A stretch of 64,000 nt of DNA from Carboxylicivirga sediminis (GTDB lineage: Bacteria; Bacteroidota; Bacteroidia; Bacteroidales; Marinilabiliaceae), in contig NZ_JAGTAR010000022.1 of the NCBI RefSeq assembly GCF_018156225.1, forward strand, positions 1 through 64,000, in the 5' to 3' direction. The stretch's first letter is position 1, and every line of letters begins with the position of its first letter. The position numbers and the translations under genes are program-made. This document shows, piece by piece, positions 1 to 64,000 of the stretch. The notes below the pieces were generated by a model. It did not search any database and was not told the DNA's origin. It saw nothing but the letters and a program-made list of their open reading frames with translations.

Positions 1-2024
1 TTATTTACCCGGTTCTTTTCCTTTAGCTTGTCGTACACATAGCATTCAAAGCTTCGGGCAAACATCTCTGCAATATCTTTCCAATAAGCACCTTGGAGTT
101 TGGAGTAGTGATACAGGTAACTGTCGGTTCTACGTTTCTTTACCTTTTCATAGTCGTGGCTAATAGCTTTGTCATCCAAAGCGTAATAACCAAAGCGAAG
201 CATTACTATTAACTGGGCAATACTTTGGTGCATTATCGTATCAGGTACAGCCTTTTTAATAGTTTCTTTCAAAATATCTTTAAACCAACCTTTTGATGGC
301 GATGAGTTCCCACCGATAAAATACTTCTTGCGATACCCTAAACTTTCGATAATAGTATTCAGATAACTTTCTGAACGTAGCGGTTTGGTTGATAATTCTA
401 AACCATTTAAAAAGTGGTCAAAGAAATGTCCCCACTCATGGGCTACCGAGCCGTCACCATTTCGCTTGGTCAGGTTGATAAGTTGTCGTGTTGGGTAATA
501 AGTAGCCATTGCTTTACCACCACGACCGAATGCGCCAAAAGCAATAGCCAGGGCTTCGTTTATGGATAGATTGATGTCAAGCACCTCGCATAAATCAATG
601 ATGGCTGCAACAAAGTGGCGAATGTGTTCCCTGGCTTCATCATCCTTTACATAGTTTCCTAATGTGAGCGATTTAAAATGAAGCTTTTTGATAACCGTAT
701 TTTCATCCGCATCTTCAATCAACAAACCTCCTGTGCGTTTGATATATGATAGCGGTATGGCTTCTATTTTAGGCTTGCTACTACTTTTAGATTTGCTTGT
801 TTTCTTTGTTTCCGCCCAGCTCCAATCGGGTTTAAATTCCTTGTATGGAAATTGCTCTTTTTTCTGGTCATATTCACGTTTGGCATCATTTATAAATCGG
901 GTACAAACCTGAGTGACATACCTTACATAGTCTTCTACAGTTCTAACGCTGCTCAACATTCCACCCCTAAACGTGAGTTCAGTTTGCTTGTGACGTTTCA
1001 TATCTACTGTTGAAATGATTTGGTGTGCCGAATCAATACAATCGTTCTGACGTTTAATTTTGCTATCCCGAATCATTTTCAGTTTTGTAGCATGTGGTTC
1101 TGCCTGCTCTTTTGTTACTCCTGAATATTGATGGGCTTTCATGTAAGTTTCCTTAACCGCATTGGTTGTGCGGTAGCCCTTAATGGTAAAGACGATATTG
1201 CGCAGAGCCTTGCCGAATATCAATCCAAAATCATACTTACCAACAATTTCACCATTATTGGCAATGGTTTCAAGTTGTTGTAAATCCGTAATTGTAATGG
1301 CATTATTCAGAATACTCACAAAAGTCTCCGCCATTTTCACATATTGCTCTCTGGCTTCTTTGGTAGCTTTATGTGGTTTGGGTGGGAATGCCTGACGAAT
1401 CTTTACTTTCAGGAAGGCACACCCTGCATCTGTACCATTTTCTTTTTCTGCCTGTGGGTCAATTTTTGGAAATACCTTATCCTTTTTAACCAATTCAATA
1501 GCGGTAGCTTCATCCTGTTCGATGCTGTTTAAATCGCTACTGCTAATAAGCTTGTTGTACATGGCTTGTTCCTTTCTGGAACCATGAACACGCTTCCCTG
1601 CATCTTTAAACTTTCGTTTTTTTTGCTTCTCCTGTAAAGCCTTTTCAACCTCGGTATCAATATCCCCAAGGTCATCATTGGGTGTTGCTAAGTTGGCACA
1701 ATAATTCTCATATAAAGACCAATCATCGCTGATAATGAAGAATCCATCATTAGAATCTGGTTTGTAGCCTTGCTTTGTTTTGTAGCCGTTTCGCCCTTCA
1801 ATGAATCCTTGTTTGGGTAGAATCCAAACGAAGTCACCTTTTCTTGGTTTATATTGGGTAGCAATAATATCGGTTGCTTTCTCAAAACCTTTATAGATGG
1901 GCAAAGCATTTACATTAACGCCCTCTCTAAAACCATTAGCTAATATGGCAGCCTTTGATTTTCCTTTAGTGCGAATATCCTTGTGGATGGCTTTGTATTT
2001 TTTATAAAACTCCTTTTCTGTCAT
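1..2024 (-). CDS. Polyvalent protein with LPD1-like zinc metallopeptidase domain (partial, runs off the left edge)
   Basis: An open frame starts at an ATG (2022-2024) that overlaps the stop of the helicase gene and stays open for 674 codons to the window edge, so the C-terminus is missing. Around residues 505-540 it has a GRGGKAMATY segment, then INLTKRNGDGSVAHEWGHFF with an HExxH zinc-binding motif at residues 529-533. This order matches LPD1, a predicted metallopeptidase domain of the 'large polyvalent proteins' of phages and conjugative elements, which enter the host with the DNA and protect it. The N-terminal half is lysine-rich and not recognised. It is the last in-window gene of the long minus-strand block. 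Family assignment is from the motif; a role in the recipient cell is inference. Confidence 0.75.
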   Translation of the reverse strand, partial: MTEKEFYKKYKAIHKDIRTKGKSKAAILANGFREGVNVNALPIYKGFEKATDIIATQYKPRKGDFVWILPKQGFIEGRNGYKTKQGYKPDSNDGFFIISDDWSLYENYCANLATPNDDLGDIDTEVEKALQEKQKKRKFKDAGKRVHGSRKEQAMYNKLISSSDLNSIEQDEATAIELVKKDKVFPKIDPQAEKENGTDAGCAFLKVKIRQAFPPKPHKATKEAREQYVKMAETFVSILNNAITITDLQQLETIANNGEIVGKYDFGLIFGKALRNIVFTIKGYRTTNAVKETYMKAHQYSGVTKEQAEPHATKLKMIRDSKIKRQNDCIDSAHQIISTVDMKRHKQTELTFRGGMLSSVRTVEDYVRYVTQVCTRFINDAKREYDQKKEQFPYKEFKPDWSWAETKKTSKSKSSSKPKIEAIPLSYIKRTGGLLIEDADENTVIKKLHFKSLTLGNYVKDDEAREHIRHFVAAIIDLCEVLDINLSINEALAIAFGAFGRGGKAMATYYPTRQLINLTKRNGDGSVAHEWGHFFDHFLNGLELSTKPLRSESYLNTIIESLGYRKKYFIGGNSSPSKGWFKDILKETIKKAVPDTIMHQSIAQLIVMLRFGYYALDDKAISHDYEKVKKRRTDSYLYHYSKLQGAYWKDIAEMFARSFECYVYDKLKEKNRVN

Positions 2025-5000
2025 AGTATGGTCTTGATTTTAGGATGAGTACCAAGCCCGGCAACTGCCCGAAGCTGTTTCTGCTTAATTAGGATTGCCT
2101 TTGCACGGAGCTTCACAAGCTTCAATTGCTTGCCTGTGTCTATGCTTACCTTTTTACCTTTAGGTGCGGATTGCTTTTGTTTGGCCAGTCGTTTGGGAAA
2201 TTCCTTTTTGTCTTGCTCAAACATCTTCATCGCCTCATTGGTAAGGCTATCGGTGGAGTTGCTTCGCTTTGTTCCCTTATCCAAAAACTCATCGTAGTAA
2301 TGGCGAGGAATTTTAACCGATAAACTGAACCGTTCACCAAGTAGATTAAGAAGTTTAGGCATCTTGCTTTCTTCAACCGAAGCCCTCATATTACCCGAAA
2401 CCATTTCAAAACCATCGCGATTATTAACCAGGAGCTTCACTACATTTCTATCGGTATAAATGGGAATATGAGTTTTGGTTTTCGGCATAATGACCTTAAA
2501 AGTGCCATCATAATGTCTGGCTATTGTAATCCTATTTTCGGTGGCAATGGTAGCTCCATTGCGAAGGCTCATAATGTGCTTTTGCAGTTTGGCAATTGGA
2601 GCTATAACATAATTATCTGCTTTATTATCGTTATTATCTGGCGACCATGCCTCGCTCATTAAAATACCTTTCTGAACACCCCTGCCTTTGGTGGTGAAGC
2701 TTACCAACTTGCCCGGAAAGTCCGCAGAGCCTTGTAGGATATTGCCTGTTACGATGTATCGGATTTGGCGGTCTGCTGTGAAGTCTTTAATGGCTTCATC
2801 CCAACGCTCAATCAAACTTTCTTTTTGACCTGTTGTAAGCTGCATACTACGGCTCATTACACGCTCAATTTCTTTGGCGGTATCACCCGATGCCGGGAGA
2901 ATGATGTATTTACGACTGTCCGATATGGCAAAACGAAGCTTTACCGATGACGGAGCATAAGGATTCTTGCGTTTGGGGTTAATATCAAAACCAAGAAACA
3001 CGCAGTATGAATTATCGCTGCTATCGGTTTCAAAGCTTACTGCTGGATAGAAATAGCCATGACCGACTTTAAAGAACTTGAAAAAGTTGTTCAGGTAACG
3101 TTTACGGTTTTCGCTTTGTGTTTGCGTTTTGGTAATATCAAGACCTTTAGCTGCTACAATTTCATCCTCACGCTCCGTGATATATTGGATTCGTTGCTGC
3201 TTTTCATATACAGGAATTTTTTGATAACCTTTTTCATCGGTAATGCCATCAAGCAAATCTTTGTATTTATCGTCCAACGCCTTTAAATCCTCAGATAACT
3301 TATTCTGGACGAATTTCTCGTGAGCCGAAACTATTTCTTCAGAAATGCTGTCAGGGTGTTTGTTGCTTAGTTGTTTTTGAATCAGCTTTTCAAGTTCAGC
3401 CTTGCCATACGGCTTTTTCAGAACGTTGCATTCGCACTTTTTCAAATAAGTATCGTTACCAAATACCGAACGTCCACCTTTCCCGGCAATTACCACACGC
3501 TTTTCAAGGGATTCTGCTTTTAGGTTAAGAATTTCAACCTCTAAGTCGTACTCATCAGCTTGCTTGAGGTATTCTATGTAATCGTTGTATCGCTCAATGA
3601 CTTCCTGATAGAATTTCTCTTGTTCTTTAACTGATAGAACAGCCACACGCCCTGTTACTTTTGAAGCATCACCTTCGGATGGTGTCTCATCGCTGTCTTT
3701 TCCCTCAAATTTTAGTGGATTATCCAGGGCTTTGTTTAGTTCTTCATTTTCCAACATGTATTGGCGAACCACTTTGTCACCGTACTTATTCAGAAAGTCA
3801 TCGGATTCCAATTGTGATTTGCTGCTTTTTTGGTTGGAAGTGGTATTGGCATCCAATGATTTCAGCTTCTTTTTGAGCATCATCATAAACCGCTTTTGTG
3901 CAGGGATGGATGAAATAATGTAATCGTAAATTGGTTTCATTATCTGCCCTGTACGGTTGATACGTCCACGCTTTTGAATTTCTGTATTGATGTTCAGTTC
4001 AGGTTGGAGTATCACCATCACACGCTGCTTCACCTTTTCTACTGGAACTTTATCGGTAACAATAGCATGTGCCGAAGCTCCTGTTGAACCACTTTGATTG
4101 ATAAGCAAACAATCAATTTCATTGTCATTGAATTGACGAAACAAATCTGCCGTATTTTCCTTTTTTCGGCTCATCACCAAAGCGGTTGTATTCTTTGCTT
4201 TGGTGGAATTGTACTGTACACAAAGCTTTCGCCCTGTAACTTCACCAACTGAATAACCGGCTTCTTTTATCTTTTGGATAATAAGGTCCAGAGGACTGAT
4301 AGTAATACCTGTTGAAGCCTGTTCGATTCGCCTGATAATATCATAGTAAGCCAATTGAGCATCTTCTGATAGGTCTGCAATATTGAATTGCTTACCCTGT
4401 GATTCTCCATCAATATCTTTCTCGGTATAGCGGAGAACAGAATCCAATCCCTTTTCTAAAACGGTTGAGAAGTCACCATTAATTACATCATCAGGTTTTG
4501 CCATTCCTTCTAAAAAGCTCCCCATAGTTGAAGCAAAGGCAATGATTGGTTTCTTACCTTCTTTTAGCCTGTTTATGGCATGGTCGGCAACATCAGAGGC
4601 ATTCAAACTAAAGAGTAATTGATTGATTACGTTGAAGACTTTTGAGAAATACGGAATATTATCAACCCCGGCTTTCTCTGTTCCTTTGCGTGTTTCAACC
4701 TCTTTACTTTCGGCTGCTGCAATCTTATCAAGCTCATCAACCTGTTTGTTAATGTACTTCTCCTGAAACCCGATTATATCCCTAATGATTGAAGTTACTT
4801 TATCGGCTGTTTCAGCTTGCTCTTTGGCTTTTTCTTTCAGCTCGATGTAGTTTACTTCCACACCTTCAAAAGAACGTTCACGCCTAATCATTTGCCCCTC
4901 TGAAACCAATTGGGCTGCTAATACTTCCTGCAATGCAACACCGCCTTTGGTGATGGCTTCCACCAAATCCTCTTTGCTCATATTGGCATCGCTCATTGAA

Positions 5001-5968
5001 GTCTTTTGAGCATAAATCGGCATATTATCAGGTCGCTTGGCAAAGGTGGCAGACAGGAAGCAAACGCCTTTGGTTTGCCTTAACACACCTTGCATAAATT
5101 CACCTGTATTGGAACTGCCTGAAGCATTATGAGCTTCGTCCATGATGATGATATTACCGTTACTTGCAGCATTTAAAAACTCTTGTTTGGCTGGCTTTTT
5201 CGGCTGATTGAACTGCGAATAAGTGGCACAAACAAAGTTGTAATTGTTGGGTACTTTCTTTCCCTTTATGATGCGCTCTTGTGTAGGTTTTTCGGGAGCA
5301 GTATATATGACTTCACCGCTTTTGTCCTTTACATTGGTTTTGCTCTCTTTGGTATTCACAATGAAAGGAACCAGGGCGGAACTTCCAATATCCGATAAAT
5401 CCCTATACAGGTCAGTAAATAGGTTGGGCTTTTCTGATAAAAACACAGGTTGCAAGCCACTTTTAACACCATAGCGGATTAAAGCTGCTGCGGTTCTTCC
5501 TTTACCGATTCCTGTTTGGTCGCCAACAATAATCCCCTGCCCACGCTTTTCGATATTGTAAATTGCCAATGATACCGCATCAATCTGTTCGCACGAAAGC
5601 GACTTGACAAGCTCGTCATTACTGTAATCGAGTTTCTCACAGGCATAATCAAACACAGGCATCCCGATACTTTTCTTTACTTTCCGGATAGCGATATGCA
5701 TTTCGTGACCCATTGAATCGGGAACAGTTGTATCTAGGATAAAACCCTTTTCGGCTGTGGGAATATATGCCATGCCCAGCCCTTTATGACCGAACATTCC
5801 TTGTAAATACTCATGCTCGTTCTGAGCCAGTTTTTTAGTGCGGACAAAGCACTTGTTATCCTTTGAAGAAAAGCCCAGTTCGATTAACCGAGAAACAATA
5901 TGTCCTTGTGGTTTTCGACTGAACTTTATGGTTAGGCTTTTTTTCTGGAATTTAATTTCGGACTTCAT
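2021..5968 (-). CDS. Strawberry-notch-type SF2 helicase
   Basis: 1315 residues. The Walker A GDQTGIGKGR at 149-158 has the GDxTGxGKGR form typical of strawberry-notch (SNO) helicases. A DEAH box follows (IIMDEAHNASG, near residue 275), and then SGSTGASAHA and QKRGRINRTGQ, corresponding to SNO C-terminal helicase motifs V-VI. Such proteins are common in polyvalent modules of phages and plasmids beside DNA methyltransferases and are thought to act on incoming DNA. The start overlaps the methyltransferase stop by 17 bp and its stop overlaps the next start (ATGA), so translation is probably coupled. Residues 1287-1298 are LRAKAILIKQKQ, identical to a segment in the same place in the upstream methyltransferase. 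Confidence 0.88.
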   Translation of the reverse strand: MKSEIKFQKKSLTIKFSRKPQGHIVSRLIELGFSSKDNKCFVRTKKLAQNEHEYLQGMFGHKGLGMAYIPTAEKGFILDTTVPDSMGHEMHIAIRKVKKSIGMPVFDYACEKLDYSNDELVKSLSCEQIDAVSLAIYNIEKRGQGIIVGDQTGIGKGRTAAALIRYGVKSGLQPVFLSEKPNLFTDLYRDLSDIGSSALVPFIVNTKESKTNVKDKSGEVIYTAPEKPTQERIIKGKKVPNNYNFVCATYSQFNQPKKPAKQEFLNAASNGNIIIMDEAHNASGSSNTGEFMQGVLRQTKGVCFLSATFAKRPDNMPIYAQKTSMSDANMSKEDLVEAITKGGVALQEVLAAQLVSEGQMIRRERSFEGVEVNYIELKEKAKEQAETADKVTSIIRDIIGFQEKYINKQVDELDKIAAAESKEVETRKGTEKAGVDNIPYFSKVFNVINQLLFSLNASDVADHAINRLKEGKKPIIAFASTMGSFLEGMAKPDDVINGDFSTVLEKGLDSVLRYTEKDIDGESQGKQFNIADLSEDAQLAYYDIIRRIEQASTGITISPLDLIIQKIKEAGYSVGEVTGRKLCVQYNSTKAKNTTALVMSRKKENTADLFRQFNDNEIDCLLINQSGSTGASAHAIVTDKVPVEKVKQRVMVILQPELNINTEIQKRGRINRTGQIMKPIYDYIISSIPAQKRFMMMLKKKLKSLDANTTSNQKSSKSQLESDDFLNKYGDKVVRQYMLENEELNKALDNPLKFEGKDSDETPSEGDASKVTGRVAVLSVKEQEKFYQEVIERYNDYIEYLKQADEYDLEVEILNLKAESLEKRVVIAGKGGRSVFGNDTYLKKCECNVLKKPYGKAELEKLIQKQLSNKHPDSISEEIVSAHEKFVQNKLSEDLKALDDKYKDLLDGITDEKGYQKIPVYEKQQRIQYITEREDEIVAAKGLDITKTQTQSENRKRYLNNFFKFFKVGHGYFYPAVSFETDSSDNSYCVFLGFDINPKRKNPYAPSSVKLRFAISDSRKYIILPASGDTAKEIERVMSRSMQLTTGQKESLIERWDEAIKDFTADRQIRYIVTGNILQGSADFPGKLVSFTTKGRGVQKGILMSEAWSPDNNDNKADNYVIAPIAKLQKHIMSLRNGATIATENRITIARHYDGTFKVIMPKTKTHIPIYTDRNVVKLLVNNRDGFEMVSGNMRASVEESKMPKLLNLLGERFSLSVKIPRHYYDEFLDKGTKRSNSTDSLTNEAMKMFEQDKKEFPKRLAKQKQSAPKGKKVSIDTGKQLKLVKLRAKAILIKQKQLRAVAGLGTHPKIKTIL

Positions 5969-7076
5969 GCTGTTTTTGTTTTATGAGAATTGCCTTTGCT
6001 CTTAACCAAGCGATGTTCTGATTGATTTTTTTCAGGGTACCTGGTGACGGTTGAGGTTGTACTCTGTCCCAAAGTTCGTCATGGGTATTGACAACACTGC
6101 TGTGCAGTTTATTTTTAAGTGGAGCTGCTCCTTCGGGAACTGCTTTTGCTCCATCAATCAGAATCAATCGGGTATTGATTGAAGTTCCTTGTCTGGAGTA
6201 AAGCTTTTTGCCGTTAATAGGGATAATATCTTCAACGTTGTAAAAGTGGTAGAGGTAATTCAGGAAAATGCGGTTAGTTCCTGCCGTAACCCGACCATGT
6301 TCGTCCCAAGTGGTATGACCACCAATGATAATGGCTGCCTTACCATCTTCCTTCATGCAACGCAAAGCGTTCAATGCCATTGCATGTTCCAATCGCTTGA
6401 TTTTAAATTTTCCAAAAAGTTCAGGTTGAGAAAGTGAACCGAAAGGCGGATTAGTAACTATACCATCAAAAGTTCTGTCATAAGCTGCCGGAGGTTTTAA
6501 GGCATCCCAAGAACTGACCTTTGCAAAAGGTTGTTCTTTCAGGTTGGCAAGCCTTACATCATCCAACTCGTTAACATGGGTATAGTGATAAGGCAAAGCA
6601 ATGGTTAAAAGTCCGTTCCCTGCCGATGGTTCTAAATACTTTGGAAAATCGTTTTTATCATTGGTAAGATGAGCATTGCCGACTATTTTACCCTTTGTAC
6701 TTCCTTTTACGATGTTCTTAAAAGCTTTGTAGCCTGATAAGCTACCCGGTTTTAAAATATAACTCGATGCCAGGAACGAAATGGGTGCCGGAGTCGAATA
6801 TTGCTGCATCAATACACTCATGCTTGTTCGCATGGATAGGTTGACCTGTGATTGATACAGGGCTACAATATCAAGGTATTTTTCGTAAGTGGTTAGCGAA
6901 CTGTCGTGTGCAATCTCTCTTGCGTTAAGAATTATTGCCAGTTCGGTAAATTCTTTCACCAAGTTTTTATTGGCGATACCGAAGCTTTTGGCAATGCTTT
7001 CAATAGTGGTTTTAGAGTGCTTACGTTCCGCCTTTAAATCCTCACGAATCCTTGATATGTAGCCCTTTTTATCCAT
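5952..7076 (-). CDS. N6-adenine DNA methyltransferase, polyvalent-module type
   Basis: 374 residues with an AdoMet-binding motif LEPSAGNGLL (148-157) and a catalytic NPPF (209-212, TNPPFGS), which defines an amino-methyltransferase acting on adenine N6. An N-terminal region of about 140 residues is predicted helical. No restriction endonuclease is adjacent, so self-protection of element DNA (anti-restriction) is more likely than a restriction-modification pair; that is inference. It lies 6 bp after the fibre gene and overlaps the helicase gene. The C-terminus (residues 357-368) carries LRAKAILIKQKQ, shared with the helicase. Confidence 0.85.
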   Translation of the reverse strand: MDKKGYISRIREDLKAERKHSKTTIESIAKSFGIANKNLVKEFTELAIILNAREIAHDSSLTTYEKYLDIVALYQSQVNLSMRTSMSVLMQQYSTPAPISFLASSYILKPGSLSGYKAFKNIVKGSTKGKIVGNAHLTNDKNDFPKYLEPSAGNGLLTIALPYHYTHVNELDDVRLANLKEQPFAKVSSWDALKPPAAYDRTFDGIVTNPPFGSLSQPELFGKFKIKRLEHAMALNALRCMKEDGKAAIIIGGHTTWDEHGRVTAGTNRIFLNYLYHFYNVEDIIPINGKKLYSRQGTSINTRLILIDGAKAVPEGAAPLKNKLHSSVVNTHDELWDRVQPQPSPGTLKKINQNIAWLRAKAILIKQKQHEVRN

Positions 7077-7082
7077 TATATA

Positions 7083-9584
7083 TTACTGAAGTACAATCGT
7101 TTTATCCGTTTCGTCTTTAAAAGTGAGTTTCAGGTTGTTCCCTGCGACATCAACAGCAAGACTATCCACATCTGCATCCACGAAGTTTTTCATGAAGTTG
7201 ATTTGGAAGTTTAAGATGTCTGCCAGTTTTGTTTCCCAATCTTCTCCTGAGAAGATTCCTGAATCTGCATATACCTGTAGGAACTTTTTTAGAAAGTCAG
7301 GGATATTATGCAAGTTGGTGTCCCAATCTGCCCCGACAGTTGCGTTTTCTTCAATGCCTGAAAGTTTGTCTTCTTCAACTTGTGGATAGCTTCTTTTTTG
7401 AGTATTGGCTTCAATAGCAACTGCTTGTTCAGGGGAAATAGTTACAGGTTTATTCTGGACATTCGACTCCCAATCTGCTCCAACAGTTGCATTTTCTTCA
7501 ATACCAGCCAGCTTATCTGCATCTACTTGTGGGTAACTTACCTTTTGGGTATTGGCTTCAATGGCTGCTGCTTGTTCAGGAGAAATAGTTACAGGTTTAT
7601 TCTGTACATTCATTTCCCAATCAGCTCCTACTGTGGCATTTTCTTCAATCCCTGCTAACTTATCAGCATCCACCTGTGGATAGCTATTCTTTTGGCTATT
7701 GCTTTCAATGGCTGCTGCCTGTTCAGGAGAAATAGTAACAGGTTTGTTTTGTACATTTGATCCCCAGTCTGCTCCAACAGTTGCATTCTCTTCAATTCCT
7801 GCCAACTTATCAGCATCAGCTTGAGGATAGCTTACTTTTTGTGCATTAGCTTCAATAGCCTCTGCTTGTTCAGGAGAAATAGTTACTGGCTTGTTCTGAA
7901 CATTTTGTTCCCAGTCAGCTCCAACAGTAGCGTTTTCTTCAATACCTGATAGCTTGTCTTCATCTTCTTGTGGGTAGCTACGCTTTTCAGTATTGCCTTC
8001 AATGGCTTCAGCTTGTTCAGGAGAAATGGTTACAGGTTTATTCTGCACATTTGATTCCCAATCTGCCCCAACAGTTGCATTTTCTTCAATGCCGGATAGT
8101 TTGTCTTCATCAGCTTGAGGATAGCTACGTTTTTCAGTATTAGCCTCTATTGCTTCTGCCTGTTCCGGCGAGATTGTTACGGGTTTGTTCTGTATATTTT
8201 GCTCCCAATCAGCTCCAACAGTAGCGTTTTCTTCAATTCCGGCAAGTTTATCAGCATCAGCTTGTGGATAGCTTCGTTTATTGTTGTTGGATTCAATATC
8301 GGCTGCTTGTTGTGGAGAAATGGTTACTGGTTTATTCTGCACATTTTGCTCCCAGTCAGCTCCAACAGTCGCATTGTCTTCGATACCCGATAGTTTGTCT
8401 TCATCGGTTTGAGGATAGCTTCGTTTTTGGTTATTCGCCTCAATTGCTTCTGCCTGTTCCTGGCTAATCGTTACAGGTTTATTTTCTACGTTGCTTTCCC
8501 AATCTGCCCCAACAGTAGCATTCTCTTCAATCCCTGCCAACTTCTCTGCATCCTCCTGCGGATAGCTACTTTTTTTGTTGTTGTTTTCAATGGCTGTAGC
8601 CTGTTCCGGAGAAATGGTATTGGGTTTGTTTTCCAATTCCTCAAAATTGGAGGTCAGGTTCATATCATTCTCCAATTGTGATAGCTTTGTTGGAATGGCG
8701 ATATTTAGATTGCCATCCGGGTCAGTAACAAATCCACCGTGTACCTCGATACCGCCATTGGGCATATACACCGGACTTTTCTCTGAAATCAACAAGTCTT
8801 CAACGTTCCCTGCGATTATCAGACCTCCTGAAATCTGCTGAACAATGGTTTTTGGTCTAAAGTCCGGAGCTGATTTTGAACGAGCGATATTAATGAATGA
8901 GCCAACCGAAGCCCTATCCAGAATCGTATCCTGAACATCACGGTTCATCTTGAAATAGGTATCAGAAAATACAATCTTGTTATAACCTCGGTCAAAAACA
9001 CAAGACTGGTTAACCTTAGCCTCAAAACAGCAATCGTCTATGTTGGTCGTGCTGTTCAGAAATGCCAATGCACCACTTCCTTCATCACTGTACTCAAATC
9101 GAATATCCCTAAAGTTGATGGCACTATTATAAATCTCAATAGCTTTGTCGCTCTGAAAAACAACAGGCTTCACGTAAGTACCGACTGTTCCATCTACCTT
9201 ATTGCTTAATGAACAGATGTTGATTTGATAGGAAAAATCACGAAGGACCAGGAATGTCCCTAAATCGTTAATGAAAGTACCATCTTCGAACATGATGCTG
9301 ATACTTGCATTCTCGTTGGTATGGTATTTCAATGCCTTGGGTAATGAATCAAATAAAAGCTGGAGCTTTGAAAACGGTGTTCCCGTTGGAATAATAATTG
9401 CTTTTTGGTCAAGGTCGTATTCAAATCCTGCAATCTGCTGGTCCTTACTCATATCAAACACGCCCTGAAATACCTTGTATTGTTCGTGTTCCATACCTAA
9501 ATAGGCATACTGACCATCAGAAGCCCATTCGCCTTTTTTCAGTAACGGTGGGGTTGTTCCCCTAAACATCTTGATTGTTCCCAT
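7083..9584 (-). CDS. Repeat-containing fibre/spike protein
   Basis: 833 residues. Residues 1 to about 315 are beta-rich with many short turns, as in parallel-beta fibre heads or lyase-like folds. Nine tandem 49-residue repeats follow, each with cores like TISPEQAEAIE, YPQxDxDKLxGIEENATVG and GADWExNVQNKP. DKLxGIExxAT repeats are known from phage tail-fibre shafts. The last ~80 residues form a distinct C-terminal cap. Repeats differ mostly at one variable triplet, so recent expansion or homogenisation is likely. Adsorption to host or recipient surface is the likely role. Position among small membrane and beta-rich proteins suggests it is a virion spike, though no tail genes are present. Confidence 0.8.
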   Translation of the reverse strand: MGTIKMFRGTTPPLLKKGEWASDGQYAYLGMEHEQYKVFQGVFDMSKDQQIAGFEYDLDQKAIIIPTGTPFSKLQLLFDSLPKALKYHTNENASISIMFEDGTFINDLGTFLVLRDFSYQINICSLSNKVDGTVGTYVKPVVFQSDKAIEIYNSAINFRDIRFEYSDEGSGALAFLNSTTNIDDCCFEAKVNQSCVFDRGYNKIVFSDTYFKMNRDVQDTILDRASVGSFINIARSKSAPDFRPKTIVQQISGGLIIAGNVEDLLISEKSPVYMPNGGIEVHGGFVTDPDGNLNIAIPTKLSQLENDMNLTSNFEELENKPNTISPEQATAIENNNKKSSYPQEDAEKLAGIEENATVGADWESNVENKPVTISQEQAEAIEANNQKRSYPQTDEDKLSGIEDNATVGADWEQNVQNKPVTISPQQAADIESNNNKRSYPQADADKLAGIEENATVGADWEQNIQNKPVTISPEQAEAIEANTEKRSYPQADEDKLSGIEENATVGADWESNVQNKPVTISPEQAEAIEGNTEKRSYPQEDEDKLSGIEENATVGADWEQNVQNKPVTISPEQAEAIEANAQKVSYPQADADKLAGIEENATVGADWGSNVQNKPVTISPEQAAAIESNSQKNSYPQVDADKLAGIEENATVGADWEMNVQNKPVTISPEQAAAIEANTQKVSYPQVDADKLAGIEENATVGADWESNVQNKPVTISPEQAVAIEANTQKRSYPQVEEDKLSGIEENATVGADWDTNLHNIPDFLKKFLQVYADSGIFSGEDWETKLADILNFQINFMKNFVDADVDSLAVDVAGNNLKLTFKDETDKTIVLQ
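7305..8627 (-). repeat. Nine in-frame 147-bp tandem repeats in the fibre gene
   Basis: The repeats are exactly 147 bp (49 codons) apart, as seen from the spacing of the GADW codons, and run from a Lys-Pro codon pair to the end of the ninth GADW segment. They are diverged at synonymous sites but highly conserved in protein, so they are maintained by selection rather than freshly duplicated. Confidence 0.9.
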
Positions 9585-9605
9585 ATTATGAAGTCTTTTA
9601 AATTT

Positions 9606-10217
9606 CTAAATCATTGAATAAGCCCTGTCGAACAGTTCATTACTGACGTAATTGCCACCATTCTCAACCCTGGCTATTGAAAGCACCAAAAGGCGAAGTG
9701 TATTCTTGGTAGGTAGAAGCTTAGCTGTTTTGCTAACTTTTAAATCCTTACAAACGGTTTTGATATAAGCTGCCGTATTGTTCTCAAACTTGGGCGCATA
9801 TTCCTCGATAAGAGCCGGAACTGTATTCTTGCCTTTTTCAATGTCATGCTTGAGGTCTTTAATCATGGCACGAACTCCGTAAACAGGAGCTTTAAACATT
9901 TCAAAACGTCTGTCTTTGTTTTGCTCTTTAGGAAGTTTACCATTCCATTTGATGTTGGTGTAAATCAGGTTTCCCGGATTGTTGTTGCGGATGCCCCTGG
10001 GTGCATTGGATAGATAAGTATTGCCACCATTCCAATTTTGAAAATCCGAAGGCAACTCATTCCTATTCGTAGTTAAAATGTTTGAACCACGATGGGGCAA
10101 TAGCCCTTGCTGTCTTTTCTTATTGCGTCTGCGAATAAGTAAAATGGTGGTCACTATCGCCCCTGTGGTTACTAACCCTCCCGAAATAAATAATATCTTC
10201 TTTTGTTTCTTGTCCAT
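9606..10217 (-). CDS. Membrane-anchored P5-type virion peptidoglycan hydrolase
   Basis: 203 residues. A hydrophobic helix at about 9-28 is followed by a basic stop (RRRNKKR), so the C-terminal part should sit on the other side of a membrane. Residues 74-84 are RGIRNNNPGNL, the signature of phage 'structural protein P5'-like lysozyme-fold proteins. The C-terminal region (YGVRAMIKDL, LIEEYAPKFENNTAAYIKTV) fits the same family. In the family such proteins are virion components that cut the cell wall at entry or exit. It lies 22 bp after its upstream neighbour and before the fibre gene. Together with other single-helix proteins nearby it suggests a virion with an internal membrane. Confidence 0.7.
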   Translation of the reverse strand: MDKKQKKILFISGGLVTTGAIVTTILLIRRRNKKRQQGLLPHRGSNILTTNRNELPSDFQNWNGGNTYLSNAPRGIRNNNPGNLIYTNIKWNGKLPKEQNKDRRFEMFKAPVYGVRAMIKDLKHDIEKGKNTVPALIEEYAPKFENNTAAYIKTVCKDLKVSKTAKLLPTKNTLRLLVLSIARVENGGNYVSNELFDRAYSMI

Positions 10218-10232
10218 AGCTGTAATCGTGTT

Positions 10233-10709
10233 TTAGAGAGGGATTCCCCAACTGTCGAACTTGGGTTTTATTTTGGCAATCTCTTTATCGCTTAGTTCAA
10301 AGCGTAACCAACCAATCAAATTGTAGTCCTGACCAAGAAATGCAGCACGAGTTCCCAATAGGTACATCTTCATACCGAAAGCTTTTATCACCAGAAGCAT
10401 ATCATCTTTGGTCTTTAGCTTATCTATGGTGCTGTAAATCGTTTTTTCGTCTGTTCCGAAATCAAGCATTGCACCGTACAGCGTATTAGCATACAAGGCT
10501 GCATCAGATGGGGAAATGGTCAAATTTTCCTTTTGAAGAACCATATCGCTCAATGCAGGAGCAACCCTTGATGAAGTGCCATCAGGATTACGCTTGAACA
10601 ATAGTTTTTTAACGGCATAAATACCTATGCCTACACCTAATATGGGTAAGCCGTATTTAATTCCATTAGCGACTAATGTTGCCTTATTTACTGGTGGTAA
10701 CTTTTGCAC
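10233..10709 (-). CDS. Small membrane protein of the virion-like block
   Basis: 158 residues from a GTG start (no in-frame ATG precedes the membrane helix). A glycine-rich hydrophobic helix lies at about 17-36 and ends in basic residues (KKLLFKR), followed by a soluble helical domain (DMVLQKENLTISPSDAALYA onward). No known family is recognised. The layout (short N-tail, one helix, basic edge, globular domain) repeats that of the downstream P5-type protein and the large protein at 15277. Probably co-transcribed and a membrane-associated virion or assembly component; the function is inferred from position only. Confidence 0.6.
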   Translation of the reverse strand: MQKLPPVNKATLVANGIKYGLPILGVGIGIYAVKKLLFKRNPDGTSSRVAPALSDMVLQKENLTISPSDAALYANTLYGAMLDFGTDEKTIYSTIDKLKTKDDMLLVIKAFGMKMYLLGTRAAFLGQDYNLIGWLRFELSDKEIAKIKPKFDSWGIPL

Positions 10710-10721
10710 GGTACTTGAATT

Positions 10722-10898
10722 TTAGATGTATCTCAATGCGGTCTTTACAATCTTTGGGTTCTTGGCTACTTTGGAGAGCAGCTTAATAATATCCTCCTGT
10801 TCAACCTTGTTTACCGCATTTTGTATCAGGTTTCCCATTTGCTGAACCGTCTCCGGTGCTTCAGCTTCAATCGTGATTCCTACTTTAAATTTTCGCAT
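10722..10898 (-). CDS. Small hypothetical protein
   Basis: 58 residues from the ATG at 10898 (MRKFKVGITIEAEAPE). A longer frame begins at 10931 but overlaps the upstream gene's end, so the internal start, just clear of that stop at 10918, is preferred. The sequence has a short beta-like start followed by amphipathic helices and a basic end. No family is recognised. It is tightly packed in the virion-like block. Confidence 0.5.
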   Translation of the reverse strand: MRKFKVGITIEAEAPETVQQMGNLIQNAVNKVEQEDIIKLLSKVAKNPKIVKTALRYI

Positions 10899-10917
10899 AA
10901 TCGTTTGTTTTAAATGT

Positions 10918-12006
10918 TTATTCTTCGCCATCCGTTTGCTCTATTCCTTGTAAAGTTTGGTTCAAGAATGCGAGAGTTTTATTGATGAGTTCCGCTTTGT
11001 CAAGGCATAGTCCAACAATGTTGGCAATCTTGGCCACATCTTGCAGTTCCCATGTCATTAGGGCATCAGAAAGGTTCTTGATAATCTCTGCTTTCTTCTT
11101 GTCTTCTGGAGAACTTGCCGAACCCATATCGGTAATCTCAACATTGGTATCTGGAATTGGAGCCGATTCTTCAGGGCTGTCATCGACCATACCCAAAGCA
11201 CCTTTTAGTTCCTCTGCTGTAAGTCCTAATAACTCTGCTGTTTTCGGACTGTTGGTAAGTATGCGTGAACCGATGCCTACCAATGCCCCTGTGGCTACTC
11301 TCTTCATTACCTCGTTGGGAGCATACCCGGCAAGACGGTTTTCTAGGTCAGTCTTCTCTGATTTTAATTCCCTATTCTCACTTTGGTAGCGGTCTTTCTC
11401 AGCTCGTAGTTCCGCATTTTCATTGCGTAATCGCTCAAACTTCTCTTCCAAAGTATTGTAGCGTGTCTCGAACTTAAAATCATCCAATTGCTTTTGGTAA
11501 CTGATTCGTTCAACCTCCTTGTTGTTACCCGACAAGGCATTGAACACGCCAAACAAACCTTCCAATTTGTTTTTTGCCTGTTCGTTTTCACCTGAGAACA
11601 ACCCCAATAGCGTATCCAATTCTCCTAAACCATTGGTATTATTCTGAATCTGCTGCTGTTTAACTTCTTGTTGAATAATGGTTTGAAGTTCTGCTCTCTC
11701 AATAGGTTCTTTTGGTGGATTGAGAAGTTTGCTCACATTGATGGTATAGCTGTTCAGGCTTCTTGCATTGGGGCTTTTACCGCCAAACACATCAACCCTG
11801 AGTGTACCATGTGATTGTTTTGCTTTTTCAATGGCACTTTCAATATCACGGTTGAACTTTTCAGTTCCGGCAGTTCTCGAAGTGAGTGCCGTTTCATCAA
11901 CTCCTGTTACCAGGTATATTTCGTATGCGTAAGGGTACTTTTGTTCATCCTCTGAACGTTTTATAAACTCGTATATGCTTTGTATTTGCTCTCTGTAATC
12001 TAGCAT
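10918..12006 (-). CDS. Coiled-coil protein with GLGEL motif
   Basis: 362 residues. An N-terminal alpha/beta domain (1-100) contains a YAYEIYLVTG strand. Residues 125-130 are NGLGEL, one of several GELG-type motifs in this block. A long heptad-rich coiled coil (about 165-225, many Glu/Arg/Asn) is followed by a glycine/alanine-rich hydrophobic stretch (VATGALVGIGSRIL) and an acidic linker. No enzyme motif is visible. It could be a scaffolding, tape-like or membrane-linking structural protein. The next gene upstream ends 7 bp before this start. Confidence 0.55.
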   Translation of the reverse strand: MLDYREQIQSIYEFIKRSEDEQKYPYAYEIYLVTGVDETALTSRTAGTEKFNRDIESAIEKAKQSHGTLRVDVFGGKSPNARSLNSYTINVSKLLNPPKEPIERAELQTIIQQEVKQQQIQNNTNGLGELDTLLGLFSGENEQAKNKLEGLFGVFNALSGNNKEVERISYQKQLDDFKFETRYNTLEEKFERLRNENAELRAEKDRYQSENRELKSEKTDLENRLAGYAPNEVMKRVATGALVGIGSRILTNSPKTAELLGLTAEELKGALGMVDDSPEESAPIPDTNVEITDMGSASSPEDKKKAEIIKNLSDALMTWELQDVAKIANIVGLCLDKAELINKTLAFLNQTLQGIEQTDGEE

Positions 12007-12013
12007 GGCTGTA

Positions 12014-12364
12014 TTAATTTCGGTGGGGAATAATCTTTACAAACTCCAATCGGTAAGGCTTGAAGCTTTCCGCCTGGGTTTTGATGTCTATGTAATCGGT
12101 GAATACCTGGTAGCGGTACTCATCCATAAAGTCATATTCTTCGGGTGTAGCAGTAAACACGTTATCGCTACTAATCATTTCCAATTCATCTATGGAACCG
12201 GGAAGACCTTTAGTGTTTAGAATCCACATGTCGTTTTTCAGGTCCAGGGACATATCAGAACTTGTAACTCGAATCACAGTCGGTTTCAACTGGTAACTGT
12301 CAATGGTTCGTAGTCCTGCAATGCGGTCTTTGGCAATGGTATGTAATAACTCACTCGTGTTCAT
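12014..12364 (-). CDS. Hypothetical protein of the virion-like block
   Basis: 116 residues, no membrane helix and no known motif. It has a short helical start, then alternating hydrophobic strands (TVIRVTSSD, NDMWILNTKG, PYRLEFVKII), which suggests a small beta-rich or alpha/beta fold. It overlaps the end of the upstream gene by 14 bp and lies 7 bp before the coiled-coil gene, consistent with coupled translation. Function unknown. Confidence 0.5.
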   Translation of the reverse strand: MNTSELLHTIAKDRIAGLRTIDSYQLKPTVIRVTSSDMSLDLKNDMWILNTKGLPGSIDELEMISSDNVFTATPEEYDFMDEYRYQVFTDYIDIKTQAESFKPYRLEFVKIIPHRN

Positions 12365-13187
12365 TGGTCACTTCCTCCGGATTTGTGTTCGACAATTGCA
12401 GTTCTTTTTTGGATGGAGCTTCGTACTCAATGTAAATCCTGATGGTCAGGATATTTTCCTCGCTGTTCTTGTTGCTCTTGAATACCGTGTAGATGTTGCT
12501 GTTCACCTCCAAAGGCTCATGGAAAGGGATAATCTCTTTGCTGAGATACTTGATGTTTCTGTTTGCCGTAACCATGTAGTCACGAAGCAAGAAGCTGTTA
12601 CCGTTTACCAATAAACTGATGTTGCCACACTCGTATGATTCAGGCTGCTTGTAAGCTTTAATGGTTCTTTTGAATAGTTCATCCTTGTGCTGATAGGTAA
12701 ATACCAATGTTTGTTGGGCGATAAAATCAGAGAACTCAAGGTTGGTCATTCCCTGACCTCTAACAAACAGATTGGATTCGTTATAAACGAAATCAACGAA
12801 CTGCTCATTGAATACATGAGCAATATGGTCGCTCAATTCCTGTTGCTCATCTTTATCCAGGCACGAATAAACAATACCATTGGTTAGTACCTTGATAATT
12901 TCAGGTAAAATGTCCCTTTCAAAGAATGCACGACTATCATGTTCATCTGCTCTTGTGCGTAAATAGGAGTAGAATAAGTCTGTAATCTGCTCATCGTTTA
13001 ACAGGTCAGTAATCAATGCTTGTGGGAAAGCAAGGCTCTCCACTACATCAATCAACTCTGTTTGCTTTTTAACGGTGGCGATAACAGCAAGACCAGTTAT
13101 CAACTTGCAGGAAGCAGGGAGCAAATCCTGTGCGTTGATATGGCTATTGTCCTCGGACTTATGCGTAATAACAAAATATCGTTTCAT
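12351..13187 (-). CDS. Candidate virion protein with beta-rich C-terminus
   Basis: 278 residues. The first ~170 are helical with acidic patches. The last ~100 are beta-rich: NISLLVNGNSFLLRDY, then KYLSKEIIPFHEPL, SNIYTVFKS, and a final strand LTIRIYIEYEA. This order of strands, with an 'IIP' loop in the middle and a long final strand, resembles the C-terminal halves of the proteins at 13206 and 13673, so all three may share a jelly-roll-like fold. That is a visual comparison, not a search result. It lies 18 bp after its upstream neighbour. Confidence 0.5.
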   Translation of the reverse strand: MKRYFVITHKSEDNSHINAQDLLPASCKLITGLAVIATVKKQTELIDVVESLAFPQALITDLLNDEQITDLFYSYLRTRADEHDSRAFFERDILPEIIKVLTNGIVYSCLDKDEQQELSDHIAHVFNEQFVDFVYNESNLFVRGQGMTNLEFSDFIAQQTLVFTYQHKDELFKRTIKAYKQPESYECGNISLLVNGNSFLLRDYMVTANRNIKYLSKEIIPFHEPLEVNSNIYTVFKSNKNSEENILTIRIYIEYEAPSKKELQLSNTNPEEVTNEHE

Positions 13188-13205
13188 ATCGGGAGTATTG
13201 GGGAA

Positions 13206-13592
13206 TTATGAATTATCCACTTCGGCAAGCAGATACACACGCACATGGTAACTATCATTAACAGCCAGGTTCTCGCTATCATCCTTATAGATAATTCTGA
13301 TAGGGCTGTTTTTGGCTTTTTCATTCACAGGGAAAGTCACGTCTTTGATACTCATATCATCATTGTGATGAAGAAGAGCTACCTCGGTATCATCGGGGAT
13401 GATTTCAGTATCATCAATCCATGCTCGAAGTGTTGAACCCGGTAGGGCTTGTTGATTAGACAGGCGGAGGAACATACCCTTAATGCGGTCATGCTCTGTT
13501 TTGGTATTGCCGTTAAACTCGAAGGTTTCTCCTTTTTTAACCTCGAATTTTACAACCTGTAGTTTCTTTATTTTATTGTCTTGTACTTCCAT
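13206..13592 (-). CDS. Small beta-rich candidate capsid or minor capsid protein
   Basis: 128 residues and almost entirely predicted beta: VVKFEVKKGETFEF, RIKGMFLRLS, STLRAWIDDTEIIPDDTEV, SPIRIIYKDDS and YHVRVYLLAEV. Length and strand number fit a single jelly roll, and 'IDDTEIIPDD' resembles the loop seen after a strand in such folds. Possibly a capsid, penton or minor jelly-roll component of a non-tailed virion. No sequence family is recognised, so this rests on strand pattern and position between two other beta-rich proteins. Confidence 0.5.
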   Translation of the reverse strand: MEVQDNKIKKLQVVKFEVKKGETFEFNGNTKTEHDRIKGMFLRLSNQQALPGSTLRAWIDDTEIIPDDTEVALLHHNDDMSIKDVTFPVNEKAKNSPIRIIYKDDSENLAVNDSYHVRVYLLAEVDNS

Positions 13593-13672
13593 TGGTATAA
13601 GTGATTAAGAAAAAAGGGACGGAAGCAAGTATTGCGACCGCCCCTTCTAACGATTATGGCATACCCAAAAAA

Positions 13673-14518
13673 CTAGGCTTTCTCAGTGATTGTACCCAAT
13701 AAGGTTATTTTAACAGCTGGGTTGAAAACCTTGTCGCTGTTGTTGATAGCCTTTGGCATGTTCAGCTTTGGCGTGATGTCCATTGATGGCTTTAACCACT
13801 TTGGATTAGCCAATTTGTACTGGAACTTACGCTTGGTTGTATCGGTATCATCGAATACCGCACATGAGATTTCAGGAAGAATCACCTTGGTTCCCAAAGT
13901 CATCTCAAATGTTCCGTTAAGGATTTGTGCAGGAAGCGCAAACTGACCGAATGCAAAATCTGCAGGGTCATTATCTTCTTCCGATGCACCGTGAGCGTAC
14001 TCAAGAACAATGTCAGTTAGTAAGAAATATTTTCCTGAATCCAACTGTGCACGGTTCAGGTTAGTACGACCAGCCTTCTTATCATCCGATGCTTCCATCA
14101 AATCAATATCGGACTTGTCCTTAACTGACTTAATGGTATAGATTGCCGTATCAACGGTCTGCATACGTGCATCTTTCAATGCCTTTTGAATCTCTGCCGG
14201 AAGCTGCTGTCTACGTAATTCAAACTGACCTTTTGAAGTCAGTTGAGTTGTCAAACCTGTTTTTACAGCGGTACTTCTGCGACCTGCATTGTACGACCTG
14301 CGAACAGCACGTTTGCGGTAACTACGTCTGCGACCTCTACGGCTTCTGCGTCTTCTTCTACGTCTCGAACGTCCGAGTTCACCGATGCCTTCCGTGGCAT
14401 CATCCTGGTCGTCTTCTTTGTCCAGGGAATCTTCTTCCTTATCGAGAATCGCTTCTTCTAAACCCTCTATATCCTCCATTGAGGGGTACAAATCATTTTG
14501 CTCATTAATCTCTGCCAT
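13673..14518 (-). CDS. Acidic-propeptide/Arg-rich protein, candidate major capsid or core protein
   Basis: 281 residues in three parts. Residues 1-43 are very acidic (DKEEDSLDKEDDQDD). GIGELG (44-49) follows, then a strikingly arginine-rich tract at 50-81. Residues about 90-281 are beta-rich, with strands such as KYFLLTDIVLEYAH, GTFEMTLGTKVILPE and PAVKITLLGTI. The arrangement looks like a precursor in which an acidic segment neutralises a nucleic-acid-binding arm until it is removed at GELG. A capsid protein with an internal basic arm fits best; a nucleoprotein is the alternative. It is flanked by intergenic gaps of about 80 bp on its downstream side and 65 bp on its upstream side, longer than most gaps in the block. 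Confidence 0.55.
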   Translation of the reverse strand: MAEINEQNDLYPSMEDIEGLEEAILDKEEDSLDKEDDQDDATEGIGELGRSRRRRRRRSRRGRRRSYRKRAVRRSYNAGRRSTAVKTGLTTQLTSKGQFELRRQQLPAEIQKALKDARMQTVDTAIYTIKSVKDKSDIDLMEASDDKKAGRTNLNRAQLDSGKYFLLTDIVLEYAHGASEEDNDPADFAFGQFALPAQILNGTFEMTLGTKVILPEISCAVFDDTDTTKRKFQYKLANPKWLKPSMDITPKLNMPKAINNSDKVFNPAVKITLLGTITEKA

Positions 14519-14583
14519 GATAATTTGTTTTTGTGGCTCAATAGCCTGTTATAAATTGAATTGATTACTTAGTTGTGAATGAA

Positions 14584-15243
14584 TCAGGATGCCATCATAT
14601 CGCCCGAAAAGATGTCATAGTCCATGCTGTCGGGGTCGATGTCTTTAATCTTGCCGATTTGAGGTTCTTCATCCTCCGGATAGTCTGTTTTGCCGATAGG
14701 TTCATCGCTCATTGCATAATCGGCTGCTGCACTTCCCACAGGGTCGTCACTCATGGAGTAATCTGCTGCTGCACCTGAAACAGAAGCTTCTATTTCACGC
14801 TCGATGTCGATATCCGCTGCCGGAAGAGCTTGTGTGATTGGATTCAAGGCTTGTAAACCATCAACTTCATCGTAGTCTTCGTCTCCAATGATGCCCTCTA
14901 ATCCTTGTAGGATGGTTTTACCTGTTGCTTTCTTGATAATGGATTCTACACCAGCTCCTGCTGCTCCAACAAGCCCAAGCTTGATGTATTCATTTTTGGT
15001 AAATTGAGTACCTACCAAACTGCCCATTGTAACCGCTGCCGGAACGATGTAGCTTTTCATGTCATTGCCTAGAAGACCACTTACAGCCTGACTTTTCTCT
15101 AACTTCTTTAAAGCGTACTTTCCAACTGCAAACCCTGCTACGGCAGCAATGGGCTTGCCTATGTTGTTGGTGGCTTTCATAAAGTCAATTTTTGTCCCGG
15201 CGGATGTTCTCCTGGGGCTTGACGTTGTTTTCTTAACTGCCAT
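14584..15243 (-). CDS. Gly/Ala-rich membrane-associated protein with acidic tail
   Basis: 219 residues. A basic N-terminus (VKKTTSSPRR) is followed by three Gly/Ala-rich hydrophobic stretches (IAAVAGFAVGKYAL, YIVPAAVTMGSLVG, LGLVGAAGAGVESI), then an acidic tail from about residue 125 with two near-repeats of ADYxMSDxPxG. A short GLEGIIGDED segment marks the transition. This basic-hydrophobic-acidic layout resembles small membrane-linked virion proteins. No family is recognised. It is the second gene of the block, 33 bp after the large multidomain gene. Confidence 0.5.
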   Translation of the reverse strand: MAVKKTTSSPRRTSAGTKIDFMKATNNIGKPIAAVAGFAVGKYALKKLEKSQAVSGLLGNDMKSYIVPAAVTMGSLVGTQFTKNEYIKLGLVGAAGAGVESIIKKATGKTILQGLEGIIGDEDYDEVDGLQALNPITQALPAADIDIEREIEASVSGAAADYSMSDDPVGSAAADYAMSDEPIGKTDYPEDEEPQIGKIKDIDPDSMDYDIFSGDMMAS

Positions 15244-15276
15244 GTTCTTAATTTTTAATAATTGTTTATCTATTGA

Positions 15277-17832
15277 TTATTGAAGCTCAATGCTTCCTAA
15301 TGCCTTTTTTGAGAAGGATTTCTTTGACTGTGTGTTTTGCTTCGGTTTGTCATCATCTTTCTTGCGAAATGCGAAGTATGCACCTGTACCAATCAATGCC
15401 ACTACGCCAATACCGATACCTATTTTTGCTCCCTTACTCATGCCTTTTTTTGTTGGAGCAACTGTTTGTGTAATCATTGGAGCCAGCGATGTAGTTTGAG
15501 GGCTGTAGTTGCCCGACTTCATTATTGGTTGGGGGGTATAACTGCTGGTCTGCGGAGCTACATAATGACTTGCTTCCTGAACCTGAGTATCTGAATTTGA
15601 TGGCACATACTGTGATACCGTATTTTTGACTTTTTTAGCCTTAGAAAACTTGCTCTTGATTTTTGTGAAGATGTTTTTTACAGGTTTTAGCCAACTTTTA
15701 ATTTTTGCCAATACACCTGTAGCTGCACCTACCGATGCTGCGGTAGCCACTGCACCCATTTGTCCTAATTCGCCAAGTTCTCCGATGGCTTCCAATCCTT
15801 GCAAATCAGCCAATAAACCATCTACGCCCTTCAATGAGAAGTCTCGGCTCTTTTGTTTTGCTCCTTTTAAGATTGCTTTTCTCAGGTTCTTTTCCCTGCC
15901 TTGCAATCCTTTAAATAGCTTACGTACACGTCTGTGGCGTTTCTTTAAGTCCTTTAGTTTTTTAGCATCGATGTTGTATTTGGATGCCAATTGGTCAGGT
16001 AGATAAGCGTATTGAAGTTTCTTGGCAATGCCGAACATATTCAATCGCAAAGCTGCCAATAAGCCATTACGGATAGCAATGGAAAGTGGATTAAAACGAA
16101 CGATGGCTTTAGCTACTTTCTTGGCGACTTTGCCAACTTTTTTAGCAGCCTTCTTAATGCCCTTACCAATCTTTCTGCCGATTCGCTTTAGTGATTTAAA
16201 AAATCCACCTAAACCTCTGTCTCCGTTTAATCCATCTATGGATTCATCTAAATCATCTAATTCTGCTAATCCTTCAATGGCATCTATATCGTACTTTATC
16301 AGTCCTTTTTGTGCAAGTCTGGCTTCAATACTTTCCAGTTTCGCCAGTACTTTATCTCGCTGTGGTGTATTCCAAAATTTGATAGCCTGGTCCAACATGG
16401 AAATAAATTGGTCAGGGTTTTGGATATGCGCCATTTTATCCTTGTTCTCCTTATTCTTTAAAAGGAAATTTCGGGTGCGGACTAAATAGCGGTAAGTGGC
16501 ATCGTCTGCATCACCCAATCCGTTAATGGCATCGTCAAAGTCAACGCCAGATACTATAGCGATAAGTTCTTCATGGTCGGCTTTTGCTTGATGACCTCCA
16601 GCCAAATCAATACCTGATAGAATTGAAATTGGTAAGCCTAAAGAACTTGAACCTGTTAAACCATCAATGCCTTTAAGTCCAGCCATCTGAACAGGTGACA
16701 TATCAAAGTTGGATTGCTCAAAGCTGTATGGCTTCTGATAATCGAATTTTGATAGTACCGGGTCAATGACTATCTCATCTTCCGAATCACCCAAAGCAGG
16801 AACAATAACATAGATATGCTGAAAGTTCTTTTTACCGTCATACTTGGTAATGCGGAGCTTGAACGGAATACCAAGGTTCTTTAAAAGAGAACCTACAAAA
16901 ATGCTGTAATCATCACAGTCAATCCCTGCTGATTTTATGCCTTTTTGTTTAAACCTCATTTGTCCGTCCAACCATGAACGTGCGGGAGTACGAAGCTGCT
17001 CTGTACCGTCTTCGTCTTTATGATATTGGAGATACTTGTATGAAAAATCAAAGATGTTCTTACAGGATGCTTTCATGTTATCACCTTGCAACATGGAGGC
17101 TAGTTCCTCTACTTCACGGAAGTGTTCGGCTATAATTTCAATACAACTTTCAACGGTTTCCAGGACATTGCCGTTCTTTACAAATACATCTGTTCCGGAT
17201 GCTTTTTTTATCAGGTGGTTGAACTTACGACCGTCCTGTGTATTACGTGGGCCAGACACGATGCCTAATTCGCCCAATGCTAATCCGTTCATATTTTGCC
17301 TCATTGTGGTATTATTTTCAATGGTATTCAGCGAACCCAACCTAGCGGTATGGCTTTCGTCTGTTAAATTTTGCGTGGTAGTAATGGTTTCGCCATTAAT
17401 GCTTAGCGAAAGGGTAAAGCTCATGTCTGCTTTAAGCTGTGCGGTGTTTTGAAGCAATGCTGTGGATAAACCTTTTCCTACAAGGTTCAGGTATGGCACT
17501 TGAAACAGGATTTCAGGCTCTTGTGTAGAACCTGCTCCAACAGTAAGACCTTTGATGTCGGGGGTAGAATAAGCAATTGCCGAACCTTTATAGTTTGCCA
17601 CTACCTGGTTAACGGCTAATGTGATGGGTGCTTTTGTGGGATTGTAGCAGCGAAGCTTTACAGCAAATTGAACTTCCTGTAAGTTCATCTTGTGGATGCG
17701 GAATCCCAAAAGGGCAAAGTTCATTTTTGCCCCGGCTAGAAGCTTTTTGCCCTTTTTAATGAGGTAGAAACCTCCACCAACGGCTGCAACTGCTGCTAAT
17801 GTGCCTAGTATTTTCTTTGTGCTTGCTTCCAT
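15277..17832 (-). CDS. Multidomain protein: LEA14-like, transglutaminase-fold peptidase, basic amphipathic segment
   Basis: 851 residues from the ATG at 17832; an in-frame ATG at 17847 is possible but lies inside a TATGTTTG promoter-like element. It has an N-terminal membrane helix (about 9-26), a LEA14/WHy-like beta domain (30-165) and GLALGELG (184-190). A transglutaminase-like cysteine peptidase domain follows, with C306 (AGIDCDDYSI), H339 (NFQHIYVIV) and D357 (IVIDPVL) as the expected triad. Then come an acidic stretch, a very basic amphipathic region (FFKSLKRIGRKIGKGIKKA), a conserved-looking RNGLLAALRLNMFGIAKKL, another IGELGELG and a C-terminal membrane helix. It is the first gene of the block. 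It may be a structural polyprotein or maturation peptidase; the role is inference. Confidence 0.65.
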   Translation of the reverse strand: MEASTKKILGTLAAVAAVGGGFYLIKKGKKLLAGAKMNFALLGFRIHKMNLQEVQFAVKLRCYNPTKAPITLAVNQVVANYKGSAIAYSTPDIKGLTVGAGSTQEPEILFQVPYLNLVGKGLSTALLQNTAQLKADMSFTLSLSINGETITTTQNLTDESHTARLGSLNTIENNTTMRQNMNGLALGELGIVSGPRNTQDGRKFNHLIKKASGTDVFVKNGNVLETVESCIEIIAEHFREVEELASMLQGDNMKASCKNIFDFSYKYLQYHKDEDGTEQLRTPARSWLDGQMRFKQKGIKSAGIDCDDYSIFVGSLLKNLGIPFKLRITKYDGKKNFQHIYVIVPALGDSEDEIVIDPVLSKFDYQKPYSFEQSNFDMSPVQMAGLKGIDGLTGSSSLGLPISILSGIDLAGGHQAKADHEELIAIVSGVDFDDAINGLGDADDATYRYLVRTRNFLLKNKENKDKMAHIQNPDQFISMLDQAIKFWNTPQRDKVLAKLESIEARLAQKGLIKYDIDAIEGLAELDDLDESIDGLNGDRGLGGFFKSLKRIGRKIGKGIKKAAKKVGKVAKKVAKAIVRFNPLSIAIRNGLLAALRLNMFGIAKKLQYAYLPDQLASKYNIDAKKLKDLKKRHRRVRKLFKGLQGREKNLRKAILKGAKQKSRDFSLKGVDGLLADLQGLEAIGELGELGQMGAVATAASVGAATGVLAKIKSWLKPVKNIFTKIKSKFSKAKKVKNTVSQYVPSNSDTQVQEASHYVAPQTSSYTPQPIMKSGNYSPQTTSLAPMITQTVAPTKKGMSKGAKIGIGIGVVALIGTGAYFAFRKKDDDKPKQNTQSKKSFSKKALGSIELQ

Positions 17833-17840
17833 AATGGAAA

Positions 17841-17899
17841 CAAACATATAGTAGGCTTATGGTGGGGGTGTTGGAGATTAATTGTACCTGTAGGAGATT
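17841..17899 (-). promoter_or_regulatory. Candidate promoter/operator of the virion-like block
   Basis: On the minus strand TATGTTTG (17848-17841) matches the Bacteroidota TAnnTTTG element just before the 17832 start. Upstream, GGAGATT (plus strand) occurs at 17873-17879 and 17893-17899, exactly 20 bp apart, two helical turns, as expected of a dimer operator. No clear -33 TTG is seen, so the promoter call is weak. Confidence 0.35.
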
Positions 17900-17935
17900 G
17901 TAAGTATTTAATGGAACTTGTCAGAAAATGAGCAT

Positions 17936-17976
17936 AAAAAAACTCCCGGTTGAACTAAATCAGTCGGGAGTTTTTT
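17936..17976. terminator. Bidirectional intrinsic terminator
   Basis: The arms AAAAAACTCCCG and CGGGAGTTTTTT form a strong stem with a 16-nt loop and a run of T on both strands. It separates the metal island (upstream on the minus strand) from the virion-like block, so the latter needs its own promoter. Confidence 0.85.
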
Positions 17977-17993
17977 ATTTGTATCAAATCATT

Positions 17994-18135
17994 TTAATGA
18001 TGGTGACCGCTATGGTCTTCTTTCTTTTTAGCGGCTCTATCATATTTGCAGCATCCGGGTAATGAGTTGTACGTTTCATCTTTTGCTTTATGCATTTCAG
18101 TATCATGCCCGGCCTATGCTATCGCCTTATGAACT
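17994..18135 (-). pseudogene. HMA-domain protein relic with two in-frame stops
   Basis: The minus strand still reads as the C-terminal half of the small HMA proteins of this island: VHKAIA, AGHDTEMHKAKDETYNSLPG, then CCKYDR and a His-rich end DHSGHHH. TAG interrupts the codon after HKAIA and TAA the codon before VHKAI, where intact copies have Lys and Gln. The N-terminal GNCxMC part is missing. It is closest to the gene at 24779. A decayed duplicate lying exactly at the edge of the metal island. Confidence 0.85.
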
Positions 18136-18155
18136 TAATTAATATCAATTTTGAA

Positions 18156-18623
18156 TCACAACACTTCCAAAACTGATTTAAATATATCAGTTACATCTTT
18201 GGCAGAGGTAGCCAATTGATCATTATTAAATTCCTCCATAAATGCATTGGGATTAATAAAAACCACCTCAATAGTATTGAAATCTATTTCCTTTATAAGC
18301 ACTTTGCATGGGATAAAAACCCCAATATTCTCTTCCTCTAGGATGTTCTGATAAGCTATTGATGCATTACATGTTCCCAAAATTCTATAAGGTTTCATAA
18401 CAACATCATCTTGGTTATTCATTATTCTCGTATGTAAATCAAGCTCTGTAACCACACTGAATCCACTCTCCTCAAGTAACCTAGTAACCTGCTTTGTAAC
18501 CTCTTCAAAATTCCCTCTAGTTATTTTGTTAATAAAATAGTTCTTTTTCTTGTCATATCGTTCACAAGAAATAGTCAAAACAAATAATATAACAATTGCG
18601 CTTATTTTAATAAAATACTTCAT
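18156..18623 (-). CDS. DUF302-family lipoprotein
   Basis: 155 residues. A lipobox-like LTISC at the end of the signal segment (around residue 20) predicts a lipoprotein. The rest is a DUF302 domain: PYRILGTCNASIAYQNIL followed by IGVFIPCKVLI, the two blocks conserved in the family, including two cysteines. DUF302 proteins occur in metal and sulfur stress loci but have no firmly known reaction. A paralogue without the lipobox lies at 26894, and both copies follow a Met/His-rich lipoprotein gene, which points to duplication of a two-gene unit. Confidence 0.75.
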   Translation of the reverse strand: MKYFIKISAIVILFVLTISCERYDKKKNYFINKITRGNFEEVTKQVTRLLEESGFSVVTELDLHTRIMNNQDDVVMKPYRILGTCNASIAYQNILEEENIGVFIPCKVLIKEIDFNTIEVVFINPNAFMEEFNNDQLATSAKDVTDIFKSVLEVL

Positions 18624-18888
18624 TACATCAATCTTTTTAAAAATACAACTTTAATGAATCAACCAAAGGAAAATTAATCCTTCTTAAAAGCTCAAGTATT
18701 GAAGACTTGGAAATTTGTTGGCTACCATATTCAAGAAAAATGCTTTGTTCATCCAAACAGAGACTTATAATCCCAGAACTATTTTTATTGCTTTGCAGAT
18801 TTCTTTTAATTTTTATTTGCTGATTGCATTTAAAGTCTTAGAGGTTTTAATAATGTATGACTCATTTTTTATGCTCATAACTATAGAA

Positions 18889-19458
18889 TTACTTTCTAAA
18901 GCCATTAAAGCGATATGTAATATCCTCTTTCCTTATAATATATTCAAACGAATTAGTGTTCATATCAAAGCCGCCAAAATGCTCATCTCCTTCTGAGTGT
19001 TCATTATTCATATGATCTGTCCAGTTGGCATTACCATTCATCATTCCGCCACCAGAACCCATCATTCCGCCACCAGAACCAGAACCCATCATTTCACTTT
19101 CGTTTGTGCCACATCCCATTTCATGCCCATACATTTCTTCAAAAGCCTCACCATTCATACACACCATAACGCTGTCATGATTCTCATAGTAATTAAGCAT
19201 AAATGTGGTATCCATTTCTTCTCCATAGCAATGAACCTGAATTTCACCATTGCCCATATCTTTGACTTCGGCTACAGCATCGTGACCCTCATTATTACTA
19301 AGCGTTGTGCCTTTTAAAGAATTTACATTTGTTAATGTACCTACATAGGTTCCTTCAATAGAAGCACCAGTTGTTTCAGGATTTATGTCTGACATTTCAC
19401 ATGACACAACAAAAGATACTAAAGTTATCAAGCTTATTGCAAATTTCACTTTTTTCAT
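18889..19458 (-). CDS. Met/His/Cys-rich lipoprotein, likely metal-binding
   Basis: 189 residues. The signal peptide ends in a lipobox, VSFVVSC. The mature part has a small beta domain (GTYVGTLTNVNSLKG, DMGNGEIQVHCYGEEM), then a segment very rich in Met, Gly, His (GHEMGC, GGGMMGSGGGMM, NNEHSEGDEHFGG), typical of copper/silver-binding periplasmic proteins. A paralogue lies at 27329. A predicted ECF-type promoter (19508-19535) sits about 50 bp upstream and matches the one before the sigma gene, so it is probably a member of that regulon. Confidence 0.7.
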   Translation of the reverse strand: MKKVKFAISLITLVSFVVSCEMSDINPETTGASIEGTYVGTLTNVNSLKGTTLSNNEGHDAVAEVKDMGNGEIQVHCYGEEMDTTFMLNYYENHDSVMVCMNGEAFEEMYGHEMGCGTNESEMMGSGSGGGMMGSGGGMMNGNANWTDHMNNEHSEGDEHFGGFDMNTNSFEYIIRKEDITYRFNGFRK

Positions 19459-19507
19459 TTTTTCTTACTTTAAATTATCAATTACTCATTTATTTGTTTT
19501 GTATGTG

Positions 19508-19535
19508 TACCGTAAAAGGGCAATTTTACCCTACC
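19508..19535 (-). promoter_or_regulatory. Predicted ECF-sigma promoter, copy 1
   Basis: On the minus strand GGTAGGGTAAAATTGCC is followed by a short spacer and TTACGGTA. 25 of 28 positions match the element before the ECF sigma gene at 23627-23654. The shared parts have the size and spacing of -35 and -10 boxes, and the lipoprotein start is about 50 bp downstream. Confidence 0.75.
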
Positions 19536-19604
19536 TCAATTTTCTAAAAAAAATCAAAAACTTTATACTCAATTGAAATACAAAGAAATACTACAACAAT
19601 AACA

Positions 19605-22091
19605 TTAGATTGTTATATTAATAAAAACAAATGGAGAGAAGGGTACTGCATTATAGTAGACATTAACAGAACTCATGTTGTCAGTTGGTATTTGGGTAAC
19701 ATCAGTAATCCTTACATTACTGTAATTGAATATGTTTAGTATCGATATTCCGCATTGAACATGAAGTTTTCCAGGGGTGAACTTATATTTAGCCATAATA
19801 TCAGCTCGCTTATAAGGAAATGGCTTGCTGTTTCGATTTTCATTTTGCATAAAACCAGAACCGTAAACATAATTTGCCGATAAAATAAAAGGGTGAAGAT
19901 TCAGAATTCCTGAAAACTTTAGTTCATGCTCCTGATGGTGTGGAGCATCCTGAAACTCATTTGTGGAAAAGTATGGAAACCACTCCCTGACTTGTGACAG
20001 AGTATAAGCTACCCAGAAAGAATTGCCTTTGTATTCTTGCTTAATTTTAAAATCTAAGCCTTTTGCTTTTGCTTTTCCTGTATATACTGTTAGGCTCGTG
20101 TTCTTTCTCAAAATCCTTGTCAGGTTATCTGTTTCTTTGTTGAAAGCTTCAATATTAACACTAAAACCATCTTTAATATAACCTGCTCCAAGTGCAGCAT
20201 GCTTTGACGATAACACCGGAATGCTATGGTTATTACTTATCATCCATATATTGCTGAAATTATTATTCTCATCAATAATTGAATTTCTATGAACAAATTG
20301 ATTATATATCCCCCATGAAATATTTATTTTCCACTTATCGTTAGGATAAAAACCTGCATTTAATCTAGGTTGATTATAAGCTTTATGTTGATTTGAAAAA
20401 TAGTTAATTCGAAAACCCGGCGTGATTTCAAGCTTTTTGCCAAAGGAGAATTTGTTTTGTGCAAATACGGTGAGAATATCGGCATATTTTTCGCCGCTCA
20501 AAGTGTTCTGTATTGAATTGCTGGTGCTTAGTAATGTAGAAGCCGAATTTCTTGAAATTCCACCACCAAATTCTAATTCATGTTTTCCAAGTAATAGTAA
20601 TCTGTTTTTTAATGTGAGTTTGAACTCACCCACATAGTTATTCAATGTATTGTTTCTACTATGATTATTACCATGCATTAAAAAAGTTGAACTACTTTGC
20701 TTGTCGGTAAGTTTTGTGTCTAAAAAGGAGTACGCAATTCCAATTTTTGAACTTCCTTTTCCATGCCAATTTTTATTGTAAGAGCCACTAATTCCAGATT
20801 GGGAATAATATTCATCAACATTTTGAGATATTATACTATTCATGTGGTTTTGATCAACCGAGTAAGAAAATTTGTCTTGACCCAGATAGCTGCTTACAAA
20901 ATAAGAATCACCATTTTCTGTAATACCGGATATTTTAAAATTCCCATCTCTAAATAGATAATTGGGATTAACCGGCACCCCATTATTCATCTGCATGCCC
21001 GTTGAAGGTTCTTTTAGCTTTAGATCACTATCTAAGTATAGGTTGTAATATGTTTGACGATAAGCAGCAATAACTGATATTTTTTGACTTAAGGGAACTT
21101 CTGCAACTAAATTTACTGTTGAATTATTCAGGTTTAATTTTGCTGAGAATTGAGATTTACTGCCATCGTATCCAGTAATATCAACAATGCCTCCGACTCG
21201 TTCACCTTGACTTGCGTCGAAAGCGCCTTTGTGAATCCTTATATCCTTGGCTAAATATGGGTTTACTGCACTAATGTTATCGCTATAGCTTTTAAGTCCA
21301 AAAAGAGTTATGCCATCAAATAAAACAGAACTTTGACCTGAATAACTTCCCCAAATAACCAGATTGTTCGACTGCTCCCCGGATGCTAATATACCAGGCT
21401 GTAAACGCAATACGGAGAAGACCGAGTTATCGCCGCTACCCGGAATGGAAAGTGCTGATTTATGATTGATTCGCAATAGTCCGGCCTTATTCCCTGATTC
21501 ATCATAGAAAATCTTTGAATATGCTGATACCACCACCTCGTTAATCTCAATATCCTTTGGCATTAATCTAATCCGGTGGTTTAAACCGGCTTTCAGAACT
21601 GTATCTGCTATATGATACCCCACATATGATATTCTTATACTGAAGATGCTATCGGTGGATGATTTAAAGTTAAACTTACCATACTCACCGGTGAGTAAAT
21701 TTATTGAGTTAATGTTGACATGACTGTATGGTAAGCTTTCATTGTTAGTGTTATCAATTATGGTACCAGATAGCAAGTATTCCTTTTTGAGCACAAATTC
21801 TTCATCCTTGGTTATGAATATGTAACCCTTAGTTGTTTTTTTCCACATTACCGGTGTGGAAGCTAATAAAGAATTAAAAGCTTCTTCTATAGAATTAAAC
21901 TCTTCATCAATTGTAACACTATATTTAGAAAGCTCCGTATCGTTAAACGAAAGATTAAAATTATAATCATCTCGTATCTGGATTAATACAAGATTTAAAG
22001 GCTCATTTTGAGCTTGCACAATGATCTGCTGCGACATTACTGTACTATATGTCGCAACCAGTATAATTATTGCAAGAATATTTTTTTTCAG
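19605..22091 (-). CDS. FecA-type TonB-dependent receptor with STN domain
   Basis: From the ATG at 22037 it is 810 residues. An STN (secretin/TonB N-terminal) domain is followed by a carboxypeptidase-regulatory-like domain (LLSGTIIDNTNNESLPYSHV), a plug (SIPGSGDNSVFSVLRLQPGI, GERVGGIVDITGYDG) and a 22-strand-type barrel ending in NITI. STN receptors signal to a FecR-type anti-sigma, and both partners are directly upstream. The ATG-derived form lacks a signal peptide. The same frame upstream encodes KKNILAIIILVATYSTVMS, a good signal peptide, but without an ATG; a CTG at 22091 is the likeliest start. It is either an unusual start or a lost one. Confidence 0.8.
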   Translation of the reverse strand: MKKNILAIIILVATYSTVMSQQIIVQAQNEPLNLVLIQIRDDYNFNLSFNDTELSKYSVTIDEEFNSIEEAFNSLLASTPVMWKKTTKGYIFITKDEEFVLKKEYLLSGTIIDNTNNESLPYSHVNINSINLLTGEYGKFNFKSSTDSIFSIRISYVGYHIADTVLKAGLNHRIRLMPKDIEINEVVVSAYSKIFYDESGNKAGLLRINHKSALSIPGSGDNSVFSVLRLQPGILASGEQSNNLVIWGSYSGQSSVLFDGITLFGLKSYSDNISAVNPYLAKDIRIHKGAFDASQGERVGGIVDITGYDGSKSQFSAKLNLNNSTVNLVAEVPLSQKISVIAAYRQTYYNLYLDSDLKLKEPSTGMQMNNGVPVNPNYLFRDGNFKISGITENGDSYFVSSYLGQDKFSYSVDQNHMNSIISQNVDEYYSQSGISGSYNKNWHGKGSSKIGIAYSFLDTKLTDKQSSSTFLMHGNNHSRNNTLNNYVGEFKLTLKNRLLLLGKHELEFGGGISRNSASTLLSTSNSIQNTLSGEKYADILTVFAQNKFSFGKKLEITPGFRINYFSNQHKAYNQPRLNAGFYPNDKWKINISWGIYNQFVHRNSIIDENNNFSNIWMISNNHSIPVLSSKHAALGAGYIKDGFSVNIEAFNKETDNLTRILRKNTSLTVYTGKAKAKGLDFKIKQEYKGNSFWVAYTLSQVREWFPYFSTNEFQDAPHHQEHELKFSGILNLHPFILSANYVYGSGFMQNENRNSKPFPYKRADIMAKYKFTPGKLHVQCGISILNIFNYSNVRITDVTQIPTDNMSSVNVYYNAVPFSPFVFINITI

Positions 22092-22144
22092 AATTTCAAT
22101 TTTTACTTTGTTTTTCTAATGCCAGGAGTGGCCATTTTCTCTCA

Positions 22145-23014
22145 TTAATCCTTTCTGATAATTGTATATGTATTGTTTTTAGATCTAATCCAATCAACGT
22201 CAAATGGTTGACAGATATATGTTAATATTTCTTCAATATCATCAGTTAATTTCATAGCACCTGTGTAATCCAGATCTGAGTGATTCCGAAAAATAATTTT
22301 TACATTAAATTGCCTTTCAATTTCATCAAAAACCTTAGACAAAGGCACTGATGTAAATATCAGTTTCCCTTCCATCCAGGCAGTACTATTTTTATTTTTT
22401 ACCTGATTCAAAACATTAAGCTTTCCAGTACTTTTCAAAATTGCTTTTTGACTGGGTTGCAATAATATTTCATCATTTGTTTCATGAGCCTTTACTTTAA
22501 CCTTGCCAGTTATACAGGTTACTTCGTAGCTGTTTTCTCGTGAATAAATATTAAAGCTTGTTCCTAATACTTCAGTTGACCCTAAATCTGAGAGTACTTT
22601 AAATTTTTCACCTTTCTGTACTTCAAAAAACGCCTCACCATTGAGTTTTACCTGTCTGTTTATCATCCACAAATAAGGCTTGTAAGTTGCATTACTCTGT
22701 GCATTAAGCGTCATTTTTGAACCATCGGGTAACTCAATGATTTTGTGTTGCATAGCTAAGGTTGAAACAGTCTTAGTATGTGTGCCAATTAGAATAGAAA
22801 CAGAGAAAATAACAACAATACTTGCAGCAGCTACCCATTTTACATAAAAGTTAGGCATATTAAGCCTCACAATCTTTCTTTTTTGCAATTTTTTTTGGGT
22901 CTCAAGCCAAACCTCATCTTCTGATTTTTTCCAGGCTATATGCAACATGGAAATCAATTCTGATTCTTTATTTTCCATATTATTATCGCTTGTATTGAAC
23001 GTATCCGAATCCAT
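22145..23014 (-). CDS. FecR-type anti-sigma factor
   Basis: 289 residues. A cytoplasmic N-terminal segment (about 1-60) contains the anti-sigma part, followed by one membrane helix (VKWVAAASIVVIFSVSILIG). The periplasmic FecR domain shows the usual IIELPDGSKMTLNAQSNATY, LNGEAFFEVQKGEKFKV and LGTSFNIYSRENSYEVTCIT blocks, then a DUF4974-like end (VPLSKVFDEIERQFNVKIIF). It lies 10 bp downstream of the sigma gene and 107 bp before the receptor. It should hold the sigma factor until the receptor signals. Confidence 0.9.
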   Translation of the reverse strand: MDSDTFNTSDNNMENKESELISMLHIAWKKSEDEVWLETQKKLQKRKIVRLNMPNFYVKWVAAASIVVIFSVSILIGTHTKTVSTLAMQHKIIELPDGSKMTLNAQSNATYKPYLWMINRQVKLNGEAFFEVQKGEKFKVLSDLGSTEVLGTSFNIYSRENSYEVTCITGKVKVKAHETNDEILLQPSQKAILKSTGKLNVLNQVKNKNSTAWMEGKLIFTSVPLSKVFDEIERQFNVKIIFRNHSDLDYTGAMKLTDDIEEILTYICQPFDVDWIRSKNNTYTIIRKD

Positions 23015-23024
23015 TGTTTCAACT

Positions 23025-23567
23025 TTAAATAACTGATAAAAATTTTAGACTATATACTAGAACTGATATCATTATAGAATATATTGTCTTTCCAAATTCT
23101 TTAATAATTACAAGAGCTCCAGACATTCTCTTTTCTACAGCCTTTATGCTAATGTTTAGCTTTTCAGCTATTTCTCTGTTTTTTAACCCATCCATACGGC
23201 TCATCAGAAAAACAACGCGTTGACTATCTGTCATATCAGCAAGTTTCTTTTCAAAATCAGCCTTTAACTCCTTAAATTGCAGCTCTTTTTCGGGATTTTG
23301 CCCATTAAAATCGAAACTGATGTTATTTATATAATTCATTTGGGCGTTATTTTCTCTGAACCTATCCACAAGCAAATCATTAGCAATCTTATAAGCAAAA
23401 CCTACGGTTCTTTTACCTTCAAGCTTTACGTTTCTTTCCCAGATTCTTAACATTGACTCTTGGGCAATATCTGTTGATAACTCTTTATCATTTGAACGAT
23501 AAAACAAGTATCTACGGATACTTTCAAAATTATCATGAAAAAATGTTTCAAATTCACTTTCAGTCAA
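23025..23567 (-). CDS. ECF RNA polymerase sigma factor
   Basis: 180 residues. Region 2 (RRYLFYRSNDKELSTDIAQE, LRIWER, FAYKIANDLLVDRFR) and region 4 (DSQRVVFLMSRMDGLKNREI, AEKLNISIKAVEKRMSGAL) are both clear. A hydrophobic C-terminal tail (YSIMISVLVYSLKFLSVI) is unusual for a soluble sigma factor and may contact the membrane or FecR. It heads a sigma/anti-sigma/receptor operon and is preceded by a copy of the promoter element also found before the lipoprotein gene at 19458, suggesting autoregulation. Confidence 0.9.
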   Translation of the reverse strand: MTESEFETFFHDNFESIRRYLFYRSNDKELSTDIAQESMLRIWERNVKLEGKRTVGFAYKIANDLLVDRFRENNAQMNYINNISFDFNGQNPEKELQFKELKADFEKKLADMTDSQRVVFLMSRMDGLKNREIAEKLNISIKAVEKRMSGALVIIKEFGKTIYSIMISVLVYSLKFLSVI

Positions 23568-23626
23568 AACACTAAACTTTAATAATGTGAATATAAACTT
23601 CCATGTTTGTTTCTGTTTATTCCTTA

Positions 23627-23654
23627 TACCGTAATATGGCAGTTTTACCCTACC
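23627..23654 (-). promoter_or_regulatory. Predicted ECF-sigma promoter, copy 2 (autoregulatory)
   Basis: Minus strand: GGTAGGGTAAAACTGCC, short spacer, TTACGGTA, about 60 bp before the sigma start. It differs from the copy at 19508-19535 at three positions of 28, two in the spacer region. Confidence 0.75.
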
Positions 23655-23745
23655 ATGAATTTATTATTTTTTAAAATCAATAAATTATTTTGGTATACAG
23701 AACATATCAAACCTGGAATTAGATAATTAAACAATACTAAATACC

Positions 23746-24768
23746 TTATCCTACTTTAAACCCGATAACCAATACATCATCTGTTTGGGGTTCAGTACTC
23801 CTCCAGGATTCAAAGGTACGATCGAGTTCCAGCTTTTGTCTTATATAAGGTAACTCATGAATTTTTAATAAAAGCTTCCGGAATCTATGTGATTTGAATT
23901 TTCCCTTATCGTCATATCCAAATTGATCTTGAAAACCATCCGTAAAAATATAAAACATGGATGGTTCATTAACGGTGAGAATGTGCTTAGTAAAACCAGG
24001 GCTATTGAACCCATTATAACCTCCAATGGAAATCCTGTCACCTTTAATAATTTGAATCTGTTTGTTTTGTATATAAATCAAAGGATTCTTTGCCCCTGCG
24101 TATTCAATTCTTCTTGCTTTTTTATCAAAACAACACAAAGCAATATCCAGTCCATCCATGTTACCATTTTTATCCTGATGAAGTGTTTGTCTGAATAATA
24201 AATGAAGTTTGTTTAATACTAAATCGGGTGAATAAATTTTGAATTCCGTCACAATTTCATTTAGCAAATCATTGGCAATCATACTTAAAACTGCTCCCGG
24301 AACACCATGTCCGGTACAATCAATTGCTGCAAAAAAGTACTTTCCCTTAATTTTTCTAAACCAATATAAATCTCCGCCTATAATATCTTTAGGTTTGTGA
24401 AGTATAAAGCATTCCGGTAGGTATTGTTTTATTTCTTGTTCCTTAGTAAACATCGAATCTTGTATATGCCTGGCATATGTAATACTCGCTTCAAAACTCT
24501 GATTTTGTTCATTGATAATTTTCTGCTGCTCCTTCAATCGCACATTCTGATTTTGAAGCTTAATCCTGAAGACGCCACTAAGTATACCCAAAAAACACCC
24601 TAACAGTGTAAAATATAAGGACATCGAACTAAAAAAGTAATGCCCTATAGGGTGTTGAAGCACGTTTACTCCATGCTGTATCAGCATAGAAACAGGATGA
24701 AGAATGGAAAAACCAATCATACCACCTGCAGACAAATCGATAAGTATGTTTTTACCTAGCTTTTCCAT
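23746..24768 (-). CDS. Membrane-anchored SpoIIE/PP2C-type phosphatase
   Basis: 340 residues. The N-terminus has two membrane helices enclosing a short His-containing loop (GFSILHPVSMLIQ to LGCFLGILSGVF). A coiled coil (about 72-95) leads to a SpoIIE-type phosphatase domain: metal-binding Asp in IIGGDLYWF and AAIDCTGHGVPGA, and in the C-terminal YIFTDGFQDQFG and TDDVLVIGF blocks. Such proteins dephosphorylate anti-sigma-antagonist-like proteins or act as output phosphatases. It follows an HMA protein gene by 10 bp, so is co-transcribed with the metal genes. The N-terminal two-helix unit is shared with the protein at 28423. Confidence 0.85.
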   Translation of the reverse strand: MEKLGKNILIDLSAGGMIGFSILHPVSMLIQHGVNVLQHPIGHYFFSSMSLYFTLLGCFLGILSGVFRIKLQNQNVRLKEQQKIINEQNQSFEASITYARHIQDSMFTKEQEIKQYLPECFILHKPKDIIGGDLYWFRKIKGKYFFAAIDCTGHGVPGAVLSMIANDLLNEIVTEFKIYSPDLVLNKLHLLFRQTLHQDKNGNMDGLDIALCCFDKKARRIEYAGAKNPLIYIQNKQIQIIKGDRISIGGYNGFNSPGFTKHILTVNEPSMFYIFTDGFQDQFGYDDKGKFKSHRFRKLLLKIHELPYIRQKLELDRTFESWRSTEPQTDDVLVIGFKVG

Positions 24769-24778
24769 TCTAATTCAG

Positions 24779-25150
24779 TTAATGATTGTGACCACTATGG
24801 TCTACTTTTTTAACAGGAGCTCTGTCATATTGACAACAACCCGGTAATTTGTTATAGGTTTCATCTTTAGCTCTAATCATTTCTGTATCATGCCCAGCTT
24901 TTGCAATAGCCTTATGTACTTGTTTAATATCAGCTGTATGAGGATTATAAACAACTTTTATTTGCTTTGTTTTTTTATCCCAATCTGCCGATACAACACC
25001 ATCAATTGATTGTGCCGCTTTTTCTATTCGCTTTTCGCACATACCGCAGTTTCCGTAAACTTTAAAGCTCTTTGTCTCATTATGAGCCAATGCATTAAGT
25101 GTACCAAGCGTCGATATCAACGCGACTAATAAAAATACCTTTGCTTTCAT
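24779..25150 (-). CDS. Small periplasmic HMA-domain metal-binding protein
   Basis: 123 residues: signal peptide (cleavage after LNALA), HMA ferredoxin-like domain with GNCGMC as metal site, then a family extension AGHDTEM, YNKLPGCCQYDRA and a His-rich end DHSGHNH. The CC pair and His tail add possible ligands beyond the usual CxxC. It probably carries copper or a similar metal in the periplasm. Closest relatives in the window are at 25182, 25607, the three C-terminal domains of the protein at 29276, and the relic at 17994. Confidence 0.85.
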   Translation of the reverse strand: MKAKVFLLVALISTLGTLNALAHNETKSFKVYGNCGMCEKRIEKAAQSIDGVVSADWDKKTKQIKVVYNPHTADIKQVHKAIAKAGHDTEMIRAKDETYNKLPGCCQYDRAPVKKVDHSGHNH

Positions 25151-25181
25151 AATTTCATCTTTTTTACTTATACTTTAATCT

Positions 25182-25604
25182 TTATTTTTCACAACAGCCT
25201 CCGCTCTTTTTAGTACTCTGTGGCCTAGTGCAACCTGAGTGTCCTTCACCATGGTTATGACCTCCTGTTTTTTCGCTCTTCGCTCGCTCATACTGACAGC
25301 AACCATGCAATTTGGCGTAAACATCATCATCAGCTTTATGCATATCAGTATCATGTCCGGCTTTAGCAATAGCCATATGGATTTTATGGATATCTGTTTG
25401 TGCATCATCAAAAGACACGGTCATCATTTTGTCTTTTTGATTCCAATCTGCAGACTTAATACCTTTCACTTCTTTGGCTGCATTTTCAATGCGGTCTTCA
25501 CACATACCACAATTACCATAAACTTTAAATGTTTCATTTTTTTCTGCTGCCATTGTCAGACCAACGCTAAGCAGCATAGTAAATACTAAAATTTTTGTTT
25601 TCAT
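25182..25604 (-). CDS. Small periplasmic HMA-domain metal-binding protein
   Basis: 140 residues with signal peptide (LLSVGLTMAA), HMA domain with GNCGMCEDRIENAAKEV, the extension AGHDTDMHKADDDVYAKLHG followed by CCQYERA, and a long metal-ligand tail (GGHNHGEGHSGC, SGGCCEK). The tail adds many His and Cys residues that the paralogues lack. It lies 3 bp after the HMA gene upstream and 31 bp before the next, forming an HMA triplet in one operon. Confidence 0.85.
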   Translation of the reverse strand: MKTKILVFTMLLSVGLTMAAEKNETFKVYGNCGMCEDRIENAAKEVKGIKSADWNQKDKMMTVSFDDAQTDIHKIHMAIAKAGHDTDMHKADDDVYAKLHGCCQYERAKSEKTGGHNHGEGHSGCTRPQSTKKSGGCCEK

Positions 25605-25606
25605 AA

Positions 25607-26041
25607 CTAATTGTTTATTTGTTGTTTTAAAAAATTATTATAAGATTCATCTGTTTCGAAATTCAAAACAACCCGCCTATCATCTGGATAAGTTTGAATT
25701 CTTGGTCCTGATTTTCTAGGTCGTTCATATTGACAACATGCGTTTAGCTTAGCATAGCTATTATCTCTAGCCTTATATATATCAGTATCATGGCCTGCTT
25801 TGGCTATAGCCTTATGAATTTTATAAATATCCGTCTGCTCGTTATCGAATGAAAATGTCAATACTTTATTTTTTTGATTCCATTCGGCATTTTTCACTCC
25901 TTTTAATTCTTTTATAGTATTTTCAATGCGGTCTTCACACATACCACAGTTACCATAAACATTAGATGTATAAAACATTTCCGATGCCATTGTTAAACCA
26001 GTATTAATTAGCATGGCAAATACAAGGATTTTTATTTTCAT
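25607..26041 (-). CDS. Small periplasmic HMA-domain protein with C-terminal 'DESYNNFL' tail
   Basis: 144 residues. Signal peptide, HMA domain with GNCGMCEDRIENTIKEL, extension AGHDTDIYKARDNSYAKLNA followed by CCQYER. Unlike its neighbours it ends in RRVVLNFETDESYNNFLKQQ, very like the end of the next protein upstream (TVLYFESEESYDNFLVHINN). The two genes have therefore exchanged or share a C-terminal module. Operon position as above. Confidence 0.82.
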   Translation of the reverse strand: MKIKILVFAMLINTGLTMASEMFYTSNVYGNCGMCEDRIENTIKELKGVKNAEWNQKNKVLTFSFDNEQTDIYKIHKAIAKAGHDTDIYKARDNSYAKLNACCQYERPRKSGPRIQTYPDDRRVVLNFETDESYNNFLKQQINN

Positions 26042-26043
26042 AA

Positions 26044-26505
26044 CTAGTTATTTATATGTACTAAAAAATTATCATAGGATTCTTCTGATTCGAAATACAA
26101 TACAGTTCGCTTATCAGAGGGATTAATGTGAATAATAGCTTCTGATTTCTTCAGCCTTTTTCCAGAATATGGATCAGTAGCAAACTGCACATTTCCAATG
26201 TTATAATTCAATCGGTTAAGGCATTTGTCACAACAACCCCAGTAAACATCATTCTGTACAGTTATTGAGCTCATTGCAATCGGTTTCACAAGGTTACTAA
26301 TCATACAAACAACACTATCAGGAACTTCCATACCTTCATATGCTTTGTAAGCATTCTCATATTTAATAGAACGCTTAATACTTGAGTAATAGCCTAGAGA
26401 AATGATAAGCAAGCATGTTATCCCGGAAATAAATAAAAGTCGTTTCTCCTTTTTTGACCAGAGCACATGTCTTTGTTTTTTAATGTGTGATTTATTTCTT
26501 CTCAT
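26044..26505 (-). CDS. Membrane-anchored protein with CxxC metal-like motif
   Basis: 153 residues from the ATG at 26505; a longer frame to 26571 would overlap the upstream gene and starts poorly. A basic N-terminus (MRRNKSHIKKQ) precedes one membrane helix (LLFISGITCLLIISLGYY). The extracytoplasmic part has VYWGCCDKCLNRLNYNI and NVQFATDPYSGKRLKKSEAI, a Cys-rich motif reminiscent of metal or NosL/MerP-like sites, and the ESYDNFL tail shared with the next gene. Function unknown, probably metal handling. Confidence 0.65.
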   Translation of the reverse strand: MRRNKSHIKKQRHVLWSKKEKRLLFISGITCLLIISLGYYSSIKRSIKYENAYKAYEGMEVPDSVVCMISNLVKPIAMSSITVQNDVYWGCCDKCLNRLNYNIGNVQFATDPYSGKRLKKSEAIIHINPSDKRTVLYFESEESYDNFLVHINN

Positions 26506-26515
26506 ATGTCCATAC

Positions 26516-26887
26516 TTAAAATATGCAATTAGAGAAATACATAATGGTACCCGATAGCAGTAGTAGCACACCTATTATTACCTCTTTTGAAGACATCTTA
26601 CTATTCCTGAATAAGAACAGTAATGAAAGTCCTAGAAATAAAACAGTTAATAGCACATCTGCTTTTCCATTCATCAATTCTAACTCTAGTTCTGACCAAT
26701 GAACACAGTAAAGGTTACTGATAAATGAAGCCAAGAGAAGTAATGTACCCAAGTAAAGGTTCCATTTAAACACCTCTTTTATCTTACCTCCAATGGTTCT
26801 TATAGTGAACGCCAAAATGGCAAATAGCATAGAGCTTGCAAGAACGATAGCAGCTGAGAGTTTTATTAAAGAATGAACAGAATACAT
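26516..26887 (-). CDS. Small integral membrane protein
   Basis: 123 residues with four predicted membrane helices (LIKLSAAIVLASSMLFAILA; LYLGTLLLLASFISNLYCV; DVLLTVLFLGLSLLFLF; VIIGVLLLLSGTIMYFSNC). It resembles small DUF-type membrane proteins of metal operons but no family is recognised. It lies 6 bp after the DUF302 gene. Confidence 0.65.
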   Translation of the reverse strand: MYSVHSLIKLSAAIVLASSMLFAILAFTIRTIGGKIKEVFKWNLYLGTLLLLASFISNLYCVHWSELELELMNGKADVLLTVLFLGLSLLFLFRNSKMSSKEVIIGVLLLLSGTIMYFSNCIF

Positions 26888-26893
26888 ACTCCA

Positions 26894-27289
26894 CTATTTT
26901 AGTTTGACGGCTAGTAAACTCATCATTAATTTCTTATTTAATTCTCCTGCTATCAATAAAAGATCTTTATTTTTGATCCCAGACATAGATACAACTGGCT
27001 CTATGACTGAAACTTCAACGAAATCCTTCTCTTTCTCTTGAACCACCACATTACAAGGTAGCATAAGACCGATTTTATCTTCAACATTTACAGCTTTGTG
27101 AGCATATGAAGGATTACAAGCTCCTAATATCAAATATTTTCGAAAATCAACATCTAGTTTCTCTTTGAACTTTTCCTGCATGTTTATCTCCGATAATATA
27201 CCGAAACCTTCGTTTTTCAATGCCTCTTTTACATCATTAACAGTTTCATCAAAGCTTTTTTCTACTGTGATATAATTATAGTACTTCAT
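26894..27289 (-). CDS. DUF302-family protein
   Basis: 131 residues, no signal peptide. The two family blocks are present: YLILGACNPSYAHKAV and IGLMLPCNVVVQEK, with a conserved Cys in each. It is a paralogue of the lipoprotein at 18156 but lacks the export signal, so the pair would act on both sides of the membrane. It follows the Met/His lipoprotein at 27329, the same order as in the other copy. Confidence 0.85.
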   Translation of the reverse strand: MKYYNYITVEKSFDETVNDVKEALKNEGFGILSEINMQEKFKEKLDVDFRKYLILGACNPSYAHKAVNVEDKIGLMLPCNVVVQEKEKDFVEVSVIEPVVSMSGIKNKDLLLIAGELNKKLMMSLLAVKLK

Positions 27290-27328
27290 CTTATTTCAAT
27301 TTAATTTTAAAAACCAGGTGAACTTTAT

Positions 27329-27847
27329 TTAGTGCTTTTGTCCTTTAAACTTTATTTTCCCTTCCGGCATAAGGAAGGTGTATTCAAATGATTGAGATTC
27401 TGGATGGAATCCTCCGAAATGTTCATCTCCGTTCTGGTGTTCATCATCCATATGATGCATCCATTCAGTTTCATCATCGTGCATATCACCCATCATACCG
27501 CCACTCATGTGTCCTTCACCTTTCATATGACCATACATATTAGTGAAATCATCACCTGTCAAACAAACCATAACGCTATCATTGTTATGATAGTAGTCAA
27601 GTACAATTGTTGTATCAAAATCAGTACTGTAACAATGAACCTGGATTTGTCCATCACCCATATGCTTAACATCAGCAGTAGCATCATCACTACCATGCCC
27701 CTCATCCAAAGCAGATTTTAAGTTTGGGTTAGTTAAGCTACCTATGTAGGTACCAGTAAGGTTATCAATTTCCAATTCGTCACTCTTGTCACATGCGAAA
27801 AACGCGAATGTAATAAGAGCCATTACTAATAATTTAGATTGTTTCAT
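27329..27847 (-). CDS. Met/His-rich lipoprotein, likely metal-binding
   Basis: 172 residues. Lipobox LITFAFFAC. A beta domain (GTYIGSLTNPNLKSA, MGDGQIQVHCYSTDF) is followed by MYGHMKGEGHMSGGMMGDMH and MDDEHQNGDEHFGGFHPE, dense in Met, His, Asp. It is a paralogue of the protein at 18889 with the same domain order. Probable periplasm-facing copper/silver chaperone or sink. No ECF promoter element is seen before this copy, so it is likely to be read from the efflux operon instead. Confidence 0.72.
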   Translation of the reverse strand: MKQSKLLVMALITFAFFACDKSDELEIDNLTGTYIGSLTNPNLKSALDEGHGSDDATADVKHMGDGQIQVHCYSTDFDTTIVLDYYHNNDSVMVCLTGDDFTNMYGHMKGEGHMSGGMMGDMHDDETEWMHHMDDEHQNGDEHFGGFHPESQSFEYTFLMPEGKIKFKGQKH

Positions 27848-27886
27848 TTTTCCTTGATTTTTATTTGTTAATATCTCACCTGGTTA

Positions 27887-28411
27887 TTAAAATGAGTAAA
27901 CGAGTGTTTCATCCCCATGACCGATTCGTTCAGAAGAATGTCGATATATCAATAACTTTTTGTTATTTTCTGTATTTATAAATCTGATATCATTGCTGTT
28001 AGGTACTTTTAGCAATACAGCACCTTGCTCATTGATGACATTAATGGTGAAGTCAATCTTTCTAAACTCATCCTCGGGTGTGTCAATATCATCATGTGAT
28101 GTTAGAACAGTGCATGAGTAAATGATTTCCAATAAATCATCTTTATTTAGAGTGTGCATGGAGATATGCTTAATCTCATCCAGAAAATGGTGACGAGGTA
28201 ATGGAAGGTTTATTGATTTCCATAGCGTTTTATCTACATTGTGAAGATTAACTGTTTGCTCCCTTTTATTATAGATTACATACTTCACATTTCCATCTTC
28301 CAATGTCACTGTTTTGTAATCAGAGTCAATCGTTCCTTCATATTTCAATTGACCGTATGATTCAATCATTAGCATTTGAATCAGTACTAAAACAATTATT
28401 GATAGTTTCAT
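27887..28411 (-). CDS. Secreted hypothetical protein
   Basis: 174 residues with a signal peptide ending in IESYGQ. The mature protein is beta-rich (YKTVTLEDGNVKYVIYNKRE, DFTINVINEQGAVLLKV) and has scattered His, but no recognised domain. It lies 11 bp after the AlbA_2 gene in the same operon. Function unknown. Confidence 0.6.
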   Translation of the reverse strand: MKLSIIVLVLIQMLMIESYGQLKYEGTIDSDYKTVTLEDGNVKYVIYNKREQTVNLHNVDKTLWKSINLPLPRHHFLDEIKHISMHTLNKDDLLEIIYSCTVLTSHDDIDTPEDEFRKIDFTINVINEQGAVLLKVPNSNDIRFINTENNKKLLIYRHSSERIGHGDETLVYSF

Positions 28412-28422
28412 AACTCTATATT

Positions 28423-29226
28423 TTAAAGTCTTGAATTTAAATACTCCACCGTCTCGCTTGTGGAGAGGGTTGATGTCAAGTTCCCTGTTCTTAAAAAGAA
28501 TACGGTTGTATTATTCTCTAAAAGATAAACAGGCTGTTTAGAGGGTTCTATTAGAACAGTACAAATCTCTTTATCTCCAATTGAATGAAAAGCAACATGA
28601 ATGTTAGTACAAATGTTTTTTCCAAACGTATTTGCTATTAAAGTCATCAACTTTTTGTGATATCCATCCTTGTCTTTCTTCTTCAAGGTCCAGTAATCAT
28701 TGGCTAAACCTAAAACCTGACCATCTTTACTTACTCCTAATATTATTGTTCCTCCTTTCGCATTAAGAGAGCCAGCAATCGATTTTAACACCTCAAATTC
28801 TATATTTTTAATCGTTTTAACTTGTCGATAGTCATATCGTAGCGATGGAATAAATTCAACAAATTCATTTTCACCATTTGATATCATTGTTGGAATGCTT
28901 TGGTTTAGCAGCATTCGTTTGCTATATATCTTTACTTCTTTTTTTCTAATTGAACTGTAATATTCTCCTGATACATAACCAACTATTAATCCAAGCACTG
29001 CAAAAGCAAAAGCCATTGGCATCATATGACCACTGAATGAGTGTGCAAAACTTGTCACGATGACCGTCCCAAGCTTAATCCATGTAAATGGCTCCTGGTT
29101 CATCTCATACCAATAAATTGTCATACTAATTGGATGTAGAACAAAATATCCAATTAGCAGTCCTATAGCAGAATGGATTAACAATGTGGAATGCCTGCTA
29201 CTCTTCAATAAACTAGCAATTTGCAT
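28423..29226 (-). CDS. Two-helix membrane sensor module fused to AlbA_2 (Schlafen-like) domain
   Basis: 267 residues. The N-terminus has two membrane helices around a His/Met-rich loop (GYFVLHPISMTIY; FSGHMMPMAFAFAVLGLIVG). The C-terminal half is an AlbA_2 domain: GENEFVEFIPSL, then SIAGSLNAKGGTIILGVSKD and DGQVLGLANDY. AlbA_2 domains are putative nucleic-acid/ATP-binding modules often in transcription regulators. The LHPxSM helix unit is shared with the SpoIIE protein at 23746, which suggests a common membrane input. It lies between cusB-like and small metal genes. Confidence 0.75.
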   Translation of the reverse strand: MQIASLLKSSRHSTLLIHSAIGLLIGYFVLHPISMTIYWYEMNQEPFTWIKLGTVIVTSFAHSFSGHMMPMAFAFAVLGLIVGYVSGEYYSSIRKKEVKIYSKRMLLNQSIPTMISNGENEFVEFIPSLRYDYRQVKTIKNIEFEVLKSIAGSLNAKGGTIILGVSKDGQVLGLANDYWTLKKKDKDGYHKKLMTLIANTFGKNICTNIHVAFHSIGDKEICTVLIEPSKQPVYLLENNTTVFFLRTGNLTSTLSTSETVEYLNSRL

Positions 29227-29242
29227 AACACTATGTATTAAA

Positions 29243-29266
29243 CCATCCGGACTAATGCCCGGATGG
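29243..29266. terminator. Hairpin between adaptor gene and AlbA_2 gene
   Basis: CCATCCGG and CCGGATGG form a perfect 8-bp stem with an 8-nt loop. The plus strand is followed by GGTTTTT and the minus strand by TTTAATA. It may end or weaken transcription between the efflux genes and the downstream sensor and chaperone genes. Confidence 0.6.
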
Positions 29267-29275
29267 GGTTTTTAA

Positions 29276-31399
29276 TTACTTTAATCGCTCATACTGACAG
29301 CAGCTGTGTAAAGCATTATAATCTTCATCATCAGCCTTGTATTTATCGGTATCGTGACCGGCTTTAGCTATTGCCTTTTGAATAGCGTCATCTGTAGCAG
29401 GAGCTGAAAAGTCAATATGTATCATTTTAGTTTCTTTATCCCAATGAGCTTTTGCCACACCATCAACCAGCATTGCTGTCGCCTCAATACGGTCTTTGCA
29501 CATGCCACAATTTCCACCAACTGTAAACATGGTGTGCTGCCTCTGTTCGCTGTTTGTTACCTTCTCCAGGCGGGTATATTGGCAACAACCTGGTAATTCA
29601 TTATAAACAGCATCATCGGCCTTGTACTTTTCCGTATCATGACCAACCTTAGCAATAGCCTTTTGTATTTTGTCAGTGCTCATTTTATCTAACTGATGAT
29701 TAAAGTGCAATTGTTGTTTATCGGCATCCCAATTAGCACTAGTTACACCTGACACTGATAAAGCGGCTGTTTCAATTCGCTCTTTACACATATCACAATT
29801 ACCGGCTACTTGAATCATACCATGAGCAATAGTAGCATCGGAAGATGTTTTTGGCATCTCACCTAATCGCTCATACAAGCAACATCCGGGCAATTCATTA
29901 TAGACATTATCATCAGCTTTATGCATTTCTGTATCATGGCCGGCATTGGCAATGGCTTTATGCACATCGTGTAGCTTTACTTTTTCAGGGTCGAACTGGA
30001 CACTTAACATTTTTGAATCCACATCCCAGCTGGCTGAACTGACACCATAGACCGACTTGGCGGCTTTCTCAATACGCGATTGACACATTTCGCAATTTCC
30101 TGCAACAATAAATGTTTCCTTTTTAAGGTTCTTTGAATCAGGTGCATTCATCATGCTTGGCAATCCAACTAACTGGGCAGCTGCATCAATCTTAAAGACG
30201 CCATTGGTGGCTATTTCCTCTCCCGGCTCCAATCCTTCCTTCACCACATAGAAAGCACCTGCTTCCGGGCCCAGAATAATCTCACGGTATAAGAATGTTG
30301 GCGATTCACGCTCCTGAACTTTGGTGTAGACCACGGCTCTTTTACCGGTCCATAGTACCGCTGACTTAGGAATAATAACAGCCTTTTGCCCATTGGCTAT
30401 TTTAGATGTCAGTACACCGTTTGTAAACATTTCAGGTTTTAAGCGAAGTTCCTTATTGTTGATTTCAGCCCGTACTTTAGCCACTCTTGTTTTGGCATCA
30501 ATTATTGGATCAACATAGGTCACCTTGGTTTTGAATTCCTCACCGGGTAAAGCCTGTAAGGTAAAATTCATCTTGTCACCAATTTTTATCCAGGGCAAAT
30601 CTGTTTCATAAGCATCAAATAAAGCCCACAACTTGGTTAAATCAGCCACTTTAAATAAGGTAGTTCCTTCTTTCACATAGTCGCCTAACGCTACGTGTCG
30701 CATAGTAACGGTTCCTGTTATTGGCGACAGAACGTTAAAGTTGACTTCCGGTTCTCCGGAGGCTTCAATTTTATTTATTTGTCTTTCGGATAAGTCCCAT
30801 GCTTTTAGCTTAGCTCTTGCTGCCTGATATAAGGAAGGATTATCCTCTTTAAATTCTGAAGCTTCAATTAACTCGCGTTGGGCACTAACTAAATTAGGCG
30901 AGTAAATAGTTGCTAATTTTTGCCCTTTACGAACTTCCTGTCCGGTAAAATTGACAAACAGCTCTTCGATGCGTCCTCCAAAACGCGCGGTCAGTTCGGC
31001 AATCCGTCGTTCATCCACATGCAATTTTCCCTGCATATAGATTGACTTCTCGGGCTCTCCAAGAGCAACTACAGATGTTTGGATCTCTGCCAGTTTGGCT
31101 GCTGATTCACTCATTACTATTTCATTGGGGTCGGCATTTTCACCTCCCCCCATCGATGACAATGGAATTAAATCCATGGCACAAATTGGGCATAAACCGG
31201 GCTTATCCTGCTTTATTTGAGGGTGCATTGAACATGTCCAGGTGGTGGCTTCTTCTTCGTGATTATGGCCTGCATGTTCATCTCCGGCACCATTTGTATT
31301 ACCGGATGGCGCAATTATCCATCCAATAGCCAGTCCAACGATCAATACGCCAAGGACTAATTTGTAATTGCTTTTTATATTTTGAAATATTTTTTTCAT
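29276..31399 (-). CDS. cusB: CusB-type RND efflux adaptor with three C-terminal HMA domains
   Basis: 707 residues. A membrane anchor (about 13-30) is followed by a heavy-metal-binding zinc-ribbon-like segment (WTCSMHPQIKQDKPGLCPIC, near 53-75) and the barrel-sandwich and beta-barrel adaptor domains (about 110-400). After residue 425 come three consecutive HMA domains with GNCEMC, GNCDMC and GNCGMC, each followed by GHDTExxKAxD and a CCxYxRL motif. Typical CusB has no such tail; E. coli uses a separate CusF metallochaperone, and here the metal carrier seems fused and triplicated. The order on the minus strand is CusA, TolC-like, CusB. Confidence 0.92.
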   Translation of the reverse strand: MKKIFQNIKSNYKLVLGVLIVGLAIGWIIAPSGNTNGAGDEHAGHNHEEEATTWTCSMHPQIKQDKPGLCPICAMDLIPLSSMGGGENADPNEIVMSESAAKLAEIQTSVVALGEPEKSIYMQGKLHVDERRIAELTARFGGRIEELFVNFTGQEVRKGQKLATIYSPNLVSAQRELIEASEFKEDNPSLYQAARAKLKAWDLSERQINKIEASGEPEVNFNVLSPITGTVTMRHVALGDYVKEGTTLFKVADLTKLWALFDAYETDLPWIKIGDKMNFTLQALPGEEFKTKVTYVDPIIDAKTRVAKVRAEINNKELRLKPEMFTNGVLTSKIANGQKAVIIPKSAVLWTGKRAVVYTKVQERESPTFLYREIILGPEAGAFYVVKEGLEPGEEIATNGVFKIDAAAQLVGLPSMMNAPDSKNLKKETFIVAGNCEMCQSRIEKAAKSVYGVSSASWDVDSKMLSVQFDPEKVKLHDVHKAIANAGHDTEMHKADDNVYNELPGCCLYERLGEMPKTSSDATIAHGMIQVAGNCDMCKERIETAALSVSGVTSANWDADKQQLHFNHQLDKMSTDKIQKAIAKVGHDTEKYKADDAVYNELPGCCQYTRLEKVTNSEQRQHTMFTVGGNCGMCKDRIEATAMLVDGVAKAHWDKETKMIHIDFSAPATDDAIQKAIAKAGHDTDKYKADDEDYNALHSCCQYERLK

Positions 31400-31440
31400 T
31401 TCTCTGTAATTAAATCGTTATCATTTGATGACTATTTTCG

Positions 31441-32673
31441 CTATTTACCCATTAGATAATGGATAAAAGCAATGGCGGCCTGCTTATCTGTTCGAGCCTT
31501 TTCCAATTCCAGATTGTATTTTAACAAGCGCCTTTCCATCCGCAAAATTTCCTCAAAATTTTTATTGACATAAGCATATTCTGTTTCCAATAATTTTAAG
31601 GATTTTCGTGCAAGGGTCAGCTGCTTATCAAATAATTCAATTCGACGATGGGCATCCCGATAATCTTTCCAGGAATTCTCAAATACAGTTTCCAGCACAT
31701 TTACTTTATCCGCACGCTCATAATCTTTGGCGGTTTCCAGATAAATAACTTCCTGAACCATGCTCTTGTATTTATTTCGATACAGGGGAATTGTTAATCC
31801 AACCTTTGGGAATGCGATGGCATCCTTACCAGATAAATTATTGTCACCTTTTCCGATTGAGATATAGTCAATACCAAGACTAAAGGTTGGAGCACCTTGT
31901 TTTTTAGCCGCTTGTTTTTTAAAGACCAGCGCACTCTTTTGCAGATCGATGCTCAGGAGTTGGTGATTCTTTAATTGAATAGAATCCAATACTGCCTCCT
32001 TTGTAAAAAGAATATCTGAGGACCACAACTCTTCCGGAAAAGTGATAAGCCTCTTTTCATCTGAATTTAGAAGGTTATTGAATGAGACCTCCAACACCTC
32101 TTGCTTGTCCTTTAAGAGTGCCAGTTGATTTTCCAAATCATAAATCTCCATTTCAATCCGGTATTGGTCTACAGCCGAAACCAAACCTGCTTCAACCTTA
32201 ACTATTGCAAGCTTTTTAAAAGTATTCAGTATCTCTATGTTTTCCAAGGTGATAATAGTGGCCTTGTTGTTGAAATACAGATTATACCAATTTGCCTTAA
32301 CCTCATTAAACAGTTTTGACTTATTTTCTTCAAATACTTCATACAATGCTTTGGCTTCTTCTATACTGGCATTTTCCTTAGCCTTTAATGTTCCAAACCA
32401 TGGAAACATTTGTGTGGCTGATAGCCTAAATTCCTGAGGGCCATTTCTGGTTTCAACAGGTTGTATAAAATAGGCAAAGGCCAATTGCGGATCGGGTAAA
32501 GTGCCGACTTGTGGTGCTTTTTCAAGGGCAGCCAAATATTTGTTGAACGAGGCTTTCAAAGCTGGATTATTCTCTGCGGCCTCCACCAAATAGTGATTGA
32601 GTTCATCCTGTGCCTGAATCACACCTGACAAACCTAATAGCACAAATAATATATAAATCTTAATGCTTTTCAT
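31441..32673 (-). CDS. TolC-family outer membrane efflux protein (CusC-like)
   Basis: 410 residues with a signal peptide ending in VIQAQ. Two long helical repeats of the TolC/OEP family are visible (NHYLVEAAENNPALKASFNK and later NSWKDYRDAHRRIELFDKQL with coiled-coil heptads). It lies 4 bp after the CusA gene and 42 bp before CusB, forming a tripartite exporter from inner membrane to outside. Confidence 0.9.
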   Translation of the reverse strand: MKSIKIYILFVLLGLSGVIQAQDELNHYLVEAAENNPALKASFNKYLAALEKAPQVGTLPDPQLAFAYFIQPVETRNGPQEFRLSATQMFPWFGTLKAKENASIEEAKALYEVFEENKSKLFNEVKANWYNLYFNNKATIITLENIEILNTFKKLAIVKVEAGLVSAVDQYRIEMEIYDLENQLALLKDKQEVLEVSFNNLLNSDEKRLITFPEELWSSDILFTKEAVLDSIQLKNHQLLSIDLQKSALVFKKQAAKKQGAPTFSLGIDYISIGKGDNNLSGKDAIAFPKVGLTIPLYRNKYKSMVQEVIYLETAKDYERADKVNVLETVFENSWKDYRDAHRRIELFDKQLTLARKSLKLLETEYAYVNKNFEEILRMERRLLKYNLELEKARTDKQAAIAFIHYLMGK

Positions 32674-32676
32674 GTC

Positions 32677-35600
32677 TTATGCTTTTTCAGGGTTACTCTT
32701 CTTTACTTTCGCTTCCTGCCACATGCTATATAACACCGGAACCACAAACATGGTTAAGACCTCAATGGTCATACCCCCAAATAAAGGAATGGCCATTGGA
32801 ACCATTATATCAGACCCTTTACCTGTGGAAGTTAATACGGGTAATAGTGCAATAATTGTTGTAGCAGTGGTCATTATGGCAGGGCGTACTCGTTTTGAGC
32901 CTGCTTCCAATACTAAAGCTCTTACTTCTTTTACAGTTCTTGGCTTTCGTTTGTCCTGTAGTTGTTTGATGTAAGTACTGATTAATACACCATCATCAGT
33001 AGCTACACCAAACAGGGCAATAAACCCAACCCAAACCGCAACACTCAGGTTGATGGTGCTTACCTGAAATAGATTGCGCAAACTCATTCCTGCTATAGAA
33101 CCATCCATAAACCAAGGCTGACCGTACAACCAAAGCATGATGAACCCACCGGATAATGCCACAATAATGCCTGAAAAAATCAAACTTGTTGAAATAACTG
33201 ACCTGAACTGGAAGTACAGTATCAGAAAGATGATAATTAAAGATATTGGAATAACTATCATCAGGCGCTTGGTCGCACGTATCTGATTTTCATAGTTCCC
33301 AGTAAATTTATAACTCACCCCGGCAGGTAAAGTAAATTCACCACTTTTCATTTTTTCCTTTAAGTATTCCTGGGCATTTTCAACCACATCCACCTCGGCA
33401 TAGCCTTCTTTTTTATCGAAAATAACATAGCCCACCAGGAAGGTATCCTCACTTTTAATCATCTGAGGGCCTCTCACATAATGTAGAGTCACCAATTCAC
33501 CGAGAGGTATTTGAGCTCCTGAAGGTGTAGGGATTAAAATACGTTGCAAGTCCTCAGGATTGTCTCTGAATTCACGTGCATAACGCAGTCGTACCGGGAA
33601 TCGCTCACGTCCTTCAACAGTAGTAGTCAATGGCATACCACCTATGGCACTTCCAATAACGGCTTGTAGGTTCTGAACTGTCAATCCATAGCGGGCGATA
33701 GCGTCTCTTTCTATTTCCATCTCCAGATAGGGCTTACCTACAACCCGGTCAGCAAAAACAGACATGCCTTGCACTCCTTCAACCTGCTTTAATTGCTTTT
33801 CAAGTTCAAAGCCAACTTTTTCGATACTTTCCAGGTCAGGACCATACACTTTTATACCCATCGGGGCACGCATACCTGTTTGTAACATCACTAAACGTGT
33901 GGAAATAGGCTGCAACTTTGGCGCAGATGTTAGACCTGGTATGGTACTTTTATCGATAATTGCCTGCCAGATATCATCGGGCGATTTTATTTCATCACGC
34001 CATTGCCTGAAATACTCCCCGTTTTTATCTACCGTCAAATCCTCCTTATCAATCAAACGGAATGCTTCTTCCTTCGGATGGTAGGTTGAACCATCTTTCA
34101 GCAGGAAGGCTCCTTCTTTATTGGTTTTAAAGCGCATGCGATGCCCTTTTTCATTCAGTATGTATTCTGGTTTATAGTTGATGACATTCTCATACATAGA
34201 TGTAGGCGCCGGGTCTAGGGCTGAATTTACACGTCCCCATTTACCAACCACCGATTCCACTTCAGGTATAGAGTTCAGCTGTTTATCCAATATGCGGATG
34301 ACCTCCAGGTTTTCTTCAATACCGGAGTGTGGCATCGTTGTTGGCATTAATAAGAACGACCCTTCATCCAATGATGGCATAAACTCTTTGCCAATACCCG
34401 GTAGTTTTTTGTCGAGGTAAGCATAAGAATCGGTATCTTTAATAAACTGGGGCATGAACCCAAACAGCTTGTTAAATCCTTGCCAGCTGGTCATTCCAAA
34501 CAATACTATAAAAATGGGGACAACCAAGAATGCCCATTTATTATCCAAACACCAGTTTAATATGCGCTTGTAGAATACCACCACCATTGATAAACTACCT
34601 AAAACAGTTGTTACGATGGCTATCACAAACAAGAAGTTAGCAAACAGGCTGTTCTGTGCCCCAAGAGGCATCCATGCCTTTGTAAGAAAGAAGACCACCA
34701 CTACAATGGTTATAGCAATATTAATCAGGTTTATCCATTTCTTCTGATGCTCTTTCCAGCGGTAAGATAATAAACCATTGATACCGTATGCAGAAATAGC
34801 CAGGGCAATATAATTACCTGAAACGATTGACAGAATAACCCCGGCTGCAATTATAATGAAGTTACCCAATCGCTGATAGCGCTTTTTATCAATCTTAATG
34901 GAAAAAATTAAGTGCGATAAGGTTGGTATGATAATAAGTCCGATTAGTAAAGCGGAAATCATGGTGAAGGTTTTTGTAAAAGCCAATGGCTTAAACAGTT
35001 TTCCTTCGGCTGCTTCCATAGCAAACACTGGCAGGAAACTAATAATGGTGGTTGATAATGCAGTGATAACAGCACCGGCCACTTCGATGGTCGCCTGGTA
35101 TACCACATTTAACAGTTCCTTTCCGCGCTTTCCTTTGTTTTCAGGCATTTCAATGTGCCGGATGATGTTTTCGACAAAAACCACTCCCACATCAACCATC
35201 ACACCAATGGCAATGGCAATACCTGAAAGGGCTACAATATTGGCATCAACCCCAAACTGCCGCATGGTGATAAAGGTGATAAGAACACCAATTGGTAAGA
35301 GGCTGGAAATAAGAAATGAAGCCCGTAAATTAAAGACTAGTACTATTACTACAAGAATGCTAATTAGTAATTCCAGAGAAATAGCTTCCTCCAATGTTCC
35401 AAGAGTTTCTTTAATTAATCCGGTTCGGTCGTAAAAAGGTACAATTGTTACTTTAGAAACAGTGCCGTCAGCCAATGTTTTTGAAGGCAAGCCAGGCTCA
35501 ATCTCAGCAATCTTGGCCTTCATATTTTCAATGGTCTTAAGTGGGTTGGCTCCATAACGAGCTACCACAACACCACCTACCGCTTCGGCACCACCTTTAT

Positions 35601-36480
35601 CTAATCCACCTCGTCTTGTTGCAGGTCCAAAGTTTATTTTTGCAACATCCTTCAATCGGATTGGCACATTGTTACGCACCGTAACAACACTTTTCTCCAG
35701 GTCTTCAAGATTCTTAATATAACCCAATGCTCGCACCAAATATTCGGCACGATTAAACTCAATGGTTCTTGCGCCTATATCAAGGTTACTGCTTTTGACA
35801 GCAGACATGATTTGGGCAATGGTCACATTATGCGCCTTCATGGCGTTAGGGTCAATATCAACCTGGTACTCCTTTACAAAACCACCAATTGAAGCTACCT
35901 CAGCGACACCTTCTGCCGATGTTAAGGAATAACGTACGTAGAAATCCTGAATTGTTCGCAATTCATGTGGGTCCCAGCCTCCGGCAGGATTCCCTTCAGC
36001 ATCACGTCCTTCGAGTGTGTACCAATAGATTTGCCCAAGGGCTGTTGCGTCTGGCCCGAGAGCCGGAGATACATCCGATGGCAATGTGCCTGCAGGCAAT
36101 GAATTTAATTTTTCAAGGATACGTGTTCTACTCCAGTAAAACTCTACATCCTCATCAAAAATGATGTAAATACTGGATAACCCGAAGATGGAATTACTAC
36201 GAATGGTTTTCACTCCCGGTATACCCAATAAGGAGGTGGTTAAAGGATAAGATATTTGGTCCTCGATATCCTGAGGTGAACGGCCAGGCCATTCGGTGTA
36301 TACGATTTGTTGATTCTCACCGATATCCGGTATGGCATCAACTGGCACCGGGTCAGTTGGCAAAATACCAGTATCCCAGCCAAAAGGAGAATTGATGATT
36401 CCCCAGCTAATGAAAACAAGCAATACTAAAAATGTAACCAGCTTATTTTCAAGAAAAAATCGAATGATAGAATTAAGCAT
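32677..36480 (-). CDS. cusA: CusA-type heavy-metal RND efflux pump
   Basis: 1267 residues. Typical RND layout: TM1 near the N-terminus, two large periplasmic loops, TM block with VMVDVGVVFVENI (conserved acidic residues of TM4) and a C-terminal ATDDGVLISTYIKQL. It carries the CusA-like substrate-loop methionines (FMPSLDEGSFLLMPTTMPHS; MRAPMGIKVYGPDL). It is about 200 residues longer than E. coli CusA because of extra hydrophobic segments between TM6 and the second loop (around residues 530-680), a form common in Bacteroidota. Substrate copper or silver is inferred from the family and neighbours. Confidence 0.93.
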   Translation of the reverse strand: MLNSIIRFFLENKLVTFLVLLVFISWGIINSPFGWDTGILPTDPVPVDAIPDIGENQQIVYTEWPGRSPQDIEDQISYPLTTSLLGIPGVKTIRSNSIFGLSSIYIIFDEDVEFYWSRTRILEKLNSLPAGTLPSDVSPALGPDATALGQIYWYTLEGRDAEGNPAGGWDPHELRTIQDFYVRYSLTSAEGVAEVASIGGFVKEYQVDIDPNAMKAHNVTIAQIMSAVKSSNLDIGARTIEFNRAEYLVRALGYIKNLEDLEKSVVTVRNNVPIRLKDVAKINFGPATRRGGLDKGGAEAVGGVVVARYGANPLKTIENMKAKIAEIEPGLPSKTLADGTVSKVTIVPFYDRTGLIKETLGTLEEAISLELLISILVVIVLVFNLRASFLISSLLPIGVLITFITMRQFGVDANIVALSGIAIAIGVMVDVGVVFVENIIRHIEMPENKGKRGKELLNVVYQATIEVAGAVITALSTTIISFLPVFAMEAAEGKLFKPLAFTKTFTMISALLIGLIIIPTLSHLIFSIKIDKKRYQRLGNFIIIAAGVILSIVSGNYIALAISAYGINGLLSYRWKEHQKKWINLINIAITIVVVVFFLTKAWMPLGAQNSLFANFLFVIAIVTTVLGSLSMVVVFYKRILNWCLDNKWAFLVVPIFIVLFGMTSWQGFNKLFGFMPQFIKDTDSYAYLDKKLPGIGKEFMPSLDEGSFLLMPTTMPHSGIEENLEVIRILDKQLNSIPEVESVVGKWGRVNSALDPAPTSMYENVINYKPEYILNEKGHRMRFKTNKEGAFLLKDGSTYHPKEEAFRLIDKEDLTVDKNGEYFRQWRDEIKSPDDIWQAIIDKSTIPGLTSAPKLQPISTRLVMLQTGMRAPMGIKVYGPDLESIEKVGFELEKQLKQVEGVQGMSVFADRVVGKPYLEMEIERDAIARYGLTVQNLQAVIGSAIGGMPLTTTVEGRERFPVRLRYAREFRDNPEDLQRILIPTPSGAQIPLGELVTLHYVRGPQMIKSEDTFLVGYVIFDKKEGYAEVDVVENAQEYLKEKMKSGEFTLPAGVSYKFTGNYENQIRATKRLMIVIPISLIIIFLILYFQFRSVISTSLIFSGIIVALSGGFIMLWLYGQPWFMDGSIAGMSLRNLFQVSTINLSVAVWVGFIALFGVATDDGVLISTYIKQLQDKRKPRTVKEVRALVLEAGSKRVRPAIMTTATTIIALLPVLTSTGKGSDIMVPMAIPLFGGMTIEVLTMFVVPVLYSMWQEAKVKKSNPEKA

Positions 36481-36521
36481 ATCAATTCATTTATGATTAA
36501 AATTCGAAATAAGTTATTGAT

Positions 36522-36562
36522 TTGACACAACTAACGCAATTAAGTCGCATTGAGTCAACTAA
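36522..36562. promoter_or_regulatory. Candidate regulator-binding site upstream of the efflux operon
   Basis: Forty bases before the cusA start there are two CAACTAA direct repeats (36528-36534, 36556-36562) and two CGCA copies (36535 and 36546) inside TTGAC...GTCAA ends. The direct-repeat design fits an AraC-family site and the AraC gene lies in the same island. Not tested. Confidence 0.3.
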
Positions 36563-36580
36563 TAATCACATCGAATAAAA

Positions 36581-36961
36581 TCACAAACGATACACTTGTA
36601 TGTCAGAAAGAAAGGCAAGAACCTCTTTGGGAGGTGGTGGATTAATATTTACGGTTTCAAAATCCTGCGGTTCAATTTCATTAAAAACAAAACTTTGAAT
36701 AAATGGTAATAAAAGATCTAAAGTTGTTTCTTGAAATTGTATATCATTGGCAACAACTAAAAAATCTTCGTCCAGCTCAAAGTGAGCTGATTCATTATGA
36801 CAACATTTAGAAGTACCAATGTCATCACAGCAAGTTTTTGCTTCGCCAAAGATATTTACATTCACTAAACTACCTTGACAATAATGCTTAGATACAGTCA
36901 TACCTGTTGTTGAAACTAACAACACGATTACCATTATTATATGACTGATTTTTTTAAGCAT
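36581..36961 (-). CDS. HYC_CC_PP-type Cys-rich periplasmic protein
   Basis: 126 residues with a signal segment (HIIMVIVLLVSTTGM). The mature part begins with KHYCQGSLVNVNIF, then TCCDDIGTSKCCHNES, the HYC and double CC motifs that name this Bacteroidota family, and a Pro-rich end (INPPPPKEV). Family proteins are found with CusA and metal genes and are presumed metal-binding. It is transcribed toward the efflux operon, 100 bp upstream of cusA. Confidence 0.8.
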   Translation of the reverse strand: MLKKISHIIMVIVLLVSTTGMTVSKHYCQGSLVNVNIFGEAKTCCDDIGTSKCCHNESAHFELDEDFLVVANDIQFQETTLDLLLPFIQSFVFNEIEPQDFETVNINPPPPKEVLAFLSDIQVYRL

Positions 36962-37071
36962 AACTTAATTTAGTGCTTTTGACAAAGTAAACGATAAATA
37001 TTCAACTTTGTTTTATAAAATTATGATTTTTATTTATATTTCTTTTGGATTAGAAATTATTTAACAGGTAA

Positions 37072-37281
37072 TTAACAACAATTACCTCCATGTTGTATTG
37101 GCGGGCATCTTGCCGAACCATACGAGCAATAAACACAGCAATCACCTTTCTTTGGTTTTAATACTGTTTTACATTTCTCACATTCATAAAAGAACTGACA
37201 AGAATCCTCTGGCATAGTTTTTTCTTTCTGAAAACCACACTCAGGACAGGTTATTGTTGATTTTGGAATTAAGACTTTCAT
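37072..37281 (-). CDS. GDCCVYCSYGS-type small Cys-rich protein
   Basis: 69 residues. Two zinc-ribbon-like knuckles (CPECGF, CEKC) are followed by KKGDCCVYCSYGSARCPP and a CC end, in total 12 cysteines. The GDCCVYCSYGS motif defines a small family in metal loci. No signal peptide, so cytoplasmic. A near-identical paralogue is at 39255. Probably a metal sequestration or donor protein. Confidence 0.82.
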   Translation of the reverse strand: MKVLIPKSTITCPECGFQKEKTMPEDSCQFFYECEKCKTVLKPKKGDCCVYCSYGSARCPPIQHGGNCC

Positions 37282-37318
37282 GATATCTTGTGTGAAAAGT
37301 TAATGACTTTAAATAATC

Positions 37319-38578
37319 CTACGATGCTTTATAACCAAGAGAATCAATTGCTTCTTTGATTTTATCCAATTCAATATTATCACCTTCAAGTGTAACTGTT
37401 TTTTCTCTAAGGTTTACCTGTGCATTTTCGATAAAAGCTAACTTCTTAAGATTGCTTTCTACATTTGCTTTGCAGTGATTGCAAGTCATTCCTTCTACTT
37501 TAATTGTTTTAATTTCCATCGTATTATTTTTTAATTGAGTTACTGAATTCTTTTTTGTGTTTAGGTATTTCTGGATATATCCATTAATGATTAGTGCCAT
37601 TAATATAACTCCAGATGCAATTTGCCACCAACTTAATCCTTCGTGATGATTATGCCCAAGATGTTGATGGGTAATTTCGGTAAACCATTGTGTTGGTAAG
37701 GCATAATCTATTAATAATCCAAAGCCTAAAGCTCCTACGATAATGGTTGCTAAATAAGTGAATAAACTCTTTCGGCCAAGTACTTTTCCTATCATGGTTA
37801 TTGTTGCTGCATTAGTTGCCGGACCAGCCATTAATAATACAAAGGCAGCTCCCGGACTAATGCCTTTTAAAATTAGTATTGCAGCCAATGGTATTGAGCC
37901 TGTAGCACATATATAAAGCGGAATGGAAACTACAAGAATTAAAAGCATTTGAACTATGGGTGGCATATTTAAAAGCTCGAAAAACTCATTAGGGATTAAT
38001 GCTGAAATAATAGCTGCCAATACTAATCCTATTACCAACCATTTTGATATATCTTGAATAAAATCAACAAACCCATAACGAAAAACATCACCCACTTTTT
38101 GCGAGAACGATTTGCGCTCTTCGGTTTGTTCCTGGAAAGATCTTATGTCTGTTTCGTTTTTAGTTGCCACACTTGTAATTAATCCACCTGTTATTCCTGT
38201 CACTAAAGCTGCCAGAGGTCGGATAATCGCAAATGGCAATCCCATTAATGAAAAGGTTGCTAATATTGAATCAACCCCGGTTTGCGGAGTGGATATTAAA
38301 AATGAAACTGTTCCTCCTTTGGAAGCTCCATTTTTATAAAAAGCCGTTCCTGTTGGAATAACACCACATGAACATAGAGGTAAAGGAATCCCAAATATAG
38401 AAGCTAAAACAGATGACTTAAACGGTTTTCCATTAAAATAGCGTTCGATTTTATTTTGGGGAATGAAGGCATACAATAAGCCTGCAAAGAAGAAACCAAG
38501 CAAAAGATAAGGGGACATTTCACTCAATATCTTTACAAAGTCATTTAGAAAAGTGATGATATATTGTTGTACTTCCAT
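37319..38578 (-). CDS. SO_0444-type metal efflux permease with C-terminal HMA domain
   Basis: 419 residues. An N-terminal permease (DUF318/ArsP-like) of eight or more helices has the GIPLPLCSCGVIPTG motif and a second PLYICATGSIPLA. From about residue 350 an HMA domain begins (IKTIKVEGMTCNHCKANVES). Such Cu/Zn efflux permeases take metal from the HMA tail. A short in-frame piece of a homologue lies at 43610-43738. The AraC regulator gene lies 88 bp upstream. Confidence 0.88.
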   Translation of the reverse strand: MEVQQYIITFLNDFVKILSEMSPYLLLGFFFAGLLYAFIPQNKIERYFNGKPFKSSVLASIFGIPLPLCSCGVIPTGTAFYKNGASKGGTVSFLISTPQTGVDSILATFSLMGLPFAIIRPLAALVTGITGGLITSVATKNETDIRSFQEQTEERKSFSQKVGDVFRYGFVDFIQDISKWLVIGLVLAAIISALIPNEFFELLNMPPIVQMLLILVVSIPLYICATGSIPLAAILILKGISPGAAFVLLMAGPATNAATITMIGKVLGRKSLFTYLATIIVGALGFGLLIDYALPTQWFTEITHQHLGHNHHEGLSWWQIASGVILMALIINGYIQKYLNTKKNSVTQLKNNTMEIKTIKVEGMTCNHCKANVESNLKKLAFIENAQVNLREKTVTLEGDNIELDKIKEAIDSLGYKAS

Positions 38579-38666
38579 AGCTCTGATTTTTTGATATTAC
38601 AAAGTAAGGAAGTAACGATGTGTTTACTATTACACGATTTTGGAAAAGAGTTATATCATTTTTGGA

Positions 38667-39239
38667 TTACACCTCGTCTAGTGGTTTTCGCTTGTTTTCT
38701 TTCAGCTTTTTGAAGTGAGAAGGAGTTAATCCTGTAATTTTTTTAAACTGGTTTGATAAGTGCTGAACACTACTGTACCCTAGTTGGTATGATATTTCGT
38801 TTAAGGATAATTCATCATAAACCAAAAGCTCTTTTACTTTTTCAATTTTCTGATTGATGATATATTTTTCAATGGTTATTCCTTCAACTGAAGAAAACAG
38901 ATTGCTCAGGTATGAATAGTCATGCCCTAATTCTTTGGAAATATATTCAGAGGTATTTAAAGATTCAAAACCTGATTCTGAATAATGGGTTCTTTCTATG
39001 ATAATCGTTTTTATTCGGTCAATCAACTTACTTTTCTTATCGTCAATTAACTCAAATCCATTTTCATCTAATATCTTCCTTACCTCTTCAACTTTATCGT
39101 TTGAGAGTTGTGATGAAACATTGACTTTGCCTAGCTCTATTTCTTCGATATTCAAATTCAACTTTGCAAATTCATCCTGAACCACCTTTATGCAGCGGTT
39201 GCAGACCATGTTTTTGATATGTAGTGTTGTTAAATTCAT
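38667..39239 (-). CDS. AraC-type regulator fused to an N-terminal HMA-like metal domain
   Basis: 190 residues from the ATG at 39239; the longer frame to 39254 begins with TTG inside the promoter-like TACCTTTG. Residues 1-65 form an HMA-like fold with KNMVCNRCIKVV as metal motif. The C-terminal half is an AraC DNA-binding domain (LSLNEISYQLGYSSVQHLSN, FKKITGLTPSHFKK). It is short for an AraC protein because the sugar-binding domain is replaced, making a one-component metal sensor. It lies between the CDF/GDCC genes and the permease. Confidence 0.85.
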   Translation of the reverse strand: MNLTTLHIKNMVCNRCIKVVQDEFAKLNLNIEEIELGKVNVSSQLSNDKVEEVRKILDENGFELIDDKKSKLIDRIKTIIIERTHYSESGFESLNTSEYISKELGHDYSYLSNLFSSVEGITIEKYIINQKIEKVKELLVYDELSLNEISYQLGYSSVQHLSNQFKKITGLTPSHFKKLKENKRKPLDEV

Positions 39240-39254
39240 TTTACAAAGGTACAA

Positions 39255-39464
39255 TTAACAACAGTTCTTTCCTTGTTGTATTGGTGGACACTTTACAGTT
39301 CCATAGGAACAAAAAACGCAACAATCACCTTTCTTAGGTTTTAATACCGTCTTGCACTGTTCACATTCATAGAAAAACTGGCAAGAATCTTCCGGCATGG
39401 TTTCTTCCTTTTGAAATCCACATTCAGGACAAGTTATTGTTGATTTAAACAATATTGGTTTCAT
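39255..39464 (-). CDS. GDCCVYCSYGS-type small Cys-rich protein, second copy
   Basis: 69 residues and nearly identical in layout to the protein at 37072 (CPECGF, CEQC, KKGDCCVFCSYGTVKCPP, CC end). It starts 1 bp after the transporter gene's stop and is followed directly by the AraC gene. The two copies flank the AraC-permease pair, as if a unit had been duplicated. Confidence 0.82.
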   Translation of the reverse strand: MKPILFKSTITCPECGFQKEETMPEDSCQFFYECEQCKTVLKPKKGDCCVFCSYGTVKCPPIQQGKNCC

Positions 39465-40262
39465 TTACTTACCAAGTTTTAAAATTCTAAAAGCACCTTT
39501 TACTACAATTAAAAATACAATTGAGCCAATAATTAAATCAGGATATTTTGATTGTGTGAGCAATACCAATACTCCAGCAAGAATTACTCCTGCATTAATA
39601 ATTACATCGTTAGAGGTAAATATCATACTTGCCTTCATGTGAGCTTCTTTACTTTTTGATTTTTGGAGTAGATACAAGCATATACCATTGGCTATAAGAG
39701 CCAATATTGAAACACCAATCATTATTCGATAATCAGGCATAGCTTCTGAGCCAATAAAACGTCTTATGACTTCTATTATACCCAAAAGGGCTAATGTTAG
39801 TTGAAAATACCCACTCCAACGAGCTACTTTCTTTTTTCTCAGCACAGTTGAACCAACAGCCCACAAACTCAATCCGTAAACAAAGGAATCGGCTAACATA
39901 TCCAAAGAATCTGCAACCAAACCCATTGATTTTGATATCAAACCTGTTGTCATTTCAATTATGAAGAATACAAAATTGATTATTAATACTGACCAAAGTA
40001 ATTTTGACTGAACATCAGAACTTTCAATTTCAATAACGTCTTCATCTATAGAACCTGTTTCTGTTAGTTTTGCGCCAAAGTTTAATGACTCTAAACGAGA
40101 TAATATCTCTTTATCTTCCTCTGAATGAAATACAGTAAGGTTTCGGTTTTCAATATCAAAATCAAGTTTCTTTATGACTGGTAATCCATCCAGTTTCATG
40201 CGAATCATGTTTTCTTCGGATGGACAATCCATTTTTGATATGTGATATTCTGATTTAATCAT
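39465..40262 (-). CDS. CDF-family cation transporter with degenerate HMA head
   Basis: 265 residues. Residues 1-70 resemble an HMA domain whose metal motif is SKMDCPSEEN, with only one cysteine. A CDF transmembrane domain follows with the metal-site motif LVADSLDMLADSFVYGLSL (Asp residues in the second helix) and a later FTSNDVIINAGVIL. It is short for the family because the cytosolic C-terminal domain is absent. Zn, Co or Cd export is the family role. The start overlaps the neighbour by 4 bp. Confidence 0.8.
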   Translation of the reverse strand: MIKSEYHISKMDCPSEENMIRMKLDGLPVIKKLDFDIENRNLTVFHSEEDKEILSRLESLNFGAKLTETGSIDEDVIEIESSDVQSKLLWSVLIINFVFFIIEMTTGLISKSMGLVADSLDMLADSFVYGLSLWAVGSTVLRKKKVARWSGYFQLTLALLGIIEVIRRFIGSEAMPDYRIMIGVSILALIANGICLYLLQKSKSKEAHMKASMIFTSNDVIINAGVILAGVLVLLTQSKYPDLIIGSIVFLIVVKGAFRILKLGK

Positions 40263-40852
40263 AACAACCAGCGATTTACTTTTGTCATATATTCTATATA
40301 CTCATCGCCTAAAGAAGTTAATAAAAATTCTTCTTCAAGTCTAACCTGTACCTGAATAACAATAAAACCTGAAATCAATATTACCAATGTAACAGCATTC
40401 GGAATAATCAGGAACATTCCTACAAAAACAATTAATACACCTAAAAAGATTGGATTTCTTGATATTCCAAAAAGTCCTTTCGTAATTAGGTTTACTTCAT
40501 TTTCATTATCAATACCAATACGCCATTCATTTGCCATATTCCGCTGTGCGATAAATATTATAATGAATGAAAGGTGTAAAAGACCTAAGCCAATCCAAAC
40601 AATTATATCTGATTTTAAGTATTCTATTGATACCAAAAATTGCATTGCTGAAGGTAGGAAAGAATTTAGGGCAATAGTAACAAATGCTATTGCTGATATA
40701 ATTTTATACGCTTTTCCTACATAGTTTATTGCCGATTCTTCCTTGCTAAACTTAAAAGGGTTAATACCTGTTCGCTTGTATGTAATGTAGCTTGGTATTA
40801 TAAATAGTGCGACCAGAAATATGCAATAGAATATAAATAGATATGTAGCCAT
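40259..40852 (-). CDS. Isoprenylcysteine methyltransferase-like (ICMT) membrane protein
   Basis: 197 residues, five predicted helices. The C-terminal block LFGISRNPIFLGVLIVFVG, RLEEEFLLTSLGDEYIEY and VNRW matches the PEMT/ICMT family AdoMet-binding region. Such genes are frequent next to metal transporters but their substrate is unknown. It overlaps the transporter gene by 4 bp and starts 2 bp after the TonB receptor stop. Confidence 0.8.
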   Translation of the reverse strand: MATYLFIFYCIFLVALFIIPSYITYKRTGINPFKFSKEESAINYVGKAYKIISAIAFVTIALNSFLPSAMQFLVSIEYLKSDIIVWIGLGLLHLSFIIIFIAQRNMANEWRIGIDNENEVNLITKGLFGISRNPIFLGVLIVFVGMFLIIPNAVTLVILISGFIVIQVQVRLEEEFLLTSLGDEYIEYMTKVNRWLL

Positions 40853-40854
40853 AA

Positions 40855-43026
40855 TTAAAGTAATCTAAGTTTTATACCTCCATTAAATACAAATCCATCG
40901 GTTGGCGCCCAAATGTCTGGGAAAGTAGGATTATTTGTTGGTGGTAAAACCAAAGGTTCATAATCGGACTGCAATACATTGGTGAAGTTCTCGAAGTTCA
41001 CAAAAACAGACAGGCGTTCCCAATGGCGCATTAACATAACTCCCATAGTCCAATAATCTGTTTTTTGATTGTAGAGATTATCGAACTGTTTTCCTGTATA
41101 ATATACTTCATAACCAGCAGACCACTTTTCTTCAATTTCATAGAACAGAACAAAACCTGCATTATGCTTTGGTGTTAAGGGTTTTTGGTCATTGATATTG
41201 TCGTATTGTAATTCTGTATTAACAAATGCGTAGTTTAAATAGAGTTTAAAGTCATCGTATGTTAGCTTAATATTGGTTTCAAAACCAGAACTTAACATAT
41301 TGCCATCAGCACTTTCAAAATAAGCCATATCAGTTGTTTCGTCTTCCCTCAAAACTAATGCGTTTTTTAATTGAGTAAGAAAGAACAACTGGTTAATTGA
41401 GAATGTCATTTCATCTCCCAAAGCAGCTTTATAGTTAATGTCGAAATTACCTCCAATTGATGTTTCAGCATCTACTTGGTCGGTTGATAAAGGCTGTATG
41501 CCTCGGTAATATAGTTTCTCAGCATCTTCGGTAAATATGGTTGGTAGTTTGTAGCCCATTGCACCACCAATACGAGAACTCAATTTATTATTGGCTTTAA
41601 AAAGTAATGAGAAGCGAGGTAAAACAAACGTTCCATAATCGGTATTGTAATCTGTTCTTAGCCCTGCTTCCAATATCCACTTTTCATTTATATCTGTTGT
41701 ATTTTGAATGAATCCACCAATTGTATTGTGCGTGTAATCTCTAACAGGAAGGGAGTCTGTATTGTCCTCTGTAAATTGTTCCAGGTAATGATTCAGACCC
41801 AATTGCCATTCTGATTTTTCATTTCTATGTAAATTGTACGATACTTCTGAGAAACTGGAAACCTGATTTCCGTTAAACTGATAGTCAGGTATAGTCAACT
41901 TCCTATCGAAATAGGATATGCTGTTTTTAAAGTCAATGGTTCTGTTCTCTTTTGTATTTCTAAAATTCAATTGCGTAGCATAACGCTCCGATTTGTTTTC
42001 CTCAGTGAATACATGTTCTGCGCTTGTGTTTCCCTTAATTACTTCCATATCACCACCTGTTCTGTCATCAATGGTGGTATTTAAACCTAAACTAAGTTCA
42101 GTATTAGGATTAATGTAATAGTAAAATTTTGGATTAAGGCTAAAAGTTTGAGCATCGGGCATATTCGAGAAACCATCATCATCTGGGTCGTAAGCTATTT
42201 GATTTGTAGCCGAACCATAAATAGAAAGACCTACTTTACCATATTTCTGAGCATAGAAAATATTACCAGTAGTTCCTAAAGCACTTGTTTGGTTTAGCAT
42301 AATGTCGAGTTTAGGCTCATCATTCGGTTTAATGGTAACAAGGTTTACTAAACCTGCAATAGCTCCACCGCCATATAATGTTGAATTGCTTCCTTTAATC
42401 AGTTCTACCTGTTTTAAATCGAGCGGTGGTATTTGCATAATGGAGAGTCCACCTGCAAAGCCTCCATAAAGAGGCATACCATCTTTTAATATTTGAGTGT
42501 AACGACCATTTAAGCCTTGAATGCGGATACTCATATTTCCTGAACTAAGTGAGGTTTGTTGCATTTGCACCCCTGTAGTTTCTCTTAATAGCATTCCGAT
42601 ATTAGAAGAATTCATGGCTGCTTTTTCGCCTAATTCTTCGCCTGTAATGGCTTCGATTCGTGTTGGAATATCTTGTATGGTTCGTGAAGACCTTGTTGAT
42701 GTAATTACCACTTCTTCCAGTTCTTCACCTTCTTCCAATTCAATTTCAATGGTTTTATTGTTGTCTTCAGGAAATGATAATTCAATTTCCATTTCTTCAT
42801 AGCCAACAAAAGAAATAACAAATTCTATTTCACCATTAGGTAGATTTTCAAATTTGGCAATACCTTCTGTATTGGTAATTGTTCCATTGGTTGTTCCTTC
42901 AACTACAACACTTGCACCAATCAGAGATTCGCCCGATTCTTCTTTTACTTCAAAACTTACTGTGTTTTGTCCTAATATAATTCCTGAAGTAAATAGGAAA
43001 AGTAAACTTGATATTAAATATTTCAT
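40855..43026 (-). CDS. TonB-dependent outer membrane receptor
   Basis: 723 residues. Signal peptide (ISSLLFLFTSGIILGQ), carboxypeptidase-regulatory-like domain (GASVVVEGTTNGTITNTEGI), a plug (VVITSTRSSRTIQDIPTRIE, SIRIQGLNGRYTQILKDGMP) and a barrel. The mature start is strongly acidic (ELEEGEELEE). It is the first gene of an operon with a CDF transporter and GDCC proteins, and it is preceded by the Fur-family gene and a palindrome. Metal or metallophore import is the likely substrate. Confidence 0.88.
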   Translation of the reverse strand: MKYLISSLLFLFTSGIILGQNTVSFEVKEESGESLIGASVVVEGTTNGTITNTEGIAKFENLPNGEIEFVISFVGYEEMEIELSFPEDNNKTIEIELEEGEELEEVVITSTRSSRTIQDIPTRIEAITGEELGEKAAMNSSNIGMLLRETTGVQMQQTSLSSGNMSIRIQGLNGRYTQILKDGMPLYGGFAGGLSIMQIPPLDLKQVELIKGSNSTLYGGGAIAGLVNLVTIKPNDEPKLDIMLNQTSALGTTGNIFYAQKYGKVGLSIYGSATNQIAYDPDDDGFSNMPDAQTFSLNPKFYYYINPNTELSLGLNTTIDDRTGGDMEVIKGNTSAEHVFTEENKSERYATQLNFRNTKENRTIDFKNSISYFDRKLTIPDYQFNGNQVSSFSEVSYNLHRNEKSEWQLGLNHYLEQFTEDNTDSLPVRDYTHNTIGGFIQNTTDINEKWILEAGLRTDYNTDYGTFVLPRFSLLFKANNKLSSRIGGAMGYKLPTIFTEDAEKLYYRGIQPLSTDQVDAETSIGGNFDINYKAALGDEMTFSINQLFFLTQLKNALVLREDETTDMAYFESADGNMLSSGFETNIKLTYDDFKLYLNYAFVNTELQYDNINDQKPLTPKHNAGFVLFYEIEEKWSAGYEVYYTGKQFDNLYNQKTDYWTMGVMLMRHWERLSVFVNFENFTNVLQSDYEPLVLPPTNNPTFPDIWAPTDGFVFNGGIKLRLL

Positions 43027-43040
43027 AGTATATAGATTTG

Positions 43041-43089
43041 CAAATTTATACTACAAAATTACGGCAGAATTACGTGCAACAGTATTGCA
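43041..43089 (-). promoter_or_regulatory. TonB receptor promoter with Fur-box-like palindrome
   Basis: Minus strand TAAATTTG (43048-43041) matches TAnnTTTG. Upstream, TGCAACAGTATTGCA (43075-43089) is a 15-bp palindrome with 5-nt centre, just after the Fur-family stop. It is a plausible operator for that regulator. Confidence 0.45.
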
Positions 43090-43092
43090 AAG

Positions 43093-43506
43093 TTATCCTT
43101 GACAATTAGGGCAAGTTCCTTTTATTACAAAATTGGCATTTTCAAAATTGAATCCTTCGGGTAAATCCACCGCAGGTATAGGTATATTTTTTAAGCAATG
43201 AGTTTGACCACATTTAGTGCAAAGAAAATGGTAGTGTAAATCATCCAATGAGCAAGTACAATCATCATCACAAAGAGCATATTTTACTGCACCAGAACCA
43301 TCATCAACACTATGGATTAGTAAATTGTCCTGAAATGTTTTTAAGGTGCGGAATATAGTTGAGCGGTCTACATTGTCAAATTGTTGCTCTATCTCGTAGA
43401 GGCTTAAAGCCTTCCTGTTTTTATCTAATACTCCATAAACCAACTCACGCATGGCTGTTGGTTTTATATTTTTTTGTTGTAATTTTTTGTCTATATCACC
43501 TTTCAT
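43093..43506 (-). CDS. Fur-family transcriptional regulator
   Basis: 137 residues. A winged helix (MRELVYGVLDKNRKALSLYE, NVDRSTIFRTLKTF) is followed by the dimer/metal domain HYHFLCTKCGQTHCL and a C-terminal CPNC, giving two CxxC pairs for structural zinc. The central CDDDCTCSLDDLHYH adds further potential ligands. It could be a Zur/Fur/Mur type; the metal is not certain. It is transcribed toward the TonB receptor operon. Confidence 0.9.
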   Translation of the reverse strand: MKGDIDKKLQQKNIKPTAMRELVYGVLDKNRKALSLYEIEQQFDNVDRSTIFRTLKTFQDNLLIHSVDDGSGAVKYALCDDDCTCSLDDLHYHFLCTKCGQTHCLKNIPIPAVDLPEGFNFENANFVIKGTCPNCQG

Positions 43507-43512
43507 AATTCA

Positions 43513-43520
43513 CAAATATA
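43513..43520 (-). promoter_or_regulatory. TAnnTTTG promoter element of the Fur-family gene
   Basis: Minus strand TATATTTG ends 6 bp before the ATG at 43506, so the leader would be almost absent. Confidence 0.5.
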
Positions 43521-43609
43521 CTTCCAATAGCTCATTATGAAGAAACAATGACTAGTTTATTTCGGGAGAAGTGTTTTCTAGTCTTCAAACTCAATCGAAC
43601 CAATCCGTT

Positions 43610-43738
43610 TTAACCATCCTTCCAGGAACAAATGGTTTTTACCTTTCTTGGAAATTTCACTGAATTCTTTTTTGTGTTTAGGTATCTATTAATACATCCA
43701 TTGATGATAAGAACCAATAATATACCTCCTGATACAAT
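43610..43738 (-). pseudogene. Fragment of a second HMA-permease gene
   Basis: The minus strand reads IVSGGILLVLIINGCINRYL then NTKKNSVKF, matching the stretch of the permease at 37319 that reads IASGVILMALIINGYIQKYL then NTKKNSV. Upstream codons run into stops and downstream the frame ends at 43610-43612. No start codon or other domain remains. It is the right-hand relic of the metal island. Confidence 0.8.
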
Positions 43739-43775
43739 TAACAAAAGTTTTTACTTTTCTGAGTTAGCGGCCACT

Positions 43776-44123
43776 TTATAGATTATCCAAAATCCTTACA
43801 ATACCATTTAGCAACCCTTTATTTAAATGAGATTCTGTACGTTGAATCTTCTGCTTTAAATAGTTTTGAGGTACTTGCTTTTTTATCAGTACCTTGGCTA
43901 GCTTCCCTAACTCACTTAATAATTCATTTTCGGGAGGTGGCTGATTCAAGTTCGTAACAGCATTGTGTTTTTGCTGTAGGTTTAAAAGAAACGCCTTATA
44001 TTCATCTTGCATTTCCTGAAATTCAATCGCAGTTCCACCCTTATCTGGGTGCAGGTGCTTTGCTAAGATTCGGTAGTGTTGTTTGGCTTGTTCAATATCA
44101 GTAATGCCATTGAAATACTTCAT
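43776..44123 (-). CDS. J-domain protein
   Basis: 115 residues. A J domain with the HPD tripeptide is seen at IEQAKQHYRILAKHLHPDKG, followed by QEMQDEYKAFLLNLQ. The rest is basic and helical. Family members stimulate a Hsp70, but small J proteins on mobile elements may serve plasmid or phage replication. It overlaps the next gene upstream by 4 bp. Confidence 0.8.
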   Translation of the reverse strand: MKYFNGITDIEQAKQHYRILAKHLHPDKGGTAIEFQEMQDEYKAFLLNLQQKHNAVTNLNQPPPENELLSELGKLAKVLIKKQVPQNYLKQKIQRTESHLNKGLLNGIVRILDNL

Positions 44124-44353
44124 AATTGTTCAAATTCTTCTAGTGTTATACAAAAATGTTCCAGGATTAAAAGGAGTTGTTGTTTGTTGTAATAATGACG
44201 TTTAGTGTGTCCAAAATTTGCTATCTGTTCTTTCAATTGAGGGCATAAATCAATATCACGTCTTAATTGTTGCATGGCTGCATCAACCGATATGCTATCA
44301 GGATAAAGTTTTTTTACCAAATCCTGTTTCAATATGGTTCTGCGCACTATCAT
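44120..44353 (-). CDS. DUF4248-family protein
   Basis: 77 residues from the ATG at 44353. The sequence KQDLVKKLYPDSISVDAAMQ, RDIDLCPQLKEQIANFG and YYNKQQLLLILEHF fits DUF4248, a short family common on Bacteroidota mobile elements. A much longer open frame continues upstream to 44740 but reads as low-complexity Phe/Tyr/Ser-rich sequence and is probably not translated. Function unknown. Confidence 0.65.
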   Translation of the reverse strand: MIVRRTILKQDLVKKLYPDSISVDAAMQQLRRDIDLCPQLKEQIANFGHTKRHYYNKQQLLLILEHFCITLEEFEQL

Positions 44354-44911
44354 AGCGTTGGATTTGGGTTGAAAAATGAGTGACAATACACTTGAAACAT
44401 TGAGAAAAGTAGGCTTGTCGAGTATATTTCGCCTGCTTTTGAAGGCTTTTGAGAACTTTTTAGCTTTTTCAGGCTGGTTTTGAGGACTTTGAGAGTATAT
44501 CTTAAATACTTTTTTGAATGTTGGAAGAAATAAAGAGGTCTTGTTAATTGATTTATCAAGCTTTCTAATAATTCCAGCCAACTTCCAGAAGTATGGGAAA
44601 CTTCGGTGGCTGTATTTGAATATTTTGATGAAATAAAAGACTGTTTGTGAAAAACGAAGGTAATACCATAAGAATACCACCATATTACCTGAGTATTGCA
44701 ACGAATAAAACAAAGAATAAGGTAATATATAGCAAAACAATAGAGGGCTATAAATACGAAAAGCCCCGATAGGAGGCTCACTTTTAATGTATTGAGAAAT
44801 ATTTCAGGCATAATATAAAGCATTACACCCCTGACAATTAGCATGTTAAATTTAGAAAAAATATTTCACACATAAAAAGCACCAATTATCACAAAAAAGG
44901 AACAAACAGGG
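44354..44911. other. Gap without a convincing gene
   Basis: 558 bp between the DUF4248 gene and the divergent plus-strand gene. Two overlapping minus-strand open frames cover most of it but their products are low in charge balance and lack domains. A weak minus-strand hairpin with AGCC/GGCT arms followed by TTTT lies near 44778-44794. It probably holds the promoters of both directions. Confidence 0.4.
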
Positions 44912-44919
44912 TATATTTG
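44912..44919 (+). promoter_or_regulatory. TAnnTTTG promoter element of the 44946 gene
   Basis: TATATTTG lies 26 bp before the ATG at 44946 on the plus strand. No clear -33 TTG is seen. Confidence 0.45.
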
Positions 44920-44945
44920 GCTCTTTGTATAAAACGATTTTAAAA

Positions 44946-45224
44946 ATGAAAACCATATTAAAAGTAGAAATTGATTATCCCGGATTAAAAGGGTTTACAA
45001 TCGAAAATCCGGGACACCTTCCTATAAACGGTGAGATATTTACCTGTCAATGGGAGGATTTTATTGTAGATAGTGCAATGGTAAAACTAATTGATGAAAT
45101 TGAAGAAGATGAGTACTTCAGGGTTGAAAGAAATTTCAGCAAATACAGCAAGGATGAATCAATGTGCTTTATTGTGCTGCACACGTCTAAAGATTATAAA
45201 AAGCATTTTCCTCATAACAAGTAA
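44946..45224 (+). CDS. Hypothetical protein
   Basis: 92 residues from the ATG at 44946; an upstream ATG at 44925 is closer to the promoter-like element and less likely. Mixed alpha/beta (KTILKVEIDYPGLKGFTIE, FIVDSAMVKLIDEIEEDEYF). No family recognised. It is the only plus-strand gene in the element and is followed by a shared terminator. Confidence 0.6.
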   Translation: MKTILKVEIDYPGLKGFTIENPGHLPINGEIFTCQWEDFIVDSAMVKLIDEIEEDEYFRVERNFSKYSKDESMCFIVLHTSKDYKKHFPHNK

Positions 45225-45237
45225 ATAGCATAAAAAA

Positions 45238-45263
45238 CCCGATACCTTAACTGATATCGGGTG
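45238..45263. terminator. Bidirectional terminator between convergent genes
   Basis: ACCCGATA and TATCGGGT form a perfect 8-bp stem with a 10-nt loop, preceded by AAAAA on the plus strand (T run for the minus strand). It serves the plus gene ending at 45224 and the minus gene ending at 45285. Confidence 0.75.
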
Positions 45264-45284
45264 AATTTATTCTATTCTTCGTTT

Positions 45285-46175
45285 TTAATGCGAGTTTTCT
45301 GTACGTAGTTGCTCAACCTGCTTTGAGCTTAATCCGGTCATTTTACAGATATATTCATCTGTAGCACCTTCATTAATCATATTAACTGCAATCCGCTTTA
45401 CAGCCGATGATTCCAATTCACGCCTTGCCTCGGCAAAAGCATCTTTTGTTTGTACTGAAACTGTTTCCATAATCTCATCAATTTTATCTGATTCCATATC
45501 AGAAACCTTGTACAAATATAACGCTATTTTCTGAAAGATTGTTTCGTCAATTTCCTTTAACTGTCTAAACATCTGCCGAGCCAAATCAGGATTATTTTGG
45601 ATAAAACCAATCAAATTATCACTACGTTTCATAAACCATACAGCTACCTTAACACTTGGTCGTTTAAAGTGTCGTATGATAGCATGGTCTTCAATATCTT
45701 TTGTATCAAACAAGGCATAATCAAATAAAGGCACAAAGCGTTTAAGCACCTCCGGAACCTGAACAAAACCCGAATCAGTCCATTTTCGTTTGCCATGATA
45801 AAACACCATAGTTAATACAGGTGTGAGCTTTTGTTTATTGGCTACCTGGTTCTCCCAAACATTCAAAATGTATCGCAACAACTGTAGGTGTATGTTTTTA
45901 TCGGGATAGCTTTTGTGTTCGTACAGCAATGAAACCTTAATATCGGTATGGCCAAATAGCATATTGCAGGAAATATCTTTGAAATATGGTGCAAGCTCCT
46001 GGTCAACATATTCGGTTGGGTCATACTCCAGACTTTCAATTTTAAGTCCTTGCAAAACATCTTTAGGTAATGAGCCGTAAAGCAAGTCGGCAAGATTCTC
46101 TTTTACTGAAAAGAGGCTTTTAAAGAAATTGTCGTGAATGTTATTGTTTTTCTGTACGTTATCATTCTTTTTCAT
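45285..46175 (-). CDS. Rpn/PD-(D/E)XK-type nuclease (transposase-like)
   Basis: 296 residues. The N-terminal HDNFFKSLFSVKENLADLLY and the D...E-K core (FGHTDIKVSLLYEHKSYPDK) match the recombination-promoting nuclease (Rpn) family. Later EIMETVSVQTKDAFAEARRE and a C-terminal helix-turn-helix-like MTGLSSKQVEQLRT occur in this family. Rpn proteins are mobile-element or DNA-repair associated and their biological role is unsettled. It starts right after the repeat array at 46248-46482. Confidence 0.85.
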   Translation of the reverse strand: MKKNDNVQKNNNIHDNFFKSLFSVKENLADLLYGSLPKDVLQGLKIESLEYDPTEYVDQELAPYFKDISCNMLFGHTDIKVSLLYEHKSYPDKNIHLQLLRYILNVWENQVANKQKLTPVLTMVFYHGKRKWTDSGFVQVPEVLKRFVPLFDYALFDTKDIEDHAIIRHFKRPSVKVAVWFMKRSDNLIGFIQNNPDLARQMFRQLKEIDETIFQKIALYLYKVSDMESDKIDEIMETVSVQTKDAFAEARRELESSAVKRIAVNMINEGATDEYICKMTGLSSKQVEQLRTENSH

Positions 46176-46247
46176 TCGATGCTAATATTTTTAATTAATG
46201 CTATTTTAATTTTTCTAAATGCTTTCTGTGGGCTATGGTAATTTTAT

Positions 46248-46482
46248 AAAACCGTCCTCATCCCTCACTTTTTAGTTATATACCTTATTATCAATAAAAT
46301 AAAATGAGGACAATGAGGACAAGTGAGGGACGAGAGCCGTTTTTCCCTCACTCGTCCCTCATTTATCCCTCGTTCATCCCTCAGCCGTCCTCACTTATTT
46401 TTAGAGTAAAAAAATATATAACATTAAATATCAATCTATTAATATCTATCCTCATAGAGATTGAGGAAATGAGGACGGTTTT
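46248..46482. repeat. Iteron-like array bounded by a perfect 13-bp inverted repeat
   Basis: AAAACCGTCCTCA (46248-46260) and TGAGGACGGTTTT (46470-46482) are exact inverted copies. Between them the motif TGAGG(G)AC or its complement occurs about ten further times, for example at 46261, 46305, 46314, 46324, 46344, 46354, 46366, 46377, 46387, 46449 and 46461, in both orientations, with an A/T-rich stretch at about 46397-46445. It lies just after the primase-helicase gene. This is the layout of a replication origin with initiator-binding sites and an unwinding region. An alternative is a dense operator. Confidence 0.7.
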
Positions 46483-46526
46483 TGCTTTAATACCAAAGCT
46501 AAAGTAAAACTGCATAGTTTTGTATT

Positions 46527-49500
46527 TTATAATGTTATCCTTTCCAATTCAATGCCCTGGTCTTTGAGCATGTCATAATTCAGTATGTAGGCGCTTGTCC
46601 GGCTTTTGCCAAACAGTACATTTTTCCTGCGATGTTCTATAAATGAACGGTGTTTCTTCAGGTACTCACCAACAACCGCCTGGTCAAGTGTAGTCAATCC
46701 TTCTTTTCGTGCCTGTTCCCTGTACAATCCGTGTATTGAGCCAACTCTCAAATAAAGTTGTTTGCTGTTGTTTTCACCAACCACAATCTTGTAATGTACG
46801 TCCTCGTTAAGTTTGTACAGGTTAACCAAAGATTGCAGCACATGAAAGTATTGCTCCACTTCATCGCTTTGATGTTGTACCGATATGGTAAGTTTTGCGG
46901 AGCGGATTAAAGCCTGTTTTGCTGCTTGATAATCAAACGGAAATTTCAAATCAGAATGCTCCATTAGAATCTTCATTGGCGCAAGCACCGATGAGATATT
47001 GAGTACCGTTCTTCGGTCAACGTTGCCGTATTCCCTGGTCAGTTCATCCATGACCTCTGAACTTACTCCCGGTTCCTCTTTTGAATAATGCTCTTCAACC
47101 AAATGGCGAGAATCAAATACGGAGCATGTAATATTGGTAAACTGTAAACTTTCCTCGGCTGCTTTAAATGATTTTAAATCGGAATAGTTGCCTCGGTTGC
47201 TATCGTCAAATTCACCTAACAAGCTACGGCTGCATAAAGCAGGGTCTTGTGTTGGTAAATCCTGACCGCTAATAATTCCTGAACCTCTTGGTCTTGCAAC
47301 TTTAGTTTCGTTGCCTCCCGATTTAACACCCGTAAGCTTTCCACTACGGTCGGCAATACCTTTTAAGGCTTCAATGGTATTTTTATGGATGCTGTTCTTG
47401 TACTCATTTCCCCAAAACGGATGGTTCGTAGATGAATCCATACTTCGCTGCATACCTGTACTTGTACTTCCTGATGCAAGGTTGATACCGTCTTCCATCG
47501 GTGGCTTGCCAAACATATACATGATACTGCGAGCTGCGGTACTCTTACCTGATTGGCGTTTTCCAAACAGAAACAGTAAAGGGAAATACCCGAAATTGGC
47601 TTTGTAGATAAGGTCACTAAAAACAGTTGCAATGTAATAAGCAATCAATAATTCGGAATTACCCGGATAAACACTACTCATTGATGTTGCCCATTTCCCA
47701 AAGTTCCAACTGCTGCCTTTTATCGGCTTCACATACTTTGAGTTTTCTTTGAATGGATTACCACCATCGGAACTACCAATTTTAAGAGCCTTACCATAGG
47801 GCAGATAGAAGAAATGCAACAAATGAACCTGACTCTGTTTAATATTATCTTTTAGCTTATCTTTTCCATACTTACCTATAAATTCTGCGGTGGTATTGAG
47901 TACATGAAAAGTATCGTTAATTCGTATCTGACTTTCTGGAGGAACGTTTTCAAATTCATCCATGTTGTTTATTTGTGTGGCGTGGGTAGTGATACCATAT
48001 TCATCAATTGGATGAAAGTTTCTACTGTAGTACAAGCCATTTGCAAACACCCAAAAGCGATTATCCTCATTGTAACCTACGCGCTCCAACTCTTTAGCTT
48101 CGGGTATTCCAAGCAGTTTCACGTTTTTAATGTTGTCAAGCTGGCTATCGTTACCGTACCAAAAGAATCCATGTCGCCTGTGTACCTGTTTCTTGAAAGA
48201 TGCAGGGGTACAAAAATCATCGGATGAAATAATAGCCAGGCGTTTTCTTCCATATTGGCTCATCAGGCGTAAAACATATTTCAGGTCAGTTCTGCCTTGT
48301 GGGTCTTTATGAAACACACAGAATAAGGCTTCAAAAGTAAAGTTTGATATTTGCTTTGGGTTCTTGCCTTCAACCGTCCAATAAGCTCCATCTTCTTCAT
48401 AAAACTGATTGGTAAGAAGGTTCTCCTGTTGTTCCTTTTTCAGCTTGATTATATCGCTGATGTTTTCCTTTTTCTTAACCTTCTTCTCTGTAGGCTGACT
48501 ATAATCCTTTAAGGCATCCTGCCAAGCTTTCTTGGGCTTTATGAGTTCCGACACAAAATCGAGATACACTTCCTGGTCCGTTCTGTCGTAACATGCAATA
48601 AAGGAAGCAATGCGCTTAATAGCCTCTGATTTTTTAACAGGGTCATTGGCAAATTTCTCTCCATACGATTCAGTTTTGAATACCAGGTAATCCGTCTGGT
48701 TCTCGATGTACTGAAGAAATAATTCTTTGGTGGTAAAAGTTGAATCGGGGTCTTGCTTTTCAGGAAGTAAAACCACCGACACATGAAATTTATTCTTGAT
48801 GAGTATTTCTGCATTTCGGTCGGTTGCTCTTAGCCCTGCTGAATCTCCGTCGAAAATCAAAGTCACCTTATTGGTATATTTTTTCAGGAGCTTTGCTTGT
48901 GCATTAGTAAGTGCAGTTCCGCACGTTGCAACTGTATTTATTACATCTATATCGTGCATCCGAAGCACATCGGAATAACCTTCAACTATATATGCTCTGT
49001 CTTCGTTTTTAATGGCAAAGCGAGCCACATTTAAAGCATACAGTTCATTGCCTTTGATATAGATGCTGCTTTCAGGAGTGTTCAGGTATTTTACCTTTGG
49101 ATTTTCATTCAGGTCACGCCCGGCGAATGCAATAGTCTGACCTCGTGAATTGGAAACAGGGAATATCAATCGGTTTCTAAAAAAGTCATAAACGCCTTTG
49201 TCATTGCTTTTGAGTACGCCAATTTCTTCAAGTATCTCCGTTTTTAATCCTTTATCTCTTGCATGGGCCAGTAGAGCATTGTCAGTTGGAGCATAACCAA
49301 TATTGAAGCTGCCGTTTTCAGGAATAGCAAGATTACGTTCCTTGATGTACTGTTGGGCATCTTTGTGATTAAACTGTTTCAAAAAGAACTTCTCAATAAT
49401 GCTACAAGCTATTTTCAGGCTTTCTTCATGTTTGAATTTAGCTTCATCCCAATTGGTGCTTTTCTTCCATTCAAAATTGAGGTTCAAAAGCTTTGCACCA

Positions 49501-49748
49501 ATTTCAACGGCTTCTTTAAATTCAACATTTTCATGCTCCTTAATAAACTCAATGGCATTACCACCTTTATCACAACCAAAGCATTTAAAAATACCTTTTG
49601 CCGGGTTTACGCTGAATGAAGCTGTTTTCTCATTATGGAATGGACAACAAGCTTTGTAATTAATCCCTGCCTTTTTTAGTGTGACAAAATTGGAGACAAC
49701 CTCGTAAACTTCATCGTTGATTTGCTCTATGACACTTTTTGCATCCAT
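46527..49748 (-). CDS. Primase-helicase (CHC2 zinc finger, TOPRIM, P-loop)
   Basis: 1073 residues. A CHC2 zinc finger is at residues 34-63 (CCPFHNEKTASFSV, FKCFGCDKGGNAIEF). A TOPRIM-containing primase core follows (YIVEGYSDVLRMHDI, VTLIFDGDSAGLRA, near 250-330). The C-terminal ATPase has Walker A LFGKRQSGKSTAARS (around 720) and a DUF927-like region after it. It fits a phage or integrative-element replication protein fusing primer synthesis with a helicase. With the iteron-like array at its 3' side it should be the replication initiator of the element. Confidence 0.88.
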   Translation of the reverse strand: MDAKSVIEQINDEVYEVVSNFVTLKKAGINYKACCPFHNEKTASFSVNPAKGIFKCFGCDKGGNAIEFIKEHENVEFKEAVEIGAKLLNLNFEWKKSTNWDEAKFKHEESLKIACSIIEKFFLKQFNHKDAQQYIKERNLAIPENGSFNIGYAPTDNALLAHARDKGLKTEILEEIGVLKSNDKGVYDFFRNRLIFPVSNSRGQTIAFAGRDLNENPKVKYLNTPESSIYIKGNELYALNVARFAIKNEDRAYIVEGYSDVLRMHDIDVINTVATCGTALTNAQAKLLKKYTNKVTLIFDGDSAGLRATDRNAEILIKNKFHVSVVLLPEKQDPDSTFTTKELFLQYIENQTDYLVFKTESYGEKFANDPVKKSEAIKRIASFIACYDRTDQEVYLDFVSELIKPKKAWQDALKDYSQPTEKKVKKKENISDIIKLKKEQQENLLTNQFYEEDGAYWTVEGKNPKQISNFTFEALFCVFHKDPQGRTDLKYVLRLMSQYGRKRLAIISSDDFCTPASFKKQVHRRHGFFWYGNDSQLDNIKNVKLLGIPEAKELERVGYNEDNRFWVFANGLYYSRNFHPIDEYGITTHATQINNMDEFENVPPESQIRINDTFHVLNTTAEFIGKYGKDKLKDNIKQSQVHLLHFFYLPYGKALKIGSSDGGNPFKENSKYVKPIKGSSWNFGKWATSMSSVYPGNSELLIAYYIATVFSDLIYKANFGYFPLLFLFGKRQSGKSTAARSIMYMFGKPPMEDGINLASGSTSTGMQRSMDSSTNHPFWGNEYKNSIHKNTIEALKGIADRSGKLTGVKSGGNETKVARPRGSGIISGQDLPTQDPALCSRSLLGEFDDSNRGNYSDLKSFKAAEESLQFTNITCSVFDSRHLVEEHYSKEEPGVSSEVMDELTREYGNVDRRTVLNISSVLAPMKILMEHSDLKFPFDYQAAKQALIRSAKLTISVQHQSDEVEQYFHVLQSLVNLYKLNEDVHYKIVVGENNSKQLYLRVGSIHGLYREQARKEGLTTLDQAVVGEYLKKHRSFIEHRRKNVLFGKSRTSAYILNYDMLKDQGIELERITL

Positions 49749-49751
49749 CGG

Positions 49752-50042
49752 CTACCAGTCTTTTCCTGTCAATAACTCACGGTTGTTGCTATCAAGGCAC
49801 ATAAAGAACTCGTACACATTCCCCCTGAAATCGTAAAACTTATCTAAAAGGTGGAAGCCCATGTCTGAACCCCAAATTTTATAAAAGAGTTCATTCAACT
49901 CTAACTGTGAATCCTCAATCATTTTTAGAATTTTATTGCCATCAAACGGAATATTGGAGTAGCCGTTTTTTTCATAGAAACTCTTTATGCGGTTATCGAA
50001 ATAGAATAACTTCGAAATCGTATTAGGTGCTAATGCTGTCAT
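49752..50042 (-). CDS. Hypothetical protein
   Basis: 96 residues. It begins TISKLFYFDNRIKSFYEKNG and ends NVYEFFMCLDSNNRELLTGK, mostly alpha/beta with aromatic residues. No family recognised. It lies 3 bp before the primase start, so is co-transcribed and may assist replication. Confidence 0.55.
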   Translation of the reverse strand: MTALAPNTISKLFYFDNRIKSFYEKNGYSNIPFDGNKILKMIEDSQLELNELFYKIWGSDMGFHLLDKFYDFRGNVYEFFMCLDSNNRELLTGKDW

Positions 50043-50047
50043 GTGAT

Positions 50048-50584
50048 TTAGTTTGGAAAGTCTAGTGCTAATTGTCGTTTATCCATTTGCCATTCTTCAA
50101 AAGTCATTTCCTTAATATCATTAAGTGTCTTTCTCGCCTCATTGAGCAGTTTCTTTTGGTCGCTATAATCAACACGAAGCCGTTCTACTTCTTCTAATTG
50201 TTTTTCCAAAGCCTTTTGCTTTTGCTCTAAAAATTCTCCCTGGTCGGTGAAATAATTAAAAAGGGCATTGTAGCATTCCAGTCTATACTTAATGATTTGT
50301 TCTTTGGCCTCAGCCTTGACATTTTTGGGGTTAATTGTAAATAGCCAGCCGAATACAAGCTTGAAGGGAATACAAGCCATCTCTCGCTCCTTACCATCGG
50401 CAGCAACTATGCCCCTGAGCGGTACAGTTGACCCTAATATTTCATCACTCTTTATTTTTTCTAACTGGCTTGAGTAATTAACTTCTAAAGCTTGACATAT
50501 TGGTTTAATGGGTACTAACTTTTCTGCATCATCAATAAGCATGATGCTGACATCTTTGATTCTTGCTACTGTTTTTGTTTTCAT
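50048..50584 (-). CDS. P22-antirepressor-like (P22_AR_N) protein
   Basis: 178 residues. Residues 20-90 match the P22_AR_N domain: LVPIKPICQALEVNYSSQLE, STVPLRGIVAADGKEREMAC and PFKLVFGWLFTINPKNV. The C-terminal half is a coiled coil (QKALEKQLEEVERLRVDY). In P22 the antirepressor inactivates the prophage repressor, and the domain is used widely for phage lysis-lysogeny control. Its presence supports a temperate virus-like regulation circuit. It has a leader hairpin upstream. Confidence 0.8.
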   Translation of the reverse strand: MKTKTVARIKDVSIMLIDDAEKLVPIKPICQALEVNYSSQLEKIKSDEILGSTVPLRGIVAADGKEREMACIPFKLVFGWLFTINPKNVKAEAKEQIIKYRLECYNALFNYFTDQGEFLEQKQKALEKQLEEVERLRVDYSDQKKLLNEARKTLNDIKEMTFEEWQMDKRQLALDFPN

Positions 50585-50609
50585 AATCGTCGTTAGATAT
50601 ATATATAAA

Positions 50610-50639
50610 TGGCAGGGCTACCCTTGAACAACCCTGCCA
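50610..50639. terminator. Hairpin before the antirepressor-like gene
   Basis: TGGCAGGG and CCCTGCCA are perfect 8-bp arms with a 14-nt loop, followed on the minus strand by ATTTATATATATA. It sits between the DUF4406 stop and the antirepressor-like start and may attenuate read-through. Confidence 0.5.
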
Positions 50640-50647
50640 GAACCGTG

Positions 50648-50983
50648 CTAATTGTCAAGGGCGGTTATTATTTGCTTTATCTCTTTATGGCTCATCGGAT
50701 GAAAAATGGTTTCCAATTTTAAATCCATTGCAACAGTCAACTCAATACGTGACATGATGCTTTCTTTCCAATTGGGTAAAACATAAACCGCCTGGCTCTT
50801 CTTTAGAAGCTCAATTCGGTTTTGTAGCGAATCAGACCAACTGAACATTGAAAATGCCATTTCGGATGGAGTTACAACTGAACACCTCATGGATTTCAAT
50901 CTGGCTTTTACCTTTTCAGCATCTACCAAACCATTGCTTTCTTTCAGAGATTTTTCGTCTCCGCAGATGTATATCGTTGCCAT
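50648..50983 (-). CDS. DUF4406-family protein
   Basis: 111 residues. The start ATIYICGDEKSLKESNGLVD, AVYVLPNWKESIMSRIELTV and AMDLKLETIF match DUF4406 (nucleoside-deoxyribosyltransferase-like fold), frequent in Bacteroidota phages and mobile elements. Enzyme activity is not established. It lies 9 bp after the small basic gene. Confidence 0.75.
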   Translation of the reverse strand: MATIYICGDEKSLKESNGLVDAEKVKARLKSMRCSVVTPSEMAFSMFSWSDSLQNRIELLKKSQAVYVLPNWKESIMSRIELTVAMDLKLETIFHPMSHKEIKQIITALDN

Positions 50984-50992
50984 ATAAAATGT

Positions 50993-51136
50993 TTAGTGAA
51001 TTTTAAGTCTATTGCTTAACTGACTCTCAGGTATAATTTGTTTTTTACCTTTCATTTGTAGCAAACGCTTCACAAATGGGAGTTTTATTACCTGTTTATT
51101 CTTACTCTTTGCAATTTTTTTCATTTTCTTTTTCAT
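50993..51136 (-). CDS. Small lysine-rich protein
   Basis: 47 residues, start ATG at 51136, stop at 50993-50995. It begins MKKKMKKIAKSKNKQVIKLP and goes on to KRLLQMKGKKQIIPESQLSN; about a third of residues are Lys or Arg and the last part is helical. No paralogue seen. Close spacing (9 bp) to the DUF4406 gene supports co-expression. Basic charge suggests nucleic acid or an acidic protein as partner; this is a guess. Confidence 0.45.
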   Translation of the reverse strand: MKKKMKKIAKSKNKQVIKLPFVKRLLQMKGKKQIIPESQLSNRLKIH

Positions 51137-51172
51137 TCAAACTAAATGGGATTGCGATTGTAAAATCATCAA

Positions 51173-51475
51173 TTAAATTCTTTGTCTGATTTCCTCGATT
51201 GATGAGTGACGACCTGATTTTACCCACTCTTGTATCTCATCTAATTTGAACAATAGGAGTTTACCACCTGGTTTGTAAAAAGGGATTTGCCTGTTATGTA
51301 CCCGTGTGTAAATTGTTTTTTTACTTTCTCCTAATAATTCTGCCAGCTCGTTGGCATTAATATAGTCATAGCCTGTAACGGCTTTGCGTTGCATATTTAT
51401 CAGTTCATTTATTTTCTGATTTAGCTGTTTAAGGCTCTTTAAAGTTTCCGCATTGAAGTCTATTTGTTCATCCAT
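51173..51475 (-). CDS. Excisionase-like helix-turn-helix protein (HTH_17)
   Basis: 100 residues from the ATG at 51475; an upstream TTG at 51511 is less likely. A leading coiled coil (TLKSLKQLNQKINELINMQR) precedes a MerR-like HTH: YINANELAELLGESKKTIYT, RVHNRQIPFYKPGGKLLLF, EIQEWVKSGR. This is the family of Bacteroidota element excisionase/regulators that stand before mobilisation or replication genes. It lies downstream of a palindromic operator and is probably autoregulated. Confidence 0.8.
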   Translation of the reverse strand: MDEQIDFNAETLKSLKQLNQKINELINMQRKAVTGYDYINANELAELLGESKKTIYTRVHNRQIPFYKPGGKLLLFKLDEIQEWVKSGRHSSIEEIRQRI

Positions 51476-51535
51476 AATCGTTGTTTTTAATTTTTCGATT
51501 TGTGGCAGCAAGTATAGACCGTCAAGGCACGGTTT

Positions 51536-51555
51536 TCCAACGTTGGACTGTCCAA
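51536..51555. promoter_or_regulatory. Overlapping palindromes, candidate operator
   Basis: TCCAACGTTGGA (51536-51547) and TTGGACTGTCCAA (51543-51555) share a half site, giving three TCCAA/TTGGA halves in 20 bp. A fourth TTGGA is at 51642-51646. It is upstream of the excisionase-like gene and suits cooperative binding. Confidence 0.55.
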
Positions 51556-51693
51556 TATTTTATAAATATTTTTCAATCAACTGGATGATAAGACAATACA
51601 AAAGTGACTATTGCTGATTAAGTGGTTTTTCTCAAAAATCGTTGGATACTCTGAATAGCACTAAATCAAACAAAAAGGTAATTGACTGAATTT

Positions 51694-52677
51694 TCAATCA
51701 ATTAACAGCTTTGTTATTACTTCATCTATGTCATCTGTAGGCAAGTTTGCTTCTTTAAAAAGCATCCTCGTTTTTTCCAGTTCAACAATTAAAGTTTTGC
51801 CTTCTTTCACAAACGGAGCTTTATTAGACAGCTTGTAATAGTATGTGTTCCTATAGTCGTCAGTTTCTGTTCGATTCAATATAAGTAGGAACCGGGCTAA
51901 CATGGAAGCTTCAAAATTCAATCGTAATTTTAACCCAAGTAACCTGAAAAGGAAGTAAGCCCACAAAACTTGTTGCGAACTTGAAAGGTTGAGTATTCTA
52001 TCAATCCTTGATGACATAAAAAACTGACCACCTGCTTTCTCCGGAATATCCTTGGCTTTAGTTTTGAAGTAGTTTAGAAATTGCGTCTTTCCGTAGTAAT
52101 CACAGAAAAACCGATAATAATCGGATGGGGTTGTTGAAGATAGGTCAACAATAGGGGAGTAAAAATAGATTTCAAGTTCTTGTCGCTGGGTAATTTTTTG
52201 CTTGAATGATATTAAATCCTGAAAACATATTGTTTTATCCCGAAGGATATAACGCTTCATTATTTGCTTGAGATTTAATCTAAGAACTCCGGTTTGTCTA
52301 TAACAAAGTTCTCCATCATGGTTAAAAACCTCAAGCTTCTTGATATAGGTATTGGGCTGTAAAAATGGTAATGAAAAATACTTTTGATTGACTGTTACAA
52401 ATCTTTCAGCATGTTTCATTTGCTCTCTCCATTCAAGAGCTTCTCCAATAATCTTTTCTATTGGTTTAGATAAAACCAGATAGTGGTAATCAAAAAGCTC
52501 CATCAACTTGCGAGAAAATGGGTCGGTCGGCAAATGTGTTAATTTGTCAACCAGAGCATTCATGTCTGATTCCCACGTACTCGTTTGATTGGCTCTTTTG
52601 TAGCCTTGCAGCAGCTTCTCAAAAACGGCAAGGCAATCTTTTTCAAAATCTTCTGAACTAAAATCTCTCTCGATCAT
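51694..52677 (-). CDS. Hypothetical protein of a Bacteroidota mobile element
   Basis: 327 residues, largely helical with several aromatic clusters (YFSLPFLQPNTYIKKLEVFN, DYYRFFCDYYGKTQFLNYFK). No motif is recognised. It is reminiscent in length and layout of RteC-type element regulators, but the similarity is not strong enough to name it. It is the rightmost gene of the element, near the boundary with higher-G+C sequence. Confidence 0.55.
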   Translation of the reverse strand: MIERDFSSEDFEKDCLAVFEKLLQGYKRANQTSTWESDMNALVDKLTHLPTDPFSRKLMELFDYHYLVLSKPIEKIIGEALEWREQMKHAERFVTVNQKYFSLPFLQPNTYIKKLEVFNHDGELCYRQTGVLRLNLKQIMKRYILRDKTICFQDLISFKQKITQRQELEIYFYSPIVDLSSTTPSDYYRFFCDYYGKTQFLNYFKTKAKDIPEKAGGQFFMSSRIDRILNLSSSQQVLWAYFLFRLLGLKLRLNFEASMLARFLLILNRTETDDYRNTYYYKLSNKAPFVKEGKTLIVELEKTRMLFKEANLPTDDIDEVITKLLID

Positions 52678-52935
52678 AAGCTTATTTAATTTTTAATAAT
52701 TAATTGCCTATGATTATCTCAATGCAATTGAAATTAAAATTACATCCCCTGAAATCTCCTGCTATATAATTTATGTTGATTTATTGGTTACCATTTCATA
52801 TTTCCTATTCTTAAAGAGTTTAATCATAAGCAAAAATTCATATTTGTAAATTCCCTGCAAAATTAGCTTTTCGAGAAAATAAGATTCGCCTTAATTGATT
52901 AAATGAAGTTGAGCATTTTTTTAAATGAGAAACAA

Positions 52936-52984
52936 AAAAATGCCGTTTTGCATCCATTTGAAATGAATTTAGAACGGCATTTTT
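52936..52984. terminator. Bidirectional terminator at the right end of the element
   Basis: AAAAATGCCGTT and AACGGCATTTTT are perfect 12-bp arms enclosing 25 nt that hold a second small CATTT/AAATG stem. It isolates the element from flanking chromosome. The rest of 52678-53173 is A/T-rich and shows no gene. Confidence 0.7.
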
Positions 52985-53173
52985 GGTTAAAATTGACGTA
53001 TTTTTGATGTCAGATTAAAAAAAAACAATTTTTTTTTCGTTCTATTTGTTATTCGATAATGTCTTTAAAAGTATGCGATTTTGTATGATAGGCAATATTT
53101 GCAAAACGCCTTAAAAATGCTTTAATAAATTGATTATAAATAAAATATAGAGATGTTATTTTGAACGAAAAAA

Positions 53174-53439
53174 TAACCTGAGTTCGATTTAAATTTCAGA
53201 ATTCAGATTGTCATAAAGAATTGATATACAAGGCAAATTTTGCAGGGCTAGCGAGCTAGCTCGAAAAATTTAACGCAGTAGATTAGTTTTTTATGACAAT
53301 GCATAGATGTTTCACTTATAAACAGCAATTTTCTTCCCGAAATTTATTCAAAATAGCCCGCTATTCTTTCATAATTTTCGATTGAAACTCACTATTTATA
53401 AGCGATCTGAATCAGAAATTTTACGTCGAACTCAGGTTA
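53174..53439. mobile_element. MITE-like element with 14-bp terminal inverted repeats
   Basis: TAACCTGAGTTCGA (53174-53187) and its exact complement TCGAACTCAGGTTA (53426-53439) bound 266 bp. The similarity continues inward (TTCAGATT; GATCTGAA) and a central part is itself an imperfect palindrome with TGTCATAAA/TTTATGACA and a perfect CGAGCTAGCTCG core. There is no coding capacity. It ends 15 bp before the next gene and may supply its promoter. Confidence 0.6.
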
Positions 53440-53454
53440 ATAACTTTTTATCCC

Positions 53455-54510
53455 ATGAACAAGCACCTCTACCTCATTCACTGTCTGGTGGCAAGCCTCA
53501 TGTTGCTGATAGCAGCCTGCACCTCTACGCCCCAACCTTCGTTTACTTTTACCGAGCTGGATACGCCAACTCAGGCTTCTATCCGTGGGCTTAGCGTTAT
53601 TAACAATCAGTGCCTTTGGCTATCGGGTTCAGGAGGCACCATCCTTAGAAGCAATGATGGCGGAGGTACCTGGCACGATTGCTCCATCAGTCACGAAGCA
53701 GGCAACGACTTCAGATCCATACATGCCCTTGACTCCCTGCAAGCCTTTGTTATTGGGGTGAATAACCCGGCAATTATCTACCAAACTACCAACGGCGGGC
53801 GCGAATGGCATGCAGTAGATACCCTTTCGGGTGATGGGCTGTTTTTCAATTCATTGAAGTTTGCCACGAGACGCAAAGCACTGGCTGTTTCGGATCCGGT
53901 TGACGGACGTTTTATGATTCTGCGCAGCACCAATGGCGGGCGAAGCTGGGAACGCAGCCAGCAAGTACCAATGGCCCTGCCGGGCGAAAGCAATTTTGCC
54001 GCTTCCAATACCTGCATCGAATACCTGGACAATGGCTATGCCTGGATGGCCTCTGGAGGCCCGGCCGCCCGTATCTACCTCACACAGGATGACGGCACCA
54101 GTTGGCGTGTTGTCAGCACCCCAATGAAAGCCCAATCGGCATCCGATGGTATCTACTCCGTGGCTTTTAGCAATGCACAAAAAGGCATAGCTGTGGGCGG
54201 TAACTACATGCACCCCGAACTTAATGACAGCATTGCGGCCTATACGAGCGATGGTGGCTTAAGCTGGCGGCTGGCCCAATCAATGCCGACAGGCTTTCGC
54301 TCTTGCGTGCAATATGTAACTGTAGAGCACACTCAGCTGGCTGTTGCCATGGGCAAAACAGGTTATGACTATTCTATGGATGATGGTAAAAACTGGCTGC
54401 ACGGAGGTGAAGAAGGCTATTACACCCTGCGCCCGGTACCAGGTGAAGCATCGGCCTATGTAGCTGGTGCTAATGGTCGCGTGGCTCGCCTTACCATCCA
54501 GTTTAAATAA
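53455..54510 (+). CDS. YCF48/BNR-repeat lipoprotein
   Basis: 351 residues. Lipobox-like LLIAAC ends the signal peptide. The mature part is a seven-bladed propeller of BNR/YCF48-type blades, each with SxDGGxTW: SNDGGGTWHDC, TTNGGREWHAV, STNGGRSWERS, TQDDGTSWRVV, TSDGGLSWRLA, SMDDGKNWLHG. Family members are photosystem assembly factors or oxidoreductase-like proteins. Its G+C and codon use are richer than the element. Confidence 0.8.
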   Translation: MNKHLYLIHCLVASLMLLIAACTSTPQPSFTFTELDTPTQASIRGLSVINNQCLWLSGSGGTILRSNDGGGTWHDCSISHEAGNDFRSIHALDSLQAFVIGVNNPAIIYQTTNGGREWHAVDTLSGDGLFFNSLKFATRRKALAVSDPVDGRFMILRSTNGGRSWERSQQVPMALPGESNFAASNTCIEYLDNGYAWMASGGPAARIYLTQDDGTSWRVVSTPMKAQSASDGIYSVAFSNAQKGIAVGGNYMHPELNDSIAAYTSDGGLSWRLAQSMPTGFRSCVQYVTVEHTQLAVAMGKTGYDYSMDDGKNWLHGGEEGYYTLRPVPGEASAYVAGANGRVARLTIQFK

Positions 54511-55986
54511 CTACTCCCTTCGTTTCTTTGGGTTAAAGCCCAGGTAATGGTCAATGCCGGCCTTTGCTTTCCAGCGGTAGGCAATACCCACCCGGAATTC
54601 GATGGACGCGTTATGTGTTTTATTGAACTGCCCCGGCACCTGTGCATCTCCCACATATACGTTGGGCAGGCCATACTTAATGGTAATACCCGTAGACACC
54701 TTCACAGGTCTGCTTGAACGCAACTCAAGTTCCTGCCCCAACATCAGACCATAATCAAACGAAGCATATTTGGAGGATACATCCATTACTTCACTGCCCA
54801 CCTGCTCCGAAGCCGACTGCATGTGCGCCACATAAACCCCTGCCACATTGCGCCGTATCAACTTATCTTTAAAATAACTGCGCCTGGCATTTTGTTTTAG
54901 CAACAGCTCGGTAGCCAGGTATTGCAGTTGCATATCCTTTGACACATACTCGCCATAGCTGTAAAAATTATAGCTCTGCTTTGTATTGGATGAAACAAAT
55001 ACATTCGACTCCAATACATAGCGTCGGTTGATAGCATACTGCAGGTTTAGACCCACATCGGGCATAAAAGCCAGACTGGCGTTGTTCATACCGGCAGGCG
55101 AAAAACCATCCAGTGTTTCCTGATTAAGCAGATACGTGTTTTTAACGGCTGTTACCACACCTGTTGTCCAGCGGCTATCCCTACGGTCGTGCAATAACTC
55201 ATCCTCATCATCCAATGCTTGAACAGGAGCAAAATCAGCCATCCAGTAGGTATTGGGGTGACGATACTGCCTCAGGCTGGCTGCGCGATTGATATTCACA
55301 CCATCGGGCAATTGTATATAGGCAGCTTTTCCCTCCAATGGGGTATTTAATTGCGGGAGTGAAAAAGAGCCTGATGCAGGTATCGGGAAACAAGCAATTG
55401 TACTGCTTTCTTCGTTTGGGTGAATCGTATTACTTGTTTTTACACCAGGCTCATCACGTAGTAATGTTGCTATGTACGTTTCATTAGTATTCTCTTGGGG
55501 CGACAGTTCATCTTGGGACCTGTCAGTAACACTGACATCGACCTCATCTGACAACAATTCAGCGGATACCAAATCTGAATTCTGCACCTCATCAGCAGGC
55601 TGATGTCCTTGCTTATTATATTGATGCATTTTTGCTATGCGGGGTTGCGTAGGTTCAGGTGTAAATATTTGCAAAATGCCGCCAACACCAATGAGCAGGG
55701 CGATAACTGCTGCGGCCAGCCAGCGCGAATACCTTATATATACTGGTCGTTTTGCCTCCTCGTCAAGCTGCCCTGAAATAGTATCCCACACCTCATCGAC
55801 ATCCAGCTCATTGGCTATGCCTCCCCACACCTTGTCAATCAGTGCCTGCTCCTCATCATTGGGCTCAACAGGTAACGCATCAGTATCCAGTGCCTCCGAA
55901 ATATTCATCCATACATCATCAGGTGCCTGCAGTACGTCCTGCTCCAGCAACTCCCGATACTTTTTATGGAATTCGTTATTTTGCAT
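54511..55986 (-). CDS. Membrane protein with anti-sigma-like head and outer-membrane-like tail
   Basis: 491 residues from the ATG at 55986. Residues 1-80 contain PDDVWMNISEALDTD and EVWDTISGQLDEEAK, acidic helices like those of anti-sigma domains. One membrane helix (SRWLAAAVIALLIGVGGIL) follows, then an acidic Ser/Thr-rich linker. The C-terminal ~200 residues have strands typical of a small outer-membrane barrel, ending in FNPKKRR. It starts 2 bp after the sigma gene stop, a partner arrangement common in Bacteroidota. Confidence 0.65.
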   Translation of the reverse strand: MQNNEFHKKYRELLEQDVLQAPDDVWMNISEALDTDALPVEPNDEEQALIDKVWGGIANELDVDEVWDTISGQLDEEAKRPVYIRYSRWLAAAVIALLIGVGGILQIFTPEPTQPRIAKMHQYNKQGHQPADEVQNSDLVSAELLSDEVDVSVTDRSQDELSPQENTNETYIATLLRDEPGVKTSNTIHPNEESSTIACFPIPASGSFSLPQLNTPLEGKAAYIQLPDGVNINRAASLRQYRHPNTYWMADFAPVQALDDEDELLHDRRDSRWTTGVVTAVKNTYLLNQETLDGFSPAGMNNASLAFMPDVGLNLQYAINRRYVLESNVFVSSNTKQSYNFYSYGEYVSKDMQLQYLATELLLKQNARRSYFKDKLIRRNVAGVYVAHMQSASEQVGSEVMDVSSKYASFDYGLMLGQELELRSSRPVKVSTGITIKYGLPNVYVGDAQVPGQFNKTHNASIEFRVGIAYRWKAKAGIDHYLGFNPKKRRE

Positions 55987-55987
55987 A

Positions 55988-56536
55988 TTATACCTCAATG
56001 CCAGTTAACTGTTCATTCAATAGCTTGCGCGCCCTGTTGAGCTGGGATTTAGAAGTGCCTTCACTGATGCCCAGACGTTCAGCAATTTCTTTATGGCCGT
56101 AGCCTTCAATGGCGTATAGGTTAAATACAATACGTGCTCCATCGGGCAGCTTTTCCACTTCTTTTAGTAAATCCTGACACACCAAAGGATCGGTAAACTC
56201 TTGCGACGGTTCAGCATATTCGCCCAAATCATCAATTCTCAGGGTTGCAATTTGCTGTTTCTTCCGATAAGCATCAATGGCCGTATTGGTAATAATTCGC
56301 CTTATCCAGGCTTTCAGCGCACCTTCTCCACTATAGGCTTCTATATTTCTAAACACCTTCAAAAAAGCATTCTGAAGGATATCTTTTGCATCATCTCTAT
56401 CGGGCTCATACGCCAGGCAAATACGCAGCATCTCACCAGCATATTTACGGTACAACTGCTCCTGTGCTTTTCGCTCCCGCCTGCGACATCCATCGAGCAG
56501 CTGCTCATCACTTATATCTATCACCACAGCCGGCAT
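55988..56536 (-). CDS. ECF RNA polymerase sigma factor
   Basis: 182 residues with region 2 (EMLRICLAYEPDRDDAKDIL, QNAFLKVFRNIEAYSG, AWIRRIITNTAIDAYRKKQQ) and region 4 (PDGARIVFNLYAIEGYGHKE, IAERLGISEGTSKSQLNRAR). It forms a sigma/partner pair with the gene at 54511. Unrelated in sequence to the element's sigma factor at 23025. Confidence 0.9.
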   Translation of the reverse strand: MPAVVIDISDEQLLDGCRRRERKAQEQLYRKYAGEMLRICLAYEPDRDDAKDILQNAFLKVFRNIEAYSGEGALKAWIRRIITNTAIDAYRKKQQIATLRIDDLGEYAEPSQEFTDPLVCQDLLKEVEKLPDGARIVFNLYAIEGYGHKEIAERLGISEGTSKSQLNRARKLLNEQLTGIEV

Positions 56537-57292
56537 TTATTGAATAATCACCTTCATTGAACTTTCGAGGCGAAACAAAATGGTTTCATACAGATCCTCA
56601 TTGGCATCTGACGACACCTCTATATACAACTCGTCGTCATCGTTCTCCACCTCGGCATTTTCCCATGATGCCGATGAGATGGAGCGCACCGCATAATAGG
56701 GATCAATAAGCAACAGCATCGCATAGCTATTGGCGGCTGTCAGTGTTATAGTCTGGGCGTCATCCGTTGCAAACGTGTTCACTCTAAATTGTTCATCTTC
56801 ATCAATAACAATGCGCAGTGGCAATATCCTTCCATCGGCTTTAAGGCAATGTCCGCTAATTAGGATACCACCGTCAATATCCAGTTCATCCCCTTCGTCA
56901 TCACCATCTGTAGCATCGTCAAGCTCATCCATATCACCCACTACAAACAGCCATTGCATATGCGAATACACGCCTTGTGGTATATCAAAGTGTTTGATGA
57001 ATCCTTCACTCTCATTTGAGAAAGTAACCGGCCCCATTGGTTTGTCGGCTTTTGTTGAAAAATGCACATCGCCTCCCTGCTGCCTATGCCCGTCAAATTG
57101 AATTTGCTGAAAAAACACTGTCCCTGTCTCAAAACTAATAGTGGGGGAACTGCCATCTGCCAGTTTTACCAGCAACTGAGTAGCTACAGGCTGCGTAAAT
57201 TCTTCCTTCTGGCAGGCACCCATGAACAATAGCGTTAAGCTAACGATGCTAAATTGTGTAAAATATTTTCCCATTTGAGTTATCCTGTTCAT
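56537..57292 (-). CDS. Lipoprotein, possibly DUF4382-like
   Basis: 251 residues from 57292 (or 57274). The signal peptide ends in the lipobox LLFMGAC. The mature part is beta-rich (QLLVKLADGSSPTISFETGT, VFFQQIQFDGHRQ) with very acidic loops (DELDDATDGDDEGDELDID). A longer frame reaches 57382 but has no reason to be used. Directly upstream of the sigma factor, so co-transcribed with it. Confidence 0.6.
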   Translation of the reverse strand: MNRITQMGKYFTQFSIVSLTLLFMGACQKEEFTQPVATQLLVKLADGSSPTISFETGTVFFQQIQFDGHRQQGGDVHFSTKADKPMGPVTFSNESEGFIKHFDIPQGVYSHMQWLFVVGDMDELDDATDGDDEGDELDIDGGILISGHCLKADGRILPLRIVIDEDEQFRVNTFATDDAQTITLTAANSYAMLLLIDPYYAVRSISSASWENAEVENDDDELYIEVSSDANEDLYETILFRLESSMKVIIQ

Positions 57293-57524
57293 ACCAGTGA
57301 CGAAACAGTTGTGTGAAAGGTTGGAATGGGCAGACACTTTTTTTACCATGGGTTGACAGTTAAATATTAACGCCACAAACATAGGCTGAAGGTGTCAGTC
57401 GACCAATGATCTAACTCATCATATAGCAACAGCAACCTGCTTATAATGTGCTCAATATTTAATTTAACCTTTGCCCGCAGACGAATTGTTTGTATATTTA
57501 GAATGTACCTTTAAACAAATCACC

Positions 57525-57695
57525 ATGAATGCATTTTTAAAAAATTTTGGAATCATCCTAATCGTTTTGGGAGTGGTAGTACTGGCCTTTTATGCCATTA
57601 ACACTCCACCTAGTAACACGCCTTTGGTATTTGCGGCTTTGCTGCTTATTGGCGGAGCAGCTTTGTATGTTATACTTAACCGAATTATTGATTAG
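57525..57695 (+). CDS. Small two-helix membrane protein
   Basis: 56 residues from the ATG at 57525 (the longer frame starts upstream of the promoter-like TATATTTA). Two membrane helices (GIILIVLGVVVLAFYAI; VFAALLLIGGAALYVIL) with a short Pro-rich loop. Common in Bacteroidota genomes; function unknown. Confidence 0.6.
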   Translation: MNAFLKNFGIILIVLGVVVLAFYAINTPPSNTPLVFAALLLIGGAALYVILNRIID

Positions 57696-57738
57696 AACCT
57701 CAGGCAAGTTCATGCTCGTAATTGGGTTGAAGATAAAA

Positions 57739-57765
57739 GCCGCTTTAGTTGAATGCTAGAGCGGC
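57739..57765. terminator. Terminator between convergent genes
   Basis: GCCGCT and AGCGGC form a 6-bp G/C stem with a 15-nt loop, with AAAA and T-rich flanks. Confidence 0.5.
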
Positions 57766-57802
57766 TGTTGTATTTAAACTTTCTCTGAACTATTTCTTTC
57801 AT

Positions 57803-58519
57803 CTATTTGTAGCTGACCAAAGCCTGACCATTCCACACCGGAATGGTTTTACTAATACTTGTTTCAAAGCAATAGGCTAAATCATCGACGTAGCCCTTTT
57901 GCTGCAACACATTATAGTGGTAACCACTAGTTGACAACTGCCCAAGGTTATCCCTGTGACTTTCATAAAGAGCTTTTTGTGCCAATGCAAAATCGGTACA
58001 CTGAACAGCCATACCAGCTTTTTGTAGCTGATAAATAATTTGTCCGGCACAGAGTGCATCTTCCAGAGTATATAACCCATTGTTACCCGAACAAACGATA
58101 ATTACGTCCTCTTTATTCGACAGAAACTGACAGACTGCATCACTATTAATAAACGATGCCACAATTAGTTCTTGTGCCGTTAATGAGTTGTTGATGGCCA
58201 GCGTGCCGTTGGTGGTTGTCATCACTAAGGTTTTCCCACTAACAACATCCGCAGTATATGATAATGGAGAGTTGCCAAAGTCAAATCCAGGGATGGGTTC
58301 GGCCATTCGCTCACCGCCTAAGAGCACATCCCGGCCCAACTGCTTTTTCATTTCAAATGCCTCATCAGGTGTTGTAACCGGTATTACGGCTTTGGCGCCA
58401 TTTTGCAAGGCTGTTATCATCACTGAAGTGGCTCTCAAAACATCAATCACCACCACTGTTTTTCCTTCTACCACTTCCGAATTAACCAACTGTGCCGTGG
58501 CCACCACATCTATCTGCAT
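57803..58519 (-). CDS. comB: 2-phosphosulfolactate phosphatase-like protein (ComB)
   Basis: 238 residues. The family blocks VVIDVLRATSVMITALQNGA, VLLGGERMAEPIPGFDFGNS, SPLSYTADVVSGKTLVMTTT and IIVCSGNNGLYTLEDALCAG are all present. ComB acts in the coenzyme M pathway of archaea; in bacteria its role is uncertain. It lies 12 bp after the MATE gene. Confidence 0.85.
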   Translation of the reverse strand: MQIDVVATAQLVNSEVVEGKTVVVIDVLRATSVMITALQNGAKAVIPVTTPDEAFEMKKQLGRDVLLGGERMAEPIPGFDFGNSPLSYTADVVSGKTLVMTTTNGTLAINNSLTAQELIVASFINSDAVCQFLSNKEDVIIVCSGNNGLYTLEDALCAGQIIYQLQKAGMAVQCTDFALAQKALYESHRDNLGQLSTSGYHYNVLQQKGYVDDLAYCFETSISKTIPVWNGQALVSYK

Positions 58520-58530
58520 ATTAATGGTTT

Positions 58531-59868
58531 TTATACACCGTATCGTGCTTTATACAATATTCTGAATCGTGTCAATAAAAAGATGCCGGCTGATGCCAAG
58601 CCTGCCAGGTAACCAATCCAAATGCCAACAGGACCAGCATTGAAGGTAAATGCGGACAAGTAGCCAATGGGCAATGATATGAGCCAGTAGGCAATACCGG
58701 CACCAATAACAGGCATAACCACATCTTCCAACCCGCGAAGGATTCCGAGTGCAACTACTTGTACACCATCAAAAATCTGGAATAAACCGGCTACTACCAT
58801 CAAACCAGCCGCTATCTCAATTACTTCTCTGTCATCAATAAACAAACCTGGCAACCAGTAACGCAGTGTCAAGAACAAAATACCCATACCAGTCATAAAC
58901 ATCAATACCAGATGAATAGAAGCAAAGGCGCTGTGCTTAAGTGTCAGATAATTCTTTTGTCCTCTGAAGATGCTCACTTTTATGGTGGTAGCCGAGGCTA
59001 GTCCGGATGACATCATATAGGTTAAACTGGCTAAACTGAGTACGATTTGATGAGCCGCCAGGCTAACTGCATTGATCCATCCCATCATAATGCTTCCCAG
59101 GCTAAATGCAAACACCTCAATGACAAACTGAAGACCAATAGGAAAACCCAGTCGGCATATGCGTACAAAAGCCGTTTTGGAAAAACGCGTTAAATGTATG
59201 CCACGGTAGTTATTGAAAAGTGTGATACGATAGGATATCCATACGAAAACAATGGCCATCATAATACGCGACACCAGCGTGCCAATACCTGCGCCAACAA
59301 CTCCTAAGGCCGGCGCACCAAAGTGCCCATATATAAACATGTAGTTGAGGCCAATATTCAACAAATTACCACCCACAGTAATGTACATGGCAATACGCGT
59401 ATTACTTAAGCCCTCGGCAAATTGCTTATAGCTGTTAAACACCTGTAATGGTATTATTGACAACACTAAAAGCAGGTAATAAGGTATGGCTTCTTCAACT
59501 ACCCCTGCCTCCTGCCCCATCAGTGGCATTGCCCAAACAATGGCTCCGGCAATAACAGATAATAATACTCCAATAATTAAGTTGGTAAATATGCCTTGCT
59601 GAAACCAATAGGCACATTCATCTTTATTTTTGGCACCATAGGCTTTGCCAACCAGCGGCGTTATAGCAAAGGAAATACCTATACCCAGTACCAGCACGTT
59701 AATAAAAATACTATTGGCAAAAGAGGCTGCTGCCAAAGGAATGGTTCCTACCTGTCCTACCATTAGTGTATCTGCCAAATTGACCAGCATCTGGCCAGCC
59801 TGGGCTAATACCACTGGTGTAGCCAGTTTTAGATTGGGCCAATAATGTGCTGCGTAACTATTTTTCAT
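58531..59868 (-). CDS. MATE-family multidrug/sodium efflux pump
   Basis: 445 residues with 12 helices. N-terminal LATPVVLAQAGQMLVNLADT, LMVGQVGTIPLAAASFANSI and later the second-half repeat GFPIGLQFVIEVFAFSLGSI with ASLTYMMSSGLASATTI match NorM-type MATE proteins. Confidence 0.92.
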   Translation of the reverse strand: MKNSYAAHYWPNLKLATPVVLAQAGQMLVNLADTLMVGQVGTIPLAAASFANSIFINVLVLGIGISFAITPLVGKAYGAKNKDECAYWFQQGIFTNLIIGVLLSVIAGAIVWAMPLMGQEAGVVEEAIPYYLLLVLSIIPLQVFNSYKQFAEGLSNTRIAMYITVGGNLLNIGLNYMFIYGHFGAPALGVVGAGIGTLVSRIMMAIVFVWISYRITLFNNYRGIHLTRFSKTAFVRICRLGFPIGLQFVIEVFAFSLGSIMMGWINAVSLAAHQIVLSLASLTYMMSSGLASATTIKVSIFRGQKNYLTLKHSAFASIHLVLMFMTGMGILFLTLRYWLPGLFIDDREVIEIAAGLMVVAGLFQIFDGVQVVALGILRGLEDVVMPVIGAGIAYWLISLPIGYLSAFTFNAGPVGIWIGYLAGLASAGIFLLTRFRILYKARYGV

Positions 59869-59936
59869 TCAAGCTCTACTCTTATCAGGCCACAAAAGTA
59901 GAGAAAAGAATAATACACAGTATAGCATATGCGTAT

Positions 59937-62090
59937 TTACCCCCAATGGTGCTTCCACATCTCATAAAAACGCCCTTTCTTATCCGCTTTCAGCTCTTTA
60001 ACACTGCCCGATTGTATGACCTCCCCTTTACCGAAAACAAACACCTCATCGGCAATATTAATTACACTCATACGGTGCGCCACCATAATAATGGTTTTAC
60101 CTGCCTTCTTTAAGCTAATAATAAGCTCTTTAACAATGGCTTCGGAGCGATCATCAAGGAAGGACGTAGCCTCATCAAAGATATACACCTGGGGATTGAG
60201 ATAGAGCATACGGGCTATAGCTAGTCGCTGTCGTTGCCCACCAGAAAGCTGTGCCGCGTTTTCGCCCAGCCATGTATAATAGCCCTCAGGCAATTGCTCA
60301 ATTGTCTCTTCTAAACCAAGTTGCTGTATAATCGCACGGATGCGGTTTATATCAGGTTCAGCATCACCCAGTGCAATATTTTCAATCACATTACCAGTAA
60401 ACAGTTCAATGTTCTGCGGCACAATGCCAACTACCCTTCTCAAATGAGTGAGATTTATCTGTGCCACATCGTGTTTACCAATGGAAATGCTGCCACTATT
60501 TACCGGGTATAAACCCTGAATAAGCGCTCCAATGGTTGACTTTCCCGAACCGCTATCTCCCAGTAAAACCGCTATACCACCCGACTTTATTCGCATGCTA
60601 AAGTCTTGAAACAAATCCTGTTCAAGGGTATATGAGAAGTGAACCTTTGTAAAAACAATATCACCCACATCCTCATGTGCAAATGGCATCGCGGGCTTAT
60701 CAGCGTTTTCCTGCTTAAGTTCGAGCAGCTCAAAAAGGCGATCCATCGCTATCAGAGCTCCATGCACACTCTTGTTAATAGCTGCTAACCTGGCTACTGG
60801 CCCGGTGAAATAGGCCGAAATAGCGAAGAAGGACATCAATTCACCGGCTGATAGTTCTGTATCAATGACCAATCCTGCACCTGCCCAAAGAATAACCAAC
60901 GTGAGCACCCTGTTTATGAATTGCATGCCAGACGACGAAAAAATATCGAGCTTACCTGAACTATAAACTTTTTGAAGTACGGCCATTAAGCGATTATCAA
61001 CACCATTGGCAAAATGCTCTTCAGCACCCATCTGTTTGATGGTTTTAACGGCTCGCAATGATTCAACCAGTTGTATCTCCAGTTCAGCTGTTTCTTCCAT
61101 CTTAGCTCTTTCAAGACGACGGTTAACAGCATTGGTTATCAGAAATAGTAACAAGTAAATGGGAATAACCGCATAGGACAATAGTGCCAGTTTCATACTA
61201 AATACCATCATCACCAGAAACGCAATAATGATGATTAAAATATCGACCACAGCCTCCACAGCTACCTGATTGATAAAGTTGCGTATTTTAACGGCATCAT
61301 TAACACGGGAAATTAACTCGCCGATGCGCATGCTGTCATAGAACTTTTGTGGCAACTTTATTAAATGCCGGAAATAACCAGAGATTAGTGAGGTATCAAT
61401 ATTTTGGCTGACACGCAATACAAACCAGGATTGCAATACTCCTATTAACAGTTGAATCGCAAAAATAATCAACATAATAACCCCAAGAAGGTGCAATAAG
61501 TTCTGGTTATGTCCTACCAGCACAAAGTCGGTTAGTTTTTGAATATAAAAAGCTGTAGAAAGGCCCAATATGGAAAAAACCAATGCTCCGAGACCTGATT
61601 GCATAAAAATGGCTCGGTGCGGCTTTATCACATTCCAGAATCGCCGATAGTTAGAAACGGTTTTATCCCCGCCATTAAAATCCACAGAAGGAATTAATAA
61701 AATAACAACTCCTGTCCATCTGGTTTTAAAGGCTTCCAAGGGCATTCTTTCCATCCTGCCAAAAGCCGGATCCATCACTTTAACTTGCTTTTTACTCACA
61801 CCATAAATCACCACAAAGTGATGGGAACCAGATGGCTGTTGTAAATGAGCAATGGCGGGCAAGGGTAACTCCTTCAAATCAGACAAGTCTATCTCAACAC
61901 CCTTAGCATCAAACCCTAATGATTCGGCAGCTTTGATTAAACCATAAGCACTCGTCCCCCCTTTATTGGTGCCTGCCTGGCGACGAATATCCCACAGTGG
62001 CAATCTCAAACGATAATACCTGGCTACTGAAGCTAAGCATGCGGCACCACAATCTGTTGTATCATATTGCTGTATACTAAGCTTCATCAT
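59937..62090 (-). CDS. Peptidase-containing ABC transporter (PCAT) for leader-peptide export
   Basis: 717 residues. Peptidase C39: TTDCGAACLASVARYY (catalytic Cys), SGSHHFVVIYGV (His), MDPAFGRM (Asp). A six-helix ABC membrane domain follows, then the ATPase with Walker A LGDSGSGKSTIG, signature LSGGQRQRLAIAR and Walker B YIFDEATSF. The C39 domain cuts double-glycine leaders and exports the mature peptide. A matching precursor is at 63818. It overlaps the adaptor gene by 4 bp. Confidence 0.93.
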   Translation of the reverse strand: MMKLSIQQYDTTDCGAACLASVARYYRLRLPLWDIRRQAGTNKGGTSAYGLIKAAESLGFDAKGVEIDLSDLKELPLPAIAHLQQPSGSHHFVVIYGVSKKQVKVMDPAFGRMERMPLEAFKTRWTGVVILLIPSVDFNGGDKTVSNYRRFWNVIKPHRAIFMQSGLGALVFSILGLSTAFYIQKLTDFVLVGHNQNLLHLLGVIMLIIFAIQLLIGVLQSWFVLRVSQNIDTSLISGYFRHLIKLPQKFYDSMRIGELISRVNDAVKIRNFINQVAVEAVVDILIIIIAFLVMMVFSMKLALLSYAVIPIYLLLFLITNAVNRRLERAKMEETAELEIQLVESLRAVKTIKQMGAEEHFANGVDNRLMAVLQKVYSSGKLDIFSSSGMQFINRVLTLVILWAGAGLVIDTELSAGELMSFFAISAYFTGPVARLAAINKSVHGALIAMDRLFELLELKQENADKPAMPFAHEDVGDIVFTKVHFSYTLEQDLFQDFSMRIKSGGIAVLLGDSGSGKSTIGALIQGLYPVNSGSISIGKHDVAQINLTHLRRVVGIVPQNIELFTGNVIENIALGDAEPDINRIRAIIQQLGLEETIEQLPEGYYTWLGENAAQLSGGQRQRLAIARMLYLNPQVYIFDEATSFLDDRSEAIVKELIISLKKAGKTIIMVAHRMSVINIADEVFVFGKGEVIQSGSVKELKADKKGRFYEMWKHHWG

Positions 62091-63259
62091 TTACCGAGGT
62101 TTAAGGTTTTAGTATCATTTATAATCTTTGGATTTAGCCAGTCATCAACATTATCAAACAACAACTGAAACAATGAACGCTGCGTAATCACAAAACGTCC
62201 TGTCAAGCTCATTCCCTTTCTAAGTGAGCCTTTAACACCGTTCTTGAGCTTCAGATGATCATCTGACAAGCGACACCTTATTAAATAGCGATAGGTATCA
62301 TTCATCAGTACCACATCATCAGCTACCTCCACTACCTGTGCCCTTAGCAGTCCCCACTGGTTGTAATCATAGGTATCAATCTGCAACTGAACGTTCATAC
62401 CCGGGTGTATAAACCCAATATCTGCCGGACTGACGTAACACTCTGCAATCAATTCCTCTTCAGGCGACAGATAAGCGATGTGCTGATTTTCGTTGAGTAT
62501 ATGCCCTGACGCAATGCTCATGAAGTCGATAAGGCTACCTGCAAATGGTGCCGTAATAATGTACTGATTCTGTTGTTGCTTAAGTTGCTCATTGCGCCCC
62601 TCCACCTCATGAATGGCCAGGGTATAGTTTCGACGTTCACTTTCCCAGCGAGCTTTAGTTGACGTTTGGAATGTCAGTAACTCATTACGAACTACGTCCA
62701 ATTTAAAGGAATCTTCCTGGAACGTTGTTAATGGTACAACTCCAGCGGCATACAATTCGGTTGTTCTGTCAAAATCAATGTTGAGCTTTTGTATTTTCCC
62801 ACGATAAGCATTTAGTATGTTTGTATATTCATCCTTTTCTTTCTTATACAGCGAAGTAAGAAGTTCATCAGTATCACTTTCGTTCAGCAAAGCTGATAAG
62901 TCAGCTACATAATTCTGCTGCAAAATAATCTGCTGATTATTAATAGCCATCTCATTCTGAATTCCACTCTGGTGAAGCCTAACAAGGGTGTCACCCTTAC
63001 TAACTTTTGCATTCTCTTTGATGTAGCAATCGACTACTCTGGCAGTTAAGGGCGATACAATAGCTACTTTTTTATTTTCAGAGGTGATGATTCCCCGGCT
63101 TTGAACAGATACATCTACATAAATAAAAGGCAGGGCGCAAAGAGTCAGAAGTAAAATCATTAAAATCACCCAATACAATGCATATCCGCGATAAAAGTTA
63201 GCAGAATAGTAATTGAATTTATTTTTAAGCTGATCAAATTTGGGTGTATCAGTGGGCAT
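62087..63259 (-). CDS. HlyD-family adaptor of the peptide exporter
   Basis: 390 residues: N-terminal membrane helix (VILMILLLTLCALPFIYVDV), a biotinyl-lipoyl hairpin half (GIITSENKKVAIVSPLTARV), long coiled coil (about 120-230) and the second lipoyl half (YIITAPFAGSLIDFMSI). It joins the transporter to an outer membrane channel, which is not in this window. Confidence 0.9.
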   Translation of the reverse strand: MPTDTPKFDQLKNKFNYYSANFYRGYALYWVILMILLLTLCALPFIYVDVSVQSRGIITSENKKVAIVSPLTARVVDCYIKENAKVSKGDTLVRLHQSGIQNEMAINNQQIILQQNYVADLSALLNESDTDELLTSLYKKEKDEYTNILNAYRGKIQKLNIDFDRTTELYAAGVVPLTTFQEDSFKLDVVRNELLTFQTSTKARWESERRNYTLAIHEVEGRNEQLKQQQNQYIITAPFAGSLIDFMSIASGHILNENQHIAYLSPEEELIAECYVSPADIGFIHPGMNVQLQIDTYDYNQWGLLRAQVVEVADDVVLMNDTYRYLIRCRLSDDHLKLKNGVKGSLRKGMSLTGRFVITQRSLFQLLFDNVDDWLNPKIINDTKTLNLGK

Positions 63260-63338
63260 TTTATCAATTGCTACATCCCGAAAATAACAATTTTATTTAA
63301 GATTAAGCAACGATAGCATTCCTGCCAACAATATCGCG

Positions 63339-63617
63339 TTACTTGGATGCCCTTACTTTGCTGGTTACTATCCACCGAATGCCATCTTTAAAATAGCCAT
63401 CCTCTTCGTAAAGAAAGCTGTTGGTTTCCTTTGAGAAAAATATCTCAGCTCCCAACGAGGTCATCATATCGATGTAGAAATAGAGCATACGCACAGACAT
63501 ACACAGCCGCCCGGCTAACTCAATAGGTGAACCAGTTGCTTTGCCTCTGATTTCGGTATCAATCAGGGCGATTGTTTTATGTACTTCGTGCTGCGCCAAT
63601 ATTGCTCTCCTTTCCAA
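63339..63617 (-). CDS. Small HTH protein of the peptide-export cluster
   Basis: 92 residues. ATGSPIELAGRLCMSVRMLY followed by FYIDMMTSLGAEI resembles the DeoR/HTH_11-type helix-turn-helix often found beside double-glycine peptides in Bacteroidota. The C-terminus (SFLYEEDGYFKDGIRWIV) is beta-like. It may regulate the peptide gene. Confidence 0.6.
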   Translation of the reverse strand: MERRAILAQHEVHKTIALIDTEIRGKATGSPIELAGRLCMSVRMLYFYIDMMTSLGAEIFFSKETNSFLYEEDGYFKDGIRWIVTSKVRASK

Positions 63618-63630
63618 TTAAGATGAGGAT

Positions 63631-63704
63631 AAAGAAGGTGAGGGGTACTAGGTGAGATAATGTGAGAATCGGGAATCTATAAGGGAAACCGCCTCACCTT
63701 CTTT
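63631..63704. repeat. 13-bp perfect inverted repeat with long loop
   Basis: AAAGAAGGTGAGG (63631-63643) and CCTCACCTTCTTT (63692-63704) are exact complements, 48 nt apart, between the precursor and HTH genes. In the minus-strand RNA they could form a stem that separates the precursor message from the exporter genes. Confidence 0.6.
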
Positions 63705-63717
63705 GGTTCCTACAAAC

Positions 63718-63733
63718 AGTCTGCGTTCAGACT
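63718..63733 (-). terminator. Weak hairpin downstream of the precursor gene
   Basis: AGTCTG and CAGACT arms (minus strand) with a four-base loop and a following GTTTGT. Short U run, so partial termination at best. Confidence 0.35.
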
Positions 63734-63817
63734 TAACTAATCGGGATAGTTTTATATATTTTTATTGTTTTCATATATCGTGCTTGTCCAAAGCCTTTAT
63801 CCGATATTAACACTAAG

Positions 63818-63961
63818 CTATAACTTGGTTTTATTGTCTTCGCCTTGTGCTGGCAAATTCGCATTACCTTCTCCTCCTACTATCTTTTTCAAAAAAGCGG
63901 CATCTTTTGCCATAAACTTTTTATATTGCTCTTGTTTTTTTGAATTAACTATAGACTTCAT
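63818..63961 (-). CDS. Double-glycine leader peptide precursor
   Basis: 47 residues from the ATG at 63961 to a TAG at 63818. A basic leader (MKSIVNSKKQEQYKKFMAKD) leads to AAFLKKIVGG, a double-glycine site with hydrophobic residues at the usual positions, then a 17-residue core EGNANLPAQGEDNKTKL with no cysteine. The adjacent C39 transporter, adaptor and HTH gene are the expected machinery. It may be a bacteriocin or a signal peptide; the hydrophilic core favours signalling. The short length explains why it is easily missed. Confidence 0.7.
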   Translation of the reverse strand: MKSIVNSKKQEQYKKFMAKDAAFLKKIVGGEGNANLPAQGEDNKTKL

Positions 63962-64000
63962 GATACTATCGTATTAATGGTTTCTATAGGTTAATTGCAG

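Follow-up and report, generated by a model that had tools for sequence, protein, structure and literature searches.

The co-directed genes at 2.0–17.9 kb of the window, all on the minus strand by ORF reading, are the particle-building half of a mobile element of 42–48 kb. The element is found in Bacteroidota from marine and gut sources and is most likely a tail-less virus in a dormant state. We consider it probable that a temperate dsDNA virus of Bacteroidota without a tail is integrated here as a provirus, the block serving as its virion and first-strike module, and the lineage is probably membrane-containing. The window is the whole 64,000 nt stretch of DNA that was analysed. Its features are as follows.

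3–2024, minus: LPD1-type polyvalent protein, HEWGH peptidase-like motif; open at the contig end
2021–5968, minus: Strawberry-notch-type helicase, 1315 aa (Pfam AAA_34 3e-23, Helicase_C_4 3e-23)
5952–7076, minus: N6-type DNA methyltransferase, 374 aa (Pfam weak, below cut-off; PHROG 14770 1e-11; hhalign 94.5 to gp43 of Salisaeta icosahedral phage 1, SSIP-1)
7083–9584, minus: fibre-like protein, nine tandem repeats of ~49 aa each (self-overlapping matches at ~147 bp spacing)
9606–10217, minus: virion-type hydrolase, 203 aa, RGIRNNNPGN, N-terminal membrane helix (PHROG 873)
10233–10709, minus: p158, conserved structural-block protein, 158 aa (conserved in siblings and distant loci)
10722–10931, minus: small ORF, 69 aa (57–60 aa ORFs at the equivalent position in siblings)
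10918–12006, minus: cc362, coiled-coil protein (recurs in siblings and distant loci)
12014–12364, minus: p116, conserved small protein (alignment)
12351–13187, minus: p278, variable structural-block protein (comparison with siblings)
13206–13592, minus: p128, modelled as an 8-strand beta sandwich; candidate for a second or penton capsid protein (structure matches non-specific)
13673–14518, minus: candidate major capsid protein, 281 aa, with an acidic, Arg-rich arm at the N-terminus followed by a single jelly-roll (residues 119–280; predicted model)
14584–15243, minus: p219, conserved Gly/Ala-rich protein, possibly membrane-associated, 219 aa (recurs in siblings and distant loci; no helix called)
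15277–17847, minus: p856, with a membrane helix close to each end and a Cys-His-Asp domain of transglutaminase/papain-like type (labelled by eye; homologue of SSIP-1 structural gp34)
18156–43506, no strand assigned: cargo bay of variable content, in this copy metal/copper-type genes (identified by eye in the translations)
43776–44844, minus: small conserved ORFs at the structural-module edge, among them r77 and an ORF whose HPDK motif looks J-domain-like by eye
46527–49748, minus: DnaG-type primase fused to a helicase-like region (homology to a sibling copy with Pfam DNAG_N 4e-33, Toprim_2 7e-21)
50048–52677, minus: replication-end ORFs, including a conserved 327 aa ORF (comparison with siblings)

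Every ORF named in an earlier sequence-only reading is present where it was placed, on the minus strand. The block that it delimited as 5952–17847 is there, but the left limit did not hold, as the block runs on to the window edge with the helicase and LPD1-type genes.

The candidate coat protein is the 281 aa product. Its AlphaFold2 model, built from 25 sequences (pLDDT 77), has eight strands, forming one barrel over residues 119–280. The best VIA match was the capsid protein of Sulfolobus polyhedral virus 1 (SPV1), 6oj0_A (Z 9.3, rmsd 3.5, 150 of 178 residues; next match Z 8.2), a modest score given that best Z values of 7–8 are common with this tool even where there is no clear match. Single jelly-roll capsid proteins of the SH1, HHIV-2, HCIV-1 and P23-77 group were among the VIA matches (Z 6.4–6.9), and unrelated monooxygenases reach Z 6.4–6.7. 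In a Foldseek search of the PDB, the SPV1 capsid (E 3.2e-5) was the only match at E ≤0.001 among 1131 with E ≤10, with low TM-scores of 0.33 and 0.48. The predicted fold is that of a capsid protein, closest to SPV1 (Portogloboviridae), and we treat the protein as a candidate single jelly-roll major capsid protein. A single-sequence tblastn search found no match to it in 50,697 phage records, and neither Pfam nor PHROG gave it a usable family assignment, which makes the lineage hard to see with virus libraries. A Circo_capsid Pfam row on the Arg-rich arm (E 0.049, below the cut-off) was set aside. A G[LI]GxL-type motif occurs in 42 of 71 capsid N-terminus sequences, which are related so that the motif counts are not independent, and in 48 of 61 cc362 sequences; it is absent from p128, p278 and p116. 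The motif is no more than suggestive of proteolytic processing of the capsid protein and cc362.

The RGIRNNNPGN signature of virion hydrolases was confirmed in the 203 aa ORF, which matches PHROG 873 'endolysin' (E 8e-36). Matches to it occur in 765 phage records and, among the 20 of these that were listed, several carry the annotation endolysin or structural protein P5. PHROG tape measure, head protein and tail injection transglycosylase rows for this ORF were discounted, since only the hydrolase domain aligned, inside larger profiles, as were head-scaffolding rows for the coiled-coil protein (E 0.1–0.17). Two single-helix membrane proteins had been proposed; a hydropathy scan (window 19, cut-off 1.6) called one helix in the 203 aa hydrolase but none in the 158 aa or 219 aa protein, and two in the 856 aa protein, so that the proposal holds only in part. 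A LEA_2 Pfam row in p856 (E 0.15) fell below the cut-off and was set aside. In all 20 distant loci the gene before the coat gene belongs to the p856 family, and in 19 of them the gene after it belongs to the p128 family; these loci were picked by the coat gene, which is therefore present by construction. Among 20 other genomes with coat-gene matches, 17 contributed loci to this survey, G054 was read separately, and G139 and G417 were left out. For p128, an 8-strand sandwich is predicted, but its matches are not specific (peptidylglycine monooxygenase leads with Z 8.3, and enterovirus, complement and furin are among those that follow), and no SPV1 or P23-77 chain is among the best 50. We therefore do not claim that p128 is an established second capsid protein of the jelly-roll type.

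The structural and replication modules recur together in siblings (related copies in other genomes) with variable cargo between them, and therefore the structural block, the replication module at 46–53 kb and the metal cargo belong to one element, as had been conjectured. Sibling cargo bays hold anti-phage defence genes (restriction, Lamassu, Tmt and Mza). Integration repeats were sought in eight copies or loci and are convincing in two. In these the element lies between identical 14 bp repeats, one end being marked by a tRNA-Ser(TGA) gene, and measures 47,587 bp (G005:C1) and 41,811 bp (G009:C38, located via the G005 motif). Repeats judged unconvincing were those of three G013 copies, el1 (12 bp), el2 (22 bp, AT-rich) and el3 (cassette-like repeats and 13 bp), and a 43 bp repeat near both contig ends of G011:C18, outside the integrase. 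None was found in the G013 copy at 5.26 Mb, or at 12 bp in G036:C22. By inference, the window copy probably ends between 52.88 and 53.17 kb.

Siblings also encode parts that lie beyond the window's contig end, namely an integrase (tyrosine recombinase), an ATPase, a holin-like protein and an endolysin, the lysis genes being a GH108 protein with PG_binding_3 and its holin-like neighbour. An integrase and a packaging ATPase had been predicted to the left of the window; sibling copies carry the tyrosine recombinase and an ATPase, but the ATPase is not FtsK/HerA-like by Pfam. It is a P-loop protein of 182–210 aa (weak Pfam Torsin and AAA_14 rows; PHROG 6891 'ATPase') and the only ATPase found outside the replication and cargo genes. 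Relatives of its family also occur in tailed Bacteroides phages, and it is therefore no packaging marker. It carries what we take to be RadA/Sak4-like motifs. With these and the tailed-phage relatives, a role in recombination is equally likely, and we do not claim it as a packaging enzyme.

Unexpectedly, one C-terminal tail is common to three to four unrelated early-phase enzymes. It lies near the C-terminus of the Strawberry-notch-type helicase (RAKAILIKQKQ), and the methyltransferase ends in it. Within elements, tail pairs among the helicase, methyltransferase and LPD1 protein score 47–80, and the best other pairs in the same elements (neither flagged as homologous nor visible cargo duplicates) score 38–44. 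Only 21 of 60,000 random tail pairs reach 47, though this null is not clean, because the eight best pairs shown are mostly unassigned orthologues and one is the tail itself. On G000:C47, which carries a second copy of the element, no C-end pair exceeds 38 because the methyltransferase there carries the tail internally. The tail is possibly a virion-delivery address. The LPD1 assignment follows a sibling family member (Pfam LPD1 E 9e-21); the window gene has 69.6 % nucleotide identity to a G013 copy.

The coat-protein gene was found in 7 of 14 genomes of the genus, 16 of 71 of the family, 21 of 393 sampled from the order and 3 of 395 in the phylum sample, each tally counting the source genome itself. 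There are up to four copies per genome. Named genomes contain 33 loci, which overlap those of the sampled genomes, and at least one of three IMG/VR records repeats a locus among the 33. A relative is found on the circular 53 kb Persicobacter plasmid pPP10, which carries ParA/ParB and replication proteins; members can therefore live as plasmids. The gene order of the block recurs in pPP10, and a smaller core order recurs in divergent loci. As dN/dS is also ~0–0.17 in the 12 block genes tested, chance ORFs are excluded, and the sequences indicate that the block is kept under purifying selection. Between the window and G005, block DNA is 91–94 % identical but chromosomal DNA to the right of the element only 67–75 %, which points to horizontal spread, and the element is nearly unchanged across different genera.

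These data also bear on the possibility that the element is a domesticated or plasmid-like derivative of an ancient tail-less virus, now making a gene-transfer or micro-compartment-like particle with host cargo and no infectious virus. The circular plasmid form with its partition and replication proteins, the large and variable cargo, the multiple copies and one copy without part of the block (the G013 copy at 5.26 Mb lacks the left part) all fit such a derivative. However, the endolysin and holin-like genes, an integrase with tRNA repeats and the low dN/dS values speak against it, and the close match of the DNA between species and between genera points to recent transfer. We regard domestication as unlikely.

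Thirteen block proteins were scanned with Pfam, and 12 of them (the fibre was left out) with PHROG. As the sequence-only reading had stated, no terminase, portal, sheath or tube was found in the block, nor was any HK97-type capsid or tail gene. The tRNA-bounded sibling G005:C1, in which all genes but several small ORFs were scanned, either as such or by way of a family representative, likewise has no terminase or portal among the scanned proteins. The predicted capsid fold and this absence together support a non-tailed virus. The block could instead encode a surface or conjugation-related structure of an integrative conjugative element, since polyvalent proteins with these domains also occur in conjugative elements (PMC5512222, in the part available) and the G005 copy has an RteC-like regulator. 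We consider this very improbable, as the scanned proteins of the bounded element include no relaxase, T4SS or coupling protein, and an endolysin and a predicted jelly-roll protein are present. It is equally improbable that the element is a satellite or defective prophage that borrows the terminase and capsid of a tailed helper, despite the ATPase relatives in tailed phages and a Strawberry-notch homologue in the portal-bearing Bacteroides phage BS-TP4, because a capsid-like protein is among its own products, 42–48 kb would make a large satellite, and no HK97-type or tail gene was found in the block.

If the element is a tail-less provirus, then on induction it would excise and replicate by its own primase-helicase. 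The 281 aa single jelly-roll protein would form an icosahedral shell in which p128 acts as a second or penton protein, and beneath the shell a lipid layer would hold p856, the P5-like hydrolase and further small proteins. The DNA would be condensed by the Arg-rich arm and the Lys-rich p296 seen in siblings. A single C-terminal tail common to the methyltransferases, the Strawberry-notch helicase and the LPD1 protein would serve to load them, and they would reach the next host together with the DNA and blunt restriction there. Particles would be released by the holin-like and GH108 proteins, and between inductions the cargo would protect the host. A broader proposal is more tentative, and we hold it with less than even confidence: that these elements are a widespread, deep-branching bacterial virus lineage in an SPV1-like state that precedes the duplication of the jelly-roll capsid gene, perhaps without a classical packaging motor, with first-strike enzymes loaded by an interchangeable C-terminal peptide address, by tagging rather than by fusion into a giant polyvalent protein.

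Tail-less single jelly-roll phages have few isolates, and those named in the available part of PMC6356626 are from extreme environments. Members of the present lineage occur in Bacteroidota of marine and gut origin, have islands of defence and metal genes, and provide isolates in which the origin of jelly-roll virus lineages can be tested. As a means of directing proteins into virions, the shared tail would be a simple address that lends itself to testing.

The sequence-only reading matched the block to no known viral order. This is partly so: the predicted coat fold comes nearest to that of Portogloboviridae, and the unclassified SSIP-1 has genes similar to some of the others; on the best reading, the lineage is filed in no known family. 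We found no description of the element family in the literature searched (mostly outside subscription journals). The terminase, portal and HK97-fold capsid of Caudoviricetes were absent from the window block and the scanned bounded-sibling proteins, as were the relaxase and T4SS of integrative conjugative elements from the proteins scanned. The Sphaerolipoviridae/P23-77 group has two major capsid proteins (PMC5332951 and PMC6356626, as far as available), whereas the element has only the candidate p128 as a second one, and the FtsK/HerA-type ATPase of that group was not found in the element.

SPV1 is the best structural match of the coat protein, a resemblance limited to the predicted fold of a VP4-type single jelly-roll. 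It has circular dsDNA, a lipid layer and single jelly-roll capsid proteins (PMC8459092), and is placed at the base of the jelly-roll virus branch, without a packaging ATPase (PMC8812541, available in part). However, Portogloboviridae have ~20 kb circular dsDNA genomes in Sulfolobales, and the element measures 41.8–47.6 kb in Bacteroidota. SPV1, at 20 kb, has an archaeal host, is presumably non-lytic, and no integrase is mentioned for it (PMC8459092); the 42–48 kb element has lysis genes and an integrase.

Polyvalent proteins of phages and conjugative elements have similar domains, with a Strawberry-notch helicase coupled to an adenine methyltransferase, and an HExxH peptidase (PMC5512222). LPD1, by Pfam, is another such domain. 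In the element these are split and joined only by the common C-terminal tail, an arrangement for which no description was found in the available part of that paper.

SSIP-1 is tail-less, with an internal membrane and a circular genome of 43.8 kb, similar in size to the element; the host groups differ. We compared 31 of the 57 SSIP-1 proteins (gp57 only in part). No sequence similarity to gp45 or gp46 was found for the 281 aa protein or p128 (hhalign <2 %), and coat-protein kinship with these was set aside; nor was any to SSIP-1 found for p116 or p278. In the capsid comparison, the BFVD match I1ZBH9 is 211 aa, the length of gp46, and may be that protein; a viral-contig scan for gp46 relatives gave a single locus with 100 % identity, and the contig, of 43,788 bases, is evidently SSIP-1 itself. 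With hmmsearch profiles that had not seen SSIP-1, the cleaner test, matches were obtained to gp34 (1.4e-8), gp40 (5e-17), the endolysin gp31 (4e-16) and the integrase gp13 (1e-5). The endolysin is of the same family as that of the element; endolysin and integrase families are common in phages generally. The hhalign values (gp34 98, gp40 98 and gp43 94.5) come from profiles iterated with SSIP-1 proteins in the pool, SSIP-1 rows having been removed beforehand; before iteration the methyltransferase match to gp43 was weak (E 0.015). The annotated structural protein gp34 shares its transglutaminase-like domain with p856, and gp40, annotated as ATPase and structural and predicted to be the packaging ATPase (PMC4124505, in the part available), is homologous to the element ATPase. 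The counterpart of the element methyltransferase, gp43, is annotated as methyltransferase and structural. Polyvalent functions are present in both, in SSIP-1 including one 2319 aa protein, whereas the element has three or four separate tailed proteins.

The contig that holds the window (G000:C48) is 110,510 bases long and the window is its bases 1-64000, so the left flank is ended by the assembly and not by the choice of window. The particle-type block runs leftwards from 17.85 kb and contains the ORFs listed in the sequence-only reading. That reading had placed the block at 5952-17847, but the left limit must be moved, as the block continues through two further genes:

2021-5968, minus strand: Strawberry-notch helicase, continuing the block to the left (Pfam AAA_34, 3e-23)
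3-2024, minus strand: LPD1/HExxH-type protein, following the helicase and open at the contig end

A Pfam scan of ten particle-like proteins of the block returned no family at the Pfam cut-off. In the PHROG scan of the block, the 203-aa hydrolase matched PHROG 873 (8e-36), and the remaining rows at E<=0.003 were coiled-coil matches of the 362-aa protein (cc362). The fibre-like ORF (7083-9584) includes nine near-identical 49-aa repeats, and its length differs among elements, from 267 aa in the Persicobacter plasmid pPP10 to 859 aa in G011:C18. Relative to four siblings (other copies of the element), dN/dS of window genes ranged from about 0 to 0.17, although saturation affects many of the synonymous distances.

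The 281-aa candidate coat protein (13673..14518, minus strand) was modelled with AlphaFold2 from an alignment of 25 sequences, 30-97 % identical to that of the window. In the model (mean pLDDT 77) a helical N-terminal arm, acidic and rich in Arg, precedes eight strands that lie within residues 119-280. The top VIA-align match was the capsid protein of Sulfolobus polyhedral virus 1 (SPV1; Z 9.3, 3.5 A, 150/178 residues), followed by those of PBCV-1 and EhV-201 (Z about 8) and, at Z 6.4-7.5, Faustovirus, SGIV, HCIV-1, HHIV-2, PRD1, SH1 and P23-77. Peptidylglycine monooxygenase was interspersed among these (Z 6.4-6.7), and flagellar caps matched only the N-terminal helices. With Foldseek, SPV1 alone among PDB entries reached E<=0.001 (E 3.2e-5, TM-scores of 0.33 and 0.48), and BFVD gave 77 matches at this cut-off, the 50 listed including NCLDV and circovirus capsid proteins and also plant movement proteins. 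A capsid-type fold is thus predicted for this protein. The protein at 13206 (p128) is predicted to form an eight-strand sandwich (pLDDT 72), but its structural matches are non-specific.

In single-sequence searches, the coat protein was found in 7/14 genus genomes and 16/71 family genomes. Profile searches found it in 21/393 sampled order genomes (20/207 genera) and in 3/395 of a phylum-wide sample. All four tallies count the source genome itself. There were no matches in the phages collection and three in the viral_contigs collection. Named hosts, the loci of which overlap genomes already tallied, include Carboxylicivirga, Plebeiobacterium, Saccharicrinis, Marinilabilia, Gaoshiqia, Persicobacter and rumen Bacteroidales. 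Twenty additional loci from 19 distant genomes were selected by the coat gene, some truncated at contig ends. A p856-family protein lies upstream of the coat gene in all 20 and p128-family proteins follow it in 19 (exception G506b); p219, cc362 and p158 recur in many.

The block is part of a mobile element that includes the metal cargo. A second copy, ~80 % identical, is present in G000:C47, and four occur in G013, a genome of one contig. The structural block and the replication module recur as a pair, with differing cargo between them, in the well-mapped copies of the Carboxylicivirga group (the window, C47, three in G013, G005:C1 and G011:C18), which supports the possibility raised in the sequence-only reading that the replication module and metal genes belong with the block. 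The replication module (46.2-52.9 kb in the window) consists of a DnaG-type primase-helicase and flanking ORFs; this primase was not seen in pPP10 or the Marinilabilia locus. The metal-type genes of the window were identified by eye from translations, and relatives of several are present in one G013 copy. In other copies the cargo comprises genes for type I restriction-modification, Lamassu LmuB, TmtA or Mza (of ten proteins scanned, drawn from three elements, nine had matches) and an AIPR abortive-infection protein. The copy at G013:C1 5.24-5.32 Mb (L049-L051) has the capsid and replication genes, but no DNA in it matches the methyltransferase, the helicase or the C-terminal portion of the fibre; it may be a provirus in decay or one that has been rearranged. 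Small-ORF arrays near the third G013 element contain recurring repeats, up to 72 bp long (L045 and L047, joined positions 141570-141700 and 192189-193331), that look like cassette repeats.

Past LPD1, relatives encode a Lys-rich protein (p296, 281-309 aa), an ATPase of 182-210 aa and a coiled-coil protein of 110-114 aa that has a single hydrophobic stretch and is present in most copies. A holin-like protein (136-142 aa; match to PHROG 3427 holin at 1.4e-4) and an endolysin of the GH108/PG_binding_3 type are also found, beyond which lies the element end or additional cargo. The long Lys/Ala/Thr-rich stretch of p296 (L040:5925-6812 and orthologues), conserved beside the ATPase, resembles histone H1 tails, and p296 is a candidate DNA-condensing virion protein. 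In G005:C1 and G009:C38 the element adjoins tRNA-Ser(TGA), with the integrase beside the tRNA, and a 14-bp repeat of the tRNA end is identical at both element ends, bounding 47,587 bp and 41,811 bp, respectively. End repeats were sought in eight copies or loci, and none was convincing in the other six. Siblings carry an integrase and an ATPase, which the sequence-only reading had placed to the left of the window, but this ATPase is not FtsK/HerA-like by Pfam and a role in recombination is as likely for it as one in packaging. The bounded ends and the integrase described here are those of siblings. Ten more unassigned proteins of the tRNA-bounded G005:C1 copy either had no match or matched methyltransferase, nuclease, AIPR, trypsin-like or RteC families; terminase, portal, relaxase and T4SS were not among the matches. 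For its other proteins, several small ORFs excepted, the scans used relatives of the same family in other copies, and for two Mza proteins PADLOC only. Neither the terminase or portal genes nor the conjugation locus that would have counted against the sequence-only reading was thus found among the proteins scanned.

Persicobacter psychrovividus has a relative on a circular plasmid of 53,207 bp that also bears genes for replication and ParA/ParB, which shows that the family occurs as an extrachromosomal circle too. Block DNA is 91-94 % identical between the window and the G005 copy; for chromosomal DNA right of the element the match is 67-75 %. At 53172-53444 the window includes a ~270-bp repeat whose ends are inverted (CCTGAGTTCGA...TCGAACTCAGG) and which is probably MITE-like; it occurs many times across genus genomes, often at contig ends; a query holding it matched 13/14 genus genomes, many via the repeat.

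The Strawberry-notch helicase, N6 methyltransferase and LPD1 protein end in a near-identical peptide, RAKAI-x-IKQKQ, as does, in some elements, a 221-229-aa protein, which was a C5 methyltransferase in the three cases scanned. A profile of this tail matched 59/1950 ORFs (34 methyltransferase, 10 helicase, 4 LPD1 and 11 unassigned), counts that are not independent because several loci are present under two ids. The tail is C-terminal in 17/34, 10/10, 4/4 and 8/11 of these, respectively, the eight being the 221-229-aa proteins; in the remaining methyltransferases it is internal to a longer ORF. The other three unassigned matches are two ORFs after a methyltransferase and one cargo ORF (E 0.27). 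The tail common to the helicase and the LPD1 protein of Marinilabilia (G036) is a different one, ALELEMEM-x-FEF. PHROG 14770 (3427 positions) spans both methyltransferase and helicase, domains that are fused elsewhere. In Salisaeta icosahedral phage 1 (SSIP-1), gp43 (2319 residues) is such a fusion, whereas here the enzymes are separate with a common tail, which would replace the fusion by directing the enzymes one by one into the particle. Bacteroides phage BS-TP4, annotated with a portal, has a relative of the Strawberry-notch helicase (L114:10454-13948, 32 % identity) within an ORF of 16 kb, which suggests that polyvalent modules are exchanged between tailed and tail-less phages.

We consider it likely that the element is a virus, whose particle would be tail-less and would probably contain a membrane, and it is plausible that the family is a new virus lineage of high rank. 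The comparison with SSIP-1 covered 31/57 of its proteins. When SSIP-1 was kept out of the profiles, they matched gp40 (ATPase, 5e-17), gp31 (endolysin, 4e-16), gp34 (p856, 1.4e-8) and gp13 (integrase, 1e-5), and the methyltransferase matched gp43 weakly (0.015). With hhalign, 18 families (endolysin and integrase left out) compared with the same 31 proteins gave gp34 at 98 %, gp40 at 98 % and gp43 at 94.5 %, three proteins that the SSIP-1 record lists as structural, and the rest at <=14 %. The transglutaminase-like Cys (68/68), His (69/69) and Asp (68/68) of p856 are invariant where a row has the residue, 56-57 of the 125 rows being gapped at these sites and many being close relatives; gp34 aligns at the Cys and His, and its alignment stops before the Asp. 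Among the 31 proteins, none shares sequence similarity with the coat protein. Because homologues of gp34, gp40 and gp43 are present but the capsids are without similarity, we liken the element to the SSIP-1 type and do not class it as a member. It would work like an SSIP-1-type temperate tail-less phage.
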